Below, piece after piece: positions 1-64,000 of a stretch of 64,000 nucleotides of DNA. The position numbers and the translations under genes are program-made. The DNA is from Siphonodentalium dalli. Lineage: Eukaryota > Mollusca > Scaphopoda > Gadilida > Siphonodentaliidae. A model generated the notes under the pieces. The model did not search any database and was not told where the DNA came from. It saw nothing but the letters and a program-made list of their open reading frames with translations. Location: NCBI GenBank assembly GCA_032622095.1, contig CP136069.1, forward strand, positions 122,874,126-122,938,125, written 5' to 3'. The stretch's first letter is position 1. Each line of letters begins with the position of its first letter.

Positions 1-3
1 TAA

Positions 4-479
4 TTAAAGGCACGGGCGGTGTTCGTTGCAGAAATATTAATATGTGGTCAAATCGCCACCAACAGATGGAATATTAAAATATGTACAGTTTTGTTCATAT
101 ACAAACGTAATCAGCGCATGAATAGTGTATTGTCCTCAATGTGTACGATGATTGCGTAAACAACAGCATGCTCGTGTTACAGAAGTTTTGCTTCTGTTTA
201 CATAACACAACGCAATCAAATTGGTTAATCACACAAACATTATATAAACGCTCTTCATTATTTCCATATAAGAAATATAGTAACAAACAACGCTCTTTAT
301 GCTTACCATATCCGGATCTATACAAAAGTCAGGAAACGTAACGTACTGTTTATGCCATAGTTCTGTATGATATAACAACAAATTCTGCCTATATTTTACT
401 ATTTATGTTTATGGCGGTTTTTGACGGAAATGAATATTTTAACAGCATACCCACCGCCAAAGACAGCCCGTATCTTTAA
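4..479 (+). mobile_element. piggyBac-type MITE, reference monomer copy
   Basis: This is the mobile-element part of the first long satellite unit. The left end reads TTAAAGGCACGGGCGGTGTT. The right end, reverse-complemented, reads TTAAAGATACGGGC and, in sister copies, continues GGTGTT. The inverted similarity goes on imperfectly for about 80 bp: both ends carry TTCAT, then GTCAAA, then CGCCA, then AACAGA, then a TAAAATAT block. TTAA at both outer edges is the piggyBac-superfamily target site. The element is 476 bp here and 525 bp in the larger form. It has no coding capacity. The remaining roughly 180 bp of the unit, up to the next TTAA at 665, is spacer DNA fixed into the tandem unit. Confidence 0.8.
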
Positions 480-3400
480 TATGAGCAAAAACAGATGTTT
501 TTTTATTAATACCAAATGCTCTCACCATACCCAGAAGCTGCACGTTGCATGGAAAATGATATATTGAGATGTCTGCCTAAGGTCGGATTATTTCAAGAGT
601 CTCCCGAGTGTCGTTTCATGTTGTTAGGTATATGTATATCATTACATGGTATTGGTTATAACAATTAAAGGCACGGGCGGCGTTCGTTGCAGAACTATTC
701 ATATGTGATCAAATCGCCACCAACAGATGGAATATTAAAATATATATAGCTGTGTCGAGATGTCTCCCTAAGGTCGGATTATTTCAAGAGTCTCCCTAAT
801 GTCGTTAATTTTGTTAGCTATATGTATATGTATATCAGTACATGGCATTGGTTATAATAATTAAAGGCACGGGCCGTGTTCGTTGCAGAAATATTGATAT
901 GTGGTCAAATCGCCACCAACAGATGGAATATTAAAATATGTACAGTTTTGTTCATATGCAAACGTAATCAGCGCACGAATATTGTATTGTCCTCAAGGTG
1001 TACGATGATTGCGTAAACAACAGTATGCTCGTGTTACAGAAGTTTTGCTTCTGTTTACATAACACAACGCAATCATATTGGTTAATCACACAAACATTAT
1101 ATAAACGCTCTTCATTATTTCCATATAAGAAAAATAGTAACAAACAACGCTCTTTATGCTTACCATATCCGGATCTATACAAAAGTCAGGAAACGAAACG
1201 GTTTTTTCCTTTTGTTTGCACAACAAAGTGAAAACAATTGACAATAACATACTGTTTATGCCATATTTCTGTTTGATATAGCAACAGATTCTGCCTATAT
1301 TTTACTATTTCTGTGTATGGCGGTTTTTGACGGAGATGAATATTTTAACAGCATACCCACCGCCAACACCGCCCGTATCTATAATATGAGCAATAAAAGA
1401 TGTTTTTTTATTAATACCAAATGCTCTCACCATACCCTGAAGCTGCACGTTGCATGGAAAATGATATATTGAGATGTCTGTCTAAGGTCGGATTATTTCA
1501 AGAGTCTCCCGAATGTCGTTTCATGTTGTTAGGTATATGTATATCATTACATGGTATTGGTTATAATAATTAAAGGCACGGGCGGCGTTCGTTGCAGAAC
1601 TATTCATATGTGATCAAATCGCCACCAACAGATGGAATATTAAAATATATATAGCTTTGTCGAGATGTCTCCCTAAGGTCGGATTATTTCAAGAGTCTCC
1701 CTAATGTCGTTAATTTTGTTAGCTATATGTATATGTATATGCGTACATGGCATTGGTTATAATAATTAAAGGCACGGGCCGTGTTCGTTGCAGAAATATT
1801 AATATGTGGTCAAATCGCCACCAACAGATGGAATATTAAAATATGTACAGTTTTGTTCATATGCAAACGTAATGAGCGCATGAATAGTGTATTGTCCTCA
1901 ATGTGTACGATGATTGCGTAAACAACAGCATGCTCGTGTTACAGAAGTTTTGCTTCTGTTTACATAACACAACGCAATCATATTGGTTAATCACACAAAC
2001 ATTATATAAACGCTCTTCATTATTTCCATATAAGAAATATAGTAACAAACAACGCTCTTTATGCTTACCATATCCGGATCTATACAAAAGTCAGGAAACG
2101 TAACGTACTGTTTATGCCATAGTTCTGTATGATATAACAACAAATTCTGCCTATATTTTACTATTTCTGTTATGGCGGTTTTTGACGGAGCTGAATATTT
2201 TAACAGCATACCCACCGCCAAAGACAGTCCGTATCTTTAATATGAGCAATAAAAGATGTTTTTTTATTAATACCAAATGCTCTCACCATACCCTGAAGCT
2301 ACACGTTGCATGGAAAATGATATATTGAGATGTCTGCCTAAGGTCGGATTATTTCAAGAGTCTCCCGAATGTCGTTTCATGTTGTTAGGTATATGTATAT
2401 CATTACATGGTATTGGTTATAATAATTAAAGGCACGGGCGGCGTTCGTTGCAGAACTATTCATATGTGATCAAATCGCCACCAACAGATGGAATATTAAA
2501 ATATATATAGCTTTGTTGAGATGTCTCCCTAAGGTCGGATTATTTCAAGAGTCTCCCTAATGTCGTTAATTTTGTTAGCTATATGTATATGTATATCAGT
2601 ACATGGCATTGGTTATAATAATTAAAGGCACGGGCGGTGTTCGTTGCAGAAATATTAATATGTGGTCAAATCGCCACCAACAGATGGAATATTAAAATAT
2701 GTACAGTTTTGTTCATATACAAACGTTATCAGCGCATGAATAGTGTATTGTCCTCAATGTGTACGATGATTGCGTAAACAACAGCATGCTCGTGTTACAG
2801 AAGTTTTGCTTCTGTTTACATAACACAACGCAATCAAATTGGTTAATCACACAAACATTATATAAACGCTCTTCTTATTTCCATATAAGAAATATAGTAA
2901 CAAACAACGCTCTTTATGCTTACCATATCCGGATCTATACAAAAGTCAGGAAAGGTAACGTACTGTTTATGCCATAGTTCTGTATGATATAACAACAAAT
3001 TCTGCCTATATTTTACTATTTCTGTTTATGGCGGTTTTTGACGGAAATGAATATTTTAACAGCATACCCACCGCCATAGACAGCCCGTATCTTTAATATG
3101 AGCAATAACAGATGTTTTTTTATTAATACCAAATGCTCTCACCATACCCAGAAGCTGCACGTTGCATGAAAAATGATATATTGAGATGTCTGCCTAAGGT
3201 CGGATTATTTCAAGAGTCTCCCGAATGTCGTTTCATGTTGTTAGGTATATGTATATCATTACATGGTATTGGTTATAATAATTAAAGGCACGGGCGGCGT
3301 TCGTTGCAGAACTATTCATATGTGATCAAATCGCCACCAACAGATGGAATATTAAAATATATATAGCTGTGTCGAGATGTCTCCCTAAGGTCGGATTATT

Positions 3401-4382
3401 TCAAGAGTCTCCCTAATGTCGTTAATTTTGTTAGCTATATGTATATGTATATCAGTACATGGCATTGGTTATAATAATTAAAGGCACGGGCCGTGTTCGT
3501 TGCAGAAATATTGATATGTGGTCAAATCGCCACCAACAGATGGAATATTAAAATATGTACAGTTTTGTTCATATGCAAACGTAATCAGCGCACGAATAGT
3601 GTATTGTCCTCAAGGTGTACGATGATTGCGTAAACAACAGCATGCTCGTGTTACAGAAGTTTTGCTTCTGTTTACATAACACAACGCAATCATATTGGTT
3701 AATCACACAAATATTATTTAAACGCTCTTCATTATTTCCATATAAGAAAAATAGTAACAAACAACGCTCTTTATGATTACCATATCCGGATCTATACAAT
3801 AGTCAGGAAACGTAACGGTTTTTTCCTTTTGTTTGCACAACAAAGTGAAAACAATTGACAATAACATACTGTTTATGCCATATTTCTGTATGATATAACA
3901 ACAACTTCTGCCTATATTTTACTATTTCTGTTTATGGCGGTTTTTGACAGAGATGAATATTTTAACAGCATACCCACCGCCAACACCGCCCGTATCTTTA
4001 ATATGAGCAATAAAAGATGTTTTTTTATTAATACCAAATGCTCTCATCATACCCAGAAGCTGCACGTTGCATGGAAAATGATATATTGAGATGTCTGCCT
4101 AAGGTCGGATTATTTCAAGAGTCTCCCGAATGTCGTTTCATGTTGTTAGGTATATGTATATCATTACATGGTATTGGTTATAATAATTAAAGGCACGGGC
4201 GCCGTTCGTTGCAGAACTATTCATATGTGATCAAATCGCCACCAACAGATGGAATATTAAAATATATATAGATTTGTCGAGATGTCTCCCTAAGGTCGGA
4301 TTATTTCAAGAGTCTCACTAATGTCGTTAATTTTGTTAGCTATATGTATATGTATATGAGTACATGGCATTGGTTATAATAA
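4..4382 (+). repeat. Higher-order repeat copy 1 (4379 bp)
   Basis: Ten units in the order long 661, short 196, long 709, short 196, long 660, short 196, long 660, short 196, long 709, short 196, which sums to 4379 bp. The five long types (call them A to E) can be told apart by fixed differences. For example, the fourth lacks the three bases between CTCTTC and TTATTTCC, and the fifth has ATGATTACC where others have ATGCTTACC. Each type recurs at the same place in the next copy. Confidence 0.9.
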
Positions 4383-7300
4383 TTAAAGGCACGGGTGGCG
4401 TTCGTTGCAGAACTATTCATATGTGATCAAATCGCCACCAACAGATGGAATATTAAAATATGTACAGTTTTGTTCATATACAAACGTAATCAGCGCATGA
4501 ATAGTGTATTGTCCTCAATGTGTACGATGATTGCGTAAACAACAGCATGCTCGTGTTACAGAAGTTTTGCTTCTGTTTACATAACACAACGCAATCAAAT
4601 TGGTTAATCACACAAACATTATATAAACGCTCTTTATTATTTCCATATAAGAAATATAGTAACAAACAACGCTCTTTATGCTTACCATATCCGGATCTAT
4701 ACAAAAGTCAGGAAACGTAACGTACTGTTTATGCCATAGTTCTGTATGATATAACAACAAATTCTGCCTATATTTTACTATTTATGTTTATGGCAGTTTT
4801 TGACGGAAATGAATATTTTAACAGCATACCCACCGCCAAAGACAGCCCGTATCTTTAATATGAGCAAAAACAGATGTTTTTTTATTAATACCAAATGCTC
4901 TCACCATACCCAGAAGCTGCACGTTTCATGGAAAATGATATATTGAGATGTCTGCCTAAGGTCGGATTATTTCAAGAGTCTCCCGAGTGTCGTTTCATGT
5001 TGTTAGGTATATGTATATCATTACATGGTATTGGTTATAATAATTAAAGGCACGGGCGGCGTTCGTTGCAGAACTATTCATATGTGATCAAATCGCCACC
5101 AACAGATGGAATATTAAAATATATATAGCTGTGTCGAGATGTCTCCCTAAGGTCGGATTATTTCAAGAGTCTCCCTAATGTCGTTAATTTTGTTAGCTAT
5201 ATGTATATGTATATCAGTACATGGCATTGGTTATAATAATTAAAGGCACGGGCCGTGTTCGTTGCAGAAATATTGATATGTGGTCAAATCGCCACCAACA
5301 GATGGAATATTAAAATATGTACAGTTTTGTTCATATGCAAACGTAATCAGCGCACGAATATTGTATTGTCCTCAAGGTGTACGATGATTGCGTAAACAAC
5401 AGTATGCTCGTGTTACAGAAGTTTTGCTTCTGTTTACATAACACAACGCAATCATATTGGTTAATCACACAAACATTATATAAACGCTCTTCATTATTTC
5501 CATATAAGAAAAATAGTAACAAACAACGCTCTTTATGCTTACCATATCCGGATCTATACAAAAGTCAGGAAACGAAACGGTTTTTTCCTTTTGTTTGCAC
5601 AACAAAGTGAAAACAATTGACAATAACATACTGTTTATGCCATATTTCTGTTTGATATAACAACAGATTCTGCCTATATTTTACTATTTCTGTGTATGGC
5701 GGTTTTTGACGGAGATGAATATTTTAACAGCATACCCACCGCCAACACCGCCCGTATCTATAATATGAGCAATAAAAGATGTTTTTTTATTAATACCAAA
5801 TGCTCTCACCATACCCTGAAGCTGCACGTTGCATGGAAAATGATATATTGAGATGTCTGTCTAAGGTCGGATTATTTCAAGAGTCTCCCGAATGTCGTTT
5901 CATGTTGTTAGGTATATGTATATCATTACATGGTATTGGTTATAATAATTAAAGGCACGGGCGGCGTTCGTTGCAGAACTATTCATATGTGATCAAATCG
6001 CCACCAACAGATGGAATATTAAAATATATATAGCTTTGTCGAGATGTCTCCCTAAGGTCGGATTATTTCAAGAGTCTCCCTAATGTCGTTAATTTTGTTA
6101 GCTATATGTATATGTATATGAGTACATGGCATTGGTTATAATAATTAAAGGCACGGGCCGTGTTCGTTGCAGAAATATTAATATGTGGTCAAATCGCCAC
6201 CAACAGATGGAATATTAAAATATGTACAGTTTTGTTCATATGCAAACGTAATGAGCGCATGAATAGTGTATTGTCCTCAATGTGTACGATGATTGCGTAA
6301 ACAACAGCATGCTCGTGTTACAGAAGTTTTGCTTCTGTTTACATAACACAACGCAATCATATTGGTTAATCACACAAACATTATATAAACGCTCTTCATT
6401 ATTTCCATATAAGAAATATAGTAACAAACAACGCTCTTTATGCTTACCATATCCGGATCTATACAAAAGTCAGGAAACGTAACGTACTGTTTATGCCATA
6501 GTTCTGTATGATATAACAACAAATTCTGCCTATATTTTACTATTTCTGTTATGGCGGTTTTTGACGGAGCTGAATATTTTAACAGCATACCCACCGCCAA
6601 AGACAGTCCGTATCTTTAATATGAGCAATAAAAGATGTTTTTTTATTAATACCAAATGCTCTCACCATACCTTGAAGCTACACGTTGCATGGAAAATGAT
6701 ATATTGAGATGTCTGCCTAAGGTCGGATTATTTCAAGAGTCTCCCGAATGTCGTTTCATGTTGTTAGGTATATGTATATCATTACATGGTATTGGTTATA
6801 ATAATTAAAGGCACGGGCGGCGTTCGTTGCAGAACTATTCATATGTGATCAAATCGCCACCAACAGATGGAATATTAAAATATATATAGCTTTGTTGAGA
6901 TGTCTCCCTAAGGTCGGATTATTTCAAGAGTCTCCCTAATGTCGTTAATTTTGTTAGCTATATGTATATGTATATCAGTACATGGCATTGGTTATAATAA
7001 TTAAAGGCACGGGCGGTGTTCGTTGCAGAAAAATTAATATGTGGTCAAATCGCCACCAACAGATGGAATATTAAAATATGTACAGTTTTGTTCATATACA
7101 AACGTAATCAGCGCATGAATAGTGTATTGTCCTCAATGTGTACGATGATTGCGTAAACAACAGCATGCTCGTGTTACAGAAGTTTTGCTTCTGTTTACAT
7201 AACACAACGCAATCAAATTGGTTAATCACACAAACATTATATAAACGCTCTTCTTATTTCCATATAAGAAATATAGTAACAAACAACGCTCTTTATGCTT

Positions 7301-8761
7301 ACCATATCCGGATCTATACAAAAGTCAGGAAAGGTAACGTACTGTTTATGCCATAGTTCTGTATGATATAACAACAAATTCTGCCTATATTTTACTATTT
7401 CTGTTTATGGCGGTTTTTGACGGAAATGAATATTTTAACAGCATACCCACCGCCATAGACAGCCCGTATCTTTAATATGAGCAATAACAGATGTTTTTTT
7501 ATTAATACCAAATGCTCTCACCATACCCAGAAGCTGCACGTTGCATGAAAAATGATATATTGAGATGTCTGCCTAAGGTCGGATTATTTCAAGAGTCTCC
7601 CGAATGTCGTTTCATGTTGTTAGGTATATGTATATCATTACATGGTATTGGTTATAATAATTAAAGGCACGGGCGGCGTTCGTTGCAGAACTATTCATAT
7701 GTGATCAAATCGCCACCAACAGATGGAATATTAAAATATATATAGCTGTGTCGAGATGTCTCCCTAGGGTCGGATTATTTCAAGAGTCTCCCTAATGTCG
7801 TTAATTTTGTTAGCTATATGTATATGTATATCAGTACATGGCATTGGTTATAATAATTAAAGGCACGGGCCGTGTTCGTTGCAGAAATATTGATATGTGG
7901 TCAAATCGCCACCAACAGATGGAATATTAAAATATGTACAGTTTTGTTCATATGCAAACGTAATCAGCGCACGAATAGTGTATTGTCCTCAATGTGTACG
8001 ATGATTGCGTAAACAACAGCATGCTCGTGTTACAGAAGTTTTGCTTCTGTTTACATAACACAACGCAATCATATTGGTTAATCACACAAATATTATTTAA
8101 ACGCTCTTCATTATTTCCATATAAGAAAAATAGTAACAAACAACGCTCTTTATGATTACCATATCCGGATCTATACAATAGTCAGGAAACGTAACGGTTT
8201 TTTCCTTTTGTTTGCACAACAAAGTGAAAACAATTGACAATAACATACTGTTTATGCCATATTTCTGTATGATATAACAACAACTTCTGCCTATATTTTA
8301 CTATTTCTGTTTATGGCGGTTTTTGACGGAGATGAATATTTTAACAGCATACCCACCGCCAACACCGCCCGTATCTATAATATGAGCAATAAAAGATGTT
8401 TTTTTATTAATACCAAATGCTCTCACCATACCCTGAAGCTGCACGTTGCATGGAAAATGATATATTGAGATGTCTGTCTAAGGTCGGATTATTTCAAGAG
8501 TCTCCCGAATGTCGTTTCATGTTGTTAGGTATATGTATATCATTACATGGTATTGGTTATAATAATTAAAGGCACGGGCGCCGTTCGTTGCAGAACTATT
8601 CATATGTGATCAAATCGCCACCAACAGATGGAATATTAAAATATATATAGATTTGTCGAGATGTCTCCCTAAGGTCGGATTATTTCAAGAGTCTCACTAA
8701 TGTCGTTAATTTTGTTAGCTATATGTATATGTATATGAGTACATGGCATTGGTTATAATAA
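4383..8761 (+). repeat. Higher-order repeat copy 2 (4379 bp)
   Basis: Same five long/short pairs in the same order and the same total length as copy 1. Base differences from copy 1 are few. One is CTCTTTATTATT at 4630 against CTCTTCATTATT, another is GGCAGTTTTTG near 4793 against GGCGGTTTTTG. Neighbouring units of different type differ far more than units of the same type 4379 bp apart. That is the signature of recent amplification of whole blocks. Confidence 0.9.
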
Positions 8762-10719
8762 TTAAAGGCACGGGTGGCGTTCGTTGCAGAACTATTCATA
8801 TGTGATCAAATCGCCACCAACAGATGGAATATTAAAATATATATAGCTTTGTCGAGATGTCTCCCTAAGGTCGGATTATTTCAAGAGTATCCCTAATGTC
8901 GTTAATTGTGTTAGCTATATGTATATGTATATCAGTACATGGCATTGGTTATAATAATTAATCGCACGGGCGGTGTTCGTTGCAGAAATATTAATATGTG
9001 GTCAAATCGCCACCAACAGATGGAATATTAAAATATGTACAGTTTTGTTCATATACAAACGTAATGAGCGCATGAATAGTGTATTGTCCTCAATGTGTAT
9101 GATGATTGCGTAAACAACAGCATCCTCGTGTTACAGAAGTTTTGCTTCTGTTTACATAACACAACGCAATCAAATTGGTTAATCACACAAACATTATATA
9201 AACGCTCTTCTTATTTCCATATAAGAAATATAGTAACAAACAACGCTCTTTATGCTTACCATATCCGGATCTATACAAAAGTCAGGAAAGGTAACGTACT
9301 GTTTATGCCATAGTTCTGTATGATATAACAACAAATTCTGCCTATATTTTACTATTTCTGTTTATGGCGGTTTTTGACGGAAATGAATATTTTAACAGCA
9401 TACCCACCGCCATAGACAGCCCGTATCTTTAATATGAGCAATAACAGATGTTTTTTTATTAATACCAAATGCTCTCACCATACCCAGAAGCTGCACGTTG
9501 CATGAAAAATGATATATTGAGATGTCTGCCTAAGGTCGGATTATTTCAAGAGTCTCCCGAATGTCGTTTCATGTTGTTAGGTATATGTATATCATTACAT
9601 GGTATTGGTTATAATAATTAAAGGCACGGGCGGCGTTCGTTGCAGAACTATTCATATGTGATCAAATCGCCACCAACAGATGGAATATTAAAATATATAT
9701 AGCTGTGTCGAGATGTCTCCCTAAGGTCGGATTATTTCAAGAGTCTCCCTAATGTCGTTAATTTTGTTAGCTATATGTATATGTATATCAGTACATGGCA
9801 TTGGTTATAATAATTAAAGGCACGGGCCGTGTTCGTTGCAGAAATATTGATATGTGGTCAAATCGCCACCAACAGATGGAATATTAAAATATGTACAGTT
9901 TTGTTCATATGCAAACGTAATCAGCGCACGAATAGTGTATTGTCCTCAAGGTGTACGATGATTGCGTAAACAACAGCATGCTCGTGTTACAGAAGTTTTG
10001 CTTCTGTTTACATAACACAACGCAATCATATTGGTTAATCACACAAATATTATTTAAACGCTCTTCATTATTTCCATATAAGAAAAATAGTAACAAACAA
10101 CGCTCTTTATGATTACCATATCCGGATCTATACAATAGTCAGGAAACGTAACGGTTTTTTCCTTTTGTTTGCACAACAAAGTGAAAACAATTGACAATAA
10201 CATACTGTTTATGCCATATTTCTGTATGATATAACAACAACTTCTGCCTATATTTTACTATTTCTGTTTATGGCGGTTTTTGACGGAGATGAATATTTTA
10301 ACAGCATACCCACCGCCAACACCGCCCGAATCTTTAATATGAGCAATAAAAGATGTTTTTTTTATTAATACCAAATGCTCTCATCATACCCAGAAGCTGC
10401 ACGTTGCATGGAAAATGATATATTGAGATGTCTGCCTAAGGTCGGATTATTTCAAGAGTCTCCCGAATGTCGTTTCATGTTGTTAGGTATATGTATATCA
10501 TTACATGGTATTGGTTATAATAATTAAAGGCACGGGCGCCGTTCGTTGCAGAACTATTCATATGTGATCAAATCGCCACCAACAGATGGAATATTAAAAT
10601 ATATATAGATTTGTCGAGATGTCTCCCTAAGGTCGGATTATTTCAAGAGTCTCACTAATATCGTTAATTTTGTTAGCTATATGTATATGTATATGAGTAC
10701 ATGGCATTGGTTATAATAA
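8762..10719 (+). repeat. Partial higher-order copy: extra short unit plus D and E pairs
   Basis: An extra short unit at 8762-8957 carries private variants (GAGTATCCCTAATG, AATTGTGTTAGC), and the next unit begins TTAATCGCACGGG. It is followed by only the fourth and fifth long/short pairs (8958-10719; 1762 bp against 1761 bp in copy 1, the extra base being one T in the run near 10355). The same variant short unit reappears at 15085, again after an E pair. This fits unequal exchange in register with the block structure. Confidence 0.85.
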
Positions 10720-13700
10720 TTAAAGGCACGGGTGGCGTTCGTTGCAGAACTATTCTCGCCACCAACAGATGGAATATTAAAATATGTACAGTTTTGTTCA
10801 TATACAAACGTAATCAGCGCATGAATAGTGTATTGTCCTCAATGTGTACGATGATTGCGTAAACAACAGCATGCTCGTGTTACAGAAGTTTTGCTTCTGT
10901 TTACATAACACAACGCAATCAAATTGGTTAATCACACAAACATTATATAAACGCTCTTCATTATTTCCATATAAGAAATATAGTAACAAACAACGCTCTT
11001 TATGCTCACCATATCCGGATCTATACAAAAGTCAGGAAACGTAACGTACTGTTTATGCCATAGTTCTGTATGATATAACAACAAATTCTGCCTATATTTT
11101 ACTATTTCTGTTATGGCGGTTTTTGACGGAGCTGAATATTTTAACAGCATACCCACCGCCAAAGACAGTCCGTATCTTTAATATGAGCAATAAAAGATGT
11201 TTTTTTATTAATACCAAATGCTCTCACCATACCCAGAAGCTGCACGTTGCATGGAAAATGATATATTGAGATGTCTGCCTAAGGTCGGATTATTTCAAGA
11301 GTCTCCCGAGTGTCGTTTCATGTTGTTAGGTATATGTATATCATTACATGGTATTGGTTATAATAATTAAAGGCACGGGCGGCGTTCGTTGCAGAACTAT
11401 TCATATGTGATCAAATCGCCACCAACAGATGGAATATTAAAATATATATAGCTGTGTCGAGATGTCTCCCTAAGGTCGGATTATTTCAAGAGTCTCCCTA
11501 ATGTCGTTAATTTTGTTAGCTATATGTATATGTATATCAGTACATGGCATTGGTTATAATAATTAAAGGCACGGGCCGTGTTCGTTGCAGAAATATTGAT
11601 ATGTGGTCAAATCGCCACCAACAGATGGAATATTAAAATATGTACAGTTTTGTTCATATGCAAACGTAATCAGCGCACGAATATTGTATTGTCCTCAAGG
11701 TGTACGATGATTGCGTAAACAACAGTATGCTCGTGTTACAGAAGTTTTGCTTCTGTTTACATAACACAACGCAATCATATTGGTTAATCACACAAACATT
11801 ATATAAACGCTCTTCATTATTTCCATATAAGAAAAATAGTAACAAACAACGCTCTTTATGCTTACCATATCCGGATCTATACAAAAGTCAGGAAACGAAA
11901 CGGTTTTTTCCTTTTGTTTGCACAACAAAGTGAAAACAATTGACAATAACATACTGTTTATGCCATATTTCTGTTTGATATAACAACAGATTCTGCCTAT
12001 ATTTTACTATTTCTGTGTATGGCGGTTTTTGACGGAGATGAATATTTTAACAGCATACCCACCGCCAACAACGCCCGTATCTATAATATGAGCAATAAAA
12101 GATGTTTTTTTATTAATACCAAATGCTCTCACCATACCCTGAAGCTGCACGTTGCATGGAAAATGATATATTGAGATGTCTGTCTAAGGTCGGATTATTT
12201 CAAGAGTCTCCCGAATGTCGTTTCATGTTGTTAGGTATATGTATATCATTACATGGTATTGGTTATAATAATTAAAGGCACGGGCGGCGTTCGTTGCAGA
12301 ACTATTCATATGTGATCAAATCGCCACCAACAGATGGAATATTAAAATATATATAGCTTTGTCGAGATGTCTCCCTAAGGTCGGATTATTTCAAGAGTCT
12401 CCCTAATGTCGTTAATTTTGTTAGCTATATGTATATGTATATGAGTACATGGCATTGGTTATAATAATTAAAGGCACGGGCCGTGTTCGTTGCAGAAATA
12501 TTAATATGTGGTCAAATCGCCACCAACAGATGGAATATTAAAATATGTACAGTTTTGTTCATATGCAAACGTAATGAGCGCATGAATAGTGTATTGTCCT
12601 CAATGTGTACGATGATTGCGTAAACAACAGCATGCTCGTGTTACAGAAGTTTTGCTTCTGTTTACATAACACAACGCAATCATATTGGTTAATCACACAA
12701 ACATTATATAAACGCTCTTCATTATTTCCATATAAGAAATATAGTAACAAACAACGCTCTTTATGCTCACCATATCCGGATCTATACAAAAGTCAGGAAA
12801 CGTAACGTACTGTTTATGCCATAGTTCTGTATGATATAACAACAAATTCTGCCTATATTTTACTATTTCTGTTATGGCGGTTTTTGACGGAGCTGAATAT
12901 TTTAACAGCATACCCACCGCCAAAGACAGTCCGTATCTTTAATATGAGCAATAAAAGATGTTTTTTTATTAATACCAAATGCTCTCACCATACCCTGAAG
13001 CTACACGTTGCATGGAAAATGATATATTGAGATGTCTGCCTAAGGTCGGATTATTTCAAGAGTCTCCCGAATGTCGTTTCATGTTGTTAGGTATATGTAT
13101 ATCATTACATGGTATTGGTTATAATAATTAAAGGCACGGGCGGCGTTCGTTGCAGAACTATTCATATGTGATCAAATCGCCACCAACAGATGGAATATTA
13201 AAATATATATAGCTTTGTTGAGATGTCTCCCTAAGGTCGGATTATTTCAAGAGTCTCCCTAATGTCGTTAATTTTGTTAGCTATATGTATATGTATATCA
13301 GTACATGGCATTGGTTATAATAATTAAAGGCACGGGCGGTGTTCGTTGCAGAAATATTAATATGTGGTCAAATCGCCACCAACAGATGGAATATTAAAAT
13401 ATGTACAGTTTTGTTCATATACAAACGTAATCAGCGCATGAATAGTGTATTGTCCTCAATGTGTACGATGATTGCGTAAACAACAGCATGCTCGTGTTAC
13501 AGAAGTTTTGCTTATGTTTACATAACACAACGCAATCAAATTGGTTAATCACACAAACATTATATAAACGCTCTTCTTATTTCCATATAAGAAATATAGT
13601 AACAAACAACGCTCTTTATGCTTACCATATCCGGATCTATACAAAAGTCAGGAAAGGTAACGTACTGTTTATGCCATAGTTCTGTATGATATAACAACAA

Positions 13701-15084
13701 ATTCTGCCTATATTTTACTATTTCTGTTTATGGCGGTTTTTGACGGAAATGAATATTTTAACAGCATACCCACCGCCATAGACAGCCCGTATCTTTAATA
13801 TGAGCAATAACAGATGTTTTTTTATTAATACCAAATGCTCTCACCATACCCAGAAGCTGCACGTTGCATGAAAAATGATATATTGAGATGTCTGCCTAAG
13901 GTCGGATTATTTCAAGAGTCTCCCGAATGTCGTTTCATGTTGTTAGGTATATGTATATCATTACATGGTATTGGTTATAATAATTAAAGGCACGGGCGGC
14001 GTTCGTTGCAGAACTATTCATATGTGATCAAATCGCCACCAACAGATGGAATATTAAAATATATATAGCTGTGTCGAGATGTCTCCCTAAGGTCGGATTA
14101 TTTCAAGAGTCTCCCTAATGTCGTTAATTTTGTTAGCTATATGTATATGTATATCAGTACATGGCATTGGTTATAATAATTAAAGGCACGGGCCGTGTTC
14201 GTTGCAGAAATATTGATATGTGGTCAAATCGCCACCAACAGATGGAATATTAAAATATGTACAGTTTTGTTCATATGCAAACGTAATCAGCGCACGAATA
14301 GTGTATTGTCCTCAATGTGTACGATGATTGCGTAAACAACAGCATGCTCGTGTTACAGAAGTTTTGCTTCTGTTTACATAACACAACGCAATCATATTGG
14401 TTAATCACACAAATATTATTTAAACGCTCTTCATTATTTCCATATAAGAAAAATAGTAACAAACAACGCTCTTTATGATTACCATATCCGGATCTATACA
14501 ATAGTCAGGAAACGTAACGGTTTTTTCCTTTTGTTTGCACAACAAAGTGAAAACAATTGACAATAACATACTGTTTATGCCATATTTCTGTATGATATAA
14601 CAACAACTTCTGCCTATATTTTACTATTTCTGTTTATGGCGGTTTTTGACGGAGATGAATATTTTAACAGCATACCCACCGCCAACACCGCCCGTATCTT
14701 TAATATGAGCAATAAAAGATGTTTTTTTATTAATACCAAATGCTCTCATCATACCCAGAAGCTGCACGTTGCATGGAAAATGATATATTGAGATGTCTGC
14801 CTAAGGTCGGATTATTTCAAGAGTCTCCCGAATGTCGTTTCATGTTGTTAGGTATATGTATATCATTACATGGTATTGGTTGTAATAATTAAAGGCACGG
14901 GCGCCGTTCGTTGCAGAACTATTCATATGTGATCAAATCGCCACCAACAGATGGAATATTAAAATATATATAGATTTGTCGAGATGTCTCCCTAAGGTCG
15001 GATTATTTCAAGAGTCTCACTAATGTCGTTAATTTTGTTAGCTATATGTATATGTATATGAGTACATGGCATTGGTTATAATAA
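10720..15084 (+). repeat. Higher-order repeat copy 3 (4365 bp, 14-bp deletion)
   Basis: Five pairs in the same order as copies 1 and 2. The length is 4365 bp because 14 bases are missing near 10755, where ACTATTC runs directly into TCGCCACC. Otherwise it matches the other copies closely. Confidence 0.88.
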
Positions 15085-18000
15085 TTAAAGGCACGGGTGG
15101 CGTTCGTTGCAGAACTATTCATATGTGATCAAATCGCCACCAACAGATGGAATATTAAAATATATATAGCTTTGTCGAGATGTCTCCCTAAGGTCGGATT
15201 ATTTCAAGAGTATCCCTAATGTCGTTAATTGTGTTAGCTATATGTATATGTATATCAGTACATGGCATTGGTTATAATAATTAATCGCACGGGCGGTGTT
15301 CGTTGCAGAAATATTAATATGTGGTCAAATCGCCACCAACAGATGGAATATTAAAATATGTACAGTTTTGTTCATATACAAACGTAATCAGCGCATGAAT
15401 AGTGTATTGTCCTCAATGTGTACGATGATTGCGTAAACAGCATGCTCGTGTTACAGAAGTTTTGCTTCTGTTTACATAACACAACGCAATCATATTGGTT
15501 AATCACACAAACATTATATAAACGCTCTTCATTATTTCCATATAAGAAATATAGTAACAAACAACGCTCTTTATGCTTACCATATCCGGATCTATACAAA
15601 AGTCAGGAAACGTAACGTACTGTTTATGCCATAGTTATGTATGATTTAACAACAAATTCTGCCTATATTTTACTATTTCTGTTTATGGCGGTTTTTGACG
15701 GAGATGAATATTTTAACAGCATACCCACCGCCAACAACGCCCGTATCTATAATATGAGCAATAAAAGATGTTTTTTTATTTATACAAAATGCTCTCACCA
15801 TACCCAGAAGCTGCACGTTGCATGGAAAATGATATATTGAGATGTCTGTCTAAGGTCGGATTATTTCAAGAGTCTCCCGAATGTCGTTTCATGTTGTTAG
15901 GTATATGTATATCATTACATGGTATTGGTTATAATAATTAAAGGCACGGGCGGCGTTCGGTGCAGAACTATTCATATGTAATCAAATCGCCACCAACAGA
16001 TGGAATATTAAAATATATATAGCTTTGTCGAGATGTCTCCCTAAGGTCGGATTATTTCAAGAGTCTCCATAATGTCGTTAATTTTGTTAGCTATATGCAT
16101 ATGTATATCAGTACATGGCATTGGTTATAATAATTAAAGGCACGGGCGGTGTTCGTTGCAGAAGTATTAATATGTGGTCAAATCGCCACCAACAGATGGA
16201 ATATTAAAATATGTACAGTTTTGTTCATATGCAAACGTAATCAGCGCGTGAATAGTGTATTGTCCTCAATGTGTACGATGATTGCGTAAACAACAGCATG
16301 CTCGTGTTACAGAAGTTTTGCTTCTGTTTACATAACACAACGCAATCATATTGGTTAATCACACAAACATTATATAAACGCTCTTCATTATTTCCATATA
16401 AGAACAATAGTAACAAACAACGCTCTTTATGCTTACCATATCCGAGTCTATACAAAAGTCAGGAAACGTAACGGTTTTTTCCTTTTGTTTGCACAACAAA
16501 GTGAAAACAATTGACAATAACATACTGTTTATGCCATATTTCTGTATGATATAACAAAACATTCTGCCTATATTTTACTATTTCTGTTTATGGCTGTTTT
16601 TGAAGGAGATGAATATTTTAACAGCATACCCACCGCCAAAGACAGCCCGTATCTTTAATATGAGCAATAAAAGATGTTTTTTTATTAATACCAAATGCTC
16701 TCACCATACCCAGAAGCTGCACGTTGCATGGAAAATGATATATTGAGATGTTTGCCTAAGGTCGGATTATTTCAAGAGTCTCCCGAATGTCGTTTCATGT
16801 TGTTAGGTATATGTATATCATTACATGCTATTGGTTATAATAGTTAAAGGCACGGGCGGCGTTCGTTGCAGAACTATTCATATGTGATCAAATCGCCACC
16901 AACAGATGGAATATTAAAATATATATAGCTTTGTCGAGATGTCTCCCTAAGGTCGGATTATTTCAAGAGTCTCCCTAATGTCGTTAATTTTGTTAGCTAT
17001 ATGTATATGTATATCAGTACATGGCATTGGTTATAATAATTAAAGGCACGGGTGGCGTTCGTTGCAGAACTATTCATATGTGATCAAATCGCCACCAACA
17101 GATGGAATATTAAAATATATATAGCTTTGTCGAGATGTCTCCCTAAGGTCGGATTATTTCAAGAGTCTCCCTAATGTCGTTAATTTTGTTAGCTATATGT
17201 ATATGTATATCAGTACATGGCATTGGTTATAATAATTAAAGGCACGGGCGGTGTTCGTTGCAGAAATATTAATATGTGGTCAAATCGCCACCAACAGATG
17301 GAATATTAAAATATATACAGATTTGTTCATATGCAAACGTAATCAGCGCATGAATAGTGTATTGTCCTCAATGTGTACGATGATTGCGTAAACAGCATGC
17401 TCGTGTTACAGAAGTTTTGCTTCTGTTTACATAACACAACGCAAACATATTGGTTAATCACACAAACATTATATAAACGCTCTTCATTATTTCCATATAA
17501 GAAAAATAGTAACAAACAATGCTCTTTATGCTTACCATATCCGGATCTATACAAAAGTCAGGAAACGTAACGGTTTTTTCCTTTTGTTTGCACAACAAAG
17601 TGAAAACAATTGACAACAACATACTGTTTATGCCATATTTCTGTATGATATAACAACAAATTCTGCCTATATTTTACTATTTCTGTTTATGGCGGTTTTT
17701 GACGGAGATGAATATTTTAACAGCATACCCACCGCCAACACCGCCCGTATCTATAATATGAGCAATAAAAGATGTGTTGTTATTAATACCAAATGCTCTC
17801 ACCATATCCAGAAGCTGCACGTTGCATGGAAAATGATATATTGAGATGTCTGCCTAAGGTCGGATTATTTCAAGAATCTCCCTAATGTCGTTCATGTTGT
17901 TAGGTATATGTATATCATTACATGGTATTGGTTACAATAATTAAAGGCACGAGCGGTGTTCGTTGCAGAAATATTCACATGTGTTCAAATCGCCACCAAC

Positions 18001-20861
18001 AGATGGAATATTAAAATATATATAGCTGTGTCGAGATGTCTCCCTAAGGTCGGATTATTTCAAGAGTCTCCATAATGTCGTTAATTTTGTTAGCTATATG
18101 TATATGTATATCAGTACACGGCATTGGTTATAATAATTAAAGGCACGGGCGGTGTTCGTTGCAGAAATATTAATATGTGGTCAAATCGCCACCAACAGAT
18201 GGAATATTAAAATATGTACAGTTTTGTTCATATGTGCAAACGTAATCAGCGCGTGAATAGTGTATTGTCCTCAATGTGTACGATGATTGCGTAAACAACA
18301 GCATGCTCGTGTTACAGAAGTTTTGCTTCTGTTTACCTAACACAACGCAATCATATTGGTTAATGACACAAACATTATATAAACGCTCTTCATTATTTCC
18401 ATATAAGAAAAATAGTAACAAACAACGCTCTTTGTGCTTACCATATGCGGATCTATGCAAAAGTCAGGAAACGTAACGTTTTTTTCTTTTTGTTTGCACA
18501 ACAAAGTGAAAACAATTGACAATAACATACTGTTTATGCCATATTTCTGTATGATATAACAAAACATTCTGCCTATATTTTACTATTTCTGTTTATGGCT
18601 GTTTTTGAAGGAGATGAATATTTTAACAACATACCCACCGCCAACACCGCCCGTATCTTTAATATGAGCAATAAAAGATGGTTTTTTTTATTATTAATAC
18701 CAATGCTCTCACCATACCAAGAAGCTGCGCGTTGAATGGCAAATGATATATTGAGATGTCTCCCTAAGGTCGGATTATTTCAAGAATCTCCCTAATGTCG
18801 TTCATGTTGTTAGGTAAATGTATATCATTACATGGTATTGGTTACAATAATTAAAGGCACGAGCGGCGTTCGTTGCAGAAATATTCAAATGTGTTCAAAT
18901 CGCCACCAACAGATGGAATATTAAAATATATATAGCTGTGTCGAGATGTCTCCCTAAGGTCGGATTATTTCAAGAGTCTCCATAATGTCGTTAATTTTGT
19001 TAGCTATATGTATATGTATATCAGTACACGGCATTGGTTATCATAATTAAAGGCTCGGGCGGCGTTCGTTGCAGAAATATTAATATGCGGTCAAATCGCC
19101 ACCATCAATATGAATATTAAAATATATAGTTTTGTTCATATGCAAACATAATCAGCTCGTAAATAGTATATTGTCCTCAAGGTGTACGATGGTTGTGTGA
19201 ACAACAGCCTGCTCGTGTTACAGAAGTTTTGCTGCTGTTTACATAACACAACGCAGTCATATTGGTTAATCTCACAAACATTACATGAACGCTCTTCATT
19301 ATTTCCATATAAGAAAAACAGTAGCAAAGAACGCTTTTTATGCTTACCATATCCGGATCTATACAAAAGTCAGGAAACGTAACGGTTTTTTCCTTGTGTT
19401 TGCACAACAAAGTGAAAACAATTGACAATAACATACTGTTTATGCCATAGTTCTGTATGATATAACAACAAATTCTGCCTATATTTTACTATTTCTCTTT
19501 ATGGCGGTTTTTGACGGAGCTGAATATTTTAACAGCATACCCACCGCCAAAGACCGCCCGTATATTTAATATGAGCAATAAAAGATGTTTTTTTATTAAT
19601 ACCAAATGCTCTCACCATACCCAGAAGCTGCACGTTGCATGGAAAATGATTTATTGAGATGTCTCCCTAAGGTCAGATTATTTCAAGAATCTCCATAATG
19701 TCGTTCATGCTGTTAGGTATATGTATATCATTACATGGTATTGGTTATAATAATTAAAGGCACGGGTGGCGTTCGTTGCAGAAATATTCATATGTGTTCA
19801 AATCGCCACCAACAGATGGAATATTAAAATATATATAGCTGTGTCGAGATGTCTCCCTAAGGTCGGATTATTTCAAGAGTCTCCCTAATGTCGTTAATAT
19901 TGTTAGCTATAGGTATATGTATATCAGTACATGGCATTGGTTATAATAATTAAAGGCACGGGCGGTGTTCGTTGCAGAAATATTAATATGTGCTCAAATC
20001 GCCACCAACAGATGGAATATTAAAATATGCACAGTTTTGTTCATATGCAAACGTAATCAGCGCGTGGATAGTGTATTGTCCTCAATGTGTACACTGATTG
20101 CGTAAACAACAGCATGCTCGTGTTACAGAAGTTTTGCGTCTGTTTACATAACACAACGCAATCATATTGGTTAATCACACAAACATTATATAAACGCTCT
20201 TCATTATTTCCATATAAGAAAAACAGTAACAAACAACGCTCTTTATGCTTAACATATCCGGATCTACACAAAAGCCAGGAAACGTAACGGTTTTTTCCTT
20301 GTGTTTGCACAACAAAGTGAAAACAATTGACAATAACATACTGTTTATGCCATATTTTTGTATGATATAACAACAAATTCTGCCTATATTTTACTATTTC
20401 TGTTTATGGCGGTTTTTGACGGAGATGAATATTTTAACAGCATACCCAACACCGCCCGTATCTTTAATATGAGCAATAAAAGATGTGTTTTTATTATTAT
20501 TAATACCAAATGCTCTCACCATACACAGAAGCTGCGCTTTGCATGGAAAATGATATATTGAGATGTCTCCCTAAGGTCGGATTATTTCAAGAGTCTCCCT
20601 AATGTCGTTCATGTTGTTAGGTATATGTATACCATTACATGGTATTGGTTATAATAATTAAAGGCACGGGTGGCGTTCGTTGAAGAAATATTCATGTGTT
20701 CAAATCGCCACCAACAGATGGAATATTAAAATATATATAGCTGTGTCGAGTTGTCTCCCTAAGGTCGGATTATTTCAAGAGTCTCCATAATGTCGTTAAT
20801 TTTGTTAGCTATATGTATATGTATATCAGTACATGGCATTGGTTATAATAATTAAAGGCAC
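15085..20861 (+). repeat. Diverged flank of the satellite array
   Basis: Long and short units still alternate (TTAA starts at 15085, 15281, 15938, 16134, 16844, 17040, 17236, 17941, 18137, 18851, 19047, 19754, 19950, 20658), but the five-type block order is lost and units differ increasingly from one another. Two short units stand side by side at 16844-17039 and 17040-17235. Variants private to this zone include GGCTGTTTTTGAAGGAG and extra T/A runs at 18680 and 20488. This is the usual decay toward an array edge that unequal exchange no longer homogenises. Confidence 0.85.
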
Positions 20862-21710
20862 GGGCGGTGTTCGTTGCAGAAATATTAATATGTGGTCAAA
20901 TCGCCACCAACAGATGGAATATTAAAATATGTACAGTTTTGTTCAGATGCAAACGTAATCAGCGCGTGAATAGTGTATTGTCCTCAATGTGTACGATGAT
21001 TGCGTAAACAGCATGCTCTTGTTACGGAAGTTTTGCTTCTGTTTACATAACACAACGCAATTATAGTGGTTAATCACACAAACATTATATAAACGCTCTT
21101 TATTATTTCCATATAAGGAAAGTAGTAACAAATAACGCTCTTTATGTTTACCATATCCGGATCTAAATAAAACCTAGGAAAGGTAACGTTGTTTGCTTTT
21201 GTTTACGTAACACATTTGACGGATGTGAATATGTTAGTAGCATGCCCACCGCCGACACTGGCCGTATCTTTTATATAGCAATAAAAGATTTTTTGTTCGT
21301 TTGATACCAAATGCTCTCACCATAACCATAAGCTTTACGTTGCATAGAAAATGATATATCGAGATGTCTCGCCATCAACATATGGAATATTAAAGCATTG
21401 TTCATATGCAAACATAATGGGGCGTAAATAGTGTATTGTGTAATAGTATACTGTCTTCAAGGTGTGCGATGATTGCCAACACCGCCCGTATCTGTGATAT
21501 AGCAATAAAAGATGTTTTTTTTCGATTAATAACAAATGCCCTCACCTTACCCAGAAGCTACGCGTTGCATAGAAAATGATATATCGAGATTCGCCATAAG
21601 GTCGGATTATTTCAAGAGTCTCCCAAAGGTTTATGGCTGTTTTTGACGGATGTGAATATTTTAACAGCATACCCACTGCCAACGCCGCCCGTATCTTTAA
21701 TATAGCAATA
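20862..21710 (+). repeat. Broken terminal monomers at the array edge
   Basis: The last long unit starts at 20862 and breaks up after about 21180. Fragments of monomer sequence follow with deletions: a right-end piece with ACCCACCGCC-like and CGTATCTTTTATATAGC sequence near 21245-21280, another at 21480-21510, and a final right end (GGCTGTTTTTGACGG to CGCCCGTATCTTTAA) at about 21632-21702. No monomer sequence is visible after roughly 21710 until the solo copy at 23159. Confidence 0.8.
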
Positions 21711-22322
21711 AGCAGTTATCAACGTACGATATCTCCATTCGTCGTTTATTTACATGTCTTCATGGCATATGACACTTTCCGACAAACACTTTAAGGACAT
21801 TTCTAACGGGACAATGTTTTCGTTTGAAACGTGTGGGGGAGGGGTTGTGTGTCTTTGTTCAGTCATATACTCATTGTAGCAAATGAACACACCCAGCTTC
21901 ATATGTCGAGTTGTTTGTAGATGCGATCGCGAATCGCGATGGAGAGTTCAAACAATAATGAATATTTCATAATTACCCTCTAATTTGGTTGTTAAAAATA
22001 GATAATGACGACGTGTGCATAGATACATTATCAGACAACAAGTGATCATCGTTTGCGCCACCCAGACCTTGCTTTTTGACGCTGTTGGGAGACAATATTC
22101 AGAAGAAAATACTAAATGCTTGCATATAGAAATGAAATTGATGAGCGTTTGTACATGTATGGTTTAAAATGAAAGAATCAATCGCCGACCCACCCATGGC
22201 GATATAGATGCCATTGTTGGATAAATGGGCTAAATTTGTCAGATTTTCTAGTGATGGTAAACGGGGGTATTGTATCGATCCCCTTGACTTTAATAATACT
22301 ACCGTACTATTAACGTAAAACG
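21711..22322. other. Unassigned intergenic DNA
   Basis: Mixed-composition sequence after the satellite edge. The only thing visible is a short GCGATCGCGAATCGCGAT palindromic stretch near 21925. No reading frame, repeat or RNA gene is recognisable. Confidence 0.5.
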
Positions 22323-22390
22323 TGCATCCAAACTGCCTCTATCCGAGTACATGTATAATAGGGACAGCGCATAGAGGCCGTTTGGATGCA
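22323..22390. repeat. 68-bp hairpin
   Basis: TGCATCCAAACTGCCTCTAT at 22323 is answered by the inverted arm ATAGAGGCCGTTTGGATGCA ending at 22390. Arms are 20 bp with one or two mismatches, and the loop is about 28 bp. It could be a tiny MITE end-to-end remnant or a transcribed stem-loop. No flanking duplication is evident. Confidence 0.6.
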
Positions 22391-23158
22391 TGGAATGGGA
22401 GCGGAGCGCGTTGCAAGTCCATGTGCACTGGTTAATATATTCATTTCCGCTTTAGCTAACAACTTGCCTGATTGCCAACAAATGCATACAGGGCAATTGG
22501 CTGCATGATATTATATTGTCCTTATGAAGGCAGCTTGGGGAGGTGCGGTCCGTGTCATGTTTATGTTGCGCACTTGGCAGAACCGGCCGTAGGTTAACAA
22601 TGCTGTTCTCGCTCGAGCTACCGAGATTGGAACACCTGTATATACATACATGTCTATTCTGCACGAGAGCATTTTCCGGTATTGCATCATTTGGTTAATG
22701 ATTTATTTTGGCCGAATTATACCAAATGTGCTTGTCCCTATAAACATGCTGATGTCAACTTCCATGTACCATGCCATGACCAATGTCCCAATTGTATGGA
22801 TTGTATCCCGTGCTAAATTATTTAACGACAAAATCCGACCAAGATATGCACCAGAGAACATGTTTTGCCGACGACGCCAAATGCAAGTTATTTGTTTTCT
22901 CCCTCAACCAGATAACTTATATCAACCGAGGGCGTTTTGTAATAATGTCGTTTGGTCCCAAAAGGTTTGTCCTACTGTTTGTTTTCTTCCTGAGGGGGTT
23001 TTGTCAGAGTACCATGACAAGATATCTGGACATCAATTCAAATTCAGATGTTTATTGAACATGGATTATCATCAGAACAAAATGAAAATATAACAATGAT
23101 GACGATTTTATAAAAAAAAAACAATGATGACGACTTACATAACATATAATCAAATAAC
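22391..23158. other. Intergenic DNA with an unrecognised 147-codon open frame
   Basis: A frame from ATG at 22650 to the stop ending at 23093 on the plus strand would give 147 residues. It begins with a hydrophobic stretch of Ile/Leu/Met residues and has scattered cysteines. An overlapping frame (22783-23058) is also open, which argues that this is a chance low-stop stretch. I recognise no domain, and there is no matching exon structure nearby. It ends in an A-run near 23113-23122. Treated as non-coding unless transcript data say otherwise. Confidence 0.3.
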
Positions 23159-23618
23159 TTAAAGGCACGGGAGGCCTTAATTGTCGAAAATATTCATATC
23201 TGTTCCAAACACCGTAAACAGAAAAACATTAACACACTTAGTGTTCAATGCATAAATTATATACCATGACAATCGCGTAAACAACAGTATGTTATCATAA
23301 AGATCTACTATATTTTATCTGAACAAGAGCCTGGTTGTGTTACAGAAGACAGCACAATGCTGCATGCTAATCACACACAAATGGTATAAACGCTCTTTAT
23401 TAGTTCCATATCAGGAATTCACCAACAAAGAACGCTCTTTATGTTTACCATAATAATATAAACAAACACCAGAAAAGTAACTGTTTATGCTTTTTTTGTT
23501 TACATAACAATGGTCAAACATATGTCTACATTTTGATGTTCTTTCTGTTTGTGTCGGTTTTTGACGGGTGGAAACATGTTGACAGGATACCCACCGCCAA
23601 GGCCTCCCGTACCTTTAA
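23159..23618 (+). mobile_element. Solo piggyBac-type MITE, forward, diverged
   Basis: A 460-bp relative of the satellite monomer with no spacer attached. It starts TTAAAGGCACGGGAGGCC and ends GGCCTCCCGTACCTTTAA, so the terminal inverted repeats pair almost perfectly over about 18 bp. Internal landmarks appear in satellite order: a GCGTAAACAACAGTATG block, AAACGCTCTTTATTAG, AACGCTCTTTATGTTTACC, GTCGGTTTTTGACGG, and ACCCACCGCC. It is much more diverged from the array than the array units are from each other, so it is an older or separate insertion. It lies about 720 bp upstream of the piggyBac transposase start. Confidence 0.8.
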
Positions 23619-24027
23619 ACGTAGAACTGGATAGCTTCTATCTCATGACATGACTAGACTACTTTGTGGCACATGAGGGGTTTCTGAATTATGACGTAGA
23701 CAGGACACCGATAATGATGAATGTTCACTAATCCTGATATGGAACCAGAGATAAAATGGGAAATAAACAGTATCCGTTATCATGAACGCCCTTGTTGCAC
23801 TTCCATCCGAACTGTGTGGTGAACCATTGACCGATTTAATTTGGATATGGCTCAACATGAGCATTATGCCAAAGTTATATTTGTCTCAGGAAAACTACGA
23901 AAACCAACAGCGTCTGTCCGAGTGTGCGTCATTTCGTGCGTGCGTGCGCATTTTGGTTTGCGAACGATAACTTTAGTAACGTTAAAATTGTATTAATTTT
24001 CTGCGCATGTTTTATCTCTTTACTCCC

Positions 24028-24152
24028 CATAAGCGTCCCTGGACGCTTTTGCACTATTTCCACATAAGCGCATGTGGACGCCTCGCAACATATCCCTAGA
24101 CGCGCATAAGAGCGCGTTACCAGACTTCCACACAAGCGCCCTAGAGCGCCAC
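24028..24152. promoter_or_regulatory. Cluster of GCGTCC/GGACGC palindromic motifs upstream of the transposase
   Basis: Four related motifs occur about every 33 bp. AAGCGTCCCTGGACGCTT at 24031 is a near-perfect palindrome. ATAAGCGCATGTGGACGCC lies near 24064, a TAGACGCGCATAAGAGCGCG form near 24097, and CACAAGCGCCCTAGAGCGCC near 24131. Spacing and symmetry suggest protein-binding repeats, either subterminal repeats of the piggyBac element or a promoter-proximal array, since the transposase ATG is about 190 bp downstream. I see no counterpart downstream of the gene, so the role is open. Confidence 0.4.
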
Positions 24153-24339
24153 ACTAGGCCCAGACTGTACTAATGAGTTCGCCCCTATGCCCCCCACTTT
24201 TGCTATGTTTCTAATCGAGACCACCCGGTTGTGTCAACTCGTTATCTGCCTATCTAATAACAATAAACGTGGCACCGTGTGCATCGCGCGCGACACATGC
24301 TGTGTTACTTTGGTACCATTCTAAGTATTTACGAACAAC

Positions 24340-26018
24340 ATGGCTGCAACATTTTCGAAACAGCAAGTGATCGACATGTTAATGGGAGATGATAGCGATT
24401 TTAGCGGAGATTGCGGTTCCTCGTCATCAGAAGATTCAGACGACGATTACTCTGCCCCTGCTACCAGCGACAATGTGACCTCCATCGATGATAGCAGCTT
24501 GAATAATAACCCGATTGGCTGGTCAAATAAACTTCGAAAGGTATCACTTCAGCCATTTACCCAAAGGACAGGGCCAGTTATACTAGATGAATTCGATACT
24601 GATACAGCAACAGCTTTGGAATATTTCAATTTTATGTTCTCGCCATCGAAGTATGCCGAAATAGCCAGGCATACTAACAACTAAGCCAAATGGAAAATGG
24701 AAGAAAAGGGCGAGACTGATAAATACTGGTCTGATATTTCGGAACTAGAACTTCGTGCGTACATCGGTATGAACATCATGATGGGTGTGAATGACCTTCC
24801 CTCATACAAGCAGTACTGGTCACATGATGAGTTTATCGGAAACGCCGGCATCAGCAAAGTTATGAATCGGCGCAGATTTGAAAAAATCACAGAATACTTC
24901 CACGTCAGTGACCGAGAGAGCGAACCTGCTAAAGGGACAGATTCGTACGATCCACTATATAAGGTTCGCGACATCATCGACTCATCACTAACAACATTGA
25001 AATCGTGTTACTTGCCTTCGCAATATATATCTGTCGACGAAGGAATGATAAAATGGACGGGACGTCTCTCCTACAAGCAATACATGCCGGCAAAACCAAT
25101 AAAACGAGGGATCAAAATATGGATGATGTACGATGCCACCAATGCCTACCTGTTAAACTTTGAAGTATACCTCGGAAAGCATTATTTCAAACCGTCTGGA
25201 AAAGGTCTCGGGTATGATGTGGTTACGTCATTGTCATCGGATTTGTGTGACAAAAATTACTGTTTGTTCTTTGATAACTATTTTACGAGTGTGCACCTCA
25301 TGCAGGACTTACTAAACGATGGGTTTTACTCGTATGTGGCACCGTTTGGCAGAACAGGAAAGGATTCCCGAAGGATTTACAGCGACTGAAGAAAATGAAT
25401 CGAGGTGACTATAACACTAGGCAGGATGGCGAATTTCTCACGGCAACGGTATGGCAGGACAAGAAACAAGTGTTCACCCTTAGCACGATGACTGACCCAA
25501 CGAGAGATATCATGGCTAATCGGCGCCAGGGAAAAACAATTTTTGAAGTGACTCAGCCGATGAGCATATTCATGTACAACAAGTACATGAATGGTGTTGA
25601 CAAACATGATCAGTTGAGGATGACGTATCTCCTCGGTCGCGAAAGGAAAAAAGCATGGAAATGCTTCTTCTGGTTGGCCGCCAATTCATCAATAGTTAAC
25701 AGTTTCATCTTGTTCAAAGAAACATCAAAGAGACATAATTCTAAGAAGGTGTTCACGCATATGGATTTTAGTATTGAACTGGCTCATCAACTGATTGCAG
25801 AATATTCTTCTAGAAAACTCAAAGCACAAGAAGAGCCACGTGCCCTCAATGTATCACCAGAAAACTCAAACGGACACGTGTCCACACACATGGGACGCAA
25901 GAACCGATGTCGGGTTCATCTGAACTCAAAAGAAAGAAAAGAAACTGTATTTGGTTGCAAACTCTCCAATGTTCATCTATGTAAGGACGGTTGCCATTTC
26001 AAGTATCATTGTAGTTGA
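24340..26018 (+). pseudogene. piggyBac-family transposase, broken by one stop and one frameshift
   Basis: A DDD transposase that would cut and paste at TTAA. Three consecutive open segments cover it: 24340-24684 (acidic Ser/Asp-rich N-terminus, then the start of the family core), 24697-25389 and 25395-26018. The first two are in the same frame, separated by a single TAA at 24682. The second and third are joined by a one-base frameshift near 25359-25362 in a GGAAAGG run. The catalytic aspartates are all present: D in SVDEGM (codon at 25036), D in FFDNYFTS (25273), and D plus the following D in GVDKHDQL (25599 and 25608). The C-terminus (about 25905-26018) is Cys/His-rich like the piggyBac zinc-binding tail, but the first CxxC pair reads CRVH. 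About 560 codons overall, normal for the family. With only two lesions it is a young pseudogene, or sequencing errors should be excluded. Confidence 0.9.
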
Positions 26019-26261
26019 ACGTTCCGAACAATTATGGATTATGGTTATGAGATATATAATGCATGGACATCACAGATAACCCAATGTGTATCTACTGTAT
26101 ATTGCTATACTCAGTTAACATTCAAACTATCCAATGATATTAATTGTTCACGCAACACATTTCATGATATAATTTCAAATTTGGTGAAATGCACGATTTG
26201 ACTCAGTTATTATTTCAAACCAAATTATAACATTCAAAAACAAATTTATTGCGAAATATTT
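26019..26261. other. AT-rich 3' flank of the transposase
   Basis: AT-rich sequence between the transposase stop and the next TTAA terminus. No canonical AATAAA signal is visible, and no copy of the GCGTCC palindromes seen upstream. Confidence 0.5.
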
Positions 26262-26813
26262 TTAAAGATACGGGCGGCGTTCGCGGTGGGTATGGTGTTA
26301 AAACATTCATATCCTTGAAAAACCACCATAAACAGAAGGAATAGTAAGATATGGACATACCTTGTTCTTATACCAATCAGAAATATGGCATAAACGGTAT
26401 GTTATTGTCAATTTGTTCCCCTTTGTTATGTAAACAAAAGCAAAACAATTACGTTTCATTGCTTTTGTTTAGATCTGGATATGACACACATAAAGCGCGT
26501 TGTTTGTTACTGTTTTCCTGATAGGGAAATAATAAAGAGCGTTTATATCATTTTTGTATGAATAACCAATAGAATTTCGGTCTGTTATGTTATTTACGTA
26601 CACCATTGTACGTCTTGACGACAATACACTATTTACGCGCTGATTATGTTTGGCATATGAGTTGAACTGTATATACATGATATATCAGTACACGGCATTG
26701 GTTATAATAATTAAAGACACGGGCGTATATACATGTATGTTGGCGTTCATTCTGTTGATGCCGATTTGAACAAATATAAATATTTCTGCAACGGATGTCG
26801 CCCGTGACTTTAA
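26262..26813 (-). mobile_element. Solo piggyBac-type MITE, reverse, with an internal insertion
   Basis: Read on the minus strand this is the same MITE. The plus strand starts TTAAAGATACGGGCGGCG and ends GTCGCCCGTGACTTTAA, with GGTGGGTATGGTGTTAAAA, AAAGCGCGTTGTTTGTTACTG, AATAAAGAGCGTTTATATC and CGCTGATTATGTTTG in the reverse-satellite order. The interval 26673-26750 does not belong to the element. It carries TATATCAGTACACGGCATTG followed by GTTATAATAATTAAAGACACGGGCG, i.e. the spacer/next-unit junction otherwise seen in the satellite, in the opposite direction. The copy therefore contains a captured or nested piece of the tandem form. Confidence 0.75.
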
Positions 26814-28735
26814 TAATGGTTGCATTAGTTGAAAATCGACTATAACCAAGATCGCTATTTGCGTCGTTTTAGAAACACCAGCGCAGTTATTATTATATTT
26901 TTCAAAAATATATATGTTCTTGAATGTTTTTGTTTTATCAAATCGCTCTAGTTATCCAATCACCTTGAAAATTACAACTTTAGAAAAATAACGGTACTTT
27001 TTCGTAACGGAATTAGTTTGCCCTACCCGCATCATAGCAATTCAACATGACCACCGGCATCATAGTATATTAGCATGCCCACTTGACCAGGGGTGGACAC
27101 GCGACAGCTCAGCTACAGTTATGTATTATTGTTTCAAACCGCTTAACATTAAATGGCTGGTGTTACATGCATGTTTCAGTTGGACGTTATGTTACAATTT
27201 GCTTGATCGAAGAGTTCACAAACTATTTTCTCAAACATGTTTGGTTTTTGAGTAAAAGGAAATATCTATATCAATACAATGTGTACATTGTGCGGTCCTT
27301 TTTCTGATAATGTTGGTATATGTTTCTGGTGTTTCTGACGTATGTGATAAAATAGTGTGTAATCGTACACCTATATACCTGTATATGGATTGTTTCAAAT
27401 TTCTCTTATATTATATAATGCGGCTAAATTTTAAATGGTGATGCCATACAGTGTTTGCACGAAGATGAACTTCCAAGCACGACGTGTTATATAATAGGTG
27501 TTTTCGAAGTCGAAATCAAAGTTGATATTGAGTAATTAGACAACGCGCCATAAAACCAATGACATACACGTATACCTATGATCTAGCCTGCATCACGATT
27601 ACCATTGATTTGTGCTAATAAATCAGAAGCCGTGCGGTATATACACGTAAGCATTACGCACTCTGGAAGCGGAACATACTTATGTATGTACAGCGAATTA
27701 CCAATGAATAATAATTATAATTGAATTGTATGTGTATGTTCTATATTATCACTTCTGTTAACTGTTACATTTGCATGTTAGTTTATAGTAATAAACAAAC
27801 ACAAACATCACTATTCTGAAAATATATTTTAAAACCTTACTTGAATTTCGTAGTGCGACATCGCGTTATTTTGGCTGAACGAAATAGAGGATATCTAGCG
27901 TTCTGAATTGATACCGGACAAATATATTTGATTATTTTCGCGACCGACTAGCTGCACTTTTCGCCAGCGGAAATACATTTGTTCTGGCAGAAACAACAGA
28001 AACTCATTATCGCCAGAAACAATGTACATGCGTTGACGACAAGTTGGTCGCGAAATTAAGTCCTTAAGCCATATCATGAGATATTTCTGGTATTAATTAT
28101 GAGAAGAAAACAAAACACATTTGCTTTGAATTGTTTACAAAATACTTTTGGGAGTTGGTGACTTTCCAAAATAAGACGAGTCTAAATCCTGAACAAGGAT
28201 CATTTGTATAAGACCTATTTTATTGTCACAATGTGACATTCGTGTGCAAACACGTCGTGGTCACTTCAACCCATGTAATCTGAGTAAATGATGAGATTTT
28301 GTATGGAATATTAAAAGCAACATTTCAGAGCTGACGAAACGCACAATACATATAGTTTGATATACTGATATTGAACTAATCCCAACAGAAATGTCGAAGA
28401 TACTTGCTTGCCCAGGGCTCTTATACACAGGTGTCGATTTTCTCATATTACGACACACGTCCCGGCTTACGGTCATGATCCCCAGTTGGAGCTGTCACTC
28501 CAACAGCCTACCTTCACTGCGTCAACACAGTAACAGGTTTACCACCATTTATGGAGCAACGGGATACTTTCTGACAAGCCAAAACTTATGGGGAAATAGC
28601 GTCTGGTACTTGATATATGCCCGGGAACACACCGTCGGTATTATGTTATAGCTGCAGGGAGATGAAGGGGTGGCTTATACAGCTAGTCTGGGAACTAAAG
28701 AGTTAAATATCTTATAAATATGTTCAGTGCGTAAA
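26814..28735. other. Unassigned intergenic DNA
   Basis: AT-rich, non-repetitive within this window. Only short open frames without recognisable similarity are present on either strand (the longest are 27083-27307 and 28391-28651). No RNA gene, hairpin element or tandem repeat stood out. Confidence 0.5.
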
Positions 28736-29045
28736 TACAATTCAAGTTCGAAAAAGGGTTCGGTCCGAATCATATTTTACTAAGTTATGACCCCTTTTTA
28801 CTTAAAATTTTCCAAATTTGAGATTTCTCGATAAATTTAAATTGGGCTGTTTGGTCTGAAGGAAATGTGTATGTTAGCTGTTTAGTGCCAAATACAGGTC
28901 TATACTAAGGGTTTGTTTCGAATAAGTTTTACTGAGTTCTGGCCCATTTTAGAGTAAGGATTTTCCAAATTTGAGGTTTCTGGATAACTCAAGTTTTGGT
29001 TATTTGATCGGAACCAAATTTGATGTATGATTTTTCCAGTCATAG
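28736..29045. repeat. Two diverged direct repeats with period about 160 bp
   Basis: The blocks GGTTCGGTCCGAATCATATTTTACTAAG near 28758 and GGTTTGTTTCGAATAAGTTTTACTGAG near 28910 are each followed by TTCCAAATTTGAG, TTTCT, GATAA and a TTTGGT block. Copies are about 75 percent alike by eye. This is a degenerate two-copy tandem repeat without coding signs. Confidence 0.55.
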
Positions 29046-29097
29046 CAACCACCCCAGTGGGTGTTTATACCTAAATGCATGTGAATTATGACGTCAT

Positions 29098-29165
29098 ATC
29101 ATTTTTATATAATTTTTATATAATTTTTATATTATAATTTTTATATAATTTTTATATATTTCTAT
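29098..29165. repeat. AT-rich simple repeat (TTTTTATATAA)n
   Basis: About six imperfect repeats of ATTTTTATATA with one interruption (TTATATTATAA). Confidence 0.9.
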
Positions 29166-29985
29166 ATACCATGAGAGAAAGTACCGGGTACGTTTATTTG
29201 TGAATTTAACACGTGACTTCCGGGTGGTGACTGCGCAGAATCCAGCAGAAACTACAGGGTGCTCCGATTTAACGGAGGAATATGCAGACAACAACAACAA
29301 CTGATCAAATTCATTCCCAGATTCTAGAATGTACCCGACTTTCAAGTTTACCCTATTCAGTTCTTTCTGAGGATTAATTACAGCCTTTTCATCTGATAAA
29401 AATCATTGGTATATCATTAGCATAATAATTAATTATCCCCAGTCAAGCGACCGTCTTGTCAGTGTCATCCGGCTTACGGCAGTTACTTGATCGGAATTTA
29501 CTTCCGTATATCCCATAGACCGATAAGGCCTTCACCTTCGCTTCATGGCAAAATTTTTCACAAATGTACGAGTGTACGTAGATTAATTAATCGCTTGATT
29601 TCGTGACAATCGACAGTTACTGAGTTAGGCTTCACTGTAAACTGTTACAGACAACAATGATCAAGATTCCAGAATCATTCAATCAACCAAAAAGTTCGAA
29701 GTTCAAAGAAAGATAAAAAAATGAAAGTACGAATTCTGTGTTACGTGTAAATTGTGATACTAAAATTGTAGTATGTTTCCTAGTTACCATCTTCAACTTC
29801 AACTTAAGTTCAAGGAATTTATATCTGATGAGGATTCTGGCGGTGTTGTGAACACAACAGCACAATGCGTGCTCCTGGAGGCATTTTTCTCCAAATCCAA
29901 GATTTTTTTAAAGCAATAAAGGTAGGTCTGTTTGCTTTAAATTAAAAATTAAATTTTGATTATTATTTCATTTAATAATTTTTCA
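29166..29985. other. Unassigned intergenic DNA
   Basis: No gene or repeat recognised. Short open frames on the minus strand (29127-29345 and 29683-29865) start in or near simple-sequence DNA and show no domain. Confidence 0.5.
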
Positions 29986-30640
29986 TCATTTGACAATTTG
30001 TCGTTGTCATTCGTTGGTCATCAGTGTCACAGTCAGTGTGTTTGTCGTCATTCGTGTTTGGTTGTCGTCTGTCGTCGTGTTTATTGTTGGTCGTTTGTTT
30101 TCATCCTTTGTTCATTTGTCGTCAGTCGTGGTTTTTGTGGCAATGTAGTGCATTTCGGCCGCAGTGGCAATGCTAACTGCACCGTGGTCAAGTGGAAACT
30201 TGTTTTGTCCAGCAGGGTACATTATACATGTATCCCGTAGATTTGGACTAGGATTACCAGGCGAAAAAAAAATACATGTACCGGTACTGTAGGTTACACA
30301 TAATTTTGAAACCTGCAGGCCTGGGTCGATGTGTTTGTCATCAAGACATTTTTCGTCGTCGATCATTCGACATCGTGTTCATCTTTGGCTGTTTGTTTTT
30401 CGTCATCAGTAATTTTTCGTCATCGATTGTTTGACATCGTGTTAGTCGTTGGCCATTTGTTTTTCGTCATCAGTCGGTATTTTACTTCGTTGTTGTTTGT
30501 TGCCATTTGCCATCGTCATCCTCGTCATTTATCTGTCATTTGCCACCATTCGTCAGCCGGTGTGTTTTTTCGTTGTTTTTCATCATCGGTCATTTGTTCA
30601 TCGGTTGTTTTTTCGAAAATTCTGTCTGTGTGTGGGACCA
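29986..30640. repeat. TCGTCAT/CATCGT-rich low-complexity tract
   Basis: A T-rich run of recurring short words (TTCGTCATC, CATTTGTC, GTTTGTTTTTCGTCATCAG, GACATCGTGTT). Two longer imperfect copies lie near 30360-30415 and 30425-30475. Several frames are open here because the words lack stops. The implied peptides are Val/Phe/Ser/Cys low-complexity and are not credible proteins. Confidence 0.6.
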
Positions 30641-30644
30641 CTTA

Positions 30645-30980
30645 ACTGCGGTGTGGTTAGCATTGCCACCGCGGCTGAAATGCAACTACACCGCGGCGCC
30701 ACCGGCTAACTACAGTTGGGTCGTGATGTAATTGCCATTCGGCATGGTGTATTTGCCACAGTGTACTTTCATCAAACTGAAAAAAGACAATACAAACCAG
30801 AAATCTAACCACGGTGTACATGCCATTCGACCGTGAGGGTAGTTGCCTTTCGGCCGTAGTGAACTTGCCGTTTGGCCGCAGTGTACTTGCCGTTCGGCTT
30901 CGGTGCTCAACTGCAGTTACAAACTCTGACACCGCAGCCGAACAGCAAATACACTGCGGTGCCAATGGATACTTGTTTTG
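30645..30980. repeat. 22-bp minisatellite region with GCCGTTCGGCCGCAGTG words
   Basis: Successive words of about 22 bp run from 30814: GTGTACATGCCATTCGACCG, then a GTTGCCTTTCGGCCGTA form, then GTGAACTTGCCGTTTGGCCG, then GTGTACTTGCCGTTCGGC. A further unit lies at 30723-30744. Inverse-sense words (ACCGCGGCTGAAATGCAACT, ACACCGCGGCGCC) flank them at 30665-30700 and 30925-30965. A related word pair, ACTTGTTTTGTCCAGC plus GGGGTACAT, occurs at 30189 and 30970. Confidence 0.6.
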
Positions 30981-30999
30981 TCCAGCGGGGTACATGTAT

Positions 31000-31358
31000 T
31001 GTATGTCTACTTTGATCCCGGAAATGGGCGGGTCCAATTTCATGAGTGACCATGTACTGTAGGTATATGCTCATATACTATAGGCATGTGTCTGGACCTC
31101 AACCAATCGATTGGTACATGTACATGTACATTGTATGCACGGTAGGCTTCTTTCATCCTGGAAACAATATGGGAGGTCTAATTTCACATGCGACTGTCCT
31201 CGACATTGACCTACCGGTAGCGCACATATACACTCATCGGTTTCTGGACCTCGACTGATCGTTTTTCCACTGACCAGATGCTGTATATTTTGTCCAAACG
31301 GAGGCGATCATAGAGAAATCCCTAAATAGCGCGGACGAAGTCAGGTACATCATTTGGT
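31000..31358 (+). mobile_element. Degenerate Helitron-like unit, 3' portion
   Basis: Ends in GCGCGGACGAAGTCAGG (31344-31359 region), a degenerate version of the Helitron 3' hairpin seen at 38187-38205. The next bases, TCTATTATGTTATATTTT, match the 5' start of the 37500 Helitron. Inside are two diverged copies of a block beginning TTTGATCCCGG or TTTCATCCTGG and continuing GGTCCAATTTCA (31010 and 31148). The terminal tetranucleotide reads TTGG rather than CTAG, so the end is decayed. Left limit not determined. Confidence 0.4.
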
Positions 31359-31955
31359 CTATTATGTTATATTTTAGAACTTCTGTCTCTGTGTGTTATA
31401 GACTTGAAAACTGCACGACTGATCGGACTTAAATTTGGTATTAATTTACCAAAGGCCTACTTTGATCCCGGGAACTACCGCTATTCTCAAAGTAATTGAC
31501 CAGAAAAACGGGGTGATACCCAGGTCATGACCGCGGTGATACCGGTAATAAACGGTAGCGGTATCGAGACGGTCATGGCGTGGAGTTACGGTATTGGGCG
31601 ATAATGATACCGTGGTCTTTTAGCGGGCACCGCATTAATTTTGTTGAATACCGCGGTGATTTTCATGGAACTCTTTTAGGGGAGGTATTTACTCACACAT
31701 ACTTGTTCGCGTTAACAAGCGGTATCAGTACCGCGGTATTGGAGGATACCATGGTATAGTACCGCCATATTAACGGGGTGACACCACGTTATTGGTGGTC
31801 AATTACTTTAAGTATAGCGGTATATGGGTGGGTCCAATTTCATATGCGACTGTGTCCTTGACTGCGACCTCGATATATACTCATACATTGTACATGTATA
31901 CCGGTTGGCAACGTTGTTCCCTAAAGAGCCCGGATGAAGTCAGGCACATCAGCTA
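31359..31955 (+). mobile_element. Degenerate Helitron-like unit containing a nested MITE
   Basis: Starts TCTATTATGTTATATTTT with a GTCTCTGTGTGT tract about 30 bp in, like the 5' end of the Helitrons at 37500 and 51206. It ends with AGCCCGGATGAAGTCAGGC, then CACATCAG and CTAA, which fits a GC hairpin followed by a CTRR terminus. The interval 31476-31822 is a separate insertion. Without it the unit would be about 250 bp. No coding capacity. Confidence 0.42.
31476..31822. mobile_element. 347-bp TIR element (MITE) inserted in the Helitron-like unit
   Basis: The left end, TACCGCTATTCTCAAAGTAA then TTGACCA, is matched by the right end, which reverse-complemented reads TACCGCTATACTTAAAGTAA then TTGACCA. 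The inner sequence is rich in ACCGCGGT, GATACCG and CCATGGTA words. The interrupted host sequence (CCCGGGAAC on the left, TATGGGTGGGTCCAATTTC on the right) appears uninterrupted in the paralogous blocks at 31017 and 31153, which supports insertion. TA lies at both ends, so a TA target duplication is possible. Confidence 0.7.
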
Positions 31956-32535
31956 AGTGTACCGGTACAGACTTTCATTTTTGAGGCGCGCGATCGCTCT
32001 TGCGCACCATCGCACGGCTAAAACTGAAAACCAGCGAGTGATCGATTGCGCACCTAGGCCAAATACAGAGAGCGAACCTGATAACGCTATTATTAGTGTC
32101 TACCCAGACGAGGTCACACGGTGTGACGTGTCAAATGTACTATCTGTCTGAGACTGAATGAATCAAAGCTAAAAATACATTTCTATGTACCGGTATGGCT
32201 TATGACGTCACATAAATTCCTCGAAAATCAAAGCGAGACCACGTGGCTGGGAGATGTTGATATTTATTCTGTCAGCTTGGAATCTGAGTATTAAATTGAT
32301 TCCTTATTAATAATTATGAATTACATTTAATATAGGAGCATGTAGAATATAAAACATAGTGTGTAACATTCACTTGTGCTTATGGATAGTGGATTTAGCA
32401 GTGTTAAACCATCAAAGAGATTCACTGGACATCGATCGTGAGTAAACAAATTCAATTTACGTGGCATTTATGAATGTATTTCCGCTGTTTATTTTATCTT
32501 GATAACCCAGCGAGCGGGACTCTGCGCGCCTACAT
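31956..32535. other. Unassigned intergenic DNA
   Basis: No recognisable gene or element. A short open frame at 31957-32151 has no domain signature. Confidence 0.5.
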
Positions 32536-32554
32536 TTTCTAAAAATGAAAGTCT

Positions 32555-32600
32555 GCCGGTACATGTGTACATGTACATACATGTATGTACATGTAATAAG
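32555..32600. repeat. ACATGT-rich simple repeat
   Basis: Overlapping GTACATGTACAT/ACATGTATGT words. Similar short tracts recur at 31120 and 33675. Confidence 0.75.
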
Positions 32601-32754
32601 TAATAATTTAGAAATAACAGTTACCAAATTATGAAAATTTCCTCAAAAATATCCTAATAGTATACAGTACATGTAGAATAATGAAATATATTAAGAATGC
32701 GTTATTTTCCGCAAAACACTTTGTGTGAGCGGAGCGTTTGTATATATACAGCAT

Positions 32755-33675
32755 GTAAATAGTGAGCGATAAGCAAAACACTGTGGCGATTGATTAGGTT
32801 GAGAGTGATTCATGGTGACCCATTCAACACCAAAATCTGAGATTTAGCTTATTAAATGGCTATACCGGTAATGCGGTATGTTGTAAATAAGTTCATGATT
32901 CCACTGAATTGTAGGGGCTATGAATCATTGCTGCCTTATCGTAGCGAAAATTTGATATAACCCTTTCTTTACTAAATGGATCTAGAGGTGGGCGGTCCCC
33001 AAGTCTGAATTTAGTGTGGCTGACATTTGCGGAATGAGGTCCCCAGAGGGCTAGCATCACCAAATTCACCCTCTGGGAACCTCATTCAGCTTAGGCCTCT
33101 CTGTATGGGAGGCATTGGATCAGATTCCACAGTTAAAGATGGTGATGTTCAGCCATTAATTACTTTGATTATGCGATTTAACTTGGATTAAATTAAATTT
33201 TAATTGGAAATACCCATGATCAGTGTGTTGGTGAACTGCTTGGTGAAGTTTCAAGCACCATACATCTATAAAATTTCTTTGTTGATGTCAAATGATCCAA
33301 TATTCCCAATATTCAATAAATTGTTACCTACAAAACTTGAAAATATAAGGGTACATGTAACATAACTTGCTGAATGCTGATATAAGCCCAAGTTGCCAGG
33401 AAATGATATGGGGGCCATTGGTTCATTTCTTTCACCTTTCATATGCTTCAGAACAACCAGACAGCCCCCATTTTCGGTTTACTTTAAAAAGTACCCCCAA
33501 TAGTCACAAGGGGGTACCCCCCCCCCCTCACTCAAACCTATCACCTCTGTCCCCCAAATTAGCCTAATCTAAAGGCGTGAAATAACGGTGGCATTTCTAA
33601 AAAAAATTCATATACATGTATATGCAGTGGGGGTCTACTCGGTGTTGAGTGTTTTGCTTATCGCATACTCTTTAC
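32755..33675. mobile_element. Possible 0.9-kb element with about 25-bp inverted ends
   Basis: GTAAATAGTGAGCGATAAGC then AAAACACT at 32755 is mirrored at 33647-33675, which reverse-complemented reads GTAAAGAGTATGCGATAAGC then AAAACACT. The region between carries a hairpin (33034-33089) and a C-run, but no transposase. Target duplication not evident. The pairing may also be two independent repeat ends. Confidence 0.35.
33034..33089. repeat. GAATGAGG hairpin
   Basis: GAATGAGGTCCCCAGAGGG at about 33034 pairs with CCCTCTGGGAACCTCATTC ending near 33089. The loop is about 17 bp, with one mismatch in the arms. Confidence 0.65.
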
Positions 33676-33689
33676 TTACATGTACATGT

Positions 33690-33897
33690 ACTGTTTGTTT
33701 ACATAAGATGACGTTTGCTTACATACATGTAACACAAAGTACTAACATAACAACATGCTGAAATTAATGTGATACATGTATTTATGATTGGTATAAGAAC
33801 AAGGTTTGTTTATAATATTAATTCTGCTTATGGCGGTTTTAACGGATGTGACTGTTTTAACAGCTATACCCAGCGCCAACACTTACCCAATCTTTAA
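33690..33897 (+). mobile_element. Truncated piggyBac-type MITE (right half only)
   Basis: Matches the right half of the satellite monomer: TGTTTGTTTACATAA, AATTCTGCTTATGGCGG, TTTTAACGGATGTGACTG, TTTTAACAGCTATACCCA, GCGCCAACAC, and a terminal TCTTTAA with TTAA at 33894-33897. The left half and its TIR are missing or unrecognisable. It lies 7 kb from the nearest solo copy, so the family is dispersed as well as tandem. Confidence 0.65.
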
Positions 33898-34139
33898 AAA
33901 GATCCTCATGAACATATATCATAATTTTCTTCAACATCTGGTGTGACAACCCGCTAATACCTGTAGGGCTGTAGACCGTGTATCATAACCTAACGGCATG
34001 TATCGTAACTCCACCGCAGTGACAGTTTCCATACTGCTGTCATTGCCAATTCATTAAAAGCGACACATCACATATTCATTATTAGCTCAACGACGTCCAT
34101 GTGTGCGTGTGTGTGTCCGTCAACAATTTTCTTTGGTGC

Positions 34140-36840
34140 GGGCTACAGGTCGTACCTTTGGTCTGATCTTTATAACATTTGTCATGAATGTTGACATTGA
34201 CATGTAGATGGGAACAAGTCATTTTGGGGTCATTGGCCAAAAAACATGGCGGCCGACAGCCATCTTGGATTTCAAAATTAAATCGATTGGCGCGGTCTAC
34301 ATGTCTTACTGTTTATCTGATCATCATGAAATTTGTCATGGATATTAACGAGTCATTTTGGGGTCGTTCCACCAAAAAACATGGCCGCCAGCAGCCATCT
34401 TTGATTTTACTCTTTGCATGACTAAATCCTTTGGCGCCGCTACAGGTCGTAGCGGTGGTAGGATCTTCATGAAATTTGTCATGGATGTTAACAATAACAT
34501 GTAGATTGGAAAGAATCCTTTTGGGGTCATTCAGCCAAAAATCATGGCCGCCAGCAGCCATCTTGGATTTCACTCTTTGTATGACTAAATCCTTTGGCAC
34601 AGGCGACAGGTCGTACCTTTGGTCAGATCATTATGAAATTTGTCATGAATGTTGACATTGACATGTAGATGGGAACGAGTCATTTTGGGGTCATTCGGCC
34701 AAAAAACATGGCCACTGGCAGCCATCTTGGATTTCAAAATTAAATCGATTCGCGTGGTCTACAGGTCATACTGTTTGTCTGATTATCATGAAATTTGTCA
34801 TGGATGTTAATAATGACAGGCAGATGGGAACGAGCCATTTTGGGGTCGTTCGGCCAAAAAACATGGCCGCCAGCAGCCATCTTGGATTTTACTCTTTGTA
34901 TGACTAAATCCTCTGGCGCGGGCTACAGGTCGTAGCTTTGGTCGGATCTTCATGAAATTTGTCATTGGTGTTAACAATGACATGTAGATGGGAACGAGCT
35001 GTTTTGTGGTCATTCGGCCAAAATACATCTTGGATTTTACTCTTTGCTTGACTAAATCCTTCAGCACAGGCTCTAGGTTGTACATTTGGTCAGATTATTA
35101 TGATATTTGTCATGGCTATTGACATTGACATGTAGATGTGAACGAGTCATTTTGGGGTAGTTTGACCAAAAAACATGGCCACCAGCAGCCATCTTGGATT
35201 TTACTCTTTGCATGACTAAATCCTTTGGCGCGGGCTACAGGTCGTGGCTTTGGTCAGATCTTTATGAAATTTGTCCTGAATGTTGACATTGACATGTAGA
35301 TGGGAACAAGTCGTTTTGGCCAAAAAACATTGCCGCCCAGCAGCCAATTTGGATTTTACTCTTTGCATGACTAAATCCTTTGGCACAGGCTACAGGTCCT
35401 TACTTTGGTCAGATCATTATGAAATTTGTCATGAATGTTGACATTGACATGTAGATGGGAATGAGTCATTTTGAGGTCATTTGGCCAAAAAACATGGCCG
35501 CTGGCAGCCATCTTTGATTTCAAAATTAAATCGATTGGCGCGGTCTACAGGTTGTACTGTTCGTCTGATTATCATGAAATTTGTCATGGATGTTAATAAT
35601 GACAGGCTGATGGGAACGAGTCATTTTGGGGTAGTTTGGTAAAAAAAACATGGCTGTCATGAGCATCTTGGATTTTACTCTTTCCATGACTAAATCCTTT
35701 GGCGCGGGCTGCAGGTCGTAGCTTTGGTCGGATCTTCATGAAATTTGTCATGGCTGTTGACCTTGACATGCAAATGGGAATGAGTCCTTTTGGGGTCATC
35801 CGGCCAAAAGACATGACCGCCAGCAGCCATCTTGGATTTTACTCTTTGCATAACTAAATCCTTTGGCACAGGCTACAGGTTCTTACTTGGTCAGATCATT
35901 ATGAAATTTGTCATGAATGTTGATGTTGACATGTGGATGGGAGTGAGACATTTTGGGGTCATTTGGCCAGAAAACATGGCCACTGGCAGCCATCTTTGTC
36001 TCTTTGATTTCAAAATTAAATCGATTGGCGCAGTCTACATGTCGTACTGTTCGTCTGATTATCATGAAATTTGTCATGGATGTTAATAATGACAGGTTGA
36101 TGGGAATGAGTCATTTTGGGGTAGTTCGACCAAAAAACATGGCCGTCATGAGCATCTTGGATTTTACTCTTTGCATGACTAAATCCTTCGGCACAGGCTC
36201 TAGGTCGTACCTTTGGTCAGATCATTATGATATTTGTCATGGCTATTGACATGTACAATGTAGATGGGAACGAGTCATTTTGGGGTTGTTTGACCCAAAA
36301 ACATGGCCGTCAGCGGTCATCTTGGATTTCAAAATTCAATCATTAGCACGGGCCACAGGTCGTATCTTTTGTCGGATCATTATTAAATTTGTCATGGATG
36401 TTAAAATTGACATATGTAGATGGGAAATGAGTAAGTTTGGGGTTGTTCGGCCAAAAACATGGCCGCCAGCAGCCATCTTGGATTATACTCTTTGCATGAC
36501 TAAATTCTTTGTCAAGGGCTATTGTCGAATCTTTGGTCCAATCATCATGAGATTTGTCATGGATGTTAACAATTACATGTAGATGGGAAAAGATTCATTT
36601 TGAATTGAATCAAGAAACCTGGTCGCCAGCAGCCATCTTGTATTTTACTCTTTACACGAATAAATCCTTTGACACGGGCTACAGGTCGTATCTTTTGTCG
36701 GATCATCATGAAATTTGTGAAGGATGTTAACAATGACATGTAAATAGGAAGGAGTCTTTTTTGGGTCATTTGGCAAAAAAACGATGGCTGTCGAGGCCAT
36801 CTTGGATTTTAATCTTTGCATAACTAGGCCTTTCAACTTT
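34140..36840 (+). repeat. Tandem array, period about 155-168 bp, about 17 copies
   Basis: Each unit carries CATGGCCGCCAGCAGCCATC, TTGGATTTTACTCTTTG, ATGACTAAATCCTTTGGC, ACAGGTCGTA, CATGAAATTTGTCATG, TGTTAACAATGACATG and TTTTGGGGTCATTCGGCC in that order. The CATGGCC landmark (or its equivalent) occurs near 34239, 34374, 34535, 34703, 34857, 35170, 35325, 35495, 35650, 35805, 35972, 36134, 36297, 36455 and 36775. Copies differ by 10-20 percent, and two variants alternate (TTTACTCTTTG against TTTCAAAATTAAATCG), hinting at an older dimeric arrangement. Short open frames on both strands follow the repeat and are not treated as genes. Confidence 0.9.
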
Positions 36841-37039
36841 CCACATTCCTAATCACTCCATTAACTGTAACACATGAAATTATGCCCTTTCCTAGTTGAG
36901 CTACAGTGTCATTGACACTTTCATAATTACATTTCAGTCAATTCACATTTTCAGCTGCATATACATGTATACCGGTATGTGAACCAATTTCATCATTACA
37001 GAAATTGCAAATTCATCGTTGATTCCATCATCTCAACAT

Positions 37040-37445
37040 TTCATTAAAGTGAGACTTGATGTTCACACATCGATTCATTCAGGCAACATTTTTTTTCCAT
37101 TTCTACACTGGTCATTGCATTGATCGTCTTCAATGGGGATAATCTATAATTATATATGTATATCATCGTTAACTATTAAAGTGACATTTCTCTTCCTCCC
37201 AATCGATATTGCATTAAAATGACGCTTCATATTCATTTAATACACTTCATTCAATAATTTCTGTTTCTACATCACTTATTGCATTGATTGCCTTCAGGTA
37301 AGGTAAGCTATGTCTGACTCAAATATTAAAGTGACGCATCATATTCACTACACTTTATTCAATAATTTCTTTTTCTACATAGTTTACATGTATTGCATTG
37401 ATTGCCTGCAGCTAAGGTAATCTATGTCCGACTCAAATAATACAA
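37040..37445 (+). repeat. Degenerate tandem repeat, about 120-bp unit
   Basis: CATTAAAGTGA-type starts at 37043, 37177, 37212 and 37326 are followed, in the two clearest copies, by CATCATATTCACTACACTTT or CTTCATATTCATTTAATACA, TTCAATAATTTCT, TTTCTACAT, TTGCATTGATTGCCT, and AAGGTAATCTATGTC. Three to four diverged copies. Confidence 0.6.
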
Positions 37446-37499
37446 ATATTAGAGGCATTCCATTTCCATCCATTAATTCTAAGGAAACTTCTGCTGTGA

Positions 37500-38215
37500 T
37501 CTATTATATATTTTGGGAGATCTGTTTGTTTGTGTGTGTGTTTGTGTGTAATCGATGGACTCAAAAACGGCTGAGCCAATTTCGATGAAACTTGGTATGT
37601 GGGGGTATTTTCGGGCCAAGAGTAACATAGGCCTATTAATTTGTCCGTGCGAGGTCAACTTCTCACGTGCCGAGGTCAAATCTGTTTTTACGCCGTTTTG
37701 CGCTAATATATTTCAGTTCGGTGCTCACAAATCGATTCGATATAGCGCGAATAATAAATTGCCAGTCATATAATTTGCACGGTTAGAATCTGTGGCTCTT
37801 CATCTTTCCAATGATGTATCACACGCCTGTGTGCGTTTAAAGTTTCTACCTTAATTATCGGGAAGAACGCAGGACCATGCTTCGCTCAGCGAAAATCATT
37901 GCGTAAAATATATTACGCCATCAACATATCGTGACGTGATCGCGTTAACTCTTAACTGGCCGATGTCGCGTTAACTCATCACCGGCCGAGGTATCCGCAA
38001 ATGACATTGGGCTATATATCTCGTAAACGGGTGGAGCTATCGACTTGAAATTTGGTATGTGAATGTATCTTGCCCCGGATACGAATTTTATCGGGTCGCC
38101 GAGCCCGTGCGACGCCAGCTTCGTGCATGCGCAGACCAGATCTCGGAAACGGGTGGAGCAATCGACTTGAAATTTGGTTTTTGAATAGCCCGGACGAAGT
38201 CGGGTCACCTTCTAG
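37500..38215 (+). mobile_element. Non-autonomous Helitron, complete (716 bp)
   Basis: Begins with the 5' TC (TCTATTATATATTTTGGGAG) after an A, and ends CTAG before a T, giving the Helitron A^T target context with no duplication. Upstream of CTAG lies the 3' hairpin CCCGGACGAAGTCGGG, separated from CTAG by seven bases (TCACCTT). The interior is non-coding but contains three diverged copies of a motif of the type CCAAATTTCAAGTCGATAGC ... CCACCCGTTT (once near the 5' end as CAATTTCGATGAAACTTGG, twice near the 3' end). It lacks Rep and helicase, so mobility would rely on an autonomous relative. Other copies: 50491, 51207, 59116, 59832 and 60552. The 3' side is a (TA)n tract. Confidence 0.85.
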
Positions 38216-38241
38216 TATATATATATATATGTATATATACA
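38216..38241. repeat. (TA)n microsatellite
   Basis: TATATATATATATATG run between the Helitron 3' end and the next element. Confidence 0.85.
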
Positions 38242-38794
38242 TACAGGGTACTACATGTGCTACACCACTCGGAGAAATGTCTGTGTCATCACACTAAAAT
38301 ACCATGTTAGAACTTGAATTGATATATTCGTAATCGTATATAGTCACCAATAACCGGGTTACTACCGTAGTACCTGACATTGCCCATCTAGTGAACTATT
38401 CAAACCCAACAGGCCTGGTTGATTTCGCTGTGGGATGATGGTTCACTTCCATCCTCAAGCTACGGTACTTATGCCATTTCATGGCATAATTCTGTTCTGA
38501 CGTGCAGGGGTAGATATGCTTGAGACCCCACCACAGTTCAATTCGCACCAGGTTCTCAGCTATTATTATCTTATGTTCGAACTTTACTCATATGTTTGGA
38601 CTGATCATTACCATGATTTTAATGCTGGGTTTTAATAGTCCACTAGATTCACAATGTCCGTTACTACGGTAGTAACCCGGCTATTTGTGACTATATACGA
38701 TTACGAATATATTAATCCAAGTTCTAGCATGGTATTTGTGTGACGACACAGACATTTCTCCGAGTGGTGTAGCACATGTAGTACCTACCCTGTA
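38242..38794. mobile_element. 553-bp long-TIR element (MITE)
   Basis: The ends read TACAGGGTACTACATGTGCT on the left and, reverse-complemented, TACAGGGTAGGTACTACATG on the right. The inverted arms extend about 175 bp with roughly 90 percent identity. They include CACTCGGAGAAATGTCTGTG, ATATATTCGTAATCGTATAT, and CCGGGTTACTACCGTAGTA. TA at both outer edges is compatible with a Tc1/mariner-like TA target. The central 200 bp (38415-38620) is unpaired and non-coding. Confidence 0.8.
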
Positions 38795-39511
38795 TGGTAC
38801 ATCCTATAATTATTGTAACATTGAACTTAATGATAAACTTGGTGGTTGCTCCATTACGTGTCACGTACGATCATATTATTTTGTTACCAAGAAGACCCTT
38901 ATCGCTTGTCCAGGATCATCTATAAATTCTGTCCTACTTTCTAGAAAGGCAATGCCCTAAATGAATCAAATTTAAAGGGGATATGTATATTATTTAAAGG
39001 GGCATTGTGTCCTCAGTACGTATGTGGCTTATTTCATGCTGTATTAAATTGTAATGATGTTGAGAAAATACTATTGTATAAGTTACTTTAATATAATAGT
39101 AAATAAAATGCCATACAAAAACACTCATTGTCGAAGCAGTCAGTTGCTATTTGCAATATTGAAATACAGTATATCGAGTTTGAATATACAAGCTCTGTTT
39201 AGTTGTTTTGAACTGAAAATTAGCTATGTGATTTTATTTATATATTACTTTTATAATAAAATACAGGTAGCCCACAATCGTGCTACAATAAAGTAACCCA
39301 GTAAGTCATGAGTGTTTGTGAACCTGATTCTTTTCATGCAACTTTGTCTTGCGTGGGTTCGTGGAACTGGTTGTAATGAACATATTCTTTCTTAAACAAT
39401 TAATGAATTTCTTTGCATATATATAGCATGGACACCAGTCAGAATAATTTTATTGGTGCCAACAACAATATCAGAAGGTGTATTAAACCATTCGCAATGA
39501 ATGTGTTATAT
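38795..39511. other. Unassigned AT-rich intergenic DNA
   Basis: No recognisable features. The plus-strand open frame at 39054-39296 and the one that begins at 39413 show no domain, and the latter runs into the tandem repeat below. Confidence 0.5.
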
Positions 39512-39545
39512 AATTATTGTTTATTGACCTCCAAGTATGAAGAGC
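39512..39545 (-). mobile_element. 34-bp match to the 3' terminus of the local LINE
   Basis: The reverse complement of 57742-57775, the last 3'-UTR bases of the LINE at 51670, is present here without mismatch (AATTATTGTTTATTGACCTC at the start, continuing CAAGTATGAAGAGC). It starts at the tail-repeat end of the LINE and stops abruptly, as a severely 5'-truncated insertion in minus orientation would. Confidence 0.55.
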
Positions 39546-39552
39546 TAACGAG

Positions 39553-40462
39553 TTATGTGGCTTATATTGACACGTATGAATACCTATACAGTGAAAAATG
39601 GGTGGCATACAAAGTCAAATATAACTCTTTTGAGTAGTACTCATTAGGGGCAATAGCCTAACCTGTATATGCAATGCGTTGAAACCAGTTATTAGGGAGA
39701 CATATATAACGAGCACGTACGTGTCTCCATAATCACGGTTTATCACCTATCAGTTAACTTGAGAAAGTTAATATTCCCACAATACCCGCGTGTGGCTTCT
39801 ATATATATATGGACACGTATTTATATATATACAATAAATAAGTTGGTGGCAAAAAAGAGCCAAATATTACTCTTTTGAGTCGCAATCATTGGGGATAATA
39901 ACATAACGTGTACATATACAATACGTTGCAGAAACATACATGCATGTTGGTTATCTTTGTCTCCTTAATAACGGTTTATTACGTATAAGTTAATCTGAGA
40001 AAGTTAATATTCCCACAATACCCATATAGTGGCTTCTATAGACACGTATGTATATCAATACAGTAACAAATGAGTGGCATACAAAACAAATATAACACTT
40101 TTGAGTTGTAATCTTTAAGGACAATAACCTAACATGCATATGCAATGCGTTGTAATCCGTCAATAGGGAGACACATATAACCAGCATGTACGTGTCTCCC
40201 TAATCATGGTTTATTACATATCAGTTAATTTGAGAAAGTTAATATTCCCACAGTGTCCACTATGTGGCTTCTATGGACACGTATTTATACCTATACAATA
40301 ACAAATTGGGTGGCATACAAAGTCAAATATAAGTCTTTGAGTTGTCATCATTAGGGACAATAACCTAACGTGTATATGCAATGCGTTGAAAACAGTTATT
40401 GGGGAGACATATATAACCAGCGTGTACGTGTCTACCTAATCACAGTTTTTTTACCTATCAGT
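39553..40462 (+). repeat. Tandem repeat, period about 235 bp, about 3.9 copies
   Basis: Unit starts at the GTGGCTT landmark near 39556, 39791, 40029 and 40264. Shared blocks are GGTGGCATACAAAGTC, AAATATAACTCTTTTGAGT, CAATAACCTAACGTGTATAT, GCAATGCGTTG, and GAGAAAGTTAATATTCCCAC. Each unit contains a stem-loop with arms TTAGGGAGACA and TGTCTCCCTAA (40168-40203 in the clearest copy), with an ATATAACCAGC-type loop. Confidence 0.85.
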
Positions 40463-41029
40463 TATCATTTATTATATTAACTCGCCACGTTATAGTACGG
40501 GGGGAAAAGTCATATTGTACTCCCAAATGTCATATTGGACTCCCGAGTGTACAATGCCACGTTATATTGGGACTCTGTGACGTAACGAATTACCTATTGC
40601 GAAATAAACTGGTGAAATTGTGATGCGCGTACAACAGATTTAGCAAACGTTTCACTTCCGCGTTGAGTATTTTTTATTGCCGTGTTTACTGTTCCAAATC
40701 AAATCATGCATACTGTGTGTTTCGTCATCACGGTTTCTACAAATAAAATGCGAGCGCACAATATCCATGTAACTTGTTAGTTTTTTATCATTCTACATTT
40801 ATATGTATCTGATTTAAAAAATAAAACGATGAAAATACTAAGCACACACACATAGTAACATACTGGTATATAAGCCTTTTATCAAAGTCGGAATGTCATT
40901 TTGAAAAGATAAGAGATCACCCATGACTATCTTTAAACGATTTAGAATTTGGAAAGTTGACGCATAATTTGGTCGCCTATTATAAAAAATAACCAAAAAC
41001 AACCATGTCATCGATGACCTTTCACCTAT
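40463..41029. other. Unassigned intergenic DNA
   Basis: Contains a short internal echo (GTCATATTGTACTCCCAAAT then GTCATATTGGACTCCCGAGT at 40510-40545), otherwise nothing recognised. Confidence 0.5.
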
Positions 41030-41740
41030 TAAATGGCGATCGCGATCTTTAAAAAAAATCGTATTAGTAGCGAAAACAGGAATGCATGTTTACATAGCAC
41101 GTGTCTAATTATGCCAGCTAATGGGATTTTATATTCGTGAACAGTTGAAGCTGCTTTCACAGACCTGCGGCCCACGCACAAGGCCAACGCTATCGGGTTT
41201 GTGGCTGACCACTGGCACTGCGCATAAACCGATAGCCGCAGACACTGCACGCATGTGTCAGCCGCAGGTCTGTGAAATCAGCTTTAACTTCAGACAGACA
41301 AAATTGCGACTACGACCTCCAAGTCATCTGGCCATGTGAACGGGTTCCAAACAATTATGTTTCGAGTGAAAAGGTCAGAGGTAGCAAATTACTCTAAATG
41401 ACGCGGAACGTGAAATGTTGACGCATCATTTTGTCGTATATTGCAATTTTAGAAGATATGAACACTTCAATTAAAACAAGTTGTAAATTTTCAATGAGCT
41501 TCCCACAACAATCATGTGATCGATTTTGCAAAAAAAATGTATTGGTAATCGCATTAGCTCAAATATGACTGTACGATTACACACCACATGTCCCAATTAG
41601 GCCAGATAAAGGGATTTTATAATCGACAACGGTTAAACCACAAGACAGACCACCACACTGTTGGTCCAACCAAATTGCGACCACGCCCTTTAGGCCATGT
41701 GTACGTGTGAACGGGTCCCAAACCATATTCTTGCATATGG
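41030..41740 (+). repeat. Two diverged direct copies, about 480 bp apart, first copy interrupted by a hairpin
   Basis: 41035-41390 and 41515-41740 align. Paired blocks are GATCGCGATCTTTAAAAAAA with GATCGATTTTGCAAAAAAAA, ATGGGATTTTATATTCG with AAGGGATTTTATAATCG, AAATTGCGACTACGACC with AAATTGCGACCACGCCC, GGCCATGTG, and GAACGGGTTCCAAAC with GAACGGGTCCCAAAC. The second copy lacks the 145-bp palindrome at 41144-41288. Confidence 0.65.
41144..41288. mobile_element. 145-bp palindromic MITE-like insertion
   Basis: Outer arms GTTGAAGCTGCTTTCACAGA then CCTGCGGC pair with the right arm, which reverse-complemented reads GTTAAAGCTGATTTCACAGA then CCTGCGGC. An inner stem pairs GCTATCGGGTTTGTG with CATAAACCGATAGC. 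The second diverged host copy at 41515-41740 reads through this position (ACGGTTAAACCACAAGACAG) without the palindrome, so it behaves as an insertion. No transposase and no clear target duplication. Confidence 0.65.
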
Positions 41741-41999
41741 CGAAGTCCACCCGTTATGTGTGTACACCTCCTTTGGTAAGAAATACTGCTGACCTTGTGA
41801 TTTTGATTGCGAATTATAAATGTTATACCTAAACAGAATACAACCAAAGCATATTATGCAATCTGATTGTTAACATTTATGAGGCCTGATAACCCTGACT
41901 AGATCACAGGACGTATAACTGTTATATTTATATATTTACATACACCTGATATCTCTTCCGATTTCCCCATAGCGTTACGGTAGACACGCCCCCTTATTC
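41741..41999. other. Unassigned intergenic DNA
   Basis: Nothing recognised. Confidence 0.4.
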
Positions 42000-42002
42000 A
42001 AT

Positions 42003-42062
42003 GCGTTCATAAATCTATGAACGTAACGTCACGTTCAATGTCGTTCATAGGTTTATGAACAC
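42003..42062. repeat. GTTCATAAAT palindromic pair
   Basis: GTTCATAAATCTATGAAC at 42005 and GTTCATAGGTTTATGAAC at 42044 are each near-perfect short palindromes and are also related to each other, with AACGTCACGTT between them. Confidence 0.7.
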
Positions 42063-42269
42063 ATTGTTCCCGGAAATCACCGGGGATTGTCGGACATTAC
42101 CGACTGCTTGAGTATCTAGTCAGCCAATACGCCAAAGATTTGATAGCAAACAATATGTAATCGAGGTTCACGATTGGATGGCTTGTGGCATCTGATCGCG
42201 AGCACGGGTGGCACAAGATGTTCGTTTGACTATCAGAATGTTGGTTATCATATAATTCCATAATATGTC

Positions 42270-42422
42270 AAATATAGCGAATTATCGAAATATGAAAATA
42301 CAGCGAAATAGCACGAAAAATGAAAATACAGCGAAATAGCACGAAAAATCGAAATAGGAAAATACAGCGAAATAGCGAAATAGGGCGAAATATAGAGCAA
42401 AATATAGAAATAGGAAATTATT
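42270..42422 (+). repeat. Minisatellite of GAAAATACAGCGAAATAGCA words
   Basis: GAAAATACAGCGAAATAGC occurs at about 42293, 42324 and 42358 with a CACGAAAAAT linker, flanked by shorter GCGAAATA/GAAATAGG words. The unit is about 30 bp and degenerate at both ends. The stop-free minus-strand frame here (42248-42481) encodes a Tyr/Phe/Ser/Ile repeat that simply mirrors the DNA. Confidence 0.8.
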
Positions 42423-42531
42423 TTTATAAACGAAATAACGGACATATTTGAAAAAAGTGTTTTTGACTTAATAACGGACATATTTGGAGAAGTGTTTTAA
42501 AGAGCGTAAGTATATAAATATGAATAATAAA

Positions 42532-42665
42532 CGGCGGACTCAACGTGGTCATGGGTTTTGACTGCGATAAAAAATCAGCAAACTCCGCATAAACCCCTTT
42601 GGGGTTTATGCAGTTTGCTGAATTTTTCTCGCGGTCAAAATCCCATGACCACATTGAAACCGCCG
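42532..42665. mobile_element. 134-bp near-perfect palindrome (MITE-like)
   Basis: The left arm starts CGGCGGACTCAACGTGGTCA and the right arm ends with its inverse (TGACCACATTGAAACCGCCG). Arms run about 65 bp to a centre at CCCCTTTGGGG near 42598. Only a few mismatches are visible in the arms, and weak pairing continues outward to about 42512 and 42685. The transcript would form one long hairpin. Confidence 0.75.
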
Positions 42666-42689
42666 TTCATTTCTTATATAAAACAAAGT

Positions 42690-43265
42690 GCACCATTCCA
42701 AATTTCATGCATAGAAACAAGTTTTATTCCACACCGAGATGCCAGGCCAGATGGCACTGAGTAAAATTTTATTCCATAAAATTATATGGATAGCATACAC
42801 ACACTGTTTACATTTAAAACATTACATGTTTCTGAAATACGCTCAAATTCTTTCATCCTATCTGTGGTTCTACGTAACTCTGGGTGAGAATTTCACACTA
42901 TATGTGCCATGAATATGAATGAGCTAAGATCGCATGTAGTAACATCATGATTTATAATGGAATATGCAATGGTTTGAATGTAATCAATTTCAATTGGGGG
43001 AGGGTCCGGGAGGGTGCGCGAGATCTTTTTTTGGATTTACAGCTGGGAGTTACCGTTCAAATCTCGAGATTAACGGGGTCTTTATTGGTGTTATATGGTG
43101 CTGACAGGTTCATTTAATGACAAAATTACGATTAACCAATTAAGCTGGATAAACAACACATGTGGCGGCACACGTCGGTTTCATTTGCGGCCCAACCAAA
43201 TATACCACATGTAATTTCATTAGGTTGTCGCTTGAGGGACCTAGCAGCAATAATACGCATCGTAG
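42690..43265. other. Unassigned intergenic DNA
   Basis: No gene or repeat recognised. Overlapping opposite-strand open frames at 43132-43423 run into the foldback repeat. Confidence 0.5.
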
Positions 43266-43832
43266 CATTGATCTTGGTTACGAGCACTTTTGGGGTCCGT
43301 GAAGTTGGATCGAAGTTCGAAGTTCGAAATTCGGTAGAGATTCGACCCCCACTTTTGTTTGCCTCAAATGCATTGTTGTGTTCCAATTCGTGCTCCCCTG
43401 CTCGAATTTTGGGTCAAAAGTGATTTTTTTTCACTTTTTCTGAGATACTGCTGGACTTGGAAAATTTAGCCACGGCGCTGGACTTAGAAAATTTCGCCTT
43501 CAATATTAAGGTGCCGAAGGGAAGTGGCATTATTTATGGCTGGATTGAGCTGAAATTTGGTATGTTTGATACTTTCCATAAGAGAATCAAGCAAACTAAC
43601 GCTCAGCTTCGAGAAATTACGCGATCTATAGGTTTGAATTTCAATCTGGGCGAATTTCGATCTGGATTGAAGTTCGAAATTCAGATTGAAATTCGACCCC
43701 CACTTTTGTTTGCCTTAAGTGCATTGTTGTGTTCCAATTCGTGTTCCCCTGCTCGAATTTTGGGTCCAAAGTGATTTTTTTCACTTTTTCTGAGATACTG
43801 CTGGACTTGGAAAATTTAGCCACGGCGCTGGA

Positions 43833-43983
43833 CTAACGCTCAGCTTCGAGAAATTACTCGATCTATAGGTTTGAATTTCAATCTGAATTTTAATCTGGGC
43901 GAATTTCGATCTGGATTGAAGTTCGAAATTCAGATTGAAATTCAAACCTATAGATCGAGTAATTTCTCGAAGCTGAGCGTTAG
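43833..43983. repeat. Central hairpin of the foldback region
   Basis: CTAACGCTCAGCTTCGAGAA at 43833 is exactly mirrored by the sequence ending TTCTCGAAGCTGAGCGTTAG at 43983. Pairing continues about 55 bp inward to the ATTCAGATTG/CAATCTGAAT words. The left arm jumps here from GCGCTGGAC directly to TAACGCTC and skips roughly 110 bp present in other copies. The palindrome centre therefore coincides with a deletion junction. Confidence 0.8.
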
Positions 43984-44426
43984 TTTGCTTGATTCTCTTA
44001 TGGAAAGTATCAAACATGCCAAATTTCAGCTCAATCCAGCCATAAACAATGCCACTTCCCTTCGGCACCTTAATATTGAAGGCCAAATTTTCTACGTCCA
44101 GCGTCGTGGCTAAATTTTCCAATTCCAGCAGTATCTCAGAAAAAGTGAAAAAAATCACAAAAAAAAGTGGGGGTCGAATTTCAATCTGAATTTCTAACTT
44201 CAATCCAGATCGAAATTCGCCCAGATTGAAATTCAGATTGAAATTCAAACCTATAGATCGAGTAATTTCTCGAAGCTGAGCGTTAGTTTGCTTGATTCTC
44301 TTATGGAAAGTATCAAACATACCAAATTTCAGCTCAATCCAGCCATAAACATGCCACTTCCCTTCGGCACCTTAATATTGAAGGCGAAATTTTCTAAGTC
44401 CAGCGCCGTGGCTAAATTTTCCAAGT

Positions 44427-44470
44427 CCAGCAGGGGGGGGGGGGTCGGAAAAAAATTCCAGGCACGTATG
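44427..44470. repeat. Poly-G junction inside the foldback region
   Basis: CCAGCA followed by about 13 G, then TCGGAAAAAAATTCCAGGCA and CGTATGA. The same junction recurs inverted at 45919-45962 with a longer C run. These mark the two inner borders of the foldback arms. Confidence 0.75.
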
Positions 44471-45266
44471 ATGGGGTGGGTGGGTGTATGTCTCTCGGGT
44501 CCAAAAAGCTGTTTTTTCCATGTGCCAAATTTGTTTTCCATTCCTGCTATTGAGTCTTATTTTGATGTGTTTTGAACAGAAACAGGTCATATATAGTTAA
44601 TAGTAATGCTATACTATATATAGAGGTTATCAGTAGTTGGATCAGTTGCACAATGGCCAACAATAACCCAAATTCAACTTGATAGAACTAGAAACTGCGC
44701 TATTGGAAAATTTAATTTAATCAGGATTCCATCTACTGATACAACAAAATAAGAATAACTATGCAGAACTCAGCTGAAAATAAGCAATAAAATGAAAGCA
44801 CATTTGACCATATGAGACATGGAAATAAAGATATAATAAATAATGGAATAAAATAGACTTTTGACAACATAAAACATAAAATCTTAACAAATAAATTGAA
44901 GGCCAGCCGGGCCAGCTTGAACAATTTCAAATTGTTTTCCAAGTTAATGTGGATCAGCTTGTAATGTTGATCACAGTAACACAGATTTTATCGTCACTGA
45001 TATCGTGAGCAAAAAAGAAGTGAGATTGGGCTATCCATCCATATTATTCCCAATTATTACGAAGCCTATTACTTCAAGCAGTGGCTACCAGCCTGCCATT
45101 ACACGCTATAACATGTTTCCTCAGTTCTGGTTTCTGAGATGCACCAAGAAGAGTCACGCGGGTATATCATGGTTGTGTTTGGTATTAGCATTATTCTTCA
45201 AACTGGGATAAACTGGGATGAACAGTTTTATTTCCACATGTTTTGATAAACAATTTGGTTCCAGCA
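44471..45266. other. Unassigned spacer inside the foldback region
   Basis: About 0.8 kb without recognisable coding or repeat content. Short unrecognised open frames lie at 44733-44942 (minus) and 45005-45211 (plus). Confidence 0.45.
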
Positions 45267-45439
45267 ATACAGTAATGAACTAATTAAACGACTCCATAAC
45301 TACAGCAGAATAATGGGTAATTTTTTCAGGGGAGAGCTTTCCGATGAATGACAGCAAGCCATATTTCCAACTAAATCCTGAAAAATTACCCATTATTTTG
45401 CTGTGGTTATGGAGTCAATTAATTAGGGCATTACTGTAT
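45267..45439. mobile_element. 173-bp mariner-like MITE
   Basis: The ends read ATACAGTAATG on the left and CATTACTGTAT on the right, with TA at each border. The inverted arms continue through CTAATTAA, GACTCCATAACTACAGCA and ATAATGGGTAATTTTT TCAGG for about 65 bp with few mismatches. CAGT-type termini plus a TA border suggest a Tc1/mariner-derived, non-coding element. It sits within the unpaired spacer of the foldback region. Confidence 0.7.
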
Positions 45440-45770
45440 ATCACATAGCAAATATCAAAATATCAAATAATCTGAAATTTGTTGTACCGGTACCATGTAT
45501 TCTGTAGAATACTCAAATGTGATTATGTGACTAGATCATGTGACTATATATTATGAAAATGAATGTTAATAAAAACTTTGGCACTCTGCCTATATATCCC
45601 TAGAAATGTGATTATGTTGACACATTTCTTGATTAATGACATTTATATGATAAATTCGAATAGTATCGTTATCTCATTATGCACTGTTCTATTCAAATAT
45701 CGCGCAATAAATTATGATAATGCAGGATAATCAGCTATTTGGTTGCTCAGTTGATAATTTTCTCAAATTT
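45440..45770. other. Unassigned intergenic DNA
   Basis: AT-rich, nothing recognised. Confidence 0.4.
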
Positions 45771-45968
45771 AGGGGGGTGGGTATCCAAAACTGACCGGAA
45801 AAAAATTCCTGAAACGGAAAAAAAAGGGTGGGTGTCCAAAATTGCCTGGAAAAAAAGGCCGGAAACGGAAGAAATTGGGTGGGTGGGTCCCCCGAGGCCG
45901 GAAAAAATTAAAATGATCATACGTGCCTGGAAATTTTTTCCGACCCCCCCCCCCCCCCCTGAGTCCAG
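45771..45968 (+). repeat. GGGTGGGT/GGAAAAAA low-complexity block and poly-C run
   Basis: Repeating GGGTGGGTATCCAAAACTG, CCGGAAAAAAATTCCTGAAA and GGGTGGGTGTCCAAAATTGC words, ending in about 18 C at 45943-45960. This is the second inner border of the foldback arms. Confidence 0.65.
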
Positions 45969-46530
45969 CAGTATCTCAGAAAAAGTAAAAAAAAATCTCT
46001 TTTGACCCAAAATTCGAGCAGGGGAGCACGAATTGGAACACAACAATGCATTTAAGGCAAACAAAAGTGGGGGTCGAATTTCAATCTGAATTTCGAACTT
46101 CAATCCAGATCGAAATTCGCCCAGATTGAAATTCAAACCTATAGATCGAGTAATTTCTCGAAGCTGAGCGTTAGTTTGCTTGATTCTCTTATGGAAAGTA
46201 TCAAACATACCAAATTTCAGCTCAATCCAGCCATAAACAATGCCACTTCCCTTCGGCGCCTTGATATTGAAGGCGAAATTTTCTAAGTCCAGCGCCGTGG
46301 CTAAATTTTCCAAGTCCAGCAGTATCTCAGAAAAAGTGAAAAAAATAACTTTTGACCCAAAATTCGAACAGGGGAACACGAATTGGAACACAACAATGCA
46401 TTTGAGGCAAACAAAAGTGGAGGTCGAATCTCCACCGAATTTCGAACTTCGAACTTCAATCTAACTTCACGCGAATCTCCACCGAATTTCGAACTTCGAT
46501 CCAACTTCACGGACCCGCACTTTTGAAGAG

Positions 46531-48785
46531 CTTTCTTAATCTTCAAGTATTTTTCGCAAATTGCCCAGACCATCTGGTGTGTTAAACTCTTCCCTAAACC
46601 GAAATGAGGCCAGTCCGTCCCATTTAAATCGCGCGAGGTGGCTTCGCGCGCAACGGAAACGTCTCATGCTGTGAACCATGTATGAATTTACCAGTATTAC
46701 TAAACTGAATTCCAAGATAATTTTATTCATTAACAGCTTCTGACACTTGGGATTAATGGGAGCCAAATCTGACTGGTTACACAAATCAGTACAATCATAT
46801 ATATAATCTTACAACCGGCTCTGGTGTACTTCCGTACACAAAACTACACAATAATTGTTTAAATACAAGCACCATCGGTCTCTATTGGCACAATTCAAGT
46901 ACAATTGCATTTTAGATTGGAATTTACGAAACTATTCATACATATAAAGCTGGACATCAATATTGGAACACACACAGGATAAATTTCTATCAGGCTAATT
47001 GATAACCTTATATCGAGTTACAACAAACGAGGCCGCATCGACAAGTTCGTGGCATCTGTGCACTGGCTGATTTATTACCTCTTGCGTGATGAGGTGAAAT
47101 CAAAGAGATACCGATACCGGATATGGCATTAATTTGTCCATACATTAGGAAGAAAATTCCAGGGATATACATGTACGATGGGTTCTTCTCAGAAGATAGC
47201 AGTCATTCTACTTACATATTTGGGACTGGCCACGACTGCTACAGTTACCATTCTGTAGTCGATCCCAGTCTATCTGCTATATTTTCATGGCAATTACTTT
47301 ACTTAATGCGTGTTAATCGTCGATAATCGTTCTTGGCTGCGTGGTATTCTCGTGGTGATTCCTTTGTGCGATTGGCAGCATCATTTTATTTAACGGAAAT
47401 TTTATCGAAATTCAACCCGTCGATTGTAAAAATTGGCCCAAAGAAAGTAAAGATACCAATATACCGCGATTACTCATAAAAATATGTTATATTGTGTGTG
47501 CTATAAAATATGCATATGTGCATATATATGAAATTACTTTGATACTAACAATTCTTGAAAATTTTATTAATTGTTGAAAATGAGCATTTTAAATTAAATT
47601 TGGAAAAACTAAATTTTATTTATATAAATTTTGATCCCAGTTTTCAAAACAAATTAATTTAAATTTAAAACTTTAGTTACGTTTTGGACATTAAATTCGA
47701 TATTTTAAAGTGATCTGAAACACTCCGGTAGGGTGATGAAATAGAAATGGAGAATATCTTGCTGAAAGTAGTTATTTTTACAAATATTATATCCAAATTG
47801 ACAGAACACACCGTAATTCTTATATATATACATTAAATACAGTGACCCCCCGATGGCGAAATCATTTGTGTTAATTTACCGCCGATAGTTGCGTCCCGAA
47901 TCGGGAAGTAAATATTTACAATTGAGCGTATAATATAGTAGTTCAGACGATGTTTTCTATGAAGTGGTACGGTCGATTTGTTTGAGATTTTCGGCAATGT
48001 TAGTAGAATTCATACATCCCCTCATGGCATAGCGCATGCATACTAACTAATCAGTTTCACGCGTCCGAACAAGTGCATAATATGTCTTTAACTTATGAAT
48101 TTTTGTAATGTTATATCCAATTTTTCACCCATTTGTTAGAACACGATATCGCCGCACAAACTACCGAAACCATTTGCGTACATGTAATATGAACAAACAC
48201 AAGAAAATAGTAATGCCAACTAAAATAAAATGCGACAACAAAACATGACATGGATATAAAGGCCATAGACACAGATAAACAAATATGATATATATATATA
48301 ATTCAATATATGAAATTGTTTTTTATTATAAAAGATTTTATCTGACAATTCTGTATTCATTGACGCTAAGACCACGTGCGATTTTTCCGTGTTTTTTCCG
48401 TGTTAAAATGTTGGCCACGCGTGGTTTTGAAAACACCACGGGCCTTGTATACTGTGGTTGACACATCTTGACTTCTAGAATATACCGTGGCGCATCCATT
48501 CTAACAATACCCCTCTCCCAATCATGTTGACTTGCTATAGTGAACAGTCATTGAAGTTTTAACTAATCTAGCCGAAATGTAGGCTAAGCGTTTTTTGGAA
48601 TGCGTAACCGTCTATGACGTGTCATCGGTCGACCCCATTCATGACTGATTTGATGGATACGCTCACAGTATGTAGCCCACCACGCATGTGTACCGTCATG
48701 TATCAATCACCATAACGAATGCAAATTTAGCCCTCCCCGGTTCTTGTAATTTAACAGAACCCAGCTGTTCGAAGCCAAAGTTAAA
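46531..48785. other. Unassigned AT-rich intergenic DNA
   Basis: About 2.2 kb with no recognisable gene. It has AT-rich stretches at 47540-47720 and 48280-48330, and a CCACGCGTGG palindrome near 48416. The plus-strand open frame at 47123-47326 shows no domain. Confidence 0.5.
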
Positions 48786-48789
48786 CTAT

Positions 48790-49755
48790 CTCTTAATTGC
48801 TGATTATTAGTGCCTCTTCAAAACCATTATAGGTAAACAAAACCAATCCCGTGACATTCCCTGCGTCATGTCACTTTTTTGCATCAATTTCTCCACATAT
48901 CTCCATGAAATAATAATAAACGCTCTTTAATGATTGTATATCAATGAAATCATCTGAGGTCAAAGACGCCTATCACGTGAAATCACCTGGTCGGGTGATT
49001 CATCTGTACCAATTTTTCTTCATATACTTTGAGCCTATAGCGAATGCCTTCATTGCTCGCATTTGCCCACTAAAGTCGTCTGAGATCAACGTCATCCGGA
49101 TAGAGTTAATTTTTTTCTTTTAATTGCTAATTATTAGTGCATCTTTAAATCGTGTGAGGTCAACACACCCAATCCTTTGACACGCCCTGCGTCATTCCAG
49201 TTTTGTCACAAATTTCCCCCACTCATCTTCAGGAATGAAAATAAACGCTCTTTATTGATTATATGACCATGTAAGTCATCTGAGGTCAAAGACGCCTATC
49301 GCGTGACAACCACATGGTCGGGTGATTCATCTGTACCAGTTTCCCTACATATACTTTGAGCCTATAACTAACGCTCTTTATTGCTCACATTTGTCCATTA
49401 AAATCGTCTGAGATCAGCGGCATCCGGATAAAGTTACATTTATCTTTTAATTTCTTATTATTAGTGCATCTTTAAATAATTTGAGGTCAACAAACCCATT
49501 CCCTTGACATGCCCTGCGTCATTCGACTTTTGTCACCAATTTTCTCACATATCTTCTGGAATGATGATAAACGCTCTTTATTGATTATATACCCATGTAA
49601 GTCATCTTGGGTCGAAGATGCCTATCGCGTGACATTCATCAAGTTGGTGGTTCATTTGTACCAATTTTCCTACAAATACTTTAAACTTATAAAGAACGCT
49701 CTTTATTGCTCAAATTTGACCCTTAAAGGCGTCTGAGGTCAACGGCATCTATACC
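48790..49755 (+). repeat. Tandem repeat, period about 325 bp, three copies
   Basis: AAACGCTCTTTA followed by TGATTATAT-type sequence lies near 48918, 49242 and 49568. A second half-unit landmark, AACGCTCTTTATTGCTCA, lies near 49370 and 49690 (degenerate at 49045). Other shared blocks are CATCTGAGGTCAAAGACGCC, TATCGCGTGACA, GTCGGGTGATTCATCTGTAC, ATTATTAGTGCATCTTTAAA, and GACATGCCCTGCGTCATTC. Copies are 80-88 percent alike by eye. The paired AACGCTCTTTAT words suggest the unit arose from a duplicated half-unit. Confidence 0.85.
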
Positions 49756-50154
49756 ACACTATATGGGTCATCTCCGTGTTTAAACTTACACCGACCAGAT
49801 TGCAACCATTTTTGGTCTATAATCAATTAGTTAGTTAAATGCGTTGTTATTGCCCCTTTAGGACATCTAATGTCAATGGGACCTATCTAATAATATTTTC
49901 CGGGCCAAATTACTCATTAGTAACTGACCAATGTGGTTGTCTACTTAATGCATGGTTTATTCAGATGTAATTCTATATCTCCTGTGTCGTAGAAAATATC
50001 ACCGCAAAATACGTAAATCGAAATATATCTCAGGATTTTGAATTTTAAAAGTTGATATTGAGTAAGCGGTTTTAATTATAAGATATAACCCATAATCAGT
50101 CTTCGTCATGCAAACATATTCCCAAATTAACAGTATTTATCACAATAAAACCAG
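49756..50154. other. Unassigned intergenic DNA
   Basis: No recognisable features. Confidence 0.45.
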
Positions 50155-50355
50155 GTCCCCCTAATGTCGGTCTGTAACACTGTCAGATATACACTACCGA
50201 TAATTTAATTGCATATATCTATTAAAATATTCATTCCGCGCAAAAACTATCGACAGTTGGTGAATAATAGTGTCACAGAGATCACACATGACAGGAAAAA
50301 GATATAAATTTGCATGTTAAATTCACTTAAAAAACACGCTAAACATTAGGGGGAC
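50155..50355. mobile_element. Possible 201-bp element with 13-bp perfect TIR
   Basis: GTCCCCCTAATGT at 50155 and its exact inverse ACATTAGGGGGAC ending at 50355. The interior is AT-rich and non-coding. Three further direct relatives follow at once (GTCGCCCTAATGT twice, GTCTCCCTAATGT once, 50366-50418), so the ends may be part of a short repeat cluster rather than a true element. Confidence 0.4.
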
Positions 50356-50436
50356 ACACAAAAAGTCGCCCTAATGTAAAAGTCGCCCTAATGTGGGTTA
50401 TTTACACACAAATGTCTCCCTAATGTGGCTTCCGCG

Positions 50437-50437
<1 letters not shown>
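50356..50437 (+). repeat. Cluster of GTCNCCCTAATGT words
   Basis: Three direct copies between 50366 and 50418, each separated by 10-25 bp. Confidence 0.7.
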
Positions 50438-50439
<2 letters not shown>

Positions 50440-50484
<45 letters not shown>

Positions 50485-50488
50485 TATA
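50440..50488. repeat. (TA)n microsatellite
   Basis: About 24 TA repeats with one CA interruption, immediately next to the Helitron 3' terminus. Confidence 0.95.
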
Positions 50489-50490
50489 AA

Positions 50491-51206
50491 CTAGAAGGTG
50501 ACCCGACTTCGTCCGGGCTATTCAAAAACCAAATTTCAAGTCGATTGCTCCACCCGTTTCCGAGATCTGGTCTGCGCATGCGCGAAGCTGGCGTCGCACG
50601 GGCTCGGCGACCCGATAAAATTCGTATCCGGGGCAAGATACATTCACATACCAAATTTCAAGTCGATAGCTCCACCCGTTTCCGAGATATATAGCCCAAT
50701 GTCATTTGCGGATACCTCGGCCGGTGATGAGTTAACGCGACATCGGCCGGTTAAGAGTTAACGCGATCACGCCACGATATGTTGATGGCGTAATATATTT
50801 ACGCAATGATTTTCGATGAGCGAAGCATGGTCCTGCGTTCTTCCCGATAATTAAGGTAGAAACTTTAAACGTACACAGGCGTGTGATGCATCATTGGAAA
50901 GATGAAGCGCCACAGATTCTAACCGTGCAAATTATATGACTGGCAATTTATTATTCGCGCTATATCGAATCGATTTGTGAGCACCGAACTGAAATATATT
51001 AGCGCAAAACGGCGTAAAAACAGATTTGACCTCGGCACGTGAAAAGTTGACCTCGGATCTGAAAATCAATAGGCCTATGTTACTCCTGACCCGAAAATAC
51101 CCCCACATACCAAGTTTCATCGAAATCGGCTGGGCCATTTTCGAGTCCATCGATTACACACACACAGATACACACACACACAGATCTTTCAAAAATATAT
51201 AATAGA
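50491..51206 (-). mobile_element. Non-autonomous Helitron (716 bp), first unit of a dimer
   Basis: Read on the minus strand it starts TCTATTATATATTTTTGAAA (right border 51206) and ends with hairpin CCCGGACGAAGTCGGG, seven bases, then CTAG (left border 50491), beside an A on the plus strand. Same length as the copy at 37500. The stretches CCAAATTTCAAGTCGAT ... CCACCCGTTT occur twice near the 3' end. Confidence 0.85.
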
Positions 51207-51669
51207 CTAGAAGGTGACCCGACTTCGTCCGGGCTATTCAAAAACCAAATTACAAGTCGATAGCTCCACCCGTTTTCGAGATCTGGTCTGCGCATGCGCG
51301 AAGCTGGCGTCGCACGGGCTCGGCGACCCGATAAAATTCGTATCCGGGGCAAGATACATTCACATACCAAATTTCAAGTCGATAGCTCCACCCGTTTTCG
51401 AGATATATAGCCCAATAACATTTGCGGATACCTCGGCCGGTGATGAGTTAACGCGACATCGGCCGGTTATGAGTTAAACGCGAACACGTCACGATATGTT
51501 GATGGCGTAATATATTTACGCAATGATTTTCGATGAGCGAAGCATGGTCCTGCGTTCTTCCCGATAATTAAGGTAGAAACTTTAAACGCATACAGGCGTG
51601 TGATATATCATTGGAAAGATGAAGCGCCACAGATTCTAACCGTGCAAATTATATGACTGGCAATGTATT
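51207..51669 (-). mobile_element. Helitron second unit, truncated
   Basis: Begins with CTAG directly against the 5' TC of the previous unit, i.e. head to tail with no spacer. It matches 59832-60294 essentially base for base until GCAATGTATT, then stops at 51669. The missing part is the element's 5' 250 bp, including its TC end. LINE-associated sequence starts at 51670. Confidence 0.85.
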
Positions 51670-51768
51670 GTGGTAACCTTTATTGGTGCACGATTACATG
51701 TGTATGAACTTCGTCAGCTCGGTCTGTTTCAACATCGTCTATCGCAACACTTACTTCGCGTGACTGTA

Positions 51769-54022
51769 ATGGAGGGTGTTCTTATCCAATCTGACCAAAT
51801 ATTAAATGGTCTCGATGATTTCGAACATTTGCAGCTAAATATGGCGGAGCATGATGTATACGAACTCCAACAAATTGGAGAGATGCGAAATGAGGAACTT
51901 GTTGCAAAGCAAAACTCTTCCTCACTCAACGCTTGCCTGCCTCCAATGTTAAATGCACAATCATGCATTTCAAGCCCCATTGTGCATACGATCGACAAAT
52001 CTGAAGCAACAGAATCGCCACCTCTTCGAAGTCTTCTGAACCTCCCAAAAGACAAATTTATCAATGAACTGTTGCATGTTATTCCAGACGAAACCGGTCT
52101 CAACGCGTTGAGACATTCCGTATTTACGGAAGCTAGACATAACAGCGAGGAACTTCAACAGTGCAAACTGAAGCAACGATTCCAACGAGATTCTGGAAAG
52201 CCAAACCGCGAAAAATACGCTAACGATATTTACAACATAGTGCAGTTTATTCGGGGTGACAATTTCAGTGTTATACGCGATGTCGTTACGAAAACACTAT
52301 CTGTGAACAGTAGCACAATACAACCTGGTAATGAGCCCAACAAAAGAGAGTCTTCGGAGCCGTGCAAATGTAATACGATCTGTATACAAGATAAACTCAC
52401 TGAAACTCTGACCGATTTGACTCTTACAAAAAAGAACCAATTGGAACGTGAACAAAAATGGTCAGACGACTTGTCATCAGTGAATAGCTCTATAAACACA
52501 CTGACAAAAAACCAGTCAGACATTATGGAGAAACTAACTCTCTTGGAGACAATTGTTTGTGATGTCAAACTGAAGTGCAATTCTAACTCAACGTCTATTG
52601 GTAGCACCATTGGCAATGTAGCTTCAATCAGTCTCGGACTGGATCGTCTGCGAGATGATAAGTGCATGGGTATCGACAATCTAAAGCATCGCGTTAAGAT
52701 GTTAGACAGCAACGTCGGCTCATCACAGGACGACTATCATAATTTTATCAAATCTGTGAACTCCAAAGTGTCCCGACATGTCGAAGTCTTTCGTCAAACA
52801 CGAGTCGTTAGATCGAAGACTATCTTCTCTCACAAGCAAATGCTCATCGACGGTTGGAACTATTAAGCAGCATGTTGACGGTGTAGAGAGACAGTTGTCT
52901 ACAATGTTTGAGCTTTTGGCCCAAGATACTGTTGTGAAGTACAATAAACTGGGAGCAGTGGTACAGTCTTGCATGCAAACTGATCCCACTCAACCAATCG
53001 ATTTGCTGTGGAAAGCTACCGACATGTCACATCATAATTTGTCAATAGGAGATCCTCAGGCAAACAGCAGTACAAACTCTGGAACACAAAACCAACCTAG
53101 GACACCGGGTGCTCTTGCTACAAATTCCAATGATATAATTATTGACAGTGTAGTGAATAACAGTGATGTTAGCCCTAAAATCCTGCCCGAACCGTCGGTC
53201 GATCCACTCGACCACTTATCTCCTATAAATTGGTCAAAGGATACCAGCTCCCTAATGAGGGAAATTCTTGTCAAGACCAAAAAATCTACTGACTTTACTA
53301 CCACGAATCAAGCTGACACTCAGTCAAGATCTCCAACATTCAGTAATATGCTGGCGAATACCGCAGGTGTTGGCAATTCGATTGCCTCTTCGAAAGCGCA
53401 ATCTGACAATGTCGCATCGGGACAACATTCCTCGCACTCTACTTCAAACTATAACGAAAGTTTAAATAGCATTCCTGTCATTTCAACAACCGAGCAGAAT
53501 GAGGAGAGACAACGAACGTCCAACACAGACCGCACGCGCGACGACATGAGAATGGCCCACAACTCGTCAGTTCGTAATAAATATGACAACAACTCGAAAA
53601 TGCAAGTATTCAATTCATACCACCAACAAACTTCAGCATCAGAAACCGAATCGACGCACATATTCCATGATGTCCCACCACGCGATTACCACGATGAAGA
53701 ATATCGTCACGACGATACATGCGGCTTTAAAGGCGTGTTACCTAAAAGAGGTCGGAGAACCCGTAAAATCTTTATAGGAAGGATTGCTACAACTGCCAAA
53801 GAACGCGATCTTTGGACATTCTTCGAAAATAGAGGCATATTGCCCACATTCGTTCGACTCATGGCCAGTACAAGGAATGGCACACAATCAGCCCGAGTTA
53901 ATTTATACGCAGATGATATAAAATTGCTGTACCAAGAAGATTTCTGGCCCAAAGGCATCATTGCCAGACCATGGCGTTCTGATCCACCTCAGCGTGACTA
54001 TCATGGAGATACAGCCAAATAA
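51769..54022 (+). pseudogene. LINE ORF1, coiled-coil and RRM-like protein, one frameshift
   Basis: ORF1 proteins bind element RNA. Two overlapping open segments cover it. The first stays open from the junction at 51670 to 52866 (I choose the ATG at 51769; upstream codons start at a GTG at the element border). The second is open from just after a TGA at 52757 to 54022. The frame change must fall between 52760 and 52866. Heptad-like Leu/Ile spacing runs from about 52430 to 52920 (LEREQKW through DGVERQL), then a Ser/Thr/Asn-rich linker. At 53760-53970 comes a compact domain beginning RKIFIGRIATTAKE with later SARVNLYADD and FWPKGIIARPW, as in RRM-type ORF1 proteins. One indel or a programmed shift would unite the parts. 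Confidence 0.75.
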
Positions 54023-57000
54023 GCTTAATATATTGACGTGGAATGCCACAGGCTTCATGTCATCCCAGCTATACATTTGTGATATTCTGAAAACATTAAA
54101 ATACAGCTTCGTCGGAATATCGGAGCATTGGCTTAGTGAACAAAATGTTATTTCACTTGAAACACTACATCATTCTTATTCCGCCGTGGTAAAGCCGGGG
54201 CGAACAATCAAAACTAAAATTAACGCCACGTTCACAAGAGACGGAGTAGCCATAATGATACGAAAAGACTTGCTCAACAGATGTACAGTGATCGATCTAC
54301 CACACGAATGGTGCGCAGGCATCAACTTCAACGTTTCCCCCAGCATGTCACTGGCATTCATTCAAGTATATATGCCAAACACAAACCATGGAGATGACGA
54401 ATTTCAGAAGTGTTTAGCATCTCTGTTGGACATTTATTCCATGCTATCACAAGAAAGTTCTGTTATTTTAATGGGTGATTTCAACGTACACCTAGGAGAT
54501 GCCAGAGGTGAAAATCTCCCCACGCGTCACTCGTTCCGTTCTATGGTTATGAATACATTCTCCAAAGACACATGCATGTGGTCTACTGTTTGTTCGCCTT
54601 CGTGCAAGGGACCACGATTCACATTCTTTCCTTTCGCTGCAGTGGCCAGTCCAACCACTATTGATCATATCTTCATACCAGAATGTATGGTACATTTGGT
54701 ATCGTCATGTCGCGTCTTGGATGATGTACCATCGAATGTGTCAAACCATCTGCCTGTGACATGTGCCATTACCGTGGACATGTATGACCACCAAACCACA
54801 GCCACCCGCAAACACATCCGCACTGTGTATAAATGGAAAGGTGATGACACTCAGGGTTACCGTATAATCCTGAATACGGCGTGCTCCGAGATGTTAAAGC
54901 GACATATCGTTGACAATTCTGACGTTGATAAATTCTACGCGGATGTTGTATCCTCACTCCATGAGGCTGCCCTGTCAGCTATTGGTGAACGAAAGTTCCA
55001 GACACACACGAAGCCCTACTGGAATTCTGACCTATCTTCGCTACAACAAAATGTGAAAGCAAACCGTTCAAAGTGGTTATTGTCTGGGAAAAAACATTCT
55101 ACGGAATCAAGTGATTATCTGAACTACAAGGACTCAAAACGTCGATTTCGGCGGGCTCTAAGGATAGCCGTGCGCAATCACGAGCAAAAATTCCTGTTAG
55201 ATGTTGAAACTGCAGCAAACGAAAATCCCACTCGTTTCTGGAAAATGACGAAGTCTAAAACTAACTCCCATGCAGTTACGAGTGGTATGGATTTCGGAAA
55301 TGGTATGTGTAAAGAGTCTAGTGCGATCTTATCAGGCTGGAAATGCTATTTTGAGAACTTATACACTCCCACAGTACACGCTGATCCCGAGTTCAACAAA
55401 TTCATTACCAACAGCCTCTCGTCGGAATTCGATCCCTCCTGCATAAATTATGACTCGGCAGTATTTTGCAATGAAATTATGTCAGAAGATGTCAATGCTC
55501 AAATAAAAAACATGAAGAAAAACAAATCATCGGGTCCGGATGGTATTGCTAACGAGCACCTGATATTTTCTTCTAAACTCATGGTGTCAGTGATTTGTAA
55601 ACTCTTCAATGGTATTCTTTCACGGGAATGGATTCCCACGGTTATGAAATCTGGTATCATTATTCCTGTGCACAAAGGCGACCCGAAGCCGCGGACTAAG
55701 CCAGACAGTTATCGTGCAATCACACTTCTCTCCTCATTGTATAAACTATTCGAGTCGGTCATCTTACACAGATTTCTGAAAAGTCCATCCCTTAATAAAT
55801 TTCCACATGCTCTGCAATTCGGATTCCAGAAGGGAGTCAGCTGCACTATGACGTCATTCATTGTGCAAGAAGCTATACACTATGCACGCGACAACCACTC
55901 CAAAGCTTATGTTTGCTACCTTGACTCTGCAAAGGCATTTGACTGCGTTTGGCACGAGGGCCTCCTGTACAAACTGAACGACCTCGGATTCAATGGGAAA
56001 ATACTTCGGAAAATCCGCAACATGTACTCAAATTGCGCTAGCCGTGTGCTCCATAATGGTGATTTGTCAGAGTCATTTGAAATTCGTCAAGGAACAAGAC
56101 AAGGGGCCGTAACATCGCCTTTTTTCTACTTGACATTCATTGACGATCTCTTGTCTACTCTGGAAGTTTCAGATCAAGGTGCATCTATTGGCAATATCAA
56201 CACTACCTCACCAACAACTGCAGATGATATTACTATAGTTTCCCTCACAAAAGCTGGTTTGGACAACTTGATGAAAATCTGCTTCAACTACAGCAAGAAA
56301 TGGCGCTTCTGTTTTTCAAAATCTAAGAGTTCCGTTGTCGTATACAACGAAACGAAACAACAACACACAAACCAACAAAGATCGTGGGTTCTTGGGAATG
56401 ACACGATCGATGAAAGCACCGACTGTCGCCATCTGGGAATTTCTCAAGGAAAATTCGGCAACACTGTTAACCGTGCTACAAATATTTCTGAAGTGTTGAG
56501 AAAAACATACTTCTCTATCGCTGGTAGGAAATCCTTAAGTATGTGCACCCCTCTCACAATGAATAATCTCCTACACACAGTTGTGCTTCCAAAGGCTCTT
56601 TATGGCGCTGAACTCCTATATTCAACAGATGACAACGCTCTCTGCACAATTGAAAAGGGTCTACGTACATGTATAAAGCACATACAGAATCTTCCAACAA
56701 GGGCGAGCACAAACCTCTCACTCAGTCTCCTGGGTGTTTTACCGATGAGTCGCCAACTACATTTGAGAAAACTTCTCTTCCTCGGCGAACTTATCCACTT
56801 GCCTGCGACTCGAGACTTTCCTTTACGAATTTTCATGAAAAACCTCTATATGCACAATTTATTCAATGTGAATACCACCGGTTATGTAAAAGACATCATC
56901 GATGTTCTAGAAGTGTACAATCTGTCTTCTTATCTTCAAGAATTCTTATCTTCTGGATCCTTCCCAAAGAAGATCATTTGGAAGCAACTCGTTAAGTCGA

Positions 57001-57491
57001 CCATAAGAGCCAACTATTGTGATGCATGGACTTCAGCAGTGGGTGCCAATGGTCGCTCTTCTAATCTTCTCCTCATTCATAACCAGCCTCTCGCAGTCTG
57101 GAGTGTGTGGCGTCTTCTTGCTGCCCATCCTAACAGGAGTTTGGAACTGAAAAATCTTGCTAGACTTCTAAATAGATTGTTGTTCGAAAACAATGCCCGA
57201 TGCATGCTGTGTGGCCACACATATAACAATGAAATTGGACATATCACTGACTCGTGCATATCTGCCACCATGTACAGACTCCGATATAATTACTGGTGTA
57301 TGCTTATCGATAGCTTCGACATCCAACTATTTAGTTACCTGGATGCTCTCCCAAACGACCATTTAAATGCGCTGTTACTTGGCAGTACCCAGCTTGGTTG
57401 TCATATCCCGACTGAGTCATGGGAGCAGCTCATCATCGCATCTGCTGCATTTCTGTATGTTGGTTGTCAACTAATTCGCCCCGGAAGTTAA
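53961..57491 (+). CDS. LINE ORF2: endonuclease-reverse transcriptase
   Basis: 1176 codons without interruption. The endonuclease (residues about 22-275) has NILTWNATG, E55 in SEHWL, D173 and N175 in MGDFN, D235/H236 in TIDHIF, and SNHLPV at 261, where the family more often has SDH. The reverse transcriptase (about 500-790) has SSGPDG, YRAITLLSSLYKL, D655 in YLDSAKAFD, RQGTRQGAVTSP and the catalytic A754-D755-D756, preceded by Thr instead of the usual Tyr or Phe. Near the C-terminus, C1081, C1084, H1094 and C1099 form a C-x2-C-x9-H-x4-C knuckle. The first ATG (53961) overlaps ORF1 by 62 nt. The second ATG at 54003 (MEIQPNKLNIL) overlaps by 20 nt and is equally plausible as the true start. Confidence 0.9.
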   Translation: MPDHGVLIHLSVTIMEIQPNKLNILTWNATGFMSSQLYICDILKTLKYSFVGISEHWLSEQNVISLETLHHSYSAVVKPGRTIKTKINATFTRDGVAIMIRKDLLNRCTVIDLPHEWCAGINFNVSPSMSLAFIQVYMPNTNHGDDEFQKCLASLLDIYSMLSQESSVILMGDFNVHLGDARGENLPTRHSFRSMVMNTFSKDTCMWSTVCSPSCKGPRFTFFPFAAVASPTTIDHIFIPECMVHLVSSCRVLDDVPSNVSNHLPVTCAITVDMYDHQTTATRKHIRTVYKWKGDDTQGYRIILNTACSEMLKRHIVDNSDVDKFYADVVSSLHEAALSAIGERKFQTHTKPYWNSDLSSLQQNVKANRSKWLLSGKKHSTESSDYLNYKDSKRRFRRALRIAVRNHEQKFLLDVETAANENPTRFWKMTKSKTNSHAVTSGMDFGNGMCKESSAILSGWKCYFENLYTPTVHADPEFNKFITNSLSSEFDPSCINYDSAVFCNEIMSEDVNAQIKNMKKNKSSGPDGIANEHLIFSSKLMVSVICKLFNGILSREWIPTVMKSGIIIPVHKGDPKPRTKPDSYRAITLLSSLYKLFESVILHRFLKSPSLNKFPHALQFGFQKGVSCTMTSFIVQEAIHYARDNHSKAYVCYLDSAKAFDCVWHEGLLYKLNDLGFNGKILRKIRNMYSNCASRVLHNGDLSESFEIRQGTRQGAVTSPFFYLTFIDDLLSTLEVSDQGASIGNINTTSPTTADDITIVSLTKAGLDNLMKICFNYSKKWRFCFSKSKSSVVVYNETKQQHTNQQRSWVLGNDTIDESTDCRHLGISQGKFGNTVNRATNISEVLRKTYFSIAGRKSLSMCTPLTMNNLLHTVVLPKALYGAELLYSTDDNALCTIEKGLRTCIKHIQNLPTRASTNLSLSLLGVLPMSRQLHLRKLLFLGELIHLPATRDFPLRIFMKNLYMHNLFNVNTTGYVKDIIDVLEVYNLSSYLQEFLSSGSFPKKIIWKQLVKSTIRANYCDAWTSAVGANGRSSNLLLIHNQPLAVWSVWRLLAAHPNRSLELKNLARLLNRLLFENNARCMLCGHTYNNEIGHITDSCISATMYRLRYNYWCMLIDSFDIQLFSYLDALPNDHLNALLLGSTQLGCHIPTESWEQLIIASAAFLYVGCQLIRPGS

Positions 57492-57785
57492 AAGATGACA
57501 TTCACATGACTTTTGATGCAATATGCCTCTCATGTGGACAATTTTCAACTATGATCTGGCCTCCTTGCCACCCGCATCTACAATGTTTTATCATATACTC
57601 GTTTTTACCTTGCTATTCGTACAATGTACACACCTTTCCAATGTATGTATACAATGTCCTTCCTTGTAAATAGATGCTGGTGTATAGTCCACTTACAATG
57701 GTCTCGTTGCCACATATTTTCTGTAACTGATATGTATATATGCTCTTCATACTTGGAGGTCAATAAACAATAATAAACAATAATT
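57492..57785 (+). other. LINE 3' UTR and tail repeats
   Basis: About 290 bp non-coding, ending GGAGGTCAATAAACAATAAT followed by another AAACAATAAT. The last 34 bp recur at 39512-39545 in reverse, which supports this as the element's 3' terminus. Confidence 0.65.
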
Positions 57786-58555
57786 TCTGCAATTTCCTTT
57801 TCAATTACCAGAGATAAGGACAGTTTTGTGAGACACAAATCAATTTGTCGCAAATAACCTTGCTTTTCGTCTGATTAATTCTATGGTGTAAGACAGCCTG
57901 GTTGAGCCGAGACGTATTTAGTTAATATAATGGCAGGTGGAAGAAAATCGTCTCAATTGGATACTGTTTACATGGATATTAAATCAAACTACTATTACAA
58001 TGCATTCACATTACCTTATAAAGGTACACAATTGAATCCGATGATCCCCGTATCATCAGATTCCAACAACAACAACATTTCTTTAAAAGACGCTTTGGTG
58101 GATTCGTCCCGTTTTGCAGACATCTATTGTTTTCGGTAGGTTGTGGTAGATGTGTGAATAATCGTCTTAATGACTACTTAGGCCGTTCCTAGTTGGTTTG
58201 ATTGGATTCGGTTTTTGTATGTTTTACCCCTTTTGATTATGAGAAAGAAAGGAAGTTTGGGTTTCATTTATGACTGTTATGCTATTAGTTATGGATAATA
58301 TATAAATGCATCTCATGTACACTATGTATGTGGAGAATTTATGTAATAACACATGGTTGCAAGTATAGAAAATAGTTTGATGAACAAACTTGGTATGGGG
58401 AACATCTGGAAAAACCAATCCATATATAGCATTAATCAGTTCAACTCTTACAGACACAACAAGACGAATATAACACAGCAGTGGCAGGGAAGTAATCTAT
58501 GTCAAAAAAATTCACCTTTTACAGGATCGTGAAGCCTAATTCGGGCTTGAAAATC
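57786..58555. other. Unassigned intergenic DNA
   Basis: No recognisable gene. A plus-strand frame of 69 codons at 57930-58139 (Asn/Ser-rich, no domain) is too weak to call. Confidence 0.45.
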
Positions 58556-58559
58556 GCAA

Positions 58560-58870
58560 CGTTAAGACCTTAGTTCGTTTTCGGACCAGAACTCACTACC
58601 TCCCAACTGAAAGAGGTTCTTGGACAAACACCGACTACTCAGAAAATGTACCCTATGCAACACCGAAATAGGTGACGAATTTCACGTCATTCTGAAATGC
58701 AAGGATTTGCAATATTTTCGAGAAAGGTATACATAGCACCGTACTTTTATAAACACCCAAATGTACTCAAACTCAGACAACTTTTCAATTCGGGAAAGGG
58801 GAAACGAATGCGAAATTTGTCTATTTTCATACGTAGAGTTGGGCCATTATTCGGACACTCCCGGTGCTTG
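58560..58870 (+). pseudogene. Relic of a second LINE, ORF2 C-terminus
   Basis: Translation across three frames gives a continuous family-like stretch: VRFRTRTHYLPTERGSW (frame at about 58577), then KCTLCNTEIGDEFHVILKC with a C-x2-C ... H-x4-C knuckle (about 58650-58700), then YIAPYFYKHPNVLKLRQLF and RNLSIFIRRV (frame opening at 58697, up to about 58850). This arrangement is typical of the C-terminal knuckle and tail of invertebrate LINE polymerases, and it is clearly different from the ORF2 at 53961. At least two frameshifts. No reverse transcriptase core is present nearby. Confidence 0.7.
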
Positions 58871-59024
58871 TTCCTCAATCCTATACCCGCTGTCATCAAC
58901 ACAATAACTCTCCTGGTCCTTATTAATCATAATCATGGGTTATTACATGACAACAATTATTGCAACAATTATCCATCGGCATTACTTTCAAACTGCCAAT
59001 ATATTACATCTATGTTGTACATGT

Positions 59025-59030
<6 letters not shown>
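58871..59030. other. Unassigned intergenic DNA
   Basis: Short AT-rich stretch before the microsatellite. Nothing recognised. Confidence 0.4.

Positions 59031-59032
<2 letters not shown>

Positions 59033-59113
<81 letters not shown>
59033..59113. repeat. (TA)n microsatellite, about 40 repeats
   Basis: Uninterrupted TA run ending beside the Helitron 3' terminus. Its length probably varies between individuals, or it may be imprecise in the assembly. Confidence 0.95.
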
Positions 59114-59115
<2 letters not shown>

Positions 59116-59118
<3 letters not shown>

Positions 59119-59831
59119 GAAGGTGACCCGACTTCGTCCGGGCTATTCAAAAACCAAATTTCAAGTCGATTGCTCCACCCGTTTCCGAGATCTGGTCTGC
59201 GCATGCGCGAAGCTGGCGTCGCACGGGCTCGGCGACCCGATAAAATTCGTATCCGGGGCAAGATACATTCACATACCAAATTTCAAGTCGATAGCTCCAC
59301 CCGTTTCCGAGATATATAGCCCAATGTCATTTGCGGATACCTCGGCCGGTGATGAGTTAACGCGACATCGGCCGGTTAAGAGTTAACGCGATCACGCCAC
59401 GATATGTTGATGGCGTAATATATTTACGCAATGATTTTCGATGAGCGAAGCATGGTCCTGCGTTCTTCCCGATAATTAAGGGAGAAACTTTAAACGTACA
59501 CAGGCGTGTGATGCATCATTGGAAAGATGAAGCGCCACAGATTCTAACCGTGCAAATTATATGACTGGCAATTTATTATTCGCGCTATATCGAATCGATT
59601 TGTGAGCACCGAACTGAAATATATTAGCGCAAAACGGCGTAAAAACAGATTTGACCTCGGCACGTGAAAAGTTGACCTCGGATCTGAAAATCAATAGGCC
59701 TATGTTACTCCTGACCCGAAAATACCCCCACATACCAAGTTTCATCGAAATCGGCTGGGCCATTTTCGAGTCCATCGATTACACACACACAGATACACAC
59801 ACACACAGATCTTTCAAAAATATATAATAGA
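59116..59831 (-). mobile_element. Non-autonomous Helitron (716 bp), unit 1 of a trimer
   Basis: CTAG at 59116 with the GC hairpin just inside, and 5' TC (plus-strand GA) at 59830-59831. Almost identical to 50491-51206: the one difference I noticed is AAGGGAG at 59479 against AAGGTAG. Confidence 0.88.
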
Positions 59832-60551
59832 CTAGAAGGTGACCCGACTTCGTCCGGGCTATTCAAAAACCAAATTACAAGTCGATAGCTCCACCCGTTT
59901 TCGAGATCTGGTCTGCGCATGCGCGAAGCTGGCGTCGCACGGGCTCGGCGACCCGATAAAATTCGTATCCGGGGCAAGATACATTCACATACCAAATTTC
60001 AAGTCGATAGCTCCACCCGTTTTCGAGATATATAGCCCAATAACATTTGCGGATACCTCGGCCGGTGATGAGTTAACGCGACATCGGCCGGTTATGAGTT
60101 AAACGCGAACACGTCACGATATGTTGATGGCGTAATATATTTACGCAATGATTTTCGATGAGCGAAGCATGGTCCTGCGTTCTTCCCGATAATTAAGGTA
60201 GAAACTTTAAACGCATACAGGCGTGTGATATATCATTGGAAAGATGAAGCGCCACAGATTCTAACCGTGCAAATTATATGACTGGCAATGTATTATTCGC
60301 GCTATATCGAATCGATTTGTGAGCACCGAACTGAAATATATTAGCGCAAAACGGCGTAAAAACAGATTTGACCTCGGCACGTGAAAAGTTGACCTCGGAT
60401 CTGAAAATCAATATGCCTATGTTACTCCTGACCCGAAAATACCCCCACATACCAAGTTTCATCGAAATCGGCTGGGCCATTTTCGAGTCCATCGATTACA
60501 CACAGACAGATACACCCTCACACACACAGATCTTTCAAAATATATAATAGA
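59832..60551 (-). mobile_element. Non-autonomous Helitron (720 bp), unit 2 of a trimer
   Basis: Starts with CTAG directly against unit 1 and ends at plus-strand GA 60550-60551. The CA-rich tract near its 5' end differs slightly (CACAGACAGATACACCCTCA), giving 720 bp. The part equivalent to 51207-51669 is the same as there. Confidence 0.88.
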
Positions 60552-61068
60552 CTAGCCGATGAGCCCGACGTTGTCCGGGCTATTCAAAAACCAAATTTCA
60601 AGTCGATAGCTCTACCCGTTTCCGATATCTGGTCTGCGCATGCGCGAAGCTGGCGTCGCACGGGCTCGGCGACCCGATAAAATTCGTATCCGGGGCAAGA
60701 TACATTCACATACCAAATTTCAAGTCGATAGCTCCACCCGTTTCCGAGATCTCGTCTGCGCATGCGCAACGCATGCGCGAAGCTGGCGTCGCACGGGCCC
60801 GGCGACCCGATAAAATTCGTATCCGGGGCCATATACATTCACATACCAAATTTCAAGTCGATAGCTCCATCCGTTTCCGAGATCTCGTCTGCGCATGCGC
60901 GAAGCGGGCGCCGCACGGGCTCGCCAATACGACAACGTTCACCGCCTGGTCAAACTACACACACGTACCAAGTTTCGTCCCGATCGGTCGAGAATCGTAG
61001 ATTTGTATTAATGACAGACAGACAGACAGACAAACATACAGACAGAGGTCTTCAAAATATATATGAGA
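60552..61068 (-). mobile_element. Helitron variant (517 bp), unit 3 of a trimer
   Basis: Directly joined to unit 2. The terminal hairpin is altered (plus strand CTAGCCGATGAGCCCGACGT then TGTCCGGGC). The CCAAATTTCAAGTCGATAGC ... GATAAAATTCGTATCCGGGG module is amplified to three tandem copies (60590, 60713, 60846) and the central region is missing. A (GACA)n tract lies at 61012-61046. The 5' end on the minus strand reads TCTCATATATATTTTGAAGA, next to T at 61069. Confidence 0.78.
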
Positions 61069-61797
61069 TAACCACTGTCATGCGTACACTATAAATTTGT
61101 GAAACCAATTTTTTATCACTTATTCTCTGTATATCAATCATGATGACGAGTAATTAAACTATCTACCACCCAGGAACTCACTTTATCTACCTTGCCTGCC
61201 AAGTACACTCTCGAGTGTGGTGAACCAGGCATCGCTAATCTTGTCAACCGGTAGAAATGACAGCGCGATGGATCTTCTGATTAATAATGCTAATCACTGC
61301 CAACTCTCGTAAACAATTTTACGTTATATATATCAACATTTTGTTCAACATTTTGTCCAACGCAATTTGTTATCGAGAGTATGTCAGTCGGCTCGTCGAA
61401 TAATTGACAGGCTGCAAAATATTCCAGGTGGTGAAAAATAAAAACTTTCAAAAATCGATATCATTCTCACAACACTGAGCTCTGATGGGTGGGTTCCTCG
61501 AATCGAATCAAATATGTTTTACCCCGAAGCCAAAGAAATAGTAATTTAGGACCGTTAATTCGGATTATGTATCTTTATTACACTCCTATGCGCGATTTCC
61601 ATTGGAAGCGTCGTTAATTAAAATTGGTAATGTCAATAGTGAATTATGTCATTTCTCATGACGTCATTTACGTTACTTCGCTTACTGATCCAGACGGAAT
61701 TTTCGATGGTTGATCTTAGTCCACATCGGGACTTTCATGCATTAATTCTGGGTATTTTAATCGTATTTGGCGAACCAAACTGGTGTAGGAGTGTAAT
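61069..61797. other. Unassigned intergenic DNA
   Basis: No gene recognised. A small direct echo, CAACATTTTGTTCAACATTT, lies at 61335. Confidence 0.45.
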
Positions 61798-61967
61798 AAA
61801 TAGAGTAATCAATTAGTTCCGAGAAATACGTTAAATAATTCACTCGAGGCGAGAGACGTTTATGTAAGAAACTCGTGCTCTAGCGCTCACTCGTTTCTTA
61901 CCGACGTCTCTCGCCTCTGGTGAATTATTTAACGTAATTCTCGGAACCAATCGATTAATCTCTATTT
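61798..61967. mobile_element. 170-bp hairpin MITE-like element
   Basis: The left arm AAATAGAGTAATCAATTAGT then TCCGAGAAATACGTTAAATA and TTCACTCGAGGCGAGAGACG pairs with the right arm, which reverse-complemented reads AAATAGAGATTAATCGATTG then GTTCCGAGAATTACG. Arms are about 75 bp, around 88 percent paired, with a short GCTCTAGCGCTCAC centre. No coding capacity and no obvious target duplication. Confidence 0.7.
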
Positions 61968-62289
61968 AATCACCATAGTCAGAACGTCACAGACTACTCT
62001 GTCCAACAATTACTTTTAACTGTCAATCTATTATCTTATAACTTATTGATTTTGTGTTGAATTTACCAATATACACCCGTTATACTGACCGTAATTTGAT
62101 TCACATATCAACATCTTAAAAGGTTACACCCACTCTACCGACCCGTAGATTTTCTCTATAGAACTGCAATAAGCCGTATTGCCAATCAGGTGTTTTTATT
62201 TTTACCCCGGAACCTATCATTATTTCCTGACATGTCAGTTTGTCGATATGGTATTCTTATAGTGGAATTGATCGCCTAAGTCTACTAGC

Positions 62290-62530
62290 ACTGGGAACTA
62301 ATATAGCTTAATTGCATGATAGCAGGTATAACATTGCCCAATTCTATGATAGCATGCAAAATTTAGCTTAATTGAAAGTTAATTCTATGACAGAAGGCAT
62401 AATATATAGAGGATACCTATGGTTTTTTAATGAATACCATAAATATTTCAATTGATATTTCCACTGCTAGACATGAATGAAATAATAATTAATATAGCTT
62501 AATTCTATGATAGCAGGTATACTATAGATT
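62290..62530 (+). repeat. Degenerate repeats of TAGCTTAATTCTATGATAGC
   Basis: Relatives of ATAGCTTAATTCTATGATAG followed by CAGGTATA occur near 62303, 62336, 62362 and 62492. Spacing is irregular and the copies are diverged. Confidence 0.55.
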
Positions 62531-62546
62531 ACTTATATGATGCAAG

Positions 62547-62615
62547 TAACATGGTAATTATAATGAAAGTTAATTTATGACTGGAGTCATAAATTCATTT
62601 TCTGTATAATTACCA
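62547..62615. repeat. AACATGGTAATTATA hairpin
   Basis: AACATGGTAATTATA near 62548 is answered by TATAATTACCATGTT ending near 62615, with TTATGACTGGAGTCATAA palindromic in the loop. Possibly a small MITE. Confidence 0.65.
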
Positions 62616-64000
62616 TGTTGTTTGCACCATTCATAGAGCATGCGATTGTATTTTTGCACTAATCTATGGCTGAAATTCATTCAATTGTTGGATATATTCT
62701 GTTGAGTATAAAAGGAGATGGTCACATAAATGGCCGGATTCAGTTGCATGTCCCCTTTAAGGTGGCGCTGAGGTTAAGTTTCCACTCTAAAAAACAAAAT
62801 CAGTTCATCACAGCTGAGAACTCAATCGATTTAATTTCACCAATCTGCATTCAAAGTCAACTAGACATCTTTCTTTAAAAATATTGTAAGACTTCGATAT
62901 TGGCATATTATTGGGCTGTGAGATCAGTTTGTATATTGATCCAAGATAAGTAATATTCATCTCACTGTCCAATGAGAATGCATAATTCAGGACGAGGACG
63001 CGATGTGACTATCTGTTGTAACGTTTTATTTGTTGCGTGCATATGAAGGCCTTGAAATTTGGAATTTGTCATTTCCAGACTATAACGCTCGGGGGGCCAG
63101 AGTGTTATAATATGCCTATAGTGTTTAATATATAAGGGAGATAATATGTCAAAATGAGAAATTAGCATTCGTTAATCAGTGTGAATTGTTCACAGGGATT
63201 TAAATAATGATTTTAATAATCTGCTCAAGACACCACATTTTTTTTTTTTATTTATGAATTATTTTCCTTGTATACATGCACGCGCGTATTGTCCAGCAAA
63301 TGTGCAGCGTACACGTGTATTATAAATAAATTAATCATTGGCATCAAGTCTTTCTAACTTCCAGCTGTAAGGATATGGGGCAGATCTTGAAACGTTGGTA
63401 ACATGGCCTAACATAAATCCGACTCGACATGCCTGGAAACAAAGCATGCACAGAACAAACGTGGTTGCTATCGCAAAACCACGCCACCACGCCATTATCA
63501 TCGGTCCATCAATTTGTCACAACGTAGTCTCAGACCATAAATAATAAGGTACACGTCTGTGTAACAATTACTATGTTACACGGTAAGTTAACCGTATTTC
63601 TGTTAATTACTATTGTGATGGGTCATTGACATGCCGTGTATGATCGATTGTGCCATTATGAGAATGTATGGTGTGAACCTCGGTCAAGGCCGGGATAAAA
63701 TAGAGTATAATGATGGTTGTGCTGGAGCCACAGACACTATGTTAATCAACAAGTATAATGAAGAAAGCAAACAATGTGCTTTTGTTTAGCTGGAACATAA
63801 ACGCGTATTGGAATGAGAAGTAAATTGACATGCAGAGGAGATAGGCGGATAGGTTGGATTGATCAAATTAAAAGAATCCTGGTAAATCGATTCTTACATT
63901 ACAAAACTGACGGGAATCGCGGCCAAAGCTGGGAAAAAGTCTGAAATTATTATGCTAGTAGTGTTAAAACCACCTATACTCCCATGTATCACAATGGATA
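62616..64000. other. Unassigned intergenic DNA to the window end
   Basis: No recognisable gene, repeat or RNA. Short frames at 62666-62878 (plus) and 62962-63168 (minus) have no domain. A T-run lies at 63239-63250. Confidence 0.5.

Follow-up and report, generated by a model that had tools for sequence, protein, structure and literature searches.

The satellite array at the left of the analysed window (the 64,000 nucleotides of Siphonodentalium dalli contig CP136069.1 at the positions 122,874,126 to 122,938,125) is very probably the cargo of a giant DNA transposon. Its repeat unit combines a miniature inverted-repeat transposable element (MITE) with an inverted end of that transposon, and the copies of the transposon differ in the length and the period of their arrays. 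A sequence-only reading had described the array as a higher-order satellite derived from a piggyBac-type MITE together with some 180 bp of DNA next to it. Its observation of the array itself is confirmed, with small overstatements.

The array occupies 1..21710 on the forward strand (21.7 kb), and in the genome sequence its head-to-tail units continue beyond the left edge of the window to about -4153, 25.9 kb in total. It is composed of TTAA-bounded elements of 454–518 bp, about 185 bp apart. TTAA starts all 50 left ends within the window. The right ends were counted in the 23 full units, excluding the truncated last units past 20852; 17 of them read TTAA and six read ATAA. The claim that every monomer has TTAA at both ends holds for the left ends and not for all right ends. 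The exact sequence ACGGGCGG is seen at 26 of the 50 left ends and 9 of the 23 right ends. The first 16 nucleotides of the two ends match at 9–14 positions in the 23 units, and the match exceeds that of shuffled sequences (at most 1 in 20,000 shuffles) in five array units and in a MITE copy at 23.2 kb. The mobile part at 861..1384 (forward strand; 516 bp between the TTAA positions, the right one reading ATAA) represents the long form of the MITE, while the short form, mostly 467–468 bp, has about 49 bp fewer. The spacer is 185 bp long in 18 of the 23 full units and 184–190 bp in the other five. After every full unit come one or two short units of 196 bp, in which 92 bp of the MITE left end are joined to the final 104 bp of the spacer. 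Such a short unit, for example 1570..1765 on the forward strand, looks like a full unit with an internal deletion.

The hierarchical organization proposed earlier is real. Five dimers of a full and a short unit constitute a higher-order period of 4,379 bp, present on the forward strand as copy A (4..4382), copy B (4383..8761) and copy C (10720..15084). Between B and C lies a partial repeat (8762..10719, forward strand) that begins with an extra short unit, followed by two full units and their short units. Identity is 0.986–0.998 at the lag of 4,379 (positions 1–4000) and 0.992–1.0 at the lag of 6,323 (5001–9000), whereas non-cognate units are 97.0% identical on average. The cyclic order of unit classes, whose labels were taken from the same identity matrix, is preserved at 15 of 16 steps, and none of 20,000 shuffles equals it. 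The right edge (15085..21710, forward strand) is more diverged and off-period, and its last units are internally deleted; the units at 15281–20657 average 93–97% identity with the core and do not follow the period. The array is therefore long, tandem and homogenised in a multi-unit period with diverged edges, as is a satellite with higher-order repeats.

The giant element covers 1..50439 of the window on the forward strand, and its left end lies 4,618 bp outside (C9:122869507). The array starts 0.5 kb inside this end. The element measures 55,058 bp here, or 45,225 bp minus the extra DNA at 29045–38876. Its boundaries are the points at which homology to other copies breaks off sharply, those on contig 1 (C1) for the left side and those on contigs 3 and 6 (C3 and C6) for the right side. 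To the right of the array is a near-constant part in two stretches on the forward strand. The first (21711..29044) is 99% identical in the C3 and C6 copies. The second (38877..50439) shows small gaps and insertions between copies and terminates in ...TGGCTTCCGCGAAC. The 9.8 kb of extra DNA between them (29045..38876) is missing at the identical point in the C3 and C6 copies. Across about 21.7–25.1 kb, the longest aligned stretch is 97.5–99.3% identical at 29 loci (one interrupted), L010–L038, which were recruited through similarity to the 23.2-kb MITE copy. In two first-look scans, 40 of 2,349 and 40 of 4,955 candidates were scored.

The termini of the giant element are GCTAAC.. and GTTCGC... 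Four TTAGGGNGAC motifs, on either strand, lie by the right end (50346..50423) and six more within 459 bp of the left end. These are 10 in the terminal stretches, where base shuffling predicts 0.004. Elsewhere the motif occurs three times in 38877–50200 and not at all in 21711–38876, and the array of this copy holds 57 exact sites. The end sequences are dispersed, with 104 matches to the left end and 144 to the right end genome-wide and none to the reversed controls; left ends occur on all nine contigs among the matches listed. A correctly oriented right end is found within 150 kb for 61 of 87 left ends, at a median of 41.2 kb and mostly at 30–60 kb. The 87 come from 100 listed left ends; 13 of these, five on contig 8 past 41.6 Mb and eight on contig 9, were excluded on the basis of the right-end matches listed, which are 100 of the 144 and have their last at C8:29.8M. 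The 61 pairs involve 59 right ends, two being shared by two left ends, and one pair is the 1.8-kb locus L068.

The insertion target is an (AT)n microsatellite, at 50440..50488 on the right side here, and (AT)n tracts, some imperfect, flank both sides in all 10 copies sampled. An empty site is found at 57784..60294, where a duplicate of both flanks is joined by (AT)n and the element is absent. Its left half (57784–59061) is 99.9% identical to the left flank over 1,278 bp, and its right half (59065–60294) is 99.8% identical to 50440–51669. The repeat at the start of the right flank is also seen after the C5:125.5M copy, so the flanks are not all independent. One end pattern searched against a viral collection and one against a prokaryote collection gave no matches, and an Rfam scan and a tRNA scan returned nothing.

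The comparison with the giant element changes the interpretation of the spacer. In alignment, the left terminal repeat of the giant element accounts for about 147 bp of the 185-bp spacer, as an inverted copy. In the spacer at 1385..1569 (reverse strand), the inverted left-terminal 147 bp or so are followed by about 37 bp of AT-rich sequence. What had been taken for adjacent DNA is thus largely the terminal repeat of a second transposon.

The array accompanies the giant element and varies from copy to copy. All 41 listed satellite matches lie less than 75 kb from a same-strand end of the giant element, as do all 100 listed array junctions (of 1,993; exact matches, contig 1 only). The distance from the left end to the 23.2-kb MITE copy is 10.7–71.3 kb (sd 12.3, n = 26), about 2 kb of non-array DNA and possibly other insertions included. 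That from the same MITE copy to the right end is 12.6–21.8 kb (sd 2.0, n = 26), near 17 kb. Repeat spacings are 4379/6323/10702 in the copy described here, 1959/5010/6969 in the C6 copy and 2864/3769 in the C3 copy. In C1 copies they are 4316; 1102; 1958; 6888/11590; and 8564, each from two to five repeats of exact matches. A spacing of 1,958–1,959 is common to C6, C1:87.9M and C1:144.5M, and C1:132.7M shows the basic dimer (904) alone. In 3 of 11 C1 clusters (14.8M, 77.3M and 121.0M) no repeated spacing was detected, and a fourth has one match. The copy on contig 9 is the sole one read with both ends and the array; the C1 copy was read over the left end and the array start, and the C3 and C6 copies over the array and the right end. 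Long arrays may be misassembled.

Beneath the satellite is a TTAA-targeting MITE, as had been proposed, and end matches across the genome, clean solo copies and a MITE-free TTAA site support it. It is short (454–518 bp) with terminal inverted repeats, and its end has 9,834 exact matches genome-wide, array copies counted in, against none for the control. The sequence-only reading would have fallen if solo copies always carried the spacer or lacked TTAA at both ends, and the solo copies inspected do not contradict it. Among 20 sites on contig 1, hand-picked as isolated and given as raw counts, both ends were located in 18, the right TTAA is present in 17 of these 18, and the spacer is in none of the flanks scored. 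In this count the left TTAA is fixed by the search pattern, and the right pattern holds TTAA with up to two substitutions allowed. One of the sites (L077) could not be oriented, the piece of another (L074) contains no right end, and flanks are shared among L070, L071 and L073. The site without the MITE, both flanks joined by one TTAA, has 2 exact matches and 73 with up to two mismatches, and the reversed control has none. These MITE-free sites lie in a third repeat, implying that the MITE did not first insert into the (AT)n element itself.

Two MITE copies without flanking spacer lie in the window, with TTAA at both ends. The copy at 23159..23618 (forward strand), inside the giant element, has terminal inverted repeats of 20 bp, TTAA counted in, that are 95% identical, and its 16-nucleotide ends agree at 15 positions. 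In the copy at 26262..26813 (reverse strand) the ends agree at 11 of 16, which 7 of 20,000 shuffles reach. An internal piece of about 58 bp in the latter (26667–26724) corresponds to the junction of the spacer and the left end, which counts against its status as a spacer-free solo copy. A right-end piece is present at 33779–33897 within the 9.8 kb of extra DNA. Extension of the spacer beside the copies at 23–34 kb was rejected: 19 of 20 flank scores are at background (null fraction at least 0.13) and one is 0.0255, the left flank of the 26.3-kb copy having been set four bases too far out. Solo copies outside the array, as claimed by the sequence-only reading, do exist elsewhere, but the copies at 23 and 26 kb do not represent separate insertions at this locus: they travel with the array in the giant element.

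The ends of the MITE do not agree with its assignment to piggyBac. Its termini are AGGCACGGG and AGATACGGG, mostly AGG.. and AGA.., and AG starts 21 of 23 left ends and 22 of 23 right ends of the full units. In the available text of PMC9587614, the rule for Kolobok ends is 5'-RR..YY-3' beside a TTAA target, and the MITE has both. The stricter T2 motif AGGRR, given in the accessible part of PMC6004289, is absent; the MITE has AGGCA and AGATA. The terminal motifs reported for piggyBac are CACTA, CCCTC, CCCTT and CCCAT (PMC10813416), and none of them is found at the MITE ends. The label "piggyBac-type" is therefore not upheld. The end sequences fit Kolobok rather than piggyBac.

A piggyBac transposase gene is nevertheless present inside the giant element, at 24325..26018 on the forward strand (PF13843, E = 9.8e-55 and 6.1e-20; piggyBat 9c0f, E = 5.7e-23). 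The gene is broken by one stop and one frameshift here; it is open over 584 aa in the C3 copy and broken in the C6 copy, with 88 aa open. A 735-bp piece of it is open in 11 of the 27 other copies covering that piece. Among other ORFs, 10 were compared with Pfam for transposase domains, and the weak matches were below the curated cut-offs. Judged by sequence, the gene is the sole candidate found for moving the giant element, whose target is (AT)n and which has neither a TTAA target nor piggyBac-type termini. The usual target of piggyBac is TTAA, and this and the C-rich piggyBac ends, unlike those of the giant element, count against it as the mover.

Several further ideas about the gene were tried and rejected. 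Selection on the 735-bp piece was not detected: singletons comprise 38 replacement or stop changes and 7 silent ones where 79.6% replacement is expected, which looks neutral and also speaks against the gene as the mover, and the shared differences (6 vs 1) are too few. Among possible terminal inverted repeats of the gene, the best TTAA pair is the two MITE copies, with 10 of 14 matching, and one chance pair equals it. The 23.2- and 26.3-kb MITE copies are only 76.4% identical, which implies decay far above that of the gene, and they were thus rejected as long inverted ends of a piggyBac element; in a simulation of decay that ignores selection and older copies, 12% yields a mean of 8.4 new stops.

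Three other explanations were weighed against a satellite carried by a transposon. It is very unlikely that recombination between (AT)n tracts, and not transposition, dispersed the giant units as segmental duplications. The tracts that bound 10 of 10 sampled copies, a local duplication of flanks at this locus and a repeat common to two right flanks are consistent with it, but matches to the two end sequences number 104 and 144, the DNA past the tracts differs among most visible flanks, small elements with the same ends exist, and the motif is clustered at both ends. Even less probable is the original model, a local satellite made from a piggyBac-type MITE and some 180 bp of ordinary neighbouring DNA. 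This model fits the TTAA found at all 50 left ends and at 17 of the 23 right ends, the solo copies without the spacer and the piggyBac gene 3 kb from the array. Two of its three points are contradicted: the ends begin with AGG or AGA, unlike the piggyBac motifs (PMC10813416), and the spacer is a transposon end; moreover, the array belongs to a dispersed element whose left ends are on all nine contigs among the matches listed.

The least probable, and hardly credible, is that the array is an (LTDR-INT)n multimer of a non-autonomous KolobokP, with the MITE as the long terminal direct repeat (LTDR) and the spacer as a shrunken internal region (INT). The available description of KolobokP (PMC9587614) resembles the array in the length of about 450 bp, in RR..YY ends and in the existence of both solo copies and tandem multimers. 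Yet the spacer comes from another element, one that inserts into (AT)n, and is its inverted terminal repeat, so that the arrangement LTDR-INT-LTDR with an INT of the same element is not found. The arrays read sit inside the ends of that (AT)n element, and a KolobokP transposase and a His-Me nuclease are absent among the window ORFs tested with Pfam.

If the satellite is cargo of the giant transposon, a probable course of its origin can be proposed. The MITE would have been inserted into repeat DNA beside the end of an (AT)n element, and the MITE-plus-end segment of about 0.7 kb would then have been duplicated in tandem, perhaps through a short match, ATATAGC, at its two borders. Low-copy forms exist. 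L068 runs over 1.84 kb from a left to a right end with one MITE, L067 (1.15 kb) has inverted left ends with the MITE within, and L069 is a third candidate. L068 and L067 may have arisen later, by deletion, and not be ancestral. The 196-bp short unit may have arisen by internal deletion of a full unit, and dimers of full and short units would have been amplified afterwards. Insertions of the giant element would have delivered seed arrays to new sites, where unequal exchange may have re-homogenised them locally, so that the higher-order periods would have diverged between copies. A bolder version is doubtful: that the giant element is a transposon of piggyBac descent, possibly autonomous, which shifted its target from TTAA to (AT)n, and that the satellite is a working array of end motifs which binds or titrates the transposase or drives exchange, the element dispersing seeds that each evolve their own higher-order period.

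Tetris of Drosophila virilis is a foldback element, and we know of no nested MITE or giant carrier in it. As far as the accessible parts of the sources go, Tetris/TIR-220 is a satellite derived from transposon terminal repeats, as here (PMC9659126). Similarly, MITE-derived tandem arrays are known in Xenopus as Xstir/Xmix (T2-MITE, Kolobok; TTAA) and miDNA4 (PMC6004289, PMC9659126); there the repeat is within one MITE in the text available, whereas here a whole MITE is joined to the end of a second transposon in a giant carrier. KolobokP likewise has repeats near 450 bp that bear short inverted ends of their own and occur as solo copies and as multimers, but in the available text its spacer is the internal region of the same element, and here it is from another (PMC9587614). 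The composite monomers of "transposon graveyards", a hypothesis in the accessible part of PMC12628747, likewise contain pieces of several transposons; here, in contrast, the parents are identifiable, low-copy forms are present and the composite is part of a dispersed element. Among molluscs, CgiSat13 and CgiSat16 of the Pacific oyster are tandem repeats annotated as DNA/Kolobok; their monomers are 2,414 bp, and the term "higher-order" is absent from the main text of PMC8268682 as available. Teratorn, a fusion of piggyBac and a herpesvirus, is, so far as its available description goes, very large and linked to a piggyBac transposase like the giant element, which differs from it in showing no viral domain among the ORFs tested, in ends without TTAA and in its satellite cargo.

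The origins of higher-order repeats have, to our knowledge, mostly been studied in centromeres, where it is difficult to establish the starting sequence and the age. In the present case, a single mobile element would have placed related arrays at numerous sites, every one next to a datable, near-constant flank, and differences in array length, and often in period, are already present. They could serve as natural replicates for testing models of unequal exchange, gene conversion and rolling-circle amplification. The locus would also be a concrete case of a composite satellite monomer of two transposons, with low-copy forms, and of a satellite dispersed within a transposon. Should the giant element be moved by the piggyBac gene, it would be a case of altered target preference as well.

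The first 21.7 kb of the window (1–21710) is a tandem array, which continues to the left. Its full unit consists of a TTAA-bounded element of 454–518 bp (the TTAAs not counted), here called the MITE, and a spacer of 184–190 bp. Each full unit is followed by one or two short units of 196 bp, composed of the first 92 bp of the MITE and the last 104 bp of the spacer. TTAA is seen at 50 of 50 left ends and 17 of 23 right ends of the array units, and ATAA takes its place at 6 of these 23. The higher-order unit measures 4,379 bp and consists of five dimers, each of a full and a short unit. The mean identity of full units is 99.4% between cognate units versus 97.0% between non-cognate ones, and identity reaches 0.98–1.0 across kilobases at lags of 4,379, 6,323 and 10,702 bp. 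These values bear out the higher-order organization proposed in the sequence-only reading. At the left and right edges of the array, the units are more diverged and fall outside the 4,379-bp period.

In the genome (2.23 Gb, nine contigs), the MITE end TTAAAGGYACGGGMGG has 9,834 exact matches, array copies counted, and its reversed control has none. Twenty isolated matches were picked by hand and checked for the 180-bp spacer and for missing TTAA. Both ends are located in 18 of them, with TTAA on the right side in 17 of these 18, and the spacer is absent from every scored flank of the 20. The predicted pre-insertion site, both flanks around a single TTAA, has two exact matches and 73 with at most two mismatches (control 0). 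Because solo copies have TTAA and spacer-free flanks, and empty single-TTAA sites exist, the mobile part is a TTAA-targeting MITE, as had been claimed from the sequence. At five of the six MITE-free TTAA loci examined (L090–L093 and L095), the site is embedded in another dispersed repeat that runs on unbroken through both flanks and counts as the third contributor to the unit. At the sixth locus, L094, this dispersed repeat adjoins internal sequence of the (AT)n-inserting giant element described below.

The type assigned to the MITE needs correction. It had been called piggyBac-type; its ends begin with AG in most cases and are without the piggyBac motifs reported in PMC10813416. Kolobok ends begin similarly with AG, according to PMC9587614. 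The T2-MITE motif AGGRR (PMC6004289) is not matched exactly by the MITE ends.

Outside the array, two complete MITE copies (23159–23618, called the 23.2-kb copy after its position, and 26262–26813) and a right-end piece (33779–33897) are present in the window, all without flanking spacer. The copy at 26262–26813 contains an inverted spacer/left-end junction of about 58 bp (26667–26724). The best match to a 51-bp stretch of this junction is the array-edge copy at 18137 (44/51), which may reflect local copying. MITE copies of the 23.2-kb type share their flanks at three places (L070, L071 and L073), as if they were carried by yet another dispersed repeat.

The spacer had been regarded as about 180 bp of adjacent DNA. 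Instead, about 147 bp of it aligns as an inverted copy of the left end of a giant dispersed element, which holds the array near its left end and a near-constant part on the right. In the short unit, the spacer part is an inverted copy of this end over 62 bp. The rest of the spacer, about 37 bp, is AT-rich. Since most of the spacer is the inverted left end of the giant element, the satellite unit is one transposon adjoining the end of a second, rather than a MITE with host DNA. Two small elements that share the giant element's ends have this arrangement in low copy: L068 (1.84 kb) is bounded by a left and a right end and contains a single MITE, and L067 (1.15 kb) has inverted left ends with a MITE within. 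A KolobokP multimer, as described in PMC9587614, seems at first to fit the array but is made unlikely by the identity of the spacer.

The array is followed on its right by 3.4 kb that contain the 23.2-kb MITE copy and a portion of a piggyBac gene. This stretch is present in 29 of 29 further loci, which were obtained through similarity to that MITE copy. Identity in the longest aligned stretch per locus is 97.5–99.3%, and one locus is interrupted. In the copies on contigs C3 and C6, homology extends from the array through to window position 50471–50484, into an (AT)n tract, with smaller gaps and without 29045–38876, which is extra DNA of the window's copy. A C1 copy and the window's copy have the same sharp left boundary, which again coincides with an (AT)n tract and lies 4.6 kb before the window starts. 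The window's giant element is 55,058 bp, or 45,225 bp without the extra DNA. With at most one mismatch allowed, there are 104 matches to the left end and 144 to the right end (controls 0). Of the 87 left ends used, 61 form a properly oriented pair with a right end within 150 kb, at a median distance of 41.2 kb. (AT)n tracts, some imperfect, flank both sides in 10 of 10 sampled copies. The DNA past these tracts differs between copies where visible, except that the right flanks of the window's copy and the C5:125.5M copy start with the same repeat. The empty site is represented in the window too, where both flanks are duplicated with (AT)n between them. Counts of the motif TTAGGGNGAC are 10 for the terminal stretches (shuffling predicts 0.004), 57 for the array, 3 for 38877–50200 and 0 for the host DNA of the flanks (18.8 kb).

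The extra DNA resembles another transposon in that it starts with GCAACCACC and has GGTGGTTGC close to the opposite end. It includes a 164-bp tandem repeat (34347–36826; 15.5 copies, 75% matches). The near-constant part has two more, at 39554–40464 (236-bp period) and 48787–49749 (327-bp period). In the host DNA to the right of the giant element lies a retrotransposon-like stretch (51640–57491); its ORF at 53922–57491 has endonuclease and reverse transcriptase domains, and the ORFs ahead of it have no Pfam match. The retrotransposon is flanked by a 1,230-bp direct repeat (99.8%; 50440–51669 and 59065–60294), and 37500–38243 holds an inverted relative.

The piggyBac gene is broken in the window's copy. 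Of 27 other copies that include a 735-bp piece of it, 11 have this piece open. The reading frame is 584 aa in the C3 copy and stops after 88 aa in the C6 copy; copies differ as neutral sequence does. The gene may be active, and it is a candidate mobilizer of the giant element, the MITE, or both, but may move neither.

All 41 satellite matches among those listed, and all 100 array junctions listed out of 1,993 genome-wide, are located on the inner side of a giant-element end of the same strand, no more than 75 kb from it. The distance from the left end to the 23.2-kb MITE copy is 10.7–71.3 kb (sd 12.3 kb), versus 12.6–21.8 kb (sd 2.0 kb) from that copy to the right end (n = 26 each). Repeat spacings are 4,379 bp in the window's copy, 1,959 and 5,010 in C6, and 2,864 and 3,769 in C3. 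Five C1 copies have spacings of about 1,102, 1,958, 4,316, 6,888/11,590 and 8,564 (2–5 repeats each). Some copies agree: C6 and two of the C1 copies all have a spacing of 1,958–1,959. A C1 copy has the basic dimer of 904 only, and three C1 clusters have no repeated spacing. About 8 kb of the C3 array (L041 355–8286) is inverted relative to its neighbours.

PMC9659126 describes MITE-derived satellites in Xenopus and bivalves, and in Drosophila virilis a satellite built from terminal repeats. Oyster satellites are annotated as Kolobok in PMC8268682, and PMC12628747 hypothesizes that composite monomers arise from nested transposons. A giant transposon with a higher-order satellite that combines its own end with a MITE was not found in a search of open-access papers by listings and passages, which is no proof of absence.

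The unit is observed to be composite, to exist in low-copy forms and to lie within the giant element; the element targets (AT)n, and its arrays differ in length and period. A likely origin can be proposed. The segment of MITE plus end would have been duplicated in tandem, and an internal deletion would have produced the short unit. The dimers could then have been amplified and the whole element transposed, and unequal exchange may have re-homogenized the arrays locally.
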